Assembly: GCF_002234675.1 (NCBI RefSeq)
Contig: NC_019864.2
Coordinates: forward strand, 20,028,582 to 20,092,581
Length of the DNA: 64,000 nucleotides
Direction: 5' to 3'
Origin: Oryzias latipes
Lineage: Eukaryota > Chordata > Actinopteri > Beloniformes > Adrianichthyidae
The notes below the pieces were generated by a model. The model did no database searches. It saw only the letters and a list, made by a program, of their open reading frames with translations, and was not told the DNA's origin. This document shows positions 1-64,000 of this stretch, piece by piece (the first letter of the stretch is position 1; each line of letters starts with the position of its first letter). The position numbers and the translations under genes were made by a program.

Positions 1-523
1 TGGGGTTTGGTCTTTTTACTGGTGTGTGGTGTCTGTTGACTCTCGTCTGATCTTGTGAGGTGTCTTCCTGTTCATCCATCCATTCAACCTCTCCCTCGCT
101 GGATGTCTGTCCTGAAGCCACTAGATGGTACTCATGCTCTTTGCTAGTGTTGGGCTGTTAGGCATTCCTTCTATCATGTCGAAGTTCGAACAATACAACG
201 GAAACAGTGGTAAACAAACCTCTTTCAAGCTGAATCGGTTTGAAGGTTCTTTGCTGGTATTTTCTTTAGCTTTGGTTGAACTTCTCACATGGAAAGAGTT
301 GTTTGTTCAGGTAAAGCGTCTGACTCTGAGCCCCTGAAAAAAGTAACTGCTTGTTCCGTCATCTTGGTAACACCCCAAGTAGGGGACTACTTAACCAGTC
401 AGAAACAAAAAGAACTATATTCACCTCAACAGTCCAGTTCTCTTCAAAACAAAAAACAACAACGTTGTTGAATTTCTGCTTCCCTCCCAAAAGCCTCCTC
501 AAACTGAGCAGCTCTCCCTCTGG

Positions 524-577
524 CAACCGTACTATTTGGTTGAATGCTTTATAGCATTCAACCAAATAGTACGGTTG
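524..577. repeat. Perfect 25-bp inverted repeat with 4-bp spacer
   Basis: The arm at 524-548 (caaccgtactatttggttga...) is exactly reverse-complementary to 553-577, with the spacer ttat between. It would form a strong hairpin in single-stranded DNA or RNA. It sits at the left part of the dispersed repeat block. Confidence 0.9.
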
Positions 578-1227
578 AGTAAGCATTCAACCCTTTGTTT
601 TCCTCTTCTATCTTCCGCCGTTTTTCGGCACTTAACTCCTTCTACAATTTTCAACCTATTTTAACCATTCAACTACTAAAATGTTCAGCTCTTTCAGCTT
701 ATTCCTGCTATGACTTTTGGTTTTTCAAATCATTCAACTTTTTAAGATATTCCAGGATTTTCCAGGAATTTTTGCTCCATTAAAATACATAGGGAATTTG
801 TTGTGCAGAAGTTCACAGTTAAACTTCCTCTACAATTTTTCACTTATTTTAAAAATTCAACTATTAAAATGTTCAGCTCTTTCATCTTAATCCAGCTATG
901 ACTTTTGGTCCTTCAAATCCTTGAACTTTTCCAGATATTCCCGGATTTTCCAAGATTATTGCTCCATTGGCCACACCTTTGCTTCTTTAAACCATTGTAA
1001 CTTTAACATTCTTTTAGCTAGAGACACTGTTCCAACATTAAAATGCTCACAAGGCTTTAAACTTCAACATAAGGTTCAACATTATTATGGGATGGCAACA
1101 CCACCTACAGTTTGGCGGCAATTTTGTGCAAAAATATGAGGCGATTTCAAACTCCTTCAAATTTTCACCTAGAGACACCGTTCAAACATTAAAATGATCA
1201 CAAGCCTTTGGACTACAAAATAAGTTG

Positions 1228-1670
1228 AGCCCAGAAGATCATCGGCTGCCCTCTCCCATCCCTGGAAGAACTGTACAGTTCCCGCTGCCTAAAAAAGGCT
1301 CAAAACATTCTGCTGGATCCATCACACCCCGGTCATTCCCAGTTTGAACTGCTGCCTTCAGGCAGGAGATACAGAACAATTAAAACAAGGACAAACAGAT
1401 TAAAAAACAGCTTCTATCCGAGAGCCACCGTGGCCTTAAACGCTGCTAAGTAAAGTTTATTTATTAGGGAAGTGTGCAATAACCGGAGAAGGTGTAACCT
1501 CCTTTTATATTTTGTTGTATATTTTTTAACATATCTTTCTTATATTGTCTTATTTCGCAGTTTTTAGTTTTCTACTCTTACTTGACTTTTTATTCCACCG
1601 GAAAAAAATTGCACTGTAATTTCGTTGTACATGTACAATGACAAATAAAGATATTTCATTTCATTTCAAG
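1228..1670 (+). mobile_element. 3' end of an L2/CR1-group LINE
   Basis: The translated segment 1230-1445 resembles the C-terminal end of L2-type LINE reverse transcriptase ORFs (KIIGCPLPSLEEL, then DPSHPGHSQFELLPSGR-like and NSFYPRA motifs). The matching region is found in the L2 fragments at 39.8, 46.3 and 51.9 kb of this window. It is followed by a 3' UTR ending in a short attt(c)-type tail near 1650-1670. The element is strongly 5'-truncated and its frame is decayed. It interrupts the surrounding dispersed repeat. Confidence 0.7.
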
Positions 1671-2514
1671 TTTAGAAATCATTATGGGATGTCGACACAA
1701 CCTACTGTTTGGTGGCCATTTTTTGACAAGTTCTGAGGTGACCCTTGCAATAAACTTCATCCATGGCTGGAACTGAACATATTGAAATTCACTGGATCTG
1801 GACATATAAGGAATGTGGGCGTGGTTAGCAAACAAACTTTGTTGCTAAGGACATCCAAAAGTTTACTTTTTCCGATTCGTCTGAAACTGACGTCGATTGG
1901 TTCGTCAACCCCAGGCAACCCAAACATAAAATGGTTGCTATGGAGATAAAATCAATAGAAAAGCCGCCATTTTGAAAAAAGTGGATTTTCTATCAACTTA
2001 GAACATGTAGCTTTTACCAATATGATACTCTCAAGCAATGTATTTTTTTTTGAGTCAGTTGATGATGCTGATTCCAAAACAATTACTTTTAGCCATTTTA
2101 GCAAAATATTCAAATTTTCAACAGTTCAGCCATTTTTTCAACAATTTCAGCTTTAATGCTTAACTCCTTCTACAAATTTTGACCTATTTTAGCCATTCTA
2201 CTATTACAATGGTGAACAGCAAAGAACCTTCAAACCGATTCTACTTTTGATCCTTAACTTCAGCAAATTTAGCTTTCATTCAGCATTACAGCATTCAACC
2301 CTGCATTTTCTTCTGGAAATGCAGCTCCTTCTAGTTCCTCTTGCTGTCGTCTTTCTTCCCCATACAATCGTAGTGACACAAAACACAAAAATTCTTCCTC
2401 TTTCCCACAAACACTCTGACCAATTGGATGTTTCCCTATTAAATGCAATGTATTATTTGAAGCCGTGTTTTCCATCCTCAATCCTGAATATTGATTTGAT
2501 CTCTGGTGTTTGAT

Positions 2515-3080
2515 CTAATGCATACCTTTCCCTACCTTATTGTTGAATAGATGTCTCCCCTCTCCCTTTTCCAATTGCCTCTGCCATTCTTCCATAATAC
2601 GCCTCCTAATAATTGTCCTAATTTCTGTTCTTCCTAATGGAATTTCCACCTCCACACCCCGTTTCAATGCCCACTTTGCAAGTAAGTCAGCCATTGCATT
2701 TCCCACCCCTCTGTGTGGTCGTACCCACATAAATCTAATACTAATCTTCAATTCTTCCAATCTGAATAAACTCATAAATTTCATACACTACACCTGACCT
2801 GATAATGAGTCCAAGCAAATTAAAGCATCACCAGTTCTATTCTGTTCTAACCAGTGTAAACTAAATGATGTTGCCAACATTTCAACTGCAAAAACTGAAA
2901 GATCCTTTGACGTCTTAATTCTGACATATTTTCCAAATTTAGGGATAACGAAAGAAAAAAAAACAGTCCTCTTTGTTTCTGGATCTTTAGATACATCCGA
3001 GTAAATGGGAATGAATGAAGCATGAACTGTATCTCACCTGTCTGCTATGATTTCATCCAAATTTACCTTCCCTTTGCTGA
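2515..3080 (-). pseudogene. RNase H-like remnant of a LINE (I/Nimb-like)
   Basis: Reading the minus strand gives a decayed RNase H-like domain. An N-terminal YSDVSKD-like stretch (around 2990-3015) is followed by an LxALICLDS-like stretch (around 2800-2850). An in-frame stop follows, and then an open stretch with a WVRPHRGVGNAMADLLAKWA motif (2515-2784). This order, and the tail ending GRHLFN, resemble the C-terminal RNase H of fish I/Nimb LINEs. No full reverse transcriptase is present. The assignment to the I group is by motif memory only. Confidence 0.55.
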
Positions 3081-3639
3081 CCTTAAAGCAGAACTAGCGA
3101 CCTCTAGCGGTCATATTTGATTAGTGATTATTTTTTCTAAAAATAAAAAGCTTTATTAACAAATTTAACCTTCATAATCACACTGAACAGTACCGAATGA
3201 AGAAAGCAAACGAAAAATGATACATTCATTTAAAAAAATAACAGAGCATATTCCCATTGATAACAAACTTGAAAACAATGAGGAGGAAAAAAGGGCATCA
3301 CCAATTATTCAGATAGTATCTTTTAATTATGTTCCAAGTTATTTTAGCGTTTAAATTCTCAGAGACACAGTTTTGTGAATTGCTGCGTTTCTTTCGTTTT
3401 CTGATTAAAAAAAAACAGCTTTAGGGCATGACATCAATGCAATGCTATTTTAGCTGGAGCAGGTGTTAATGCACTATAACTGCATGTTTTGTGATGCACA
3501 TCTTTTTCCTTCAATGACAGCTATGTTTTGTTTGTTTTTTTGTCACAGTTTTGTGTGTGTGTTTTATTTAATTTTTTATAGACTAAGTAAGAACCACATT
3601 TATTCCAAAGCCTAAATTTGAATATGTAAACTTGCAAGG

Positions 3640-3765
3640 GGACCCAGGTCTGGTTCTCCCTGTGCTGGTCCCCAGCCCGAATGAAATACAGGGTTGTGTC
3701 AGGAAGGGAATACGGCGTAAACCTCATTGCTGAACCACCTATGCAAATCAGTGAAAGAAGGGAGA
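3640..3765 (+). repeat. Degenerate SINE-like fragment
   Basis: The stretch holding acagggttgtgtcaggaagg followed by ggcgtaaa resembles the body of the tRNA-derived SINEs at 27.4 and 48.1 kb and the decayed copy near 59.4 kb. No box A/B or target duplication is recognisable. Confidence 0.5.
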
Positions 3766-4477
3766 TGAAGAAAGGTGAACACAAACAAAAAGGGGAATAT
3801 GTGAACTAAACATGCATGAGACAAAAATATGATATATATTGTTTCATACGTGTTTATGAGTTTGTTTATTTACAGGATTAACAAAGAACAATTCAGTTAC
3901 AACCATTTCGATTCCTGTTTTTTCTTCTTCTTTTGTCTGATTATGATTATGATTATTCAGAAACTGTTTGAGTTACCTTTACCATACGATCCTTTTAGAC
4001 GCACAGATGATTTATCTTTGCCAGTGCTTTGCAGCTCTCTTTAAGTGTCTTGTCCTCATTCCGGGCTGCCAATCAATCCCCGTGTCAGAGAATGAGTTGA
4101 GCACAGACCAATTTTTCTTTGTTTTTTTAAAACAGCAAGTTAGAGGCATCGGTGGTTTGGTTGGATCCTTTCATGAGCTCATGTGTTTGTCCTGTCATTG
4201 TCGCTCTCCAGTCCCTTTAGTCACGGCTGGGTTGATGCTTTCCTGTGTCCTCGTCAGATACCGGGTTAATCACACCCCCGAGGTGGAAGTCTCTGTAACT
4301 ACTGGCTGAATGGTCGAATGACCTGAAAAAGCAACACTGTCTCCCAGGCTTTATGCACATAAATATTAAGTTTTGTTGTTTGATTTTAATTCAAAATCAC
4401 CTCCCCCTTACAACAAATATGATTAGTTTATGTGATAAAATGTGCTCAAAACAGGGATCTGTGTTCTGTTTTCTCAG
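3766..4477. other. No recognisable feature
   Basis: Mixed AT-rich sequence; open frames lack recognisable domains and no credible splice-bounded exon was identified. Confidence 0.4.
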
Positions 4478-4650
4478 ATCAGGCAGGGCAGACCCAAAAA
4501 GCTAGCTGCCTCAACTTTAAAGTCTCTGTTACTAGATGCTTATGAAGGCACGTGGATTCGATTTTACTTCAGAAATATCCCAGAGTATGTCCTGAATGAG
4601 GTTTTTTCTCTACTGAAAACGTTTCCCCCTTCAATATTACCAGATCTAAG
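4478..4650 (+). CDS. Candidate orphan exon (unidentified)
   Basis: A 173-nt stretch is bounded by a good acceptor (pyrimidine-rich tract, then ttctcag) and a donor (ctaag|gtgatt). It is open in one frame over its full length: 57 codons plus 2 nt, beginning IRQGRPKKL and ending FPPSILPDLR. The encoded peptide is not repetitive. No domain is recognised, and neighbouring exons that keep the frame were not found. It could belong to an unidentified gene upstream of prrt4, be a pseudo-exon, or be coincidence. Confidence 0.25.
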
Positions 4651-4864
4651 GTGATTTATCAATGTTTCTGTATATTACAAACTCATTCCACATTCTTTAA
4701 TTGGAAATCTTTCTTTTTTTTAAAGCAATCCTGTGAAGACAGCTTTTCCAGACTTTTAATTAAATCCATGTTTTCCTCCACATTGTATAAGTTATCCAAA
4801 GTGAAAAGTTAATTTGTCTTCATACATTGAAAATATTCTAAGTTGTTGAAGTTGCTGTAGTTTC

Positions 4865-5140
4865 TCCATCTTCTTAACCCACTGCATCCCTGTCAGGGTC
4901 ACGAGTTTGCAAAAGCCTGTCTTAGCTATATTTGGACGAAAGTGGTGTACACCCTAGAAAGGTTACCTATGAAGCCTGTTTTTGGACTCTGGGAAGAAGC
5001 CGGAATCCCCAGAGATAACAAATGCATGGGCTAGGAGAAGATGCAAACTCCTCACAGAAAGGTCCCAGGTGGAATTTGAACCAGAGCCTTCTAGCTGAGA
5101 GGTGAGAAGGCTGATCACTGTGCCCTGTGCAGCCCTCGCT
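4865..5140 (+). repeat. Diverged copy of a common teleost dispersed repeat
   Basis: The order of motifs (cactgcatccctgtcagggtc, later gggaagaagccggaat, gagataac, gatgcaaactcc, acagaaaggtccc, gaatttgaacc and a cactgtgcc end) is that of a very common fish repeat with a SINE-like layout. Heads of similar repeats occur near 26.8 and 61.15 kb. Confidence 0.6.
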
Positions 5141-6192
5141 GAAGTTTCTTGTTTTTGTTTAAAAATAATTAACTACTGTTTTTCCAATATTGTTGTATTT
5201 AAGGAAACAAATCACACTGAGCTTAGCATTGTTCATTTTTTTCAGGTATATATCGGAATGTTATATATAATAATTATATAATAATATATAATAAAAATAG
5301 ATGCAAAGAGTTATTGAAATGAAGTTAACTTTTAAGTAGTACTTCATTGGACTTAAAATATATATTAAACTCCTCAAAGTATGTCACAATAGACAGAACA
5401 TTAAAATCAACTGTACTTTCCTCTTTTATGGATGTTATTGTGTGTGAAAGAGGAAATAATATTGGAATGAGGAACTTTTTTTTTGGAAGAATGCAATGAT
5501 TCTATGACTTATGCAAAAATATTATACAATCATTTTTTGACAATGAATTGAAAAAATAGAGATGTGAGTTGGAATAAAAACTGCTTGTCAAGTGCACCAA
5601 AATTTTATTGGATCAGGTTGATTTTCCTGAAGATGTGTGCCGCTCCGTTTAGTTTCTTTTCTTTTCCCTGCAAAGAGGTGGTGCTGATGATGCTGCCTCT
5701 AACTGTGCCACTTTCAGGATAGCATAGAAACAGTGTGTCGGATGGTGGAGGCTGTCCGGAGGAGGTGGGGCCATTCCCCTGTGTTTACTGCCTGATGGAA
5801 AGAAAGAGGGGCAGAGCATGTTGAAAATGAAAAGACACAGTCATGTAAAGGCTGCAGGAATGCAGTAACAGAGTCTAGAGCCTTTTTTATATATATAAAA
5901 CAGGCTTTCGGATGGATTTAGAAGGTAAGAAAGCCAGAATCTTAATCAAATACAGCAGTTCTTGTGGATTTTTCTAGTCAAATATGCTTTATATCAAATA
6001 CAAAAAAATGATTTTAAAACTAGGTGCTTCATTTATCACTGGAATTATTTTACTTTTATTAAGGTTCTTGATGTACTTGTAACAGTACTGCTTTTTCGGA
6101 GGTTTTAATCCCCTCCTTGTGCATACCCACCTGAAACTGGAGAACGCTGGCTTTATTGGGCTCTTCAACATTTTTAACCTGTTTTTCTCCAG
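5141..6192. other. No recognised coding sequence upstream of prrt4 exon
   Basis: The sequence is AT-rich and includes a TATA-rich stretch near 5260-5300. A good splice acceptor (tttttctccag) ends at 6192, so at least one upstream non-coding prrt4 exon probably lies here or further left. It could not be placed with confidence. Confidence 0.4.
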
Positions 6193-6299
6193 GTGTGTCC
6201 CATTTGAGGTCCCAGGAGAGCAGATGTTTGTGACCACTATCAAACATGCGACTGGACAGCCTTTACAGCGCGTGACTTTGCTTTTTGAAAATCTTCATC

Positions 6300-9200
6300 A
6301 TGGGTGCGATGTGGAATATAGATTTTTTCCTCGTCTTTTTTTTGACACCAACACTTCATACATTAGCCTTAAATGGAAACAATGCCAGAAACTCATCCCA
6401 GAGAGGCACCGCAGAGTTATTTCTAAATCCAACCTCACACAGACCTTATAGATCGAATTTAACACCAGATGATCCCAACTATGGACCCGTGGGTGTTCCA
6501 AGCCAATCTCTGAGTTGGCCCTCATCACCTGAGGATATAGACAGACAGGGTGTTATTGGTGAATACACAGAATCAGAGGAGATCACTGAGACATCTTTTG
6601 AAAATCATTATGAGAGGAGACTCACATGGAGGCCAACTGAAAGTCCAACTTATAATATTACCCCCAGAGAGAATATAGAAACAGTAGTGTTTTCCCCAGA
6701 AAAAGCTACACAAAAACCTACGCCAGAACAAAAACTGAATTTTTGGTCAAGAAAGAAAATGACTGGATCCATTTTATATCCAACACAAGCCAGTCAGAAT
6801 GAAATAGCTGTGACAACTCAACAAAATGGCAGGACATTTAGCCATTTGCCTTTTTTTCCGTCTACTCCATGGCAAAGAAAGGCACTTGAGATAAACCCAA
6901 AATCAATGGTCGGTTCTACGACAAACGCAGGGTCCCCGAGTCCCCCAGCATGGATCACAGAGGTTTCTGTTTCTAGACTAGGAGGACACAATGGACTGGA
7001 CGATGGCACAGAACAAACTTTACACAACGTGACTGTCAGCACAAAGTCAACAAGAGGTAAGATGCATCTTCATTTGTTGTATGAGATTAGAATGTTATTT
7101 AGATACTTGACATTTATTTCAAACTTTTGTCTTTTCAGTTATCACAGGAAAGGCTTATGACTCTGTTTCCAAGTCCGTAGCACTGCTTTGTTTTATCTGT
7201 TCCATTGAAAAACCTTTGTTTTTTTTTCTCAAAAGCTGCATCCCGACTCTACTTATAGGCTTTTAACCCCTCCTTTGAAGTCCTGTCTGTCTCTGTTTAA
7301 TGTGTTCTACTCATTTCAAGCAAATTATCATTTATTTTTAATAGTCTTAAAACATTTACTTAGCAGATATACATATCTCACCTCCAAATGTGGGATGTTT
7401 TGGGGCATTCAGGGACAAATAGTGCAGGTAGTGACATTCACTTGCTGAAGTCAGTGTGTTTCAGAACCTAAAGCGTAAAGGAAGGAGAGATTTTGCTTAA
7501 TCTTATCTAAAATTCCAAGATTGTGAGTAAATCATCTGAGCAACTACATCAAAATAGGAAAAACTGCCCTTAATTGGTTTATATGAAACATTAAAATCAC
7601 TTCTTTTGCAGAATGTTTGTTTGCTGAGTCCATATTGACTTTAGTAGCTTCACTGCTAATGGAAGTCCAAAAGTAGGACGCATTCCATTTATAGCCAGCA
7701 GGTTACCTGATTCCTACAGCTTCACATGATTCAGTATAGAGGTCATTTCATCTCAAAATCTAAATGTCAGGTGATCAGGACACAATGAATCTAGACCATG
7801 CTTCGGAGTTGTTTTAAACATAAAAACCACAATGAGGTCAGTATTGGTTAATCAAAACACCTCTCTCACACACATGTTCACACCCCCGCACTGTGTGACC
7901 CAGTTAGAGCCTCACCATTTAGAGCCAGCTCTCATTTACAGTACTGTGGACTAAATTTGCACACAACTTATTCCAGCATGCTTTTCTTTAAGAAATTAGG
8001 CCTGTCTGTTTGATTTATCTTGACCTAAATTTATTGCTAGATAAAATGTTTAAACACAAAATTTCCAATAGCCGATAAGTACAACAATTATTTAGTTATT
8101 TTTATAAAAATGTATATTTTCATGTGTCTACTCATTGTGACCTTAATATATGCAATAGATCAAGATCAAACATTTCTTTTCAAATGTGTTTACTTTCAGA
8201 TGACTCCTGGAATAATAATCTGCATGCTTCAGAAGCCACACCCACAGTTTTCTTGGATAGTAACAACAGCACATCGGTCACTCCCTGCAAAACAACAAAT
8301 CAGTCTTGGACTCCTCTCGACCTAGAAGATTCAACCCAATCTTTGCACCCCTTTCTGGCTCTCGGCCCTCCCTTAGTCCCTCTGTACTCAGACTGGAACT
8401 CCGCCCTTGCTACATGGGGATTTGCATGGGAAGCACATATCTATGGTCTGGGATCGATCTTCATTCTGTTTTGTCTAATCTCTGTGATCTCCCTGTTAGG
8501 CTTGCCCTTCCGATGCCCCCCAGGAAGCCTGTACATAACTATGCTGCACTTCTTCATTATGGCATTTGCAGGGATTCAAGCTTTCTCCTTGCTCTATGAT
8601 GCTTACAGTTCTCAGGACCGTCTTCCCCCTGCGGTTGCTCTGCTGGTCTCAGAGCTACCATTGCCCTGCTTGATATCAGCCTTCTCGTTTGCGTTCCTCA
8701 TTCTTTCATCACACTTTCGTAAACGTCTTTCACTGCCACTTGCTCTTTCTTGCCCATTCTCGATCTTGCCTAAACCTTGTATCCTTCTATGTGCATCATT
8801 TTTTAACTTCATAGTCTCTCTGGGGTGTGTTGGTCTCCTTCAGCTCTTCCATTCTCTGCCACCTGTTCTCCTGTTGATCCCTCATGTTGTGTTTGTTTGC
8901 CTTTGCATCATTCTCTCATTCTCTTACCTTTTCCACTGCTGCCTTACAAAAATAAATACCAAGCATATTTACAGGCTGAATGACAATGCAGAAGAGGGAA
9001 GATCTCCTGAATTGATTCGTTCTGTAAAAGTTACTTTTTCCAGATTGGAGGACTGGAAAAGAGCAACTGGAGCTGGAATAGGAACCTCAGTGTGCTTATT
9101 AGGATGTGGAGGCCTTCAGCTTTATGGGATATTGCATGCTTTTGGTGTTGGTGGGGTTAAAGGCTATGGCTTCCAACCCTGGCCCTGGTGGGGCTACCAT

Positions 9201-10271
9201 TTAGGATGTAGACTATGTGAGTCTGGGGTGTGTCTTGGTTTGTCTATAATTGGCACACACTTTCTTTTCTGCCACAACTCCTCAACCAAGACTTTAACCA
9301 GTTCTCGACAGGGGTCTTGGTCTCGCCTGTCCTGCAACTCGCCTTTACGAGGGCAGACACTGTCCACCCAGGATGAAGTAAATTCTCTTGTCCTCCCCTC
9401 CCAGGGTAAGCAGGACAAACTTGTGATCTGTGATCTCACAAATAAGCAGACAGAGGTTCTTCCACTTTGTTCAGAGGTTCTTGCTCCTGCAAATGGAGTT
9501 AATGGTTTACACCAAGCCCAAAGAACGCTACCTCTACCTACACCTCCAAGTCCACCACTGAAAGCCAAAAGCCCCATTGAGCCTCAACTGCTGTCCCTGG
9601 ATAGCTTATGTGTGGAGACCGATTCTACCAAGGACTTTCGTCCCCCATCTCCCATAAATCTTTCCCGCAGTATTGACCAAGCTCTTTTCAGTGAGTCTTT
9701 ATTTTCTCACAGTATTTTTGGTCAACAAAGGCTATTCCATTCCTCTTCAAGTGCTTCTTTGAGCGCTCCTGGACAAGGTACAATAAATCTTGGGCTTAGC
9801 TCTGTGGGACATGCGTTTTACAGAACGTCATCCTGTGGAGATGTTGAGCAAGAGAACAATGTGTCTAACTTTCAAAATTCCCTCCCACAAGGACATTTGA
9901 CATCTCACAGCCATCTCACAGTTTCTCCAGAGAAAAATAACTGGAAGGGAAGTGACACAGGTTCAACCCAAGGGTTGTGCAGCTATCCCAAGGACAGTGG
10001 AAAGTCACATACTCATTCCTGGGGTAACAGGGGGCAAAACTTTGCACAAAGCAGTCTCCAAAGAGGAATCCCTCACTTATCTTACCGCAGGCATTACAGA
10101 ACCCTGAGTCTGGCCTCCCAAGATGGTCAAGGTGGCGGGAAGTTAGCAGGCACCAAACACCTCAGTGAAAGTCGACAGCTGGAATGGGATCTGGCTGTAC
10201 AAGCAGAGTTTGTCAATGTGTGCAAACAAATTGATACACTTAGTGTTTGCAGTGATACTATTGAATTGTAG
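6300..10271 (+). CDS. prrt4: Proline-rich transmembrane protein 4-like
   Basis: Two coding exons, 6300-7056 and 8200-10271, join in phase (donor agag|gtaag, acceptor tttcag) to give 942 residues, close to the usual PRRT4 size. The chosen start is the first ATG (6300), just before a hydrophobic signal-like segment (residues about 7-24); the exon acceptor is at 6193. Residues 25-330 form a Ser/Thr/Pro-rich ectodomain with several NxS/T sites. About seven hydrophobic segments follow, near residues 333-355, 364-385, 400-421, 444-468, 474-497, 545-567 and 590-610. The long tail is Ser-rich and probably cytoplasmic. The name rests on this layout and on the neighbouring impdh1, as in human. PRRT3 is the main alternative. 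Its molecular function is poorly known. A 15-nt A tract follows shortly after the stop codon. Confidence 0.85.
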
Positions 10272-12286
10272 ATTTATTAAAAAAAAAAAAAAAGTCTAGT
10301 ACTGGGCTATAGCTAACATGCTCCTGACTCATTCAAAGAAAAAGAGAATAACTCTTATCTATTAGCTAATGTCTTGATGTACGCCACATATTTTTTGTAT
10401 ATACTACGTATACTTTTAAATATTGATGTGTATTATGTTCATAGTTGTTTTTTTTTTTTCATTCTTACACATGTTTATGTAATGCCTGACTCTGACCTGT
10501 GCATCAAATTTACTGAGCAGAGTATGGGTTTGCTATCCTTTTCAACATGCAGGGGAGTGCCAGTACACTCAAGATTTATATTAACTTTTAAAACTGACTT
10601 AAAACTTGTCAAAATCTATTAAAATTCTTGCCTGTTGAAAAGTTTAGGCCTGTCTATTACCTTGAAAAAGATACAGCAGTTGTGGAAAAGGCATGACAAG
10701 CTGGAAAAGTAAAGTCACTGTTGCAGGATACAAAGACTTGACAAGCAAGGCAATGAAAGCCCATTATTCATATTACTATTTAAAATTGCCAGAAAAGTTT
10801 TATTAAAAGTTTTGTTTAAATGTATCTGCGTTGCTTGCTAAAATTGACCAGTTTTATTATATTTATTTTTGTTCATCCATTAATGGATTATGAACTGTTT
10901 GTTTTGTTCTATCAAAACTGCTATTTATAATCAAAGTTGCAACCACAATCTTAAACTATTCTAAGTAAATTTTCATTTATGTGACTGACTAATTCTCAAA
11001 GCAGGTGTTAAATATTTTAAATTGTTAACAGTTCAAACTTGAAAACAGCAAAGACTGAACTATGAAGTCAGGATACAAACAGCATGAACACATTAGAGTC
11101 CTTTTTGTTTGATTTGATTAAAACTGTGACTGAAGATATCTCAATTTTCAGCATGTATTCATTCTAACAAAAAAAAAAAACAAAGGGGAAGAACTATTTT
11201 AAATAAATTGGCACAATGGCAAAATCTTCTAAAATTTTTTTAATTTTTCACTCTTTACAGGACTTCGAAGAAATTCAGTCAATTCCAATACACAACAAAA
11301 CAACAGAAGCTTTAAATGATCTGAGTTGAAAATAAACTCTTAAATACTTTTATCGGAGGAAGTTTTATTGAAATTTAAAAAGAAAAAAGAAAGGAAAACA
11401 AAGCAACTATTGACGATATGTATTATTGCACTTTAACTGACAACTTCTAAATCAATCTTTAGTAACTATGTCAAGTAAAGAGAAGGCTCAGTCATTGTTT
11501 TTCTCTCAATTTTCTGCCTCAAATATGATAGTTGAATTTAATCTAAGCTTTTTTATTCAAATGTGTCAAGAGCCCTGGGTTCCCTCTCAGTAAAACACCA
11601 CAAAGCTTTTTTTGGTTTGGTGAACAATAAACTAAAATTGAGCAAAAGCATCAGTCTCTAATTTTGCTTAAACATTTGAAATTTACTAAAGCAGCATATA
11701 AGTCTTTTATTGCTCTAAATCAGTACTGCCCAAAAGCACTTGAGAACCATGTGCTTCTTTCTAAACCAATGACTTGTAAAAAAAAAAAGTCAAGATTACC
11801 CGCTCTTTAACCTTGATTTATGATGACAGCTTTAGACCAGCTACACACTGTAACCCTTATGTTTGACATCCCAAAAGCAGTAAAAAGCAGCGTGAGATTC
11901 TAAAGTGACGTTGTGTGGCTAAAACAGCAGCGTTGTGTTGGTGACCTCCATCACATGCGACCATTGCATCTGCTCAAAGCAGCTGGAGTTGGAACATTAG
12001 GTCCTGATCGTGCACCTCCTCTTCCTCCGGTCTCAGGGAAGTTGCTCCTTGTGACTACATTTGGAATACAAAAGATTGACAGACATGTAAATACATTTAT
12101 GAACACCTCTTAAGGGGGACAAGACACGAGATAAGTGCGTGAATGTACTTACATGGCACAAAAGAATATCTAATTCAACAGTTCGGTTTGGAAAAGGACA
12201 GAAGGAAAGGAGAATTTAGGTGACGTGATTACAAATCAACCTTATATCCTGCAAAAGGCATTTACAGGATCCAGAAAGGTCACAGG
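10272..12286. other. Intergenic region between convergent prrt4 and impdh1
   Basis: The region should contain both 3' UTRs. No extra coding exon was recognised. On the minus strand an AATAAA lies at 11364-11369, a candidate poly(A) signal for impdh1. I looked for an exon encoding the usual IMPDH1 C-terminal EKRLY and found none. Confidence 0.5.
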
Positions 12287-18539
<6,253 letters not shown>

Positions 18540-19974
18540 TTCCAGGAAAATCAGTGTGCTGACCTCCACAGGTCGGTCCTCACTTCATACAAACAAACTT
18601 CCTCTCTCTGATATTCCCTCCAACTCTCAGTCTCTCCTCAAGCAACTTGTTGCCTACAGGTGTACAGCCAGCATTGCTAGTAAACAGTGTCCTCCGCAGA
18701 TCCCCAGAGACTCAATTTGCTGCTCACCTACAAGCACTGATGAGCACAAAATGCTTTGAGCGCATATTCACACCTTCCAGACACACACAAAGGACAGTAG
18801 AAAGCTTACTTGCCATCACCCCTGTTGTCTAAGAGACCAGTTTGTAAAAAAAGAAAAAAGTTGACACATGTTAAGTTTTTTAAAACAACTAGCATGTAAA
18901 AACACATCCAGATGGATTATCAATGAATCCTTTAACCAGTGCTGTTAGAAGATTTATATCCCAGCATGGCATCACATTTCCTTATTCCTTAGGCTCGAGA
19001 AACGATGGTCAGTGAGAAGGTGAGTCAGGTCTAGATAAGCCAGCAAAGACAGAAACTGGACCTGGTTGGTTGGTTAGTTCATTGGTGGAGGCTTTTCTCC
19101 ACTCAGGCTGCTAAGCTTAATTGTGCTTCTGACTGCAGCAGACGTCACTCTCCCACAAAGAGGATTGGGATTATTAAAGTGGGGTGGAGTGAGATGGGCG
19201 TGTGGAGTGGGGTGGGGTGGGGTGAAGAAGTAAGACTAAGGAGGAAACAAGTGTGAAAATGTGTATGTTTACCGCCTGTCAGAAGACACAGCTTTGATAG
19301 AGGAAATCATATCGTTATCCTTTAATGGTTTAGTTGGTTATCTGTGTTTGAGGATCTGAGCATGTTCTCACATTCATTTTAACTAAATCCAAACAGCTGC
19401 CTCAGTTTTGCAATTTGTGAGCATCTGAAATCCCCAGTGCGGTATTTCTTTTCTTTAGATACATTTTTTAAATGTTTATTTTTATGAATGAATTTAAAGC
19501 CACAATTCATTTTGTCACTTGGATAATTACTCAATGACAGAAGTGACCAATTGACCTATATTTGAAAATGGTCAAGGAGAGTAATTTGTCTCCTACCATC
19601 ATCCACAGGTGACTGACCTGAAAGTAATTGGGGATTGAAACAGAAAAGCCTCTTATAAAGTCTCTCTCTCCCTGTGTTTTTCTCTGTTGTGTCTCTCGCT
19701 TTTGACCTGTCTGCCCACTTATCTTCATTGAACAGGGTAAAAAAAATTAAGCACAATGGGTAAACAAATATTTTTTTTAATGGGAAGTTAAAGGAAACTG
19801 TACACACTTTGAGAAACTTAAACTGTTTCATGCAGATTTATAAGCTGTATTTTCTACTTTAAAGACCCAATATGGTGGGGTTGTTAGTTTGGGGTTGTGA
19901 GGTGGGGTTGTAAGTTTGGCGCTGTAAGCTCACGGGAGAGAGTGTAAAAAAAGGAGTGGTGGAAAATGGGGCTG
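18540..19974. other. Region upstream of impdh1, no coding feature seen
   Basis: It should contain the promoter and 5' UTR of the long impdh1 form. A run of ggggtgg-type repeats lies at 19180-19225. No splice-bounded coding exon was identified. Confidence 0.4.
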
Positions 19975-20170
19975 GCTTACTCTGTGCCAACAATCCCACC
20001 CACAACTCAGAGGCAAAGGTCTGATGAACTGCTGCCTCTCTGCAGAAACTATGTCCTAGAAAATGACACCTTATTTATTTATTTTTTTTGCCTTAAACAG
20101 CATAATCATAATTAAAAGACCTCTGGTAACACTTTTATCATAGATCAAAAGATGATTGGAGTGGGACTTT
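19975..20170 (+). repeat. Partial duplicate of the RIPK-like gene A upstream region
   Basis: Read in order, the motifs aatcccacc, gatgaactgctg, agaaactatgtcctaga, cataatcataattaaaagacc and aaaagatgattgga match, in the same order and spacing, the segment 28070-28235 that lies upstream of RIPK-like gene A. A third partial copy is at 26180-26280. No kinase exon remains beside this copy. The RTE LINE starts 340 bp further right. Confidence 0.65.
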
Positions 20171-20506
20171 AACAGAGGAGCAAAGTGCTTTATGGTAAGG
20201 AGTCCCATTCATCTATGCACACACACATTCACACACTGTTGGTGACAGAGCTGCCATGCAAGGCGCTAACCAGACCACTAGGAGCATTGTGTTTTTCAGG
20301 TTCTTGCCTAAAGACATTTAGACACATGGGCAGATAAAACAGAGGAGGTTCTCACAAGCCCTATTTTGTTAGTTATGTCTAAAGTCTATGGGATTAACGC
20401 CAAATCGAGTCCCAAGTCTTTTGCTGGAATTTTAAGTCAGTTTTCAAGTCCTAAAACTTTAGATAAAAAAAACCATTTTATTTTAATAAATTGTATCTAA
20501 AATAAC

Positions 20507-21741
20507 CACCACACAATGAAGCTGTGGGAAAGAGTAGTGGAAGCCAGGCTTAGGAAGAAGGTGGAGATCTGTGAGCAGCAGTATGGTTTCATGCCCCGTA
20601 AGAGCACCACTGATGCCATTTTTGCTTTGAGAATGTTGATGGAAAAGTACAGAGAAGGTCAGAAGGAGCTGCATTGTGTGTTCGTAGATTTAGAGAAGGC
20701 GTATGACAGGGTGCCGAGGGAGGAGCTGTGGTACTGTATGAGGTCGTCTGGAGTGGCAGAGAAGTATGTCAGAGTAGTTCAGGACATGTATGAGAGAAGT
20801 ATGACGGTGGTGAGATGTGCTGTAGGTCAGACAGAGGAGTTCAAGGTGGAGGTGGGACTACACCAAGGATCAGCTTTGAGTCCTTTTTTGTTTGCTATGC
20901 TGATGGACAGGCTGACAGACGAGGTAAGACAGGAATCTCCCTGGACAATGATGTTTGCGGATGACATTGTAATTTGCAGTGAGAGTAGAGAGCAGGTGGA
21001 GGAACAGCTAGAGAGGTGGAGGTTTGCTCTGGAAAGAAGAGGCATGAAGGTCAGTCATAGTAAGACAGAATACATGTGTCTGAACGAGAGGGATCAAGGT
21101 AGAAGCGTTAGGTTACAGGGGGCTGAGGTGAAGAAGGTGCAGGAGTTTAAGTACTTGGGGTCAACAGTTCAGTGTGATGGGGAGTGTGGAAAAGAGGTGA
21201 AGAGGCGAGTGCAGGCAGGTTGGAGCGGGTGGAGGAAAGTGTCAGGAGTGTTGTGTGACAGAAGAGTGCCAGCAAGACTCAAAGGAAAGGTGTACAAGAC
21301 AGTGGTGAGACCAGCTCTGCTCTATGGGTTAGAGACGGTAGCAGTGAGACAGAGACAAGAGGGTGAGATGGAGGTAGCGGAGATGAAGATGTTGAGGTTC
21401 TCCTTAGGAGTGACCAGGTTAGACAGGATAAGGAACGAGTACATCAGAGGGACGGCTCATGTTGCCTGTGTTAGGGACAAAGTCAGAGAAGCCAGACTGA
21501 GATGGTTTGGACATGTTCAGAGGAGGAATAGTGGATATATTGGTAGAAGGATGTTGGAGATGGAGCTGCCTGGCAGGAGGGCAAGAGGACGGCCAAAGAG
21601 GAGATATATGGATGTCTTAACAGAGGACATGAAGTTGGCTGGTGTTAGGGTAGAAGATGTCCATGATAGAGTGAGGTGGAGGACGATGATTCGCTGTGGC
21701 GACCCCTGATGGGAAAAGCCGAAAGAGAAAGAAGAAGAAGA
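20507..21741 (+). mobile_element. 5'-truncated RTE-type LINE with target duplication
   Basis: The element holds one intact open frame (20516-21709, 397 residues) covering the reverse transcriptase core and the C-terminal region. It contains the palm motif FADDIV, preceded by LHQGSALSPFLFAMLMDRL, and later GRPKRR. Its 3' end reads cgctgtggcgacccctgatg and then a ga(a)-rich tail. The 14-bp target duplication gtatctaaaataac flanks it at 20493-20506 and 21742-21755. The endonuclease and N-terminal RT are missing, so it cannot be autonomous. The intact frame suggests a young insertion. Confidence 0.9.
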
Positions 21742-22322
21742 GTATCTAAAATAACTTGTTAGAACACAATAACAGGCAGTTGGCATTTCTATATTCTTAA
21801 AGCAAAAGCATTTTATGGAGGGCTTTTATTATTTGATCTGATAGCAATGGTCTGCAGACAAAAATTGAGAAAAAACAAATGAAAATTGTACACAAGTCCA
21901 AGACATTAAATCAAGTTTCATATCTCAGGTCAGAGTTTCAATTCCAAACCACACACAAAGCAAAACCTAAAGAACCCATTTTAGATATATGTAAAATGTC
22001 ATATTATATGAGTAGTACATTCCTTTCACATTACAAAAAAAATTGCATACCAGTAGTTTGATAAAGAAGATATATCATTTGGTTTTTCTTGAAAACTTTA
22101 CTTATAGTACCAGGTTGACTCTGAGAAGAAGATTTATGGGAAAAGTGATTTTCACATAATGTGTCATAACAGTTGACAGGAATGTAACCGGAGACACACT
22201 GCAGAGCATACCACAGTTTCTGAACAGGACCATACACCTCAACTTCACCATGCAACATGTATAACATAAACTGGCTCAGTTTTTTAATTTTTTAATGCAC
22301 TTGTATTGACTATTTTCTCAAC

Positions 22323-22327
22323 ATGTG
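22323..22327. repeat. Left target-site duplication of the endogenous retrovirus
   Basis: ATGTG directly precedes the 5' LTR, and the same five bases follow the 3' LTR at 25990-25994. Confidence 0.8.
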
Positions 22328-22843
22328 TGTGAAGAATATTTAGAAACTGCCTTTAACTTTTATTACACTAATGGTTTAAACTTAATTCACTGAGCATGTA
22401 TTGTCATCTCAAAATTATATTACATTTGAAGAAAGCACAGCCAAACTATTGTTCTAACAGTTTCTTCCCATACTCCCTCTTTTCTGTGCATGTTTTCTGC
22501 TGAGCAGGCCTCAGACTTATCTTCACTTTAGCCTTGGAGCTTCTCTCCACCAGTAACCTGTGGGCATGTTTTTCACACGAGGTCCATCGGACGATCTTCT
22601 GAATATGCAAATGCAGGGTATTTATACCAAGCCCATCCCTGAACTCTTTGGTTCGGACTTTGAATGTACCATGTTCATGTCTGTCCCCTTCGTGTTTGTG
22701 CGAAGTAAAACCTCCACAAAAGCTAAGTAACTGTCTCTGAGTCATTGTTCATTCATTTCTGTGTGCTGGAAACTGAAAAGGGAACGAACCAACCTAATAT
22801 TTTTATTAATACAGTCCTTTCTAGAAAATCCAGTTTCCTCACA
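22328..22843 (+). repeat. 5' LTR of an endogenous retrovirus
   Basis: The 516-bp LTR begins TGTGAAG and ends CTCACA. It differs from the 3' LTR (25474-25989) at about five positions by eye. A TATA-like tatttata lies near 22618-22625. An ISRE-like gaaactgaaa lies at 22769-22778. Confidence 0.9.
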
Positions 22844-25473
22844 TTTGGTCCTCGCACACAGAAATGAATGAATAATGACTCAGAGACAGTTAATTAGGCT
22901 TCTTTTCTGATTCTCCAAGCTTTTTCTGCTGATTAGATTCAGTGCTGGAGGATCCATAAAAAGGGTTACTTGGGTGGGAACTCTGGTTTGTGATTGAAAT
23001 TGAGAAGCTGGTTCTCAGGACAGCCACATCCGCAAAGGGGCCTAGCCTTTTGTAGAAGCATGGTGTGGTCGATGACTTCCTGAGAACGTTGTGGCTGATC
23101 GTCATTCATAAACCTAGAAAAGATGGGTGGGACTCATTCACAAAATCTCACTAAAAAGAAAAAAAGCACATTGATCAGGTCCAGAAAGCTTTTCATAAAG
23201 TTTGGAAGTATGTGGAAAGTCAGGATCAGATATAAATCAAGTATTTGGATAAATGGGTTAAAGATTATGGATTTCATAGAAAGTTAAGCAGCCTCAGAGT
23301 GCAGGACAGAGCAGAAGGAGGGGGAGCAGCTTCTCAGATCAGAGTGCGCGTGCCCGAGCCTGCAGACAGGCTGATGAGGACTCGCAGAAAGGAGGGGTGA
23401 TTTCTCCATTGTAAGCAGATATAACAGCTTTCTCTGCTCTCCGAATAATGATAGGACGTGTTTTAGTGTGTATTTTAGTGTTTAGGATATGGACAAGGGT
23501 AGATGTTCAGGAAAAGTTATAGAAAGTCTCATTTCTTACAAAGCAGCCGTGGATCAGTTTGTGCAGGACACACCTCCCTCTTGCATAAACATGATCAGAC
23601 TCAGATGGCGGGTGCCGCCTTTCCTTTTTTAGTTCACTTTCCCCTGCTCGTAAAAAGTTTGATTGCAGTCTTCTGACCCCACTGATCAGGTCCCTGCATT
23701 TCTGCTTGTAAATCAGGATTGACCCCTTAAAAGCATTCCTGAGGATCTCTGGTTCACTGACTCGCCCTTACATTTTTTTTAATGGACATGTCTGCTAATC
23801 TTTCTAAGTTTCAACTCTCAGGGCAATAAGTGCGGTAAGACTAAACTCCAGCTGGCCCAAGCACAGGTTAAATTTTTCGGGACATTTAGTTTCTGTTTCT
23901 AGCAAAATTATTTATCTCCTTGGACCTCACCACCTTATCTGATCAGCCCCCCACCTTTACTCACTCGCTGTAAGCTGCAGCTGCTTGCGCGGCTGATAGT
24001 TGAAACACTGTGAACTGTGATTCTCTTGTGCGAATTCTCCAGAATCACATGCAGTATGCTCCACTCCCTTCCGTCCAAGCATTACCATTAGTCAAACTGT
24101 TATCAGCCTGTTCATGCTGCTGTTGAAATGAGACACAGTTCTTGTCTGTTTCACTTTCAAGGTGTTTTTTCACAATTTTTATTTTTTAATTTTTATTTAT
24201 TTTATTTTATTTTATTTTTTTCCTGATTTTTTTTTCTACTCTCATGCCTGGCTCTACTGACACCAATGATGATTTACATGATTGTTTGAAGAAAGCTGTG
24301 AGAACAAAGGAACGCATTGAGTCTGCCTCCAGCTCTCTCCTCCCCACAGACTCTGCATCCCCACCAGAAGGCCTCTGTCGGTGACCGGGTTTTCCTGCAG
24401 ACCATTTATCGAACTGATTGGTCACACCCGAGGTGGACAGGACCCTTCAAGGTTCTCCTCACCATGTCAACTGCAGTACACATTGCTGAACGACCCTCCT
24501 GGATTCACGTAAGCCACTGTAAATTGCTGAGCGCCTACGAGACAGACATTTTGAGACACATCCCTGGTTGAAGTCCAACTACGGAGCCGCCGCAGTGTGA
24601 CACTACTCCTGGCGAGGGGAGCTCCCTGATGTGTTTCCTCTAGCGCTCCTCTCTTCCAGCTACAGTGAGCTTCGAACCAGCTAACATGGGTCCAGCTGTT
24701 CCTCGTGGTTTCATCATCTCACTAACATCATCAATGAGGTCAAGTCCCTTAAATCACAAATTTCTTCTCAGATGACTGACGCCTACTGGTCTGGGTCCCC
24801 ACTTTATTGGTTTACTTCTGGTGGAGTGTACTGATAAAACTAGTCACTCCGGTCCTCTGTGTGTTGTTTTTCTTTTTTCTTTTTGTCACCTGTTTGATTC
24901 CATGTGTCAAATGAATGATCGCTGTCAGGCCTCTGCCGACTCTATCGGCATTATGCCAACAATTAACCTAATTCGCATCCGCTCGTGGTTGAACCTGGTC
25001 TTTACAGATTTATTTTATTGTTTTTATTTTGTTTGATTTGATTTTTTTTTTTTTTATATTCCTAATTTTTTAATTTGTTTCTTGTTCTATGTAAATTTAA
25101 TTAATGATTTTGTGCCGAGGTTTGGACTGGTGATGCATGCATATCCTTAGTGATGGCTGCTGAGGGGCACAGAGCCGTTGATGAGTTTTGCTCTCCCTGA
25201 TCGCTCAATGAATGTTTCACACAGATGGTATAAGTTTAGCCCTGGAGGTTTTCGCATCAACACTCATGTATCACCTACCACCTCTGATATGCTCATTTAT
25301 TTACGTTGATTTTATGTTTTCTTTTGAATTTACCTGTACCTCTATACTTGTTTTCGATGCAGAGCCGATATGCTGCCTATACTGAAAATCTTCGTGAAAT
25401 GGTATATGGTTGATGATGACAGGAGTTCTGCTGACTTTCCATATATAATTTTGATATGACAAACAGGGGGGTA
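22844..25473 (+). pseudogene. Internally deleted retroviral interior with pol remnants
   Basis: Only about 2.6 kb lies between the LTRs, far less than a full provirus. A short stretch near 23818-23895 resembles the end of the reverse transcriptase palm/thumb region of retroviral pol. An open piece at 24355-24570 resembles the C-terminal end of a gammaretrovirus-like integrase (WxGPF-like motif and a final SHCK-like motif). No intact gag, protease, pol or env was recognised, and frames are broken. A purine-rich tract (25460-25471) precedes the 3' LTR. The family assignment (gamma/epsilon-like) is tentative. Confidence 0.7.
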
Positions 25474-25989
25474 TGTGAAGAATAGTTAGAAACTGCCTTT
25501 AACTTTTATTACACTAATGGTTTAAACCTAATTCACTGAGCATGTATTGTCATCTCAAAATTATATTACATTTGAAGAAAGCACAGCCAAACTATTGTTC
25601 TAACAGTTTCTTCCCATACTCCCTCTTTTCTGTGCATGTTTTCTGCTGAGCAGGCCTCAGACTTATCTTCACTTTAGCCTTGGAGCTTCTCTCCACCAGT
25701 AACCTGTGGGCGTGTTTTTCACACGAGGTCCATCGGACGATCTTCTGAATATGCAAATGCAGGGTATTTATACCAAGCCCATCCCTGAACTCTTTGGTTC
25801 GGACTTTGAATGCACCATGTTCATGTCTGTCCCCTTCGTGTTTGTGCGAAGTAAAACCTCCACAAAAGCTAAGTAACTGTCTCTGAGTCATTATTCATTC
25901 ATTTCTGTGTGCTGGAAACTGAAAAGGGAACGAACCAACCTAATATTTTTATTAATACAGTCCTTTCTAGAAAATCCAGTTTCCTCACA
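25474..25989 (+). repeat. 3' LTR of the endogenous retrovirus
   Basis: 516 bp, the same length as the 5' LTR, with about five substitutions between the two. It is followed by the ATGTG duplication at 25990-25994. Confidence 0.9.
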
Positions 25990-26065
25990 ATGTGGAAACT
26001 ACGGAAATATATAAACACGTTTAGTCTATTATATTGATGCACATGCTTGTATCTTACTGATCAAA

Positions 26066-26133
26066 AATGCAATGTATGTATGCAATGTCACTGAAATGTA
26101 TTCAGCACACAAGAGTGGCATTAAACAAACTGG

Positions 26134-26174
<41 letters not shown>

Positions 26175-26280
26175 TTTCGGCATCATCATAATCAAAACAC
26201 CACTGGAAGTGCTTTTAAAGAAGATGATTGGTGTAGATCTTTATTTGCAAGATGAAGCATGCATAGATTGAGGGTATACA
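26066..26280 (+). pseudogene. Relic of a RIPK-like gene copy
   Basis: The segment 26066-26133 is a decayed match to exon 7 of RIPK-like gene A (30824-30906): aatg..., gtcactgaaa, atgtattca, acacaagagtgg and aaactggtaaaa in the same order. After a (TA)n run, 26180-26280 matches the upstream region of gene A (28170-28280; gctttta..aagatgattgg, gatctttatttgcaagatga and atgcatagatt). Everything in between (upstream kinase exons and the CARD) is gone, so this is a fused remnant of an older gene copy. Confidence 0.65.
26142..26171. repeat. (TA)n microsatellite
   Basis: An uninterrupted AT dinucleotide run of about 30 bases sits between the two halves of the RIPK-like relic. Confidence 0.95.
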
Positions 26281-26783
26281 CAAACATTTTCAGGAAATCA
26301 AAACATGTACTCTTGATTCCTTATTTCTTTTTCTTGCCGTGTATTGGACTTTCCTCTAAGACTAAGATAAGTTTGAAGCTGCTTATGCAAATGGGGAATC
26401 CAGTTTCGCAGTAACAGGCATGACGCTGCAAAACTATTGTTTTATTTTAGGGATGTTCCTGCTCATGCGTTGTGAGCAACTGACAAATTCAATGCTGTGA
26501 TATTTTCTCTTTATGGGACATGGATAGATGGTGGAAATTGTCTTTATTTATAACACATGCAGTTTTGAAATACCTTAATTTAAAGCCTTTAACTTATTGT
26601 ATAAGTTCGCAAAATATTAAAAATATAAAGATTATTGCAATAGACTTACATTTTCATATACATATATTTGGGTTTTAATGTCAGCTTTCAGTCAATGATG
26701 AATACAAAATTAAGACAGTAGAGTGTAAAGGTCTGTTAGTATTTGTATTTCCTTGTCGAAATGATTTCTTGGAAATTCATTCA

Positions 26784-26855
26784 TTTTTCATCTTCTGCCG
26801 TTTTATCCCTTTCGGGGTCACGGGGCTGCCGGAGCCTATCCCGGTTGCCGGAAAC
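26784..26855 (+). repeat. Head of a common teleost dispersed repeat
   Basis: catcttctgccgttttatccctttc followed by ggggtcacggggctgccggagcctatcccgg is the well-known head of a frequent fish repeat. Only this part is present. Unique-looking sequence follows to 27364. Confidence 0.7.
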
Positions 26856-27380
26856 TGTTTTTATAAATGTTTTAACCCATAAGAACCCATTGTGACATCA
26901 GTGTGACAGAGAAACATCAAAAATGTGTTTAGTGGGCCACTTGGTCTGTCATGTGTCACACTTAATTTTCCCTTTTAGGCAAATTAGGTCTGGTCATGAC
27001 AATCTGGTCATGACAAAGACGAGGCTTGTGTTATACCTGTTTTATCAGATCTAATATGTTAAGATTCATAACAGAGAAATGAAGGAGAGCTGTCTGTTTA
27101 ACAAGAAAACATGACCAAAACAGCCTGGCAAGTTAGGGCATGTTTCAGTAAAAACGCACATAGCATTTCTCAGATTGTTCTTCCCACAATTTCACTTTCA
27201 GATTAAAGTTTGATTTATGGTCTCTCTAAGTAAGTACTTTACAAATTGCATACTTCTGAACTGTGTTGGTTTAGAAGTCTAAATGGACAACTACTTTGTG
27301 ACTTCCCAACAAAAATTCTCAATTTGTGTAGTGTACGACACTTAAGCCAAATTTATATACCGGTATATGGCGTCTTCAAA

Positions 27381-27597
27381 GCCAGTTTAGCTCGTGCTGG
27401 TTTGCGGCGCCTTCCGTCCGTGAAACCTGGGTTCGACTCCGGGCTGCTCCCTGTTCCCTTCTCTACCTCTGTGCCGGTTCCAAGCCCGGTTTGAGAAGGT
27501 TGCGTCAGGAAGGGCATCCGGCGTAAAACATTGCCAAAATTTACTATGCGACTTGTTCGCTGTGGCGACCCCTGATGGGAGAAGCCGAAAGTGGAAG
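27381..27597 (+). mobile_element. tRNA-derived SINE with target duplication
   Basis: The 217-bp element has a tRNA-like head with box A (tagctcgtgctgg) and a perfect box B (ggttcgactcc). Its tail, cgctgtggcgacccctgatgg, is shared with the RTE LINE at 21.7 kb. The 16-bp target duplication atatggcgtcttcaaa flanks it at 27365-27380 and 27598-27613. A second copy lies at 48132-48345. Confidence 0.92.
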
Positions 27598-28059
27598 ATA
27601 TGGCGTCTTCAAATGACCCGAGTGAAACAAGGCGCTGTACGTAAACAGCTCAAAACATATAAAACAACAACTAAAAGGTTGAAACAATTGAAGGTGAAAA
27701 AATAAAAAATAAGTACCATAAAAACATGTTAAAACATGTGGCATTTTTCTCATAATGGAGAACAAATATAAAAGAATTTAAGATTAAAATTCCTTTTTTT
27801 TTTTTTTTTGTGATAGTTTAGGAGCTTATAAAAAGCATGCAATTTGAAAAAGCTCTCAGTTGGGACGCAGTAATTAAAATGGGCGGGCCAAAGTCTTCCT
27901 GCTCCGTTCCATTCTGATGAGTCCATTTGCGACAGATAGACCTAATAACGTCTTTGTTCTCCTCGTCTGAGCTGGTATCTGGCTCAAAATTGTACAGCTG
28001 GATAGCAACAATATTGCTCACTATTTTAGCAACACCCAAAACATTAGTGGGAGTGGGGT

Positions 28060-28330
28060 TTCTCCATGACAACAGTCCCACCTTCGGGCGAATTTCCGAT
28101 GAACTACTACTACTCTGAAGAAACTATGTTCTAGAAAGCAACACAGTTTTTTTTATTTTTGGCTAGAAACGACATAATCATAATTAAAAGACCGCTGGAA
28201 GTGCTTTTACAAAAGATGATTGGAGCGGATCTTTATTTGCAAGATGAAACATGCATAGATTTAGGGTGTACACAAACCCTTTTTGCTAAGTTATCTGCAA
28301 AATCTGTCATAGGGAAGTACTTGTGGCTTG
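28060..28330 (+). promoter_or_regulatory. Duplicated upstream segment of RIPK-like gene A
   Basis: This segment, 420-690 bp before the gene A start codon, is shared with relics at 19975-20170 and 26180-26280. It probably holds promoter or 5' leader sequence of the ancestral duplicated unit. No TATA box or transcription start could be fixed. Confidence 0.4.
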
Positions 28331-28749
28331 TCTCCTTGCGTACCCACAGTTCAGAGAGCATGACAGGAAAAGAAAAAGACTTCCTCATTTAGTGCCTGGA
28401 ACCAGGAAATCTGTCTCCGAGTTAAACCAACACATTCCAAATAGGGCCAAGGTTTAAGTTGAAGTTCTAAAATAATACAATGGAAATCCATGATCTCACA
28501 GCAAAATAACAACAAACGTGTTTCACAAAGTTCACAATGAAGTGTGACCCATTTAAATTCAGGAAGGAGGCTACTTCCTGTTTTCACAGTTTCAAAGGGC
28601 ATGGTTGTGGTTTCATTTTTACTTTCTGTTTTTAGCAGTCAGCCACAGCAGTTTCAGCCACTTCACAAAGCAAAGACAGCGGTTATCCAAACATCGAATC
28701 AGTTAACAGCCACAACATTGGTCAGAACTTGTACATTAACCTTACTGAG

Positions 28750-31700
28750 ATGGCGGTTGAGAAGAGAAAAGGTAAGCTTTGCAATAAAAAAAACAACGCA
28801 CAGCAGATGTTAGTTCAGTGCGAAAAAGAGGAGAGAGGTGGGTAAAGAGAACACTGTCCATTGTATAAAAATATGATTCTGTTTTCTTTTCGTTTTAGGC
28901 TCTTGTGGGTTCAAGGTGATGGGACTACTGAACCCTAAAGCTTTTGATAATGAACACTTAGAAAAATGGGAGTTAATTGGCATTGGGGGATTTGGTCACG
29001 TTTTCAAAGTCAAACATAAAAAAATGGGGCATGATGTGGCCATTAAGCTGCTTGATTCTTCTGATTGGTAATTCAACAACTTTCTGGATACAGTATTTGT
29101 TTTAAATTTCTTGTTCTTTATTTACAATATCATGTAGCAACAGACTGCAATCTTCTTCCAGCCTTGACATGGAAGGGGCACTGTTTAAGGAGGCCAAGTA
29201 TCTTGAAACATCATCATCCGACTATGTCCTGAGGATCTACGGAATTTATGAAGGAATCCCCCCTTTCTCTAAAGCAAAGTTACAAACCAAGGGGATAGTC
29301 ACAGAGTTCATGCGAAGAGGATCTATTGAGACCCTACAGAAGCAACTGAATTGCACTCCACCAGTGCCTCTAGCCTTTCGTTTGGCTCATGAAGTGGCTT
29401 TAGGAATAAACTTCCTCCATTCGATGGGTATTTTACACCGTGATCTAAAGCCAAGCAATGTAATGCTGAGTGAAAGCCTTAATGTAAAGGTAAAACACAG
29501 TGACGAAAAGTGTGAGTTTATAATGATACAATTATTTTTTAAATTTCCACCGTTGTATTTTGTAGCTGGCAGACTTTGGTCTGAGCACACAGTCTACCAG
29601 TGCCAACACCAGCAATGAAGAAAAAGCAGCACATGGAGGCTCACTCAAGTACATGCCACCTGAAGCTTTTGAAGCAAACTATACACCTTCACGTTCCTAT
29701 GACATTTACAGGTAAATGTTCAATCAGACCTATTGCAAATGTTGTTCACAAATGTGCTGTTTGTAACTGAAATCTGCTGTTTTCATTTATCAGCTTTGGA
29801 ATCCTTGTGTGGTCCATCTTTACTGGAGAACAACCTTATAAAGGTATAGATTTAAATGTACGGTTAACTACCATCCTCATTCAACTTACCTCTAATTATT
29901 CATTGTTCTGGCGATAAGATGCCTTGGAATTTGTGGTGAAGATGAAAGTACCCGAGGGCCAAAGACCTCCCCTTGATCAACTGTTTGTGGAAAATAAAGA
30001 ACAGTTGGAGGAGCTGAAAACCTTCATCTGCCAGTGCTGGGAAGGGGAGCCATCAAAGAGGCCAACAACTAAAAGCATGTATTCGTGCCAAACATAAACA
30101 TTTTTTCACAAGTACATTTTTAGGACAATTGTAGGTAATACTTTCTTTTCATTGCACTTAAGGGGTAAGTACCAAGTAATATTCAAGTGAACAAACCTAG
30201 GATTTAGTAATGAAATTACCATGTAGTTGAGTGGAAATTGGGCTGACTTTCTTTTACAGACCAGTTTCATTGTACTTAAGGGGTAGTTTCTGTGGTAAAA
30301 TCATGGTTAATACCATGAAACATACGAGTGCAGACCTAAAGGTCAAGGTCCTTTATTTGTACTTACCTTGTTCTTTCATGTGGTAAGTACCACAAAAGAC
30401 ACCTTTGCACAACATGTTAGTACCCAATAAGTATATTATAAATACCCAGTATCTACCACATATGTATGAACCAAATAGTACCACAGAAATACACAGTAAG
30501 TACCATGTAAGTACAGAGTAGACACATAAAAGTACCATGTAAGTACAGAGTAGACACATAAAAGTACCATGTAAGTACCCAGTAAGTCACATAAAAAGTA
30601 CCATGTAAACACACTGTAAGTACCCAGAAAATTCCATAAAAAGAACCATATAAATACCCCTTAAGTACACTGTAAGTACTGTACTGTAAAAGAAAGCGTT
30701 ACCCAATTGTATTACTAGTGTTTTTTCAACATGTGGAAAATGCCAAAAATTGTCCAGTCTAAAATTTGGATGCAAATGTTTGCTGGATATTGCTCGTAAC
30801 ATGTATTGATTTTTGTCCTATAGAATGCATTGGAGTCACTGAAAAAATGTATTCAATACACAAGAATGGGATTAATCATGCTGTCTATCAAGTCTTTGAA
30901 AAACTGGTAAAAACAAAGTTTAAAAAAAAAAAATAAAAATAAAAAACAGGGACTGATGAGTCAATACTTGTTCTTAATCTTCCTGGGTATGGCATGCACT
31001 GTAGGACTCAGTAAAGTCTGAACCTCCTGAAGCAAGCGTGGAACCCAGTTTAGCTGAAGCAACAGGTATGTTGTTCAGTTTTATTTTTATTATATTTTAA
31101 TTTGGCTAATTTCTGCTTATGCCTTGGGAGCCACTGAAAACTAAATAACAATATGTTTTCTTGTTAGGTAATGGGGAGAATGGTGTAGATCGCCCTGGGT
31201 TTACAACACAGGTAGTTTTAAAACACTTTGTCTAAAGTTTTAAACTAGTTATACAAGCTTTCAGAATTTGAATATTAAAACATATGTTCTCTGTTGACAT
31301 CAGCTATCTGTAGCTGATGGCAGAAAAAATGTGGATCACAAAGGTCTGTCAGCATTTGTTTTTCGTTTTCAAATTAATTTCTTTTTAAATTGTTTGGATA
31401 TTTTCATAATACTTTTTTTTTTTCAAACAGCAAACTTTGTTGACAGGAACAGAGCAAGTTTGATCAAATCCACCACCAAGGTGATGGAAATAGTTGAAGA
31501 GCTTGGAGACATGGTTCAGCCAGAAGCCTGTTCATTCATCAAAGTACAAAAAACGAGCCACATGCAGATGACAGAGCTGTACAGCGGACCATTACATTCA
31601 GGAGGGAAACAGGTTAAAGCAGCATTTTATGACGCCCTCAAAAAGCATGAGCCACAACTGGTTAAAGAACTTGGTACGATTTTCCGTGTTTGTCCCATTT

Positions 31701-31913
31701 ACCTGTTTGTCTTTTACAAGTCATTCAAGGTATTAATTGTGCTTTCTCTTTCTCAGGTAACAGTTTTAACTGATGAAAATTGTTTTATTTTTCATGAACT
31801 AAAGTTGCAGAGCTTCTCCAAGATGTTCCTTTTACTTTTAACTACTGTGGATCATCTTTAATAAGTATTTTTGTGTTCCAGATTTGAAAAATGCATCAAT
31901 AAATTCAAACTGA
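28750..31913 (+). CDS. RIPK3-like kinase with C-terminal CARD (gene A)
   Basis: Twelve exons keep one frame, 457 residues: 28750-28771, 28899-29067, 29162-29489, 29566-29711, 29794-29843, 29919-30074, 30824-30906, 31005-31065, 31168-31211, 31304-31343, 31431-31673 and 31882-31913. The kinase domain (about 30-300) has an intact glycine loop GIGGFGHV (35-42), VAIK lysine 57, HRDLK (Asp158) and DFG (176-178), with PPE in place of APE. It most resembles RIPK3. A short acidic linker (319-366) has no visible RHIM. Residues 367-448 form a CARD of the type found in fish ASC, caspase-1 and NLRP1 (FVDRNR start, LYSGPLHSGG, AAFYDALKKHEP). RIPK2 also pairs kinase and CARD, but its catalytic motifs differ. 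Exon 6 needs a GC donor. A poly(A) signal AATAAA lies at 31999. A signalling role in inflammation or cell death is inferred. Confidence 0.85.
30340..30700 (+). repeat. GTAAGTAC-rich imperfect repeat in gene A intron 6
   Basis: Imperfect tandem units built on taccatgtaagtac / cacataaaagtacc fill this part of the intron. GTAAGTAC-type motifs occur at least seven times. Each looks like a strong 5' splice site. The array lies just downstream of the GC donor at 30075. Confidence 0.8.
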
Positions 31914-33329
31914 ACTTTTTGCTACTGACCGATTGTCCTGTTTGCTGTTTAAGTAAAGATACTGGAATCAGAATCAGACTCTGGGTAAGATCAGTACAAA
32001 TAAAATTTTGTTGTTTTTGATTGTGAAAGAGCAGATCAGTAGAGTGAGGTAAAATAGATCTTGTGCCAAGACTATGTAGCTGCGTTAACTTATTGCTACT
32101 CTTCCAGCTCCAAAGGGTCTGTCTATCTTAACTGTTGACCTTGGATGGAAAACATGTATAGAAAGAAAAATAAGCAGTTGGCTTTAAAAAGATGAAAACA
32201 CCAAAGCATGAAGTTGTTATTTGAACTTTATCCAAAGTGGTAAGACAACAGGAATAACCAGGCAAGTCATGGCAAGCTTCAACAAAAACCCCTTCACAAC
32301 ATTTTTATCTTCAAATTGAATTCTGACTTGTGGTTTTAGGTGTAAGTCTTTTTGTATCCAAAATAAAAAAAGTTTTTTTAGAGACCAAAATGATGGTGTT
32401 TATATTAGATCTACAACTGGCAAAACTTATGTAACACAAGACATGATTAAAATTGTAAAGTAACATGGGAAATCAAATGTCTGACCAGGAAATTGTTGTA
32501 CAATAGTTCTTTTCATTGTTCTATAGTGCCATCTTTGTTTTTACTTTACATTTGTGTGAATGCATAGGGGAAACAGTGTGTGACATACACATACTGTGTT
32601 TAGTGAAGGGACTCCACAAATATTTAGAACAAATCTATATTCTACTTCTGTTATTATAGAGTATCTGACAGGTCAATTGACACAATACTCCAGTAGAATT
32701 TTGTTAAATAACCTTGTTCGTGCAATGTGAATACATTCTAGTGAATACAATCAGATGGAAATCACACTTTTAACAGTAACAGACAAGAAAAACATGACAA
32801 CACACCCTCAAACCAGAAAGACTGCAATCACACCAACCAAGTCTGTTTAAAAAACAAACAGACACACAGTCTTATTTTAATTTAAAATAATTTAAACAAA
32901 GGCAGATCCCCACTAAATAACAAATGATTCAACATAAAAGCATACATTTTCATGATACAGCAGTGATTTTTTCTGAATTACTGGTTACCATATCTGTCTC
33001 ATAAAATATTCTGGAAGTCTAGATTGTAAGACTTTGTAACAGCTTGTTACAGTTACAGAGTAAAAAGTATAGTAAACTCAATACTTTTCATGTGTATTAT
33101 TTTTACAGTAAATGAAACACCTTTCTATACATTGTTGTAAGTTAATAGGTATTTGACAATTTTTTATTTCATGTTTTATTGAAAGAATTTTGAGGAGGTT
33201 TGAAAACTGTGACAATGTTTCTATAAAATCCAGAACATTCGCAGCCTTAGTGGATTAAACCATCTGAGGGGGGAAAAAGGAATATTGTGAAAACTTTGAA
33301 GAACTTTTAAATAACAAATACACATGTGC
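31914..33329. other. Intergenic spacer between convergent RIPK-like genes A and B
   Basis: No exon recognised. It should carry the 3' UTRs of both genes. A minus-strand AATAAA at 33174-33179 could serve gene B. Confidence 0.5.
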
Positions 33330-35498
33330 TTAAGAAGAGCAAAGGTTCATCAGCAGCTCTGGCTCATGCTTTTTAAGGGTGTCATAAAACGCTGCTTTGA
33401 CCGGTGTTCCTCCTGAATGTAGGGGTCCATCCCAGAACTCGATCATCTTCTTGTAGCTTGTGTTTTGTTCTTCAATTTCTGCGTAGGCCTCTCTGTGGAC
33501 CATGTCTCCAAGCTCTTTGACGATTAACATTATCTTGGTGGTTTTTTGTAGTAAATCTGTCATCTTGCTGTCAACAAAGTTGGCTTTTTGTAGAAAAGAA
33601 TAAAAGAAGAATAAAAGAAGGCAAAAAAGAAAGAAAAAGGAGAACTTAACAGATATATTTTCAAATGTGCAAAAAGATTGGACACACACATACCTTTTGC
33701 ATCATCTGTCAGATCACGCTGTTATATGAGAAATATAAAAATCCATCAGTAAATTAAACAAATTCACAAAATTTGTTCTTAGAAGTGGAGAGATGTTTAT
33801 GAAGGAAAACCTGTGATGGAGGTGCAGGGTGATCTACAGTATCATTTGAATGTTTCGGAGGCTCACAGGTGATGCCGTCCTAAAAGAACAATTTGATAAA
33901 AAGAAATAACTTTTTTTTTTTTGCTTTTTAGTTAGTGGTTGTTATTCCAAAAAGTTGTAAATATCGTGTTTCTCACCAGCTTCTTTAAAACCATGTAGAC
34001 CTCGTCATGTATTTTGTGTTCATGCTTCAAGTACACGTTCTCAGTCGGGGAAATTATGTCTTGGTGATTTTGATTATTGAAGGATGCATTGGGTAAGAAG
34101 AAATAATATGATTAAATAAAAAAGATCAATGCTTGGCAGAACTGGAAAATCCCAGTTATGTTGGAAAGACACTGAAATATGTGAAGATAAAACTGAATAT
34201 ATTAATGGTTTTTATGATCTCATACCTTTAAACGTTGGCCTTTTTGATGGATCACCTTCCCAGCACTTCTGCATTAGATCGAGGAGATCTTTCATTCCTG
34301 CTGTATCCTTCTTTAAGTCCTCAAGAGTGGGTCTCTGACCTTTTTTGACACATTTTCGCACTTGAACTGAACCAGCACCTTAATTTTGAAAACAACAAAA
34401 GGCACAGAAGTGTAAATTTGTTTAATAGGAGCTACTTCACAATAGATCTTTCATTCCCTTTATATATTTTTGCAATATATGTACTCTTGAAAATGAAATG
34501 CTTGAATTTACCTGGATAAGGTTCTTCTCCAGAAAGAATGGCCCAGAGAAATATACCGAAGCTGATGAAGACAAAAAATATATACTTGTGAAGAAAAGAA
34601 GGAAGAAAAAAAAAAAGGTCAAAGTAATGCATAGTCTTTAAAGCATCTCTAAAAAATAAATTTGCAAATATTTTGAACAAATACATTTATTCAGCCATAT
34701 TTACCTATACACATCGAAAGAACGAGCAGGTTTGTAGTTTAAATTATCAAAAGCTTCAGGTGGCATGTACTTCAGTGTGCCTGCATTCTCTGTTTCTTCT
34801 TGATTGTTGGGGCTATAGGTGATTGACACAGCACACAGACCAAAATCTGCCAGCTGAAGAAATACATGACAAAAAACTGTATGTAACCTTTATATTTATA
34901 CTTATAAATCCATTTTTACTTTAAGGCATTTTACCTTTGCATGAAGTTCATCAGACAGCATTACATTCTCTGGTTTTAAATCTCGGTGCAGGAAACCCTC
35001 GGAGTGAAGGAAATTCATTCCTAAAGCCACTTCCTGGATCAAACGGCAGGTTAGTGCAAACGGTGGAGGACCTGACAACTTTCCGCAAAGAGTCTTTATA
35101 GATCCTCTTTTCATGAACTCCATGACCATTCCTTTTTGCCTGATTTGTTCAGTTGGTGGGGTTCCCTCATACATGCCATAAATCCTCAGGACATTTTGAC
35201 AGGAGAACACCTTTTGAAATTTAGCCTCCTGCAACAGTGACTTCTCCACGCTGCACAGGAAAATGTTTTGAAGTATTTTTTAGTAGACTATAGGGAAAAT
35301 AAAGAAGCACATAAAGTTCATAATCACATTTTGGGAAGCAAAAATTTACCTGACATCATTAAGGAGCTTAATTGCCACATAGTGTCCCATTTTCTGATGC
35401 CTGGCCTTGTACACGTTGCCAAAGCCACCTTGGCCAATCGAAGTCCATTCCGACAAAGAGTCATCTTCAAACCTTTTAGGCTCCAGTTTATCTGCCAT
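33330..35498 (-). CDS. RIPK3-like kinase with C-terminal CARD (gene B)
   Basis: Nine exons join in frame to 415 residues: 35498-35350, 35250-34935, 34853-34705, 34561-34512, 34378-34226, 34059-33977, 33879-33811, 33718-33694 and 33583-33330. Exon boundaries and phases mirror gene A, including the 50-nt and 83-nt exons. The kinase domain has glycine loop GQGGFGNV (22-29), VAIK lysine 44, HRDLK (Asp140) and DFG (158-160), all intact. A short linker leads to the CARD from residue 332 (FVDSKM start, GPLHSGG, AAFYDTLKKHEP), ending LLMNLCSS. No RHIM is visible in the linker. The loop after DFG (NNQEETENAG) differs from gene A. A non-coding leader exon ends at 35614. All donors are GT. The gene appears functional by sequence. 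Confidence 0.87.
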
Positions 35499-35613
35499 CT
35501 TTTTTTCTGATAAGTGATAAAACCTTTAATAGGGAAATTAAAATGAAAGGAAAAAAAGTTATGTCTTATATGTTGTCTGTTATGTTGTATTTTAATTTCA
35601 GGTTTCTACTCAC

Positions 35614-35716
35614 CGAGTTTACTCTTGGAGTGTGTGGAAGTTGTTGATGTGGTTCAAATCAGAGCTTTCAGAAATGATACCGAGAGAAGTTTGCAAGCTG
35701 CAGTTGAGGGGCGGAG
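35614..35716 (-). promoter_or_regulatory. 5' leader exon and promoter-proximal motif of gene B
   Basis: A donor site (ctcg|gtgag) at 35612-35613 ends a leader exon with no ATG. It splices to the acceptor (atcag) at 35507-35508, eight bases before the start codon. At 35699-35715 the minus strand reads ccgcccctcaactgca, nearly identical to the stretch just before the leader ATG of gene C (58778-58795). The 5' limit of the exon is unknown. Confidence 0.5.
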
Positions 35717-36513
35717 TGTATGAGAAAAACCTGGAAGGGGAAAAGTGCACACGGAAAGAACGTGGCAGTTGTTTTTCAAGTCAAAATGACCTGAAGGCAG
35801 TTCGTTCTTCTGTAGAAGAACAAATGAAAAAGATGTGCGTGTGTATGTGTTCCCTGAGATATGGCTTTGCACAAAAAGAGACCCCCCTGAACAGTATAAA
35901 AGAACCAAATATTTATTTTATTTTTATTTTTTCACAATTGTCTTAAAGTTTCTTGTTTTTCTATGAGGACAATTTATCTCAATTCAATAGTTGTGAAAAT
36001 GTTAAGTTCTGTATATTTGTACACTCTACTTTGCAATCAGCAAAAAATAGCACATCAAAATATAAGTATATTTTTTTGGAAACAAACCTTTTTCAATAAA
36101 CATAGTTTTAATGTTCTGGTTCCAGCATGTTCATTTTTACATGGTTAAAGTGCACTTCTTTTTTTAAAGTTGCAACTTTAACTTAATCATTTCACACTGA
36201 TTTGGCTTTATATGACCGTTTTTCCTTGAATTATGGTGCTGCTCTGGTACCTCATGATGTTGTCAGTGATGAAGCTCTAAAGAACCACTCTTATAACCCC
36301 TCTTTCCTGACAGCATTCAGATATGAGTCTTGAACTGGACTCATATCTTGAAAGGTCATCCTTTCCTCTGAAACCAGAACCGGCTGTGAAAGAAGTGAGC
36401 AACACTTGTATTAAAGCTCATGATGGTTTTTGCTCTTTGTGCAGCAATCAATGTGACTGATTTTGTAAAACCTACATGATATGTTTTATACAGTTGGACC
36501 GGTTTACTGAACT
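35717..36513. other. Upstream of gene B, no feature recognised
   Basis: AT-rich sequence between the gene B leader and the hAT element. No coding exon or named repeat was seen. Confidence 0.4.
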
Positions 36514-36521
36514 GTTTAATA
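36514..36521. repeat. Left 8-bp target duplication of the hAT element
   Basis: GTTTAATA immediately precedes the element end cacgtgtcaaactca. The identical octamer follows the right end at 54638-54645. Confidence 0.85.
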
Positions 36522-36864
36522 CACGTGTCAAACTCAAGGCCCGGGGGCCAAATGTAGCCCTCCATGCCATTTTATGTGGCCCGCGAGAGCATGAAAGGTT
36601 TTAATTTCTTAAAATAAAAAATAAAAATTGGTGTGTATTTATTCATATCTAGGGGGAATCAGACTTGAAATATTGGATTGGGCAACTATACATTAGGACT
36701 TAAACACTGTCTATATAACCTAACCTGACAGAATCAAATTTAAAAGGATTTGTACTAGAGCAACAAGCAAACATATGTTTTCTATGCAACTGTAATTGTC
36801 ACTTTAAAAAGTTGTAATCAATAAATAATGAGTTATACAACATTAAGAAGTAGTTACATTTATT

Positions 36865-37143
36865 AGGGCCCGAGCACGGAGTGCAAGGACCCTATTGTAT
36901 CTGTTAGGTTTATTAGGGCCCGAGCACGGAGTGCAAGGACCCTATTGTAATTCGAATGTTTATTATTATTAGGGCCCGAGCACGGAGTGCAAGGACCCTA
37001 TTGTAATTCGAATGTTTATTAGGGCCCGAGCACGTAGTGCAAGGACCCTATTGTATTTACTCGGATTATTAGGGCCCGAGCACGGAGTGCAAGGACCCTA
37101 TTGTAATTCGAATGTTTATTATTATTATTATTATTATTATTAT
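36865..37143 (+). repeat. Five copies of a ~35-bp GGGCCCGAGCAC hairpin module plus (TTA)n
   Basis: Modules reading agggcccgagcacggagtgc and then aaggaccctattgta start at 36865, 36915, 36971, 37021 and 37071. Each is an imperfect palindrome (agggccc..gcac against gtgc..ggaccct). A (TTA)n run follows at 37116-37143. The reverse complement gtgctcgggccc recurs near the right side of each large unit (42510, 49162, 54502), so the two look like opposite ends of an inserted element. Confidence 0.85.
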
Positions 37144-39124
37144 TCTACCGGAAGAGTCGCCTTTTTGAGGCCTTTAACATACCCCAAAACTCACCAAATT
37201 TGGCACACACATCAGGAGTCGCGAAAAATTTCGTATTTTATAGGAGATTGGCATGGGCGCACAAAAACGGCTCGATAGCGCCACCTACAGTGACTTTTGT
37301 CCCGACGCCCCGCATACGCTTTAACGTACAAGCTTGATTTTTACAGGGCATGTTCTTCAGATGGAGACTTACAAAAAAGTCTGAAAGGACCCACCTGTCA
37401 CTCGCACAGGAAGTCTGATATATTGAGGTCAATATGTCATTTTTGCTTCATTTTGGACATTTGCAGGCCTCGCTCTAGAACGAACTCCTCCTAGAGATTT
37501 TGGAGTAATGACTTCAAACTTTGGTTGTGTAAACTAGACACATGTCCGATGTTAAATTGCGAAGCTTTTAAGTTTTTATGGATGTTTGTGACCATGGCGG
37601 CGCGTCAAAATTGGAGGTCGTTTCGAAAACACGCCATGAAAAGAAAAATGGCCATTACTCAGCCATGCAAAATCCAATCTGATCCAAAATTGATATGCAT
37701 GATTGTAGTCTGACTCTGAACACATCTGCAGTGAAAAAATCTGGAAAAAGTGTAGCGCCACCTGCTGGCAAGAGGAAATGACATGTTTTACTTGGAGCAT
37801 CACTACTCCGAGTAGGATGAGCCGACACACCTGAAAATGACGTCCACCTGTTGAAAAGCCATTGAAGTTTACTCTGACAAAAAACCATAACTTTCAATGC
37901 GGGGGTGTGGTCGTGACAGAGCGGCAAAGTTGGGCATCTCGCTATGCACACAAAAGTTGCTCTCACGTGCACATTCCTTGTCCAATCTCACTGAAATTCA
38001 ATGGATATGATGAAGCTTCTATTCTGAACCCATGGATATGAAAATCTTGGACGAGCTCTATAGCGCCACCTAGTTATTGCATGGGGCACATTCTGCCCTG
38101 TATTTTCTCTTTGCTTTGTCCGATGTGCATGAAATTAAAACTGGAGATACTCAGAAGGGTCTTCTCTCATCATGTAAAGTTTCATGGGTGTACACCTGAC
38201 GGTGCCTGCGTAACAGGAAGTGGTCGATTATGTGCACCCAAATAATAGAAATTTATTATAAATCAGCCGTTTGTCTCAGGAAGCTGAGATTTCAGAATTA
38301 GATGCCTTTAATAACCTCCAGCTTTGATATGTAACACTATAGGGTCTACGAGAAACTTCATCACTTGATTTTTTTAATGAAATTTTGGACTGAACAAAGA
38401 TTTTTAGCATAAATTATGTTTAGGTTATCAGCACCAAGAATTCAACTTTCATAGGCATTTATGTGCTACTGCTTCCTAAAAAAATTCAGAATTATTGAAG
38501 TTACAGGTGAACTTTTATTCAACATTTCATCCAAAAAGGTCCGAAAACGTCTTTTTAGGCAAAACTGCAAACACCTATTTTTTTGCAAAACTTATCTTTC
38601 AAATATCAGCACAAAAAAATTAAAAACGGTAGGGATCTGTGTTTGCTGCCTTCCATATTTTTTTCAGACTTAAAAGTGTAACAGATGATTTATAAAAAAT
38701 CCTTTTTCATCCAAAAACCTGTGTTAAATCTGTCTAGACTCCAAACAAACATTTTTTTATGGTAACTTATGTTTCAACAATCGACACCAATTTTCACAGA
38801 CCTATAGCTAAACATGTCCCATAGCTACCTGAATATTTTCATAGATATAAAATGAACTGGTCATTCTAACATCTGGCATTCTAACATCTAACATCTTACA
38901 TGTCAAAGCCTCTCTCAGCCTGGCTCTGCTGAAGGAGTCGTGTTACAACCCCGCCCCCTCCTGCTGGGACCCCTGCTATGTAAATTAGCAAGCAGTGAAC
39001 AGAGAGATGAGAAGTAAGAATGGCCATTACTCAGGCATGCATAATCCAAAGACAGCCAGTTAAACACTGAAAGACATATTTTTTCGGTATGTCTTTCATA
39101 AATCTTTAGTATTAAAAACTCTCC

Positions 39125-40272
39125 AAGATGAATGTGCCTGACTCCACCTGCAGGTGGATCACAGACTTCCTGACGGACAGACAGCAGTATGTGAGGCTGG
39201 GGAAGCTCGTCTCAGATACTCGGACCACAAGCACCGGATCCCCCCAGGGCTGTGTCCTTTCACCCCTGTTACTCTCCCTGTACACAAACAGCTGCACAGC
39301 TGGTCACCTGTCTGTCAAACTCCTGAAGTTTGCTGACGACACCACACTCATCGGCCTCATCTCTGACGGAGATGAGTCGGCCTACAGGAGTTAAATAGCC
39401 AGGCTGGTGTCATAGTGCAGCGCTAACAACCTGGAGCTTAATGCTCTGAAGACAGTGGAGATGACAGTGGACTTGAGGAAGGCCCCAGCCCCCCTCCCCC
39501 CTGTCATCCTCTGTGACTCCCCGGTGACCTCTGTGGAGTCCTTCTGCTTCCTGGGAACCATCATCAGCCAGGACCTCAAGTGGGAGCAGAACATCAGCTC
39601 CATCACTAAGAAGGTCCAGCAGAGGATGTACTTCCTGAGGCAGCTGAAGAAGTTTCACCTCCCTGAAAAGATGCTGGTAGACTTTTACACCGCCATCATC
39701 GAATCCACCCTCACGTCCTCCATCACAGTCTGGTTCGCTGCGGCCACGGCCAGAGACAAGGCCAAGCTGCAACGCGTCATCCACTCAGCAGAGAAGGTGA
39801 TCGGCTGCCACCTCCCGTCTCTCCAGGAGCTGCACATCTCCAGGACCTGGAGGCGGGCAGCCAGGATTGTAGCCAACCCCTCTCATCCAGGACATAATCT
39901 CTTTCGGCCCCTCCCTTCTGGCAAGAGGCTCCGGTCCATCAGGACCAGGACCTCGCGCCACAAGAACAGCTTCTTCCCCACTGCAGCCAGCCTGCTGAAC
40001 AGAACCCCAACTCCCCCAGGTGACCCCCCCTCCACCCCCCGCCCACCAAAGGACTGTCGGTGCCACTTACAGGCCCCACCATCCCAGCCCATCTGTGCTC
40101 CCACTTTAATTCACCTTACTCTACTGTATATAGTGTGTTGTTGTTGTTAACTTAATTTTTAACTTATTCTTAATTGCACTATACACCAAGTCAAATTCCT
40201 CGTTTTGTAAAGTGCGCTCTACTGAACCTGGCAATAAAACTTTTTCTGATTCCTGATTCTGATTCTGATTCT
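39125..40272 (+). mobile_element. L2-type LINE 3' fragment, unit 1
   Basis: Reverse transcriptase pieces translate with TGSPQGCVLSPLL and FADDT (active-site YADD-like motif), a WxSANNLELN-like stretch, and the C-terminal CHLPSLQEL and LPSGKRLRSI motifs. It ends in a (TGATTC)n tail typical of L2 elements (40243-40272). Stop codons split the frame (for example at 39392 and 39412). The 231-codon open piece 39455-40150 is the C-terminal part. The N-terminal RT and endonuclease are absent. Confidence 0.85.
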
Positions 40273-40405
40273 ATTAATCATTGTTTTTTATTCATTCAAA
40301 ATGCAATTAAATCAATATTTTATCTTTTTTCTTTTCCTTTTTCTTTTTTTTTTATCTCTTATATCCTTTTTTATAATCAATGTTTGAACTTCTTTTCCTT
40401 TCTAT

Positions 40406-40825
40406 TGTCATGGTTTCAGTTTGTTGTCTTTTTTTTCGCTTTAGTTCTTGTTCTGTCTTGTTTGGTTCTGTTTCCTGTTTTATTTTGAAAGGTTTCCTGT
40501 CTTGTCATGTTTCTTGAGTTTTACTTCCTTTGGTCCCCATCTGCCCTAATCGTGTTCACCTGTGTCTTGTCTGCCCTGTCTGTATATAAGTCTTGTCTCT
40601 GCCTTCCTCCTGTGCTGGTCCATTAACTTCTGCTCATGTTGATCACGTCTTCTTGTCTGGCGTCCATGTCCCTTGCCATGCCACAGTAAGTTTTTGTTTT
40701 TAGTTTTGTCATCCTGCTCTGCAGCGCTTTTTGTTAGTTAAATAAACCCACTTGTCCTGAACCCGTTTGCCTCCCGTCTCTGCGCCTGGGTCCTACCTGC
40801 TCTCGAGCCTCCCCCCCACACGACA
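40406..40825 (+). mobile_element. Solo LTR, unit 1
   Basis: 420 bp from TGTCATGG to CACGACA, flanked by the 5-bp duplication TCTAT (40401-40405 and 40826-40830). It contains a TATA-like tatataag near 40583 and an aataaa near 40741-40746. No second LTR or interior is nearby, so it is a solo LTR. The family was not determined. Confidence 0.85.
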
Positions 40826-41628
40826 TCTATACATCCAATGAAATTAAACTACAAATCAACAAACACAACTGATAACAAATGTCTCTAAAAAATGATGTGT
40901 ATATTTGCAGAACCTTAAAAACACCAAACAAATAACAAATGCTTCCCAATTAAAGCACAAAAAATGGAACACAAAATGTAAAACCCAAGTTAGAAATTGC
41001 AATTTGAAAAAGATACTTTTTTCAGCAGCTTTTCAAAATCAATCACCAATTCTACACTTCTGTGGATGAAACAAAGAACTCCAGAACAATGAAGCCATTT
41101 CTCTAAGTCTCTCTCACCTTCAGTTTTAAACAAGGTCTGTGAAAATCCACCATACATTGGTCACATGAACTCAGAGACCTGCTAAAAGTGCACAATTGTA
41201 AAAGCTCTTTTATATAGACAACTGTTTGTTTGCTTAGAGCTCTAAATATAAAAAAAAATGCTTTTCTATCACCTAGACACAGATGGAGAACCATATCAAC
41301 TGGATTAATAACAGGGTGGCATGTTTAGACAACATGAAGCTGTCCATCACATTTTTGACCTAAACATGTAAACACATCCTTGGCTCTGCGGTTAGGAAAT
41401 GGTATTTGGGAATCTCTTTATACCAGGAGCCAGCCTGGCCATTGGAACATCGCCACAGTGCCCATCCAGACTGGGACAGCAACGGGGTCCACTTCAGAGC
41501 CGTGAGCTGCTGTGTTTAACTCCAGCTGTCCCAGCAAGGTAGACAACTGCAGCAACATCCACTGACCAAGCTGACAAGCCCTGGCAGAAAAGATCCCCAC
41601 AAGAAAAACACTGGCTCAGGCAGGCTGG

Positions 41629-42300
41629 TCAAAAAAAAATAGTTTTGCCATTGTCTTGCAGCTCGCAGATCAAGTGGTTTAGTTTTCCAGTAATGTCAGT
41701 CAAGAATGCAAGTTCAGATTCACAATGTTCATATTCACCATATTCAACAGACATCTCCTCCAATAGCACCTTAAAAATCCTGTGCTGTTTTGCTTTGCAG
41801 CTGAGGTTGTTTACGATTTTCAGAATAAGAGTCATTATATGTCCAGAGCCAATCACTTCTGCACATAAGGCCTGCTGGTGAATGACGCAGCAGTAATGCA
41901 GACATTTTGGAAAGTCTTGGTCAGCTTTACAGTGAGTGATGAAACCTGTTTGTCTATTGATCATAGCAGGAGTCCCATCTGCAGTCACTGCTACCAGCTT
42001 TTCTAATTGTACCTTTTTCTGCACAAAAACTCCTTCACCGTGTTATACATTTCAACTCCTCTTGTAGTTGTCTGTTAGGGCAGATGTGTCAGGAGTTCTT
42101 CTCTTGTGGAAACCAAAAGCTATGCTGTACTGTTGCCGTCCACAGACTCATCACACTGGACGTTAACCACCTGCACTTTGCAAGATCCCGGTCCAGCTAA
42201 TTGGCCAAGTTATCAGACATAGCTGACACTCATCTAGACATTGTAGTGGAAATTGAATGATTTCTATTGTTCTCATCCTTAGGGACAGTGATAGCAATTA
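41629..42300 (-). pseudogene. hAT (ZBED/Charlie-like) transposase fragment, unit 1
   Basis: The minus strand keeps an open 131-codon piece (42024-41629) with AVTADGTPAMINRQTGF, CVIHQQALCAEV and VNNLSCKAKQHRIFK motifs. These are typical of the middle of hAT-Charlie transposases and of domesticated relatives such as GTF2IRD2/ZBED proteins. The preceding part (to about 42300) is recognisable in shifted frames with stops. It lacks the N-terminal zinc finger and the C-terminal dimerisation domain. Confidence 0.8.
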
Positions 42301-45300
42301 TCATCATTGCTTGAATTTTTTTCATGCTATATGCAAAAGTCTTTGTCCCTTAAGGCAACAGATTACAGCCCCCCCCCCCCCCCCCCCCCAGGCTGCTGTC
42401 GTATTAACAATAGCTTGGAGCTCCAGAATGGACAAGAAAAAACGACGAGAATGGCTCGAGCAGGGCGTTGCTCACGGGGCGGTCGCTCGTGCCAGGCGGT
42501 CGCACGTGCTCGGGCCCGCTAAATGCTACTTGTAGCTTTAATTATTATTATTATTTTTCTTCCGACGGAACAGTCGCCTTTTTGAGGCCTTTAACATACC
42601 CCAAAACTCACCAAATTTCGCACACACATCAGGAGTCGCGAAAAATTTTATATTTTATGGGAGACTGACATGGGTGCACAAAAATGGCTCGATAGCGCCA
42701 CCTACAAAATTTGTTTTGGCGAGCCCCGCCACATGCTTTGACATACAAGCTTGATTTTTTCAAGGAATGTCCATCAGATGGAAACCTACAAAAAAGTCTC
42801 TTGGGACCAAGCTGTCAGTTGCACAGGAAGTCTGCTATATTGATGTCAATATGTCATTTTTGCTGCATTTTGGACATTTGCAGGTCTCGTTCTAGAACGA
42901 ACTCCTCCTAGAGATTTATGAATAATGACTTCAAACTTTGGTTTTGTAAACTACGACCCATGTCCGATGTTAAATTGCGAAGCTTTTAAGTTTTTACGGT
43001 TGTTTGTGACCGTGGCGGCGCGTCAAAATTCGAGGTCATTTTGAAAACACGCCATGAAAAGAAAAATGGCCATTATTCAGCCATGCATAATCCAATTTGA
43101 TCCAAAATTTATGTGCATGATTGCAGTCTGACTCTGAACACATCTGCAGTGGAAGAATCCGGAACAGGTGTAGCGCCACCTGCTGGCAAGAGGAAATGAC
43201 ATGTTTGACTTGGAGCATCACTGCTCCAAGTAGGATGAGCCGACACACCTCAAAATGATATCCACCTGTTAAAAAGCCATTGAAGTTTACTCTGACAAAA
43301 AGCCATAACTTTCAATGCGGGGGTGTGGTCGTGACAGAGCGGCGAAGTTGGGCGTCTCGCCATGCACACAAAAGTTGCTCTCACGTGCACATTCCTTGTA
43401 CGATCTCACTTAAATTCGATGGAGATGATGATGCTTCCATTCTGAAACCATGGATATGACAATCTTGGACGAGCTCCATAGCGCCACCTAGATATAAACA
43501 AATACATTTTTTGTCACATTTTGACCTATCTTTTCTCTGTGCTTTGTCAGACGTTCATAAAATTACAACAGCAGATACTCACAAGGGTCTTCTCTCATTG
43601 TTTAAAGTTTCATGGGCGTACACCTGACGGTGCTTGCGCAAGCCACCGCCAAACAGGAAGTGGTTGATTGCGTTGCAGTCAGATAATTAAAAATTCATAA
43701 AAAATCAACCGTTTGTATCACGAGGCTGAGATTTCAGAATGAGATGTCTCTTACATATCTCCACCTTAGATATACAGCTCTCGCATGGGTGCACAAAAAT
43801 GACTCAATAGCGCCACCTACAATGTTTGTTTTCGCGAGCCCCGCCATGTTCTTTAACATACAAGCTTGATATTTACAGGACATGTTCATCAGATGGAAAC
43901 CTACAAAAAAGTCTCTTGGGACCAAGCTGTCAGTTGCACAGGAAGTCTGCTATATTGATGTCAATATGTCATTTTTGCTGTGTTTTGGTCATTTGCAGGC
44001 CTCGTTCTAGAACGAACTCCTCCTAGAGATTTGTGAACAATGACTCCAAACTTTGGTTTTGTAAACTAAACACATGTTTGATGTTAAATTGCGAAGCTTT
44101 TAAGTTTTTATGGTTGTTTGTGACCGTGGCGGCACGTCAAAATTCGAAGGCGTTTCGAAATCACGCCATGAAAAGAAAAATGGCCATTACTCAGCCATGC
44201 ATAATCCAATTTGATCCCAAATTGGTATGCATGATTGTAGTCTGACTCTGAACACATCTGGAGTGGAAGAATACGGAAAAGGTGTAGCGCCACCTGCTGA
44301 CAACAGGAAATGACATGTTTTACTTGGAGCATCACTGCTCCAAGTAGGATGGGCCGACACACCTCAAAATGACGTCCACCTGTTGAAAAACCATTGAAGT
44401 TTACTCTGATAAAAAACATATCTTTCAACGCAGGGGTGTGGTCTTGACAGAGCGGCAAAGTTGGGCGTCTCGCCATGCACACAAATGTTGCTCTCATGTG
44501 CCCATTCCTTGTCCAATCTCACTGAATTTCAATGGATATGATGAAGCTTCCATTCTGAACCCATGGATATGACAACTTTGGACGAGCTCTATAGCGCCAC
44601 CTAGTTATTGTATGGGGCACATTCTGCCCTGTATTTTCTCTTTGCTTTGTCCGATGTGCATGAAATTAAAACTGGAGATACTCAGAAGGGTCCTCTCTCA
44701 TAATCTGAAGTTTCATGGGTGTACACCTGACGGTGCCTGCGTAACAGGAAGTGGTCGATTATGTGCACCCAAATAATAGAAATTTATTATAAATCAGCCG
44801 TTTGTCTCAGGAAGCTGAGATATCAGAATTAGATGCCTTTAATAACCTCCAGCTTTGATATGTAACACAATAGGGTCTATGAGAAACTTCATACCTCTTT
44901 TTTTCCTATACAATTTTGGACTGAACAAAGATTTTTAGCATAAATTCTGTTTAGGTTATCAGCACCAAGAATTCAACTTTCATAGGCATTTATGTGCTAC
45001 TGCTTCCTAAAAAAATTCAGAATGATTGAAGTTACAGGTGAACTTTTAGAGAACATTTCATCCAAAAAGGTCCGAAAACGTCTTTTTAGGCAAAACTGCA
45101 AACACCTATTTTTTTGCATAACTTATCTTTCAAATATCAGCACAAAAAAATAAAAACGGTAGGGATCTGTGTTTGCTGCCTTCCATATTTTTTTCAGACT
45201 TAAAAGTGTAACAGATGATTTATAAAAAATCCTTTTCATCCAAAAACCCGTGTTAAATCTGTCTAGACTCCAAACAAACATTTTTTTATGGTAACTTATG

Positions 45301-45653
45301 TTTCAACAATCGACACCAATTTTCACAGACCTAAAGCTGAACATGTCCCATAGCTCCCTGAATATTTTCATAGATATAAAATGAACTGCTCATTCTAACA
45401 TCTGGCATTCTAACATCTAACATCTTACATGTCAAAGCCTCTCTCAGCCTGGCTCTGCTGAAGGAGTCGTGTTACAACCCCGCCCCCTCCTGCTGGGACC
45501 CCTGCTATGTAAATTAGCAAGCAGTGAACAGAGAGATGAGGAGTAAGAATGGTCATTACTCAGGCATGCATAATCCAAAGACAGCCAGTTAAACACTGAA
45601 AGACATATTTTTTCGGTATGTCTTTCATACATCTTTAGTATTAAAAACTCTCC

Positions 45654-46697
45654 AAGATGAATGTGCCTGACTCCACCTGCAGGTGGATCACAGACTTCCT
45701 GACGGACAGACAGCAGTATGTGAGGCTGGGGAAGCTCGTCTCAGATACTCGGACCACAAGCACCGGATCCCCCCAGGGCTGTGTCCTTTCACCCCTGTTA
45801 CTCTCCCTGTACACAAACAGCTGCACAGCTGGTCACCTGTCTGTCAAACTCCTGAAGTTTGCTGACGACACCACACTCATCGGCCTCATCTCTGACGGAG
45901 ATGAGTCGGCCTACAGGAGTGAAATAGCCAGGCTGGTGTCATAGTGCAGCGCTAACAACCTGGAGCTTAATGCTCTGAAGACAGTGGAGATGACAGTGGA
46001 CTTGAGGAAGGCCCCAGCCCCCCTCCCCCCTGTCATCCTCTGTGACTCCCCGGTGACCTCTGTGGAGTCCTTCTGCTTCCTGGGAACCATCATCAGCCAG
46101 GACCTCAAGTGGGAGCAGAACATCAGCTCCATCACTAAGAAGGTCCAGCAGAGGATGTACTTCCTGAGGCAGCTGAAGAAGTTTCACCTCCCTGAAAAGA
46201 TGCTGGTAGACTTTTACACCGCCATCATCGAATCCACCCTCACGTCCTCCATCACAGTCTGGTTCGCTGCGGCCACGGCCAGAGACAAGGCCAAGCTGCA
46301 ACGCGTCATCCACTCAGCAGAGAAGGTGATCGGCTGCCACCTCCCGTCTCTCCAGGAGCTGCACATCTCCAGGACCTGGAGGCGGGACCTCGCGCCACAA
46401 GAACAGCTTCTTCCCCACTGCAGCCAGCCTGCTGAACAGAACCCCAACTCCCCCAGGTGACCCCCCCTCCCCCCCCGCCCACCAAAGGACTGTCGGTGCC
46501 ACTTACAGGCCCCACCATCCCAGCCCATCTGTGCTCCCACTTTAATTCACCTTACTCTACTGTATATAGTGTGTTGTTGTTGTTAACTTAATTTTTAACT
46601 TATTCTTAATTGCACTATACACCAAGTCAAATTCCTCGTTTTGTAAAGTGCGCTCTACTGAACCTGGCAATAAAACTTTTTCTGATTTCTGATTCTA
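45654..46697 (+). mobile_element. L2-type LINE 3' fragment, unit 2
   Basis: Nearly identical to the unit 1 copy, with FADDT kept. It has the 92-bp deletion between aggcggg and acctcgcg (junction near 46386), which shifts the frame. It ends in a shorter TGATTC tail. Confidence 0.85.
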
Positions 46698-46827
46698 TTA
46701 ATCATTGTTTTTTATTCATTCAAAATGCAATTAAATCAATATTTTATCTTTTTTCTTTTCCTTTTTCTTTTTTTTATCTCTTATATCCTTTTTTATAATC
46801 AATGTTTGAACTTCTTTTCCTTTCTAT

Positions 46828-47247
46828 TGTCATGGTTTCAGTTTGTTGTCTTTTTTTTCGCTTTAGTTCTTGTTCTGTCTTGTTTGGTTCTGTTTCCTGT
46901 TTTATTTTGAAAGGTTTCCTGTCTTGTCATGTTTCTTGAGTTTTACTTCCTTTGGTCCCCATCTGCCCTAATCGTGTTCACCTGTGTCTTGTCTGCCCTG
47001 TCTGTATATAAGTCTTGTCTCTGCCTTCCTCCTGTGCTGGTCCATTAACTTCTGCTCATGTTGATCACGTCTTCTTGTCTGGCGTCCATGTCCCTTGCCA
47101 TGCCACAGTAAGTTTTTGTTTTTAGTTTTGTCATCCTGCTCTGCAGCGCTTTTTGTTAGTTAAATAAACCCACTTGCCCTGAACCCGTTTGCCTCCCGTC
47201 TCTGCGCCTGGGTCCTACCTGCTGTCGAGCCTCCCCCCCACACGACA
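46828..47247 (+). mobile_element. Solo LTR, unit 2
   Basis: A 420-bp copy with the same TCTAT flanks (46823-46827 and 47248-47252) as in units 1 and 3. The LTR was therefore in place before amplification. Confidence 0.85.
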
Positions 47248-48050
47248 TCTATACATCCAATGAAATTAAACTACAAATCAACAAACACAACTGATAACAA
47301 ATGTCTCTAAAAAATGATGTGTATATTTGCAGAACCTTAAAAACACCAAACAAATAACAAATGCTTCCCAAATAAAGCACAAAAAATGGAACACAAAATG
47401 TAAAACCCAAGTTAGAAATTGCAATTTGAAAAAGATACTTTTTTCAGCAGCTTTTCAAAATCAATCACCAATTCTACTCTTCTGTGGATGAAACAAAGAA
47501 CTCCAGAACAATGAAGCCATTTCTCTAAGTCTCTCTCACCTTCAGTTTTAAACAAGGTCTGTGAAAATCCACCATACATTGGTCACATGAACTCAGAGAC
47601 CTGCTAAAAGTGCACAATTGTAAAAGCTCTTTTATATAGACAACTGTTTGTTTGCTTAGAGCTGTAAATATAAAAAAAAATGCTTTTCTATCACCTAGAC
47701 ACAGATGGAGAACCATATCAACTGGATTAATAACAGGGTGGCATGTTTAGACAACATGAAGCTGTTCATCACATTTTTGACCTAAACATGTAAACACATC
47801 CTTGGCTCTGTGGTTAGGAAATGGTATTTGGGAATCTCTTTATACCAGGAGCCAGCCTGGCCATTGGAACATCGCCACAGTGCCCATCCAGACTGGGACA
47901 GCAACGGGGTCCACTTCAGAGCCGTGAGCTGCTGTGTTTAACTCCAGCTGTCCCAGCAAGGGAGACAACTGCAGCAACATCCACTGACCAAGCTGACAAG
48001 CCCTGGCAGAAAAGATCCCCACAAGAAAAACACTGGCTAAGGCAGGCTGG

Positions 48051-48940
48051 TCAAAAAAAAATAGTTTTGCCATTGTCTTGAGGCTCGCAGATCAAGTGGT
48101 TTAGTTTTCCAGTAATGTCAGTCAAGAATGCCAGTTTAGCTCGTGCTGGTTTGCGGCGCCTTCCATCCGTGAAACCTGGGTTCGACTCCGGGCTGCTCCC
48201 TGTTCCCTTCTCTACCTCTGCCGGTTCCAAGCCCGGTTTGAGAAGGTTGCGTCAGGAAGGGCATCCGGCGTAAAACATTGCCAAATTTACCATGCGACTT
48301 GTTCGCTGTGGCGACCCCTGATGGGAGAAGCCGAAAGTGGAAGAAGTCAGTCAAGAATGCAAGTTCAGATTCACAATGTTCATATTCACCATATTCAACA
48401 GACATCTCCTCCAATAGCACCTTAAAAATCCTGTGCTGTTTTGCTTTGCAGCTGAGGTTGTTTACGATTTTCAGAATAAGAGTCATTATATGTCCAGAGC
48501 CAATCACTTCTGCACATAAGGCCTGCTGGTGAATGACGCAGCAGTAATGCAGACATTTTGGAAAGTCTGGGTCAGCTTTACAGTGAGTGATGAAACCTGT
48601 TTGTCTATTGATCATAGCAGGAGTCCCATCTGCAGTCACTGCTACCAGCTTTTCTAATTGTACCTTTTTCTGCACAAAAACTCCTTCACCGTGTTATACA
48701 TTTCAACTCCTCTTGTAGTTGTCTGTTAGGGCAGATGTGTCAGGAATTCTTCTCTTGTGGAAACCAAAAGCTATGCTGTACTGTTGCCGTCCACAGACTC
48801 ATCACACTGGACGTTAACCACCTGCACTTTGCAAGATCCCGGTCCAGCTAATTGGCCAAGTTATCAGACATAGCTGACACTCATCTAGACATTGTAGTGG
48901 AAATTGAATGAGTTCTATTGTTCTCATCCTTAGGGACAGT
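48051..48940 (-). pseudogene. hAT transposase fragment interrupted by a SINE, unit 2
   Basis: Same antisense transposase sequence as at 41629-42300, split by the SINE at 48132-48345. The SINE cuts the open frame just after the LAFLTD motif. Confidence 0.8.
48132..48345 (+). mobile_element. tRNA-derived SINE inserted only in unit 2
   Basis: A 214-bp copy of the same SINE as at 27381, with box B ggttcgactcc and the RTE-like tail. The 15-bp target duplication gtcagtcaagaatgc lies at 48117-48131 and 48346-48360. Units 1 and 3 show the empty site with one copy of this 15-mer, so the insertion followed the amplification. Confidence 0.95.
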
Positions 48941-51193
48941 GATAGCAATTATCATCATTGCTTGAATTTTTTTCATGCTATATGCAAAAGTCTTTGTCCC
49001 TTAAGGCAACAGATTACAGCCCCCCCCCCCCCCCCCCCCCCCAGGCTGCTGTCGTATTAACAATAGCTTGGAGCTCCAGAATGGACAAGAAAAAACGACG
49101 AGAATGGCTCGAGCAGGGCGTTGCTCACGGGGCGGTCGCTCGTGCCATGCGGTCGCACGTGCTCGGGCCCGCTAAATGCTACTTGTAGCTTTAATTATTA
49201 TTATTATTATTATTCTACCGGAAGAGTCGCCTTTTTGAGGCCTTTAACATACCCCAAAACTCACCAAATTTGGCACACACATCAGGAGTCGCGAAAAATT
49301 TCGTATTTTATAGGAGAATGGCATGGGCGCACAAAAACGGCTCGATAGCGCCACCTACAGTGACGTTTGTCCCGACGCCCCGCATACGCTTTAACGTACA
49401 AGCTTGATTTTTACAGGGCATGTTCTTCAGATGGAGACTTACAAAAAAGTCTGAAAGGACCCACCTGTCACTCGCACAGGAAGTCTGATATATTGAGGTC
49501 AATATGTCATTTTTGCTCTATTTTGGACATTTGCAGGCCTCGCTCTAGAACGAACTCCTCCTAGAGATTTGTGAATAATGACTACAAACTTTGGTTTTGT
49601 AAACTAGACACATGTCCGATGTTAAATTGCGAAGCTTTTAAGTTTTTACGGTTGTTTGTGACCGTGGCGGCGCGTAGAAATTCGGAGGTGTTTCGAAAAC
49701 ACGCCATGAAAAGAAAAATGGCCATTACTCAGCCATGCATAATCCAATCTGATCCAAAATTTATGTGCATGATTGTAGTCTGACTCTGAACACATCTGCA
49801 GTGAAAGAATCTGGAAAAAGTGTAGCGCCACCTGCTGGCAAGTGGAAATGACATGTTAGACTTGGAGCATCACTGCTCCAAGTAGGATGAGCCGACACAC
49901 CTGAAAATGACGTCCACCTGTTGAAAAGCCATTGAAGTTTACTCTGACAAAAAACCATAACTTTCAATGCGGGGGTGTGGTCGTGACAGAGCGGCAAAGT
50001 TGGGCATCTCGCTATGCACACAAAAGTTGCTCTCACGTGCACATTCCTTGTCCAATCTCACTGAAATTCAATGGATATGATGAAGCTTCTATTCTGAACC
50101 CATGGATATGACAATCTTGGACGAGCTCTATAGCGCCACCTAGTTATTGCATTGGGCACATTCTGCCCTGTATTTTCTCTTTGCTTTGTCCGATGTGCAT
50201 GAAATTAAAACTGGAGATACTCAGAAGGGTCCTCTCTCATCATGTAAAGTTTCATGGGTGTACACCTGACGGTGCCTGCGTAACAGGAAGTGGTCGATTA
50301 TGTGCACCCAAATAATAGAAATTTATTATAAATCAGCCGTTTGTCTCAGGAAGCTGAGATTTCAGAATTAGATGCCTTTAATAACCTCCAGCTTTGATAT
50401 GTAACACTATAGGGTCTACGAGAAACTTCATCACTTGATTTTTTTAATGAAATTTTGGACTGAACAAAGATTTTTAGCATAAATTCTGTTTAGGTTATCA
50501 GCACCAAGAATTCAACTTTCATAGGCATTTATGTGCTACTGCTTCCTAAAAAAATTCAGAATGATTGAAGTTACAGGTGACATCTTAGAGAGCATTACAT
50601 CCAAAAAGGTCCGAAAACGTCTTTTTAGGCAAAACTGCAAACACCTATTTTTTTGCATAACTTATCTTTCAAATATCAGCACAAAAAAATTAAAAACGGT
50701 AGGGATCTGTGTTTGCTGCCTTCCATATTTTTTTCAGACTTAAAAGTGTAACAGATGATTTATAAAAAATCCTTTTCATCCAAAAACCTGTGTTAAATCT
50801 GTCTAGACTCCAAACAAACATTTTTTTATGGTAACTTATGTTTCAACAATCGACACCAATTTTCACAGACCTAAAGCTGAACATGTCCCATAGCTCCCTG
50901 AATATTTTCATAGATATAAAATGAACTGGTCATTCTAACATCTGGCATTCTAACATCTAACATCTTACATGTCAAAGCCTCTCTCAGCCTGGCTCTGCTG
51001 AAGGAGTCGTGTTACAACCCCGCCCCCTCCTGCTGGGACCCCTGCTATGTAAATTAGCAAGCAGTGAACAGAGAGATGAGGAGTAAGAATGGCCATTATT
51101 CAGGCATGCATAATCCAAAGACAGCCAGTTAAACACTGAAAGACATATTTTTTCGGTATGTCTTTCATACATCTTTAGTATTAAAAACTCTCC

Positions 51194-52242
51194 AAGATGA
51201 ATGTGCCTGACTCCACCTGCAGGTGGATCACAGACTTCCTGACGGACAGACAGCAGTATGTGAGGCTGGGGAAGCTCGTCTCAGATACTCGGACCACAAG
51301 CACCGGATCCCCCCAGGGCTGTGTCCTTTCACCCCTGTTACTCTCCCTGTACACAAACAGCTGCACAGCTGGTCACCTGTCTGTCAAACTCCTGAAGTTG
51401 GCTGACGACACCACACTCATCGGCCTCATCTCTGACGGAGATGAGTCGGCCTACAGGAGTGAAATAGCCAGGCTGGTGTCATAGTGCAGCGCTAACAACC
51501 TGGAGCTTAATGCTCTGAAGACAGTGGAGATGACAGTGGACTTCAGGAAGGCCCCAGCCCCCCTCCCCCCTGTCATCCTCTGTGACTCCCCGGTGACCTC
51601 TGTGGAGTCCTTCTGCTTCCTGGGAACCATCATCAGCCAGGACCTCAAGTGGGAGCAGAACATCAGCTCCATCACTAAGAAGGTCCAGCAGAGGATGTAC
51701 TTCCTGAGGCAGCTGAAGAAGTTTCACCTCCCTGAAAAGATGCTGGTAGACTTTTACACCGCCATCATCGAATCCACCCTCACGTCCTCCATCACAGTCT
51801 GGTTCGCTGCGGCCACGGCCAGAGACAAGGCCAAGCTGCAACGCGTCATCCACTCAGCAGAGAAGGTGATCGGCTGCCACCTCCCGTCTCTCCAGGAGCT
51901 GCACATCTCCAGGACCTGGAGGCGGGACCTCGCGCCACAAGAACAGCTTCTTCCCCACTGCAGCCAGCCTGCTGAACAGAACCCCAACTCCCCCAGGTGA
52001 CCCCCCCTCCCCCCCCGCCCACCAAAGGACTGTCGGTGCCACTTACAGGCCCCACCATCCCAGCCCATCTGTGCTCCCACTTTAATTCACCTTACTCTAC
52101 TGTATATAGTGTGTTGTTGTTGTTAACTTAATTTTTAACTTATTCTTAATTGCACTATACACCAAGTCAAATTCCTCGTTTTGTAAAGTGCGCTCTACTG
52201 AACCTGGCAATAAAACTTTTTCTGATTTCTGATTCTGATTCT
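51194..52242 (+). mobile_element. L2-type LINE 3' fragment, unit 3
   Basis: As unit 2, with the 92-bp deletion. The active-site motif reads LADDT instead of FADDT (change near 51400), and the TGATTC tail is slightly longer than in unit 2. Confidence 0.85.
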
Positions 52243-52375
52243 ATTAATCATTGTTTTTTATTCATTCAAAATGCAATTAAATCAATATTTTATATTTTTT
52301 CTTTTCCTTTTTCTTTTTTTTTTATCTCTTATATCCTTTTTTATAATCAATGTTTGAACTTCTTTTCCTTTCTAT

Positions 52376-52795
52376 TGTCATGGTTTCAGTTTGCTGTCTT
52401 GTTTTTCGCTTTAGTTCTTGTTCTGTCTTGTTTGGTTCTGTTTCCTGTTTTATTTTGAAAGGTTTCCTGTCTTGTCATGTTTCTTGAGTTTTACTTCCTT
52501 TGGTCCCCATCTGCCCTAATCGTGTTCACCTGTGTCTTGTCTGCCCTGTCTGTATATAAGTCTTGTCTCTGCCTTCCTCCTGTGCTGGTCCATTAACTTC
52601 TGCTCATGTTGATCACGTCTTCTTGTCTGGCGTCCATGTCCCTTGCCATGCCACAGTAAGTTTTTGTTTTTAGTTTTGTCATCCTGCTCTGCAGCGCTTT
52701 TTGTTAGTTAAATAAACCCACTTGCCCTGAACCCGTTTGCCTCCCGTCTCTGCGCCTGGGTCCTACCTGCTCTCGAGCCTCCCCCCCACACGACA
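52376..52795 (+). mobile_element. Solo LTR, unit 3
   Basis: A 420-bp copy flanked by TCTAT on both sides (52371-52375 and 52796-52800). Confidence 0.85.
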
Positions 52796-53617
52796 TCTAT
52801 ACATCCAATGAAATTAAACTACAAATCAACAAACACAACTGATAACAAATGTCTCTAAAAAATGATGTGTATATTTGCAGAACCTTAAAAACACCAAACA
52901 AATAACAAATGCTTCCCAAATAAAGCACAAAAAATGGAACACAAAATGTAAAACCCAAGTTAGAAATTGCAATTTGAAAAAGATACTTTTTCAGCAGCTT
53001 TTCAAAATCAATCACCAATTCTACTCTTCTGTGGATGAAACAAAGAACTCCAGAACAATGAAGCCATTTCTCTAAGTCTCTCTCACCTTCAGTTTTAAAC
53101 AAGGTCTGTGAAAATCCACCATACATTGGTCACATGAACTCAGAGACCTGCTAAAAGTGCACAATTGTAAAAGCTCTTTTATATAGACAACTGTTTGTTT
53201 GCTTAGAGCTCTAAATATAAAAAAAAATGCTTTTCTATCACCTAGACACAGATGGAGAACCATATCAACTGGATTAATAACAGGGTGGCATGTTTAGGTT
53301 TAAACTTACATCAATAGACAACATAAAGATGTCCATCACATTTTTGACCTAAACATGTAAACACATCCTTGGCTCTGCGGTTAGGAAATGGTATTTGGGA
53401 ATCTCTTTATACCAGGAGCTAGCCTGGCCATTGGAACATCGCCACAGTGCCCATCCAGACTGGGACAGCAACGGGGTCCACTTCAGAGCCGTGAGCTGCT
53501 GTGTTTAACTCCAGCTGTCCCAGCAAGGGAGACAACTGCAGCAACATCCACTGACCAAGCTGACAAGCCCTGGCAGAAAAGATCCCCACAAGAAAAACAC
53601 TGGCTAAGGCAGGCTGG

Positions 53618-54290
53618 TCAAAAAAAAATAGTTTTGCCATTGTCTTGCAGCTCGCAGATCAAGTGGTTTAGTTTTCCAGTAATGTCAGTCAAGAATGCAA
53701 GTTCAGATTCACAATGTTCATATTCACCATATTCAACAGACATCTCCTCCAATAGCACCTTAAAAATCCTGTGCTGTTTTGCTTTGCAGCTGAGGTTGTT
53801 TACGATTTTCAGAATAAGAGTCATTATATGTCCAGAGCCAATCACTTCTGCACATAAGGCCTGCTGGTGAATGACGCAGCAGTAATGCAGACATTTTGGA
53901 AAGTCTGGGTCAGCTTTACAGTGAGTGATGAAACCTGTTTGTCTATTGATCATAGCAGGAGTCCCATCTGCAGTCACTGCTACCAGCTTTTCTAATTGTA
54001 CCTTTTTCTGCACAAAAACTCCTTCACCGTGTTATACATTTCAACTCCTCTTGTAGTTGTCTGTTAGGGCAGATGTGTCAGGAGTTCTTCTCTTGTGGAA
54101 ACCAAAAGCTATGCTGTACTGTTGCCGTCCACAGACTCATCACACTGGACGTTAACCACCTGCACTTTGCAAGATCCCGGTCCAGCTAATTGGCCAAGTT
54201 ATCAGACATAGCTGACACTCATCTAGACATTGTAGTGGAAATTGAATGAGTTCTATTGTTCTCATCCTTAGGGACAGTGATAGCAATTAT
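53618..54290 (-). pseudogene. hAT transposase fragment, unit 3
   Basis: Uninterrupted 131-codon piece at 54013-53618 with the same motifs as unit 1, plus frame-shifted upstream remains. Confidence 0.8.
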
Positions 54291-54637
54291 CATCATTGCT
54301 TGAATTTTTTTCATGCTATATGCAAAAGTCTTTGTCCCTTAAGGCAACAGATTACAGCCCCCCCCCCCCCCCCCCCCCCCCCCAGGCTGCTGTCGTATTA
54401 ACATTAGCTTGGAGCTCCAGAATGGACAAGAAAAGACGACGAGAATGGCTCGAGCAGGGCGTTGCTCACGGGGGGGGTCGCTCGTGCCATGCGGTCGCAC
54501 GTGCTCGGGCCCGCTAAATGCTACTTGTAGCTTTAATTTTTCATTGCATTTAGTTACATGTATAAATTATATCTGGCCCTTTGAGGACGACCACTATGCT
54601 GACGTGGCCCTCGGTGAAAATGAGTTTGGCACCCCTG

Positions 54638-54645
54638 GTTTAATA
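54638..54645. repeat. Right 8-bp target duplication of the hAT element
   Basis: GTTTAATA directly follows the element end (ggcacccctg), identical to 36514-36521. Confidence 0.85.
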
Positions 54646-54889
54646 CATCTGCCACTATCAAAATAGTACTGATAAAAGCACTCATAATGAAAATCAAGGC
54701 CTGATCAAAGCAGGATTCTTGAATTACTTCTTTAGATATTGCTGGATGGCTGAAAAACTAAATATTACAGTACTGTTAGAAGATGCAAGCCCATTTTGCT
54801 AAATAAATTATCTTCAATATCTGTGGTCATTCTGGAAGCTGTCCCCAAAGCAAACCTTCCTCATATGACAATAGTGTCAGGGGAATTCA

Positions 54890-55870
54890 ATCTGGGATGC
54901 ACCCTGGGGGTTAGTTTGCTTGGCTGCTGGGTCCTCTGCTCTCTGGCACTGGGGCCCCCTGTGGCAGTCCTACCGACACTGGTGATAAATTTACAACCAT
55001 CAAATACTTATGACATACAGCTTTTAGATTTAATACAGTTAACTTGGCAGTGCTTTCCAGGGGCAGGGCCTCCAGGCGCGGCAGGAGGGGCTATTCTTCT
55101 GGTTGGGCTGGAGTTTGCACTCTCTGTGCCTCCTTGCTCTCTGGCATTGGGGGACCCTGTGGCAGTCCTGCTGGGCCTGGACTGGAAGGCAGATGCGATT
55201 GTCTGGCGGGAGGTTTTCCTCTATCTGCTATCCCGTGCAGATGTTTGGGGCTACCACTGGTGCTCCGGCAAAGGTCTTGATGTGGGGATGATCCCACACT
55301 CTCCCTCTGTTTTTACATTCCATCATCCACCCCATAAGTACATAAACACTCATTCGAGCACAGGTGCTAGCTCACCTTTGCACAAATGGTTTCCATGACT
55401 GAATAAATTGTTTTGCATGTGTTAGTCTAACTGGATAAGTATGCGTGTGCAAATAATAGCTGTATTGTGTACATGTTGACATGTTTATAAGTGAAGATTT
55501 CTGAAGCCAACAGGTCTGTTTGTAACTGTTGAGTGTGTGTGTGGATAGGCCCCACCACATCTACACCTGACAGTGATGATTCTAAACTTCCAGCAACTTG
55601 ACTTGTTGCTTTAAGATTTATGATGCTTTATGATTTTACCCCCCTCTGCTTCTATAGTTACCCTCCTATCCCCCCTCTCTAACATCCCTCTCTCTTCTTC
55701 ACTCCTCTTCCATTCCTCCTCCTTTCCGTACAGTCCAACAAAAAAACAGTTATAAATATAATTAATATAAACAAAGTTAAGTTTATATTACAAAAGGGGT
55801 TCATTCAAAGATAGACCTTGTGTGTCAGAAGTTGTTACAGTAAAATATGTCCAACATAAGCTCTCATCTG
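54890..55870. repeat. Probable unidentified repeat, GC-rich part with internal duplication
   Basis: A GC-rich stretch contains gctctctggca(c/t)tgggg followed by ccctgtggcagtcct twice (54937-54972 and 55135-55170). A long pyrimidine-rich run follows (55640-55735). A 200-codon open frame (54796-55398) has no recognisable domain and mixes hydrophobic low-complexity sequence, so it is not called a gene. The class is unknown. It lies where the missing CARD exons of gene C would be expected. Confidence 0.4.
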
Positions 55871-56806
55871 TTTGCTCAGCTGTTGGACGGAACAAGTTAG
55901 AAGAAGAAATAGAGATTTAAGATTTAATTCACCAAGACCACCTATGAAGTCCAGACTTTGAAGTGTACAGTTTAATTTACATATCATATCTAAAAAGAAA
56001 AGAAGCATTTTTTGCCTTATTGCACAGCTGTCTTAAAAAAAACAGGCAAAGACGGGATCAGTATTATGGTCGATAATATTTGTAAACATTAGACCATACA
56101 CCTATGCAAATTACAAAAAAGGTGAAATAGTGTAAATAAAAAAGAAAGACAGGTATGCAGCAAAAAGAGCTATTGGAATAATGTACCAATGGTCAACCAC
56201 AATTTATTTTAAACTTATTTTATTTCTAGTATTACGGGGTTTTTTTATGCACGCTTCTATGACTGGTGACAATCATGAAAACAACAGTGGGTAACCTTTT
56301 GGATTCCTGCTTGGTCTACTGAAACCACAAATATTACAACTCATTTGCTCTGAACAAATATACATAAATAGGGGGGGGGGGGGGGGGGTCACTGAATTGA
56401 TGAAAAGAATGATGTTGAAGAGAAAGAGTTAGAAATGCTCTGACGCTTTTCTCCACATCTCCAGAGTACTCAAAATTACTGGAATTTGTCACCAGGAAGA
56501 AAAAAGAAAGTTCTATCTGGAATATTTTAATAACATAAGCAAAACATGCAAAGTTTCTTCACTAGTGTGTACAAAGGTAAAGAAAATAATGTTATGCAAA
56601 AAAATCTTTTTAAGCATGATCTGGAACAAAAGTGCATTTTCAAGGTTCCTGAAAATTGTGAAGCAATGCAAGCCAATCTGGTTTGTTATCCTATGGAGCT
56701 GTCTTAGATTAAGGCAAATTGACATTCCAGTCCTGAAAGAGAACAATGCAATATGAAGAAGAAATATTTATCAGACAGATTGATGAAGAAAAAAACAGTC
56801 ACTCAC
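55871..56806. other. Downstream of gene C exon 6, no exon recognised
   Basis: I searched the minus strand for the CARD start (an NFVD-like motif after an acceptor) and for the linker exons, and found neither. An 18-base G run lies at 56371-56388. Confidence 0.5.
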
Positions 56807-58482
56807 CAGTTTATCCAAAACCTGATAGACCACCTTGTTAATTTCTCGCTCATGCATTGGGAGCACCGTCTCAGTGCAGCCAATACACTCTAAAAAAATC
56901 ATTTTTGATACCAAAGGACATGTTTAAAACCTGTCATCTGAAATTTCTAGCAACATGAAAACAGTAATTGATGTTTAAACAAATAGTGCATATTCAATAT
57001 AAAATCTGCAACATTACTTCGTGTGTTCTTACACAGAATTTACGTATTTGTAAATGGAATACATACCATTAAATGTTGGTCTCTCCTTTGGATCTTCTTT
57101 CCAGCACTTCTGCATGAGATCTAGCAGATCTTTCATTCCCTCTGTATTTATCTTTGATAAGTCATCAAGAGAAGGTCTTTGACCCATAGGAACTTTTACT
57201 TCCACCAAGTCTGCAGGAATGCCTTTGTTTTCAAACAAGAAAAGCACAGAAGCAGAGATGAAGACACACATTTACAATGGGACAAATCTGTGTGATGGTC
57301 AGCTTCGTTGTAAAAGACAAAGTAAAAGCATGTTTTTAATACAATACAGTACAGTCTTGGAAAAAAATAAGTAAATAAAAATGAATTGGATTTAATTTAC
57401 CTTCATAAGGTTCTTTTCCAGAGAGGGTGGACCAGACAAGAATAGCAAAGCTAATGAACAAAGATAAAATATTTAATTGCGCCACTTTGTTTGTCGATAT
57501 TTTTGACTAAATGTTGACAATACAATTCAGAATTTTTTTTTGAAAACATGTACATCTGCAATGATTACCTGTATCTGTCAAAAGCACGACTAGGTTTATA
57601 GTTTAGATCAAAAGCTTCAGGTGGCATGTACTTCACTGTGCCTGCATTGTCTGTTGCTTCTTGATTGCTGGGATTGAAAGATATGGATTCGGTGCACAGA
57701 CCAAAGTCTGCCAGCTACAAAGTGAAGCAGAAAATATAACAATGAATAATTTGACACCATATATGTACGTATAAAATCAATTCATAATTTAATGCTTGTT
57801 ACCCTAGCATGAAGTTCATCAGACAGCATTACGTTCTGGGGTTTTAGGTCACGGTGCAGGATACCCAGAGAATGGAGGAAATTCATTCCAATGGCCACTT
57901 CATGGATCAAACGGCAGGCCAGTGGAAATGGCGGAGGACCTGACAATTTTTTCCAAAGAGTCTCAACAGATCCTCTCTTCATGAACTCCATCACCATTCC
58001 CATTTGTTTATTTCGTCCAAAAGGTGGGATTCCCTCATACATTCCATAGATTGACAGGACAAAGTTACAGGACAGCAGTTTAAGATAATTAGCCTCCTTC
58101 TTCACTTCCGCATCCATATCATTTCTGGAAAAAAGGCAGTAAACTCTTTAAAGCAGTGTAAAAAAATAAATAAACAAGCTGCTGCAGTGTACAATGGTCC
58201 TTGCGTTCCACCACTGCCCCACATGTCTCATCACTCATATTTGCCCCCAAAGAGGGGAAAAGAGAAAAAAATATTCTAATTAATTATATTATAATCTGCT
58301 TTTTTGTGAGTTTGAGCCATAAAGAACACATTTGGAATGATGTGAATTTACCCTTGGTGAATCAACTTGATGGCCACATCGTGTCCCATGTTCACGGCTT
58401 TGACTTTGTAGACACTACCGAACCCTCCTTGACCAATAGGCTCCCATGTATCCAAGCCGTCATTATGAAATTTCTTTTGCAT
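56807..58482 (-). CDS. RIPK3-like kinase without visible CARD (gene C)
   Basis: Six exons in frame, 296 codons before the last donor: 58482-58352, 58124-57803, 57714-57569, 57450-57401, 57222-57067 and 56889-56807. Exon pattern and phases match genes A and B. The kinase domain keeps glycine loop GQGGFGSV (17-24), VAIK lysine 39, HRDLK (Asp136) and DFG (154-156). The usual FGI at the start of the 50-nt exon reads FAI. The last exon ends in a good donor (aaactg|gtgagt), but no linker or CARD exon is seen down to the hAT element at 54.6 kb. Without splicing, the frame reads about 12 further codons to a stop. The product may be kinase-only, have a diverged tail, or be a decaying copy. The kinase residues argue against old decay. 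Confidence 0.75.
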
Positions 58483-58484
58483 TT

Positions 58485-58777
58485 TTACAAATGACCAGAG
58501 CCTTAGAAAAGGAAGAGGACATAGTTAATAATATATATTTACTTTTCAGCTGATTATTTAAAGCTTATTACCACTGCCCAGAAACTTTACATTTAACCAA
58601 TGCAAACTTTGTTTCTTAGTTTTTGTATCTAAAGAAAGTTTTTTTCTACTTACCAAGTGGAGTTTCTAGTGTGTCAGAGATGCTGTCAGAGAACTGAGTG
58701 GTGAGCGCTTCTGTTTTCCTTCTTTTAAATGCTCCTTCAAGCTGCTGCCTCAAACTTGTTTGAACCAGATTTGACAT
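58485..58777 (-). CDS. Upstream ORF in the gene C leader (46 codons, spliced)
   Basis: A leader exon (ATG at 58777, donor at 58653) splices to the acceptor ending at 58502. The joined frame (58777-58654 plus 58501-58485) encodes 46 residues starting MSNLVQTSLRQQ. It stops with TAA two bases before the kinase ATG. This is an upstream ORF by position. It could reduce or couple kinase translation, or be an N-terminal extension lost by a small frame change. Gene B has no ATG at the matching position. Confidence 0.5.
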
Positions 58778-58799
58778 TGCAGTTGATGGGCGGGACTTT

Positions 58800-59299
58800 T
58801 AAGTAATTTTACTAAGTCAGGCGGAATAGCAAAACTGGAGAAGATGAAGACAGCACCCCCTATTTCAGTTTTAGGAGCAAAACCTTGCAAGAGAAATAAA
58901 GCTGATGTGGTTTTGTAAGTTATACAGTTTACATCAAAATGTGCGACGCTCTTAAAGTAGTGTTAGGGTTACTTTTTGAGCTGCTGTCCAGGACAGGCAG
59001 AGGGTGAAATAAATGACACTGTCAGTTACAGAAATCCAAATTTAAAATAATTATTTCTTAGGTTTGCTACATTAAAGGAGTTGTGCATTTTTGCATCAGC
59101 ATTTGGACTAAATGCACAGACATCTTTGCATGAGCGAGCAGATGACTGCAGTGTTAGTGTCCATGGTAAGAACAACACTAGAGCAGTTTCTGCTTTTGAT
59201 CTCTGGAATTATTATTAATCATTATTATTAATTATTAATTAATTATTTCATTAAAGCTCTGACTACAGTGTCATTCACAGGCAACATAAACTGACTCTG
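58800..59299. other. Upstream of gene C, no feature recognised
   Basis: It should include distal promoter sequence of gene C. Nothing specific was identified. Confidence 0.35.
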
Positions 59300-59500
59300 G
59301 TTTTCTCAAGGGTGGCGGTGTTTAGGACCGGCATGCAGGAAACCAGGGTTTGCTTCACAGCGTGTGCAAAGAGATTATTCCAGTGTGAGTTCTTAGGCAA
59401 GACCCCTCACGCTGCTGGGTGCCATGAAAATACAGGGTTGCGTTTTAGGAAGGGCATCCAGTGTAAAATTCTTTACCAAACCACCATGGAATCTCAGGAC
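59300..59500 (+). repeat. Degenerate SINE-like copy
   Basis: ggtggcggtgtttaggaccg, then aaccagggtttgcttc (a decayed box B) and acagggttgcgttttaggaa with ggcatccagtgtaaa follow the layout of the tRNA-derived SINEs at 27.4 and 48.1 kb. They are too diverged for target duplications to be seen. Confidence 0.5.
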
Positions 59501-62500
59501 AAGTTTTCACAAGAATGGAGTCGGAAATATAGCCTCTTGGAACAGTGGTTTCTCTGCCTTGTAACAGGATAAAGTGATAAATTGTCAGCTGGTAGACAAT
59601 GAGGTGAATTAAGCAACACACAGTATGTTAAAAAAATAATTTGAAACTCACCGAATTTTTCTTATTACTAACTCAAATAGTCTTGACTAAATATTAGACT
59701 AAAACATGTTCATGCCCTTGATAGGTAGACTTTATAAACGACTTAACAGCCTTAGTCATAAATACCCTTACGGCTCTGGGCTATATGCGAGCAAAACTTG
59801 CACAAACCTGTTCAGGGAATGCAGGTTGCTCAGTTGAGCGAAAATGTTGTTTCTCATTTTTTTCTACATCTAAATGGTGATAGAAAAATTGGTGAAATTG
59901 GTGATAGAAGAAATTGGTGATATGCGAGAGTATTGGATCCTTTCTTTTTTACACCCCCAAAAATCCAGCGCCATATGCAAGGAGCTTGTGAATACTGTTC
60001 ACGTGAAAATTTAAAATTAGGAAATTATACAATCATGACAAAAGGTCCCACATTCATGCGAGGTCAGAATAAGGCCAGTACTCGCACCTGAGTGACATCT
60101 AGAGTCTGGCATAAGAACACCGACAGCATCACCTGTGTGTATAAGTCTGTGCAACTTATATTATTCTTAGTAATACTTCATGATACACTTACTACATTTC
60201 GACAACAGATTTGCTCCAGGAGCTGCAACTAGTGTGTGAATGAGTGAATCGGACTGTAATTGTAAAGCCCTTTCGGCTTTAAATAAAGGTAGAACAGCAC
60301 TTTATAAGCACGTGCTGTTTAGTATTTTCAGAAGAACTGCCTAAAACATTCCCAAATAAGGGATGATCACACTGTTGATCAATGATAAATAAATACCTGT
60401 GTACATGTGAATGTAAATGGTTCCTGAACTCAGCTGTTTCTGCTGCTCACCTCTCCTCCAGGGGATAGAGCAAACGCGCAGAACACATTTCACACAAATA
60501 GGTGCATATCAGCTAATGGGACTTTAACTTTAAGCTTAAATTTAAATATGTGGCTAACAAAAAAAAATCCAATCCAAAAAATCCTTTCTGACATCACAAC
60601 AGCACACTAGTTAAAAAACAGCGTCTTTGTGACAGTTCAATTGATAGAGATTTAAAAGGAGTTATCAACAGATTGATTTTAAAAATTAAGAAAAGGGTTT
60701 GATTTTTTTTTCTCAAAAGCAAATCATGAAATTCAATTCCTAAAAAACTGTTTAACCTCCTGGTAAACGAACCGCTAATGATAATAAATGGTAGGAAAAA
60801 AAAGTTTCATTCTGTTGAGAGCAGACTTCAGATTCTTCTAATGCTTACTTTGTTTATATTTTGCATGTACTTTGTGATATGATCATCCTGAACCCATTCA
60901 GGTTCTGTTTTTGTCTGCTCCTCCAGACACCGAAGTCCAATAAGCTACTTTCGGTTGTTACCTAAAATTACTTGAACACAATCTTTGATCTCTTTTGCAA
61001 ATTTCTATCAACAACTAATTTATTGTTTCAGAAAGCATCAGCTTAAAACAAAAGGTTTCTTATTTTGTTTTTTTTAGTATACATTCAAAAAGGGCAATAC
61101 TTCATTTTTATTTTTGTCAACACTCATCATATGCAAATCCATTCATTTTCTGAATAGTTAAATCCTTGTCGGGGTAATGGGGTTGTGAGGATCTGTCCCA
61201 GTCGATATTGAGGCATTCAGTCGCAGGACAGATTTAAATCATTATTCTAATGATCTTATTTGTTTCCCCACTAATAACAATGCAAAATGCATATCAGACA
61301 ATTAAAATCAGAATAAATGATTCAGTTAGTTACATGCAAACCGAGTGCATGAAGAGATTGGAGACACTTGTGACATCTACATGAAAATCACAGCCAGATT
61401 TGATTCAGTTTTTTTCATTATTTAATCACTTCTGCGTGGAAAATTTGCTCTATAACTTGTTTTACAGGTCACTGTGTAGCCTCATGGTGCGGTGTGGAAA
61501 CCTGTTTGAGAACTGAAAGAGAAACCTGACTGTTGTAGAAGTTATGTTTTAACACACAATGAAGGAAAACAAGTCTCACTAATCTACATATATATAAAAG
61601 CTGTGATGCATTTTTTCCTGCAGAGAATGTATTACTTTGACACTGCCTTATGGAAAAACATGCTAAACAACCTTTTTTTACATAAAGTCTTAAGGTATGA
61701 TGAGGTTAAAAAAATTGCATTCCAAAAAGCATTCCAGTTTAATCCCAGTAGTTACTCCGTCACAGACCTGGTGCAAAAACAACTGAGTTTTGCTTAAAAC
61801 TAAAAAAGTTAGAACTTTACTTCCTGAGAAAAGACAAAAACCACAATACTTCTTAAATAGGAATTTTATAAATGTGTTTTTCGTAAGTGTGTAAAACTAT
61901 ACAATGCTGCATTACCCAGAAAAATGTATGTCTAAGATGTGAATAAATTATTGCAACATATCAATGCTGCAGGATGAAATAGTTGTCATAAATCTGAAAC
62001 TGAGAGTTGATCTGTTTTCAGTGGCTTTTCTTTCAGACAACTGCTTAAATGGATGAAACTTGAAATACATGCCAAACGAGCTGCCAATTCTATTCTGCTC
62101 CAGATGGCTGCAGTAACGTGTGTGGGTTTGTTTGTCTCTTTATGTTGATTCTGAATAATTTTCTTCCCCTTTGCTTGACGTTAGCACATCTTGAAGTTTT
62201 TAAAGGGACAAACAAGGAAGTTTTAAATGAAAACAAATAAGTAATCACAGATTAGAAAAAATGTTTTCTACTAATTGTATCTCATGCAGAATATTTAAGG
62301 AAAACATATTGCCTATTGTAAAAAAAAACACTACATTTTAATTTTGTTTTTTCAAAATTATCTTTATCACTTTAATTTAAACAAATTTCCACTAAATAGT
62401 TGGTTTTTGCTTTGAAATTTTTGTTTCGCTTCTTATTGCACAGGTTTTATTTTTTTAAATAATTCATAAGGGTTTTGAAGTTAAATTTGTAATATTTTTT

Positions 62501-64000
62501 AATCTTTTTTGGAAGACAGTAAACAAAATTTGAATACAATTTGTCTTTCACAAATTTTCAGATCACATTGGTTTCAAAATTAAAATAAAATAAAAAACTG
62601 AAATCTGTATCCAAACAATTTCATAAAACACTGACTAACACTGAAAAATGTTTTGATGTCACTTTTTATTTATTTATTTTTTTACACAAAATAATGTGTT
62701 TCACTGATGAAATAGTTGTTTCGGTATGACTGTAATATTGCAGTAGTGACCATAGCCTATTTCAGCATTTTGATTGTTTTATTTGTTAACCCAATAACCA
62801 TTTTGTCCTATGTCCTGCAATAAGCAATTAACAGATTTATTTATTGCATGAAAAACAAGGACTGATTAGTTGAAGCTTATTTCTGCATTAAACAATAGAA
62901 ATTCAAACTCGGTTGGGGTTCAAAAATTAAACTTCTCAGACATTGCTTTGAACATGGTCGAGTTACTCTTCGTGACATTTTCAGGCTAATTTCTGGTGAT
63001 GACCTTTTCCAGGGTGTACCAAATCTTGTCCTCCATTCGTGACCAGAAAAAGTGATCCAGCGCTGTGCATGACTTTGACAACTTGCAAAAATCGCACACA
63101 ATTGCATAAAATCTACATCATAATTGTGTGAAATTTATTTATCTATGCGTACACTGCATAATTTTCAAACGACCCAATATTGTCAGGAATGTCTGTCTTC
63201 TTTGTTGGTGAAAATTCAACATTTCTACTTGAAAATAGGCTCCCCCTATTGGCTAAGACAAATTTTATCGTGGAAACCACTTAGAAAGACCAGACAAGAC
63301 TTGTTATGCATATACCGGTACATTAAATTTAGACAAAAAATACAAAAATCTATTTTCATTTTTCAACTTCATATTGAAACAACCTATGAAAGACACAATT
63401 AAATATGTTGTTGAAAATAAGGATAAATCCATTTAATCAAATGTTTATCATTTGAAATTCATATAATTCAAAGTCATATAAAGAATTGGACACTTCTTAT
63501 ATTTGATTACATTGATTTATTGATTAAACTAATATGGAAATATTTTAGAAAAAAAACAATACTAAAAAAAGGCTTTCTGTGTCAAAGCAATCATTTAAAA
63601 ATTCTGTAAGTTGCTTAGGAGACTAAATATAACACAAAATACACCTGCATTCATGTGGTAATATAACTAGCAGTCAAAGTCTTTTTATATATGACACAAA
63701 CTAAAAATCTTTTAACTTCACTGAAGACCTTTATAACTGTTTTAGTCTAATCTTCTGTACCTAATTGGCAACAGATTTTATTTTTTGATAAATATTCTGC
63801 TGGAAAATTAAGTAATAGAATCTCCAATAAGATAGCTTTTTGACAAGAAATCACCACTTGAAAAATAATTTTAATTAAACAAAACACTATTAGCAAACAC
63901 CTCTAAAGTTCAGGTTTAAATTCACTTTTCATGTTCAAGAAATATCACTGAGATTTAAAAGCTCAGGCTCAGGGTTTATTCTGTGGTTTTGTGCACACGT
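59501..64000. other. Gene-free AT-rich region
   Basis: No splice-bounded or domain-bearing coding sequence was recognised on either strand. Weak relics of dispersed repeats are visible near 61135-61205 (ccattcattttctgaatag, then gtcggggtaatgggg) and 62990-63065 (tttccagggtgtacc..). The remaining open frames are short and look random. Confidence 0.5.

What the first reader, a model, noticed from the sequence alone, without database searches (positions are those of the whole stretch)
28750..35498. RIPK3-like kinases joined to an inflammasome-type CARD
Genes A and B combine a kinase with RIPK3-like motifs (GGFG loop, HRDLKP, LADFGL) and a C-terminal CARD resembling those of fish ASC, caspase-1 and NLRP1. 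Mammalian RIPK3 has a RHIM and no CARD; RIPK2 has a CARD but different catalytic motifs. The shared exon phases show that the arrangement predates the A/B duplication. Such a protein could link CARD-mediated inflammasome assembly directly to RIP-kinase signalling. Function is inference.
Basis: partly seen in the sequence, partly recalled or inferred. Interest (0 to 1): 0.75.

Follow-up and report, generated by a model that had tools for sequence, protein, structure and literature searches.

The report
Fish RIPK3-derived kinases carrying a CARD
Medaka and many other fish carry kinases derived from the cell-death kinase RIPK3 in which the usual docking motif is replaced by a CARD, a connector typical of inflammasomes; this suggests, but does not yet prove, that fish wired a necroptosis-type kinase to inflammasome machinery.

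Summary
Confirmed, with corrections. The window is from a medaka (Oryzias). Gene B (minus strand, 9 coding exons, all introns GT-AG, 415 aa) and gene A (plus strand, 12 coding exons, 452 aa) each encode a kinase and a C-terminal CARD. Gene A joins the two only through a weak GC donor. A third copy, gene C (303 aa), has no CARD.
The kinase is RIPK3-derived: it sits in a ray-finned-fish RIPK3 clade (100/99) with RHIM-bearing fish RIPK3; grouping with human RIPK2 is rejected (p 0.015). The CARD is closest to zebrafish GBP, NLRP1 and ASC CARDs, not RIPK2's.
The architecture is widespread: 107 of the 120 hits listed (of 2065) carry the CARD; salmonids have a version; 20 of 22 species that I picked also have a RHIM-type RIPK3. 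Three related models carry PYDs. CARD-types keep the catalytic residues but mostly lack a Ser/Thr dyad near the MLKL-docking site.
Likely a CARD-triggered kinase at inflammasomes; partners and substrates are untested. Ten paper searches gave no description of it.

The parts
28750..31773 (+). Gene A, kinase-linker-CARD. Coding exons 28750-28771, 28899-29067, 29162-29489 (or from 29138), 29566-29711, 29794-29843, 29919-30074, 30824-30906, 31005-31065, 31168-31211, 31304-31343, 31431-31673, 31757-31770, then stop 31771-31773; 452 aa
   Evidence: Splice model; exon 3 start by comparison with P0012. P0012 reads through the last intron instead of using the final 14-base exon
29919..30074 (+). Gene A exon 6, end of kinase; its donor is GC (AAAA|GCATGT), the one non-canonical junction of A
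   Evidence: same junction in deposited O. latipes protein P0012
30824..30906 (+). Gene A exon 7, post-kinase helix that resembles the one in RHIM-type fish RIPK3
   Evidence: by eye
31431..31673 (+). Gene A CARD exon
33330..35498 (-). Gene B, kinase-linker-CARD. Coding exons 35498-35350, 35250-34935, 34853-34705, 34561-34512, 34378-34226, 34059-33977, 33879-33811, 33718-33694, 33583-33330 (stop included); 415 aa; all 8 introns GT-AG
   Evidence: 93% identical over its whole length to O. latipes P0002
33977..34059 (-). Gene B exon 6, post-kinase helix; modelled as one long helix (residues 272-303) in the homologue P0002
33330..33583 (-). Gene B CARD exon; helical bundle modelled at pLDDT 94.9
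56709..58482 (-). Gene C, related kinase without CARD, 303 aa, 7 coding exons, all 6 introns between them GT-AG
   Evidence: groups with O. melastigma P0013

Best explanation
Genes A and B belong to a ray-finned-fish family of RIPK3-derived kinases that lack the RHIM and carry instead a C-terminal CARD of the GBP/NLRP1/ASC class; RHIM-bearing RIPK3 persists as a separate gene. Most likely mechanism: an upstream CARD assembly (ASC speck, NLRP1 or a similar sensor filament) recruits the protein through CARD-CARD contacts. Crowding then lets the kinases activate in trans, as RHIM amyloid does for RIPK3. The active kinase then phosphorylates partners in or near that complex, more probably than MLKL through the usual RIPK3 docking serines. 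Shown: gene structure by splice model, ancestry of the kinase, class and modelled fold of the CARD, intact catalytic residues, coexistence with RHIM-type RIPK3 in other fish. Inferred: recruitment partner, activation by clustering, substrate, outcome (inflammasome control, NF-kB or lytic death).
For: Kinase: RIPK3 184 bits, RIPK1 153, RIPK4 150, RIPK2 115. Tree of 71 kinases: ray-finned RIPK3 clade 100/99 holding RHIM, CARD and PYD types; percomorph CARD clade 99/100; AU test rejects percomorph CARD clade + human RIPK2 (p 0.0147). The helix after the kinase looks alike in CARD-types and RHIM-types (by eye). CARD profile against PDB: zebrafish GBP 5.8e-22, rat NLRP1 1.7e-14, zebrafish ASC 2.9e-13; RIPK2 0.12 and partial. 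Modelled fold: GBP TM 0.94, zebrafish ASC 0.93, NLRP1 0.84-0.89, RIPK2 0.68-0.72. Equivalents of human RIPK3 Lys50, Glu60, Asp142 and Asp160 are present in 30 of 30 CARD-type rows. A Ser/Thr dyad in the segment of human Ser227: 41 of 48 RHIM-type, 9 of 95 CARD-type. Flounder RIPK3 without its RHIM-bearing end no longer causes MLKL-dependent death, and its Ser231/Ser232 mutant is weakened (PMC10825024, passages); that our dyad is those serines is my inference. A zebrafish GBP with a C-terminal CARD (GBP4) needs ASC (PMC9978379, passages); whether GBP4 is the 4irl protein was not checked.
Against: No interaction, expression or kinase-activity data for any member. Gene A depends on a weak GC donor. 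Foldseek of the full-length model ranks RIPK2 and RIPK1 structures first (RIPK2 TM 0.79-0.87 by target) and no RIPK3 structure is among the 50 listed, so the overall fold does not favour RIPK3. All-RIPK3 monophyly is not shown (holding it is not rejected, p 0.448, but the free tree puts mammalian RIPK3 with RIPK1). A linker motif (TG-PP-Q) found in 35 of 50 RHIM-type rows is absent by pattern from all 114 CARD-type rows, though by eye the two salmonid ones keep a variant. A CARD nearest to GBP/NLRP1/ASC by sequence need not bind their partners, and GBP genes are reported lost in medaka (PMC9978379). The dyad count rests on a pattern that could be extracted in 95 of 114 CARD-type and 48 of 50 RHIM-type rows.
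Confidence: 0.6

Rival explanations
1. A kinase-independent or inhibitory CARD protein: the CARD caps or decoys ASC/NLRP1 filaments, and the kinase domain is mainly a scaffold.
For: RIPKs often signal through their C-terminal domain (recalled); the HxD middle residue is variable in CARD-types; the Oryzias copies expanded and one in this window has no CARD, as fast-evolving regulators do.
Against: Catalytic Lys, Glu, HxD Asp and DFG Asp are kept in 30 of 30 CARD-type rows, which a pure decoy would not need.
Confidence: 0.18
2. A necroptosis kinase in the usual sense: CARD oligomers replace RHIM amyloid, but the kinase still phosphorylates MLKL.
For: Derived from RIPK3; RIPK3-MLKL necroptosis works in flounder (PMC10825024, passages).
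Against: The Ser/Thr dyad is found in 9 of 95 CARD-type rows against 41 of 48 RHIM-type; A has no Ser/Thr in that segment, B has one Ser.
Confidence: 0.13
3. A RIPK2 or RIPK2B orthologue acting below NOD1/2.
For: Kinase plus C-terminal CARD is the RIPK2 layout; a RIPK2B paralogue with kinase and CARD is reported in many vertebrates but not therian mammals (PMC12119088, passages); the full-length fold search ranks RIPK2 first.
Against: AU test rejects the percomorph CARD clade with human RIPK2 (p 0.0147); kinase bits 184 RIPK3 against 115 RIPK2; the CARD is not RIPK2-like. RIPK2B and fish RIPK2 were not in the tree.
Confidence: 0.05
4. Annotation artefact: neighbouring kinase and CARD genes wrongly joined, or decayed copies.
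For: Gene A's GC donor; no RNA data for this window.
Against: Gene B has 8 of 8 canonical introns in frame; 107 of the 120 listed hits carry the same layout; 20 of 20 short-contig proteins hold kinase and CARD.
Confidence: 0.04

Closest known systems
Fish RHIM-type RIPK3 (croaker Lc-RIP3, flounder PoRIPK3)
   Same: Kinase clade, helix after the kinase (by eye), catalytic residues
   Different: CARD instead of RHIM; HxD middle residue rarely Leu; Ser/Thr dyad mostly absent; a separate protein in 20 of 22 species checked
RIPK2 (and RIPK2B)
   Same: Layout: N-terminal RIP kinase, C-terminal CARD
   Different: Kinase not with human RIPK2 by tree and AU test; CARD not RIPK2-like. RIPK2B not compared
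Zebrafish GBP-NLRP1-like CARD (4irl), NLRP1 CARD, ASC CARD
   Same: Closest CARDs by sequence profile and modelled fold
   Different: There attached to a GTPase, an NLR with FIIND, or a PYD, not to a kinase (ASC layout recalled; GBP and NLRP1 layouts in PMC9978379, passages)
RIPK3-like kinases with PYD (Myxocyprinus P0134, Megalops P0163 and P0164)
   Same: Same ray-finned RIPK3 clade; a death-fold domain where RHIM-types have the RHIM half
   Different: PYD, not CARD; database gene models only; nearest rows are RHIM-type sequences of other teleosts and a Conger model, not the CARD-types

Membership tests
RIPK3 | Kinase domain groups with RIPK3 | tested here: met
   Ray-finned RIPK3 clade 100/99 with RHIM-type rows. 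A joint clade with tetrapod RIPK3 is not rejected (p 0.448) but not shown
RIPK3 | C-terminal RHIM | tested here: not met
   No RHIM-like tetrad pattern in A, B or C; none of 114 CARD-type rows matches the RHIM pattern
RIPK3 | MLKL-docking phosphosite near human Ser227 | tested here: inconclusive
   No Ser/Thr in A's segment; one Ser in B's; dyad in 9 of 95 CARD-type and 41 of 48 RHIM-type rows
RIPK3 | Active kinase residues | tested here: met
   Lys, Glu, HxD Asp, DFG Asp in 30 of 30 CARD-type rows, A and B among them
RIPK2 | Kinase groups with RIPK2 | tested here: not met
   AU p 0.0147 against; 115 bits against 184 for RIPK3. Only human RIPK2 was in the tree
RIPK2 | RIPK2-type CARD | tested here: not met
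   RIPK2 CARD E 0.12, partial; TM 0.68-0.72 against 0.94 for GBP; NOD1/2 binding not testable here
CARD (death-fold) domain | CARD fold | tested here: met
   Model pLDDT 94.9 with split first helix; the 13 best Foldseek hits are CARDs, TM 0.75-0.94
CARD (death-fold) domain | Reaches Pfam PF00619 | tested here: inconclusive
   A and B not reported at E 0.001 as whole proteins; 19 of 20 family CARDs match at E up to 1, B's does not
Inflammasome component | Binds ASC, NLRP1 or caspase CARD | not testable with these tools
   Needs binding or speck assays

The most novel reading that the evidence does not exclude
Ray-finned fish hold a family of RIPK3-derived death-fold kinases: RIPK3 copies repeatedly exchanged the amyloid RHIM for the two connector folds of ASC, CARD (percomorphs, salmonids) and PYD (tarpon, sucker). 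They thereby make a RIP kinase a direct part of inflammasomes, freed from MLKL docking, while the original RIPK3 gene was kept for necroptosis.
Probability: 0.45. Interest if true: 0.85.

Novelty: new variant of a known kind. Interest (0 to 1): 0.7.

Why it matters
RIPK3 needs its RHIM-bearing end for MLKL-dependent death in flounder (PMC10825024, passages) and in mammals (recalled). A RIPK3-derived kinase that signals from a CARD would join two pathways treated as separate, necroptosis and inflammasomes, in one protein, and gives a natural test of whether RIPK3 kinases need RHIM amyloid or only clustering. Databases label many of these proteins RIPK3 or RIPK3-like, so fish work may mix two different genes. 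A survey of RIPK1-7, with zebrafish as its teleost, assigns RHIM and CARD only to RIPK1/RIPK3 and RIPK2 (PMC9573974, passages).

Tried and rejected
RIPK2 membership: rejected by tree and AU test. Motifs as proof of RIPK3: rejected, since HxD differs within fish. A kinase-only explanation: rejected by CARD HMM, PDB profile and fold. A single origin of the percomorph and salmonid CARDs: undecided. The kinase tree joins the two groups at 61/59 only. The salmonid CARDs are no closer to the percomorph ones (mean 42.9% identity) than to the zebrafish GBP CARD (44.7%), which speaks for separate gains; the CARD tree of 82 columns leaves 18 of 29 inner branches open and does not reject one clade (p 0.351). 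The search for outside relatives of the Salmo CARD returned 9 proteins, the query included, all salmonid and all labelled RIPK3 or RIPK3-like, from only 27 candidates, so it says little about the donor. The TG-PP-Q linker motif as a general link between RHIM- and CARD-types: dropped, since 0 of 114 CARD-type rows match the pattern. Full-length fold search: not discriminating. The own-genome search did not complete, so copy number in this genome and a RHIM-type gene in it were not checked. RIPK2B and fish RIPK2 were not fetched. Fish caspase-1 CARD was not compared.

Counts and rows dropped: the homology listings are capped (120 shown of 2065, 120 of 1674). The CARD HMM was trained on 97 of the 114 rows it later called CARD, so only the other 17 (A and B included) are independent hits. 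The 71-row tree used a hand-chosen subset of the fetched proteins. The RHIM pattern is strict and missed diverged motifs: 26 of the 81 vertebrate rows first listed match neither pattern, and the two misses among the 22 species, Austrofundulus P0155 and Pleuronectes P0165, carry RHIM-like tails by eye. The 22 species were picked by me from names in the listings (some cut short there), not drawn from all species.
Full report
What is in the window. Homology puts it in a medaka, genus Oryzias (species not determined): gene A is nearly identical to an O. latipes protein (P0012) and gene B is 93% identical over its whole length to another (P0002). I built splice models directly from the sequence. 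Gene B, minus strand 35498-33330, has 9 coding exons, 8 of 8 introns GT-AG, 415 aa. Gene A, plus strand 28750-31773, has 12 coding exons. Ten of its eleven introns are GT-AG; the junction after exon 6 has a GC donor, AAAA|GCATGT, where B has AAAG|GTATG. If that donor fails, A ends after 20 intron bases as a 297 aa kinase without a CARD. P0012 and the O. melastigma protein P0009 read across the same junction, but both are database models. Comparison with P0012 also moves A's exon 3 start to 29162, giving 452 aa. All eight intron phases of B (2,0,2,1,1,0,0,1) recur in A in order.

A third copy. tblastn of A and B against the window found gene C, minus strand 58482-56709: 7 coding exons, 6 of 6 introns GT-AG, 303 aa, ending just after the post-kinase helix with no CARD. 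It groups with O. melastigma P0013 (100/100). Chance-level traces near 26087 and 59483 (tblastn E 9.5 and 1.2) may be decayed copies.

The kinase. Against solved structures B scores RIPK3 184, RIPK1 153, RIPK4 150, RIPK2 115 bits. Two homology searches (120 shown of 2065 and of 1674) listed mainly fish proteins labelled RIPK3 or RIPK3-like, some RIPK4-like or ANKK1-like; the lower end is unrelated kinases. In a tree of 71 kinase domains (276 columns, IQ-TREE) the ray-finned sequences form one clade (100/99). It holds RHIM-type RIPK3 of percomorphs (100/100, with two models bearing other domains), RHIM-type of salmonids, Esox, Dallia, Coilia, Amia and Prochilodus, PYD-type sequences, a salmonid CARD pair, and a percomorph CARD clade (99/100) in which A, B and C form an Oryzias group (100/100). 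AU tests: percomorph CARD clade with human RIPK2, rejected (p 0.0147); CARD-types with tetrapod RIPK3 to the exclusion of fish RHIM-types, rejected (p 0.0261); all RIPK3-like as one clade, not rejected (p 0.448), though the free tree places mammalian RIPK3 with RIPK1 on long branches. So the kinase comes from a fish RIPK3, not from RIPK2.

The linker. Directly after the kinase, CARD-types and RHIM-types show a similar helix of the form VTExxFxKHKxGIxxAVxxVLxKLDS (read by eye). A TG-PP-Q motif farther on occurs in 35 of 50 RHIM-type rows and in two of the three PYD-type rows but in 0 of 114 CARD-type rows by the same pattern; by eye the two salmonid CARD-types keep a variant, TGSLPPTQ or TGSLSPTQ. 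I read this as a CARD standing where the RHIM half used to be, with the percomorph linker since diverged.

The CARD. By single sequence the best solved match is a zebrafish GBP CARD, then NLRP1 and ASC. A profile of 20 family CARDs gives zebrafish GBP 5.8e-22, rat NLRP1 1.7e-14, zebrafish ASC 2.9e-13, other NLRP1 entries 1e-12 to 9e-11, other ASC entries 1e-9 to 7e-7, and RIPK2 0.12 over part of its length; caspase-1 is not among the 34 sequences listed. AlphaFold2 on B's CARD gives pLDDT 94.9 and a bundle of helices with a split first helix; Foldseek: GBP TM 0.94, zebrafish ASC 0.93, NLRP1 0.84-0.89, CARD8 0.83-0.87, RIPK2 0.68-0.72, with E below 0.001 only for the two GBP chains. The full-length homologue P0002 models at pLDDT 86.6 with kinase, a long helix 272-303, a low-confidence stretch 308-323 and the CARD; its first 18 fold matches are RIPK2 or RIPK1 kinases and no RIPK3 structure is in the 50 listed. 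I count that as undiscriminating, but it is not in favour.

How widespread. Of the 120 hits listed in one search, 107 carry the CARD by HMM and 13 do not: 12 Oryzias models (truncated, kinase-only or otherwise without a CARD) and one Limanda model. Of the 81 vertebrate rows first listed in one search (P0121-P0201), 50 match a RHIM pattern, 5 the CARD, 26 neither; no protein has both. For 22 species picked from the listings, 20 have one CARD-type and one RHIM-type protein, and the other two have RHIM-like tails that my pattern missed. Nine salmonid kinase-CARD proteins of Salmo, Salvelinus, Oncorhynchus and Hucho, the query included, were found with the Salmo CARD. Twenty proteins whose only source is 'lgn' have a longest contig of 1368-2210 bases, of which a 415-469 aa kinase-CARD coding sequence fills 59-92%. 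Medaka genes of this type are split by introns, so these are probably transcripts; the source is unnamed, so I do not call it proof.

One or several gains. The salmonid CARDs are no closer to the percomorph CARDs (mean 42.9% identity) than to the zebrafish GBP CARD (44.7%), and neither tree settles it. Separate gains are therefore open.

Other connectors. Pfam finds two PYRIN stretches each in P0134 (Myxocyprinus) and P0163 (Megalops), and CARD in both salmonid proteins scanned; P0164 (Megalops) carries the precomputed PYRIN label. The tree needs two label changes for PYD. One Sander model has SPRY, one Etheostoma model is joined to an NLR, and one tuna model has two CARDs. These are annotation models and may include false joins.

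What it probably does. The catalytic Lys, Glu, HxD Asp and DFG Asp are present in 30 of 30 CARD-type rows, so the kinase is likely active. In flounder, RIPK3 without its RHIM-bearing end causes no MLKL-dependent death, and mutating Ser231/Ser232 weakens it (PMC10825024, passages seen). A Ser/Thr dyad in that segment is found in 41 of 48 extractable RHIM-type rows but 9 of 95 CARD-type rows. I therefore favour a kinase gathered by a CARD filament and acting on other substrates. Zebrafish GBP4, which ends in a CARD, needs ASC, and GBP genes are reported lost in medaka (PMC9978379, passages), so ASC and NLRP1-like proteins are the first partners to test. All of this last step is inference.

Literature. 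Ten library searches were answered: nine with various terms for RIPK3, CARD, PYD, teleost, medaka, croaker and duplication and one on GBP CARDs. Neither the listings nor the passages that I read describe a CARD- or PYD-bearing RIPK3. PMC8533023 (passages) describes croaker RHIM-type RIP3 and lists a medaka RIP3 of 481 aa. PMC12119088 (passages) surveys vertebrate RIPKs and reports RIPK2B, but in the passages shown no CARD-bearing RIPK3. PMC9573974 (passages) assigns RHIM and CARD only to RIPK1/RIPK3 and RIPK2. PMC7179693, PMC11932488 and PMC11507063 (passages) mention none in what was shown. The library lacks most subscription journals, so absence in print is not shown. The proteins themselves are in public databases, many with CARD already marked by Pfam.

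Verdict. It should not be filed as RIPK3 proper (no RHIM) nor as RIPK2; it is a RIPK3-derived CARD kinase.

Noticed in passing
56709-58482 (-): Gene C: intact-looking 303 aa RIPK3-type kinase of the same family that ends before any CARD, as in O. melastigma P0013.
   Followed up: yes
26087-26290 and 28170-28282; 59483-59572: Possible decayed copies: a linker-exon-like stretch (tblastn E 9.5, chance level) beside a 113-base direct repeat (87% identical) of sequence upstream of gene A; and a chance-level kinase-like stretch upstream of gene C (E 1.2).
   Followed up: partly
30140-30700: Intron 6 of gene A holds degenerate repeats of a 'gtaccatgtaagta'-like unit (by eye).
   Followed up: no
20501-21709 (+): Reverse transcriptase ORF of 402 aa (PF00078), a LINE-type element.
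   Followed up: partly
39416-40150, 45945-46460, 51485-52000 (+): Three near-identical retroelement-like ORFs; the first, the only one scanned, matches PF09004 (named ALKBH8_N).
   Followed up: partly
41629-42042, 48136-48693, 53618-54031 (-): Three near-identical ORFs interleaved with the former set, resembling hAT-type transposase/GTF2IRD2-like proteins (recalled); no Pfam match for the one scanned.
   Followed up: partly
8079-10271 (+): 730 aa ORF with several hydrophobic segments, reminiscent of proline-rich transmembrane proteins PRRT3/4 (recalled); no Pfam match.
   Followed up: partly
P0134, P0163, P0164: RIPK3-like kinases with C-terminal PYDs in Myxocyprinus and Megalops models.
   Followed up: partly
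RHIM-type fish RIPK3 rows: RHIM-type fish RIPK3 reads HLD, not HRD, in 48 of 50 rows, as typed human RIPK4 does (HLN in the PDB chain).
   Followed up: no
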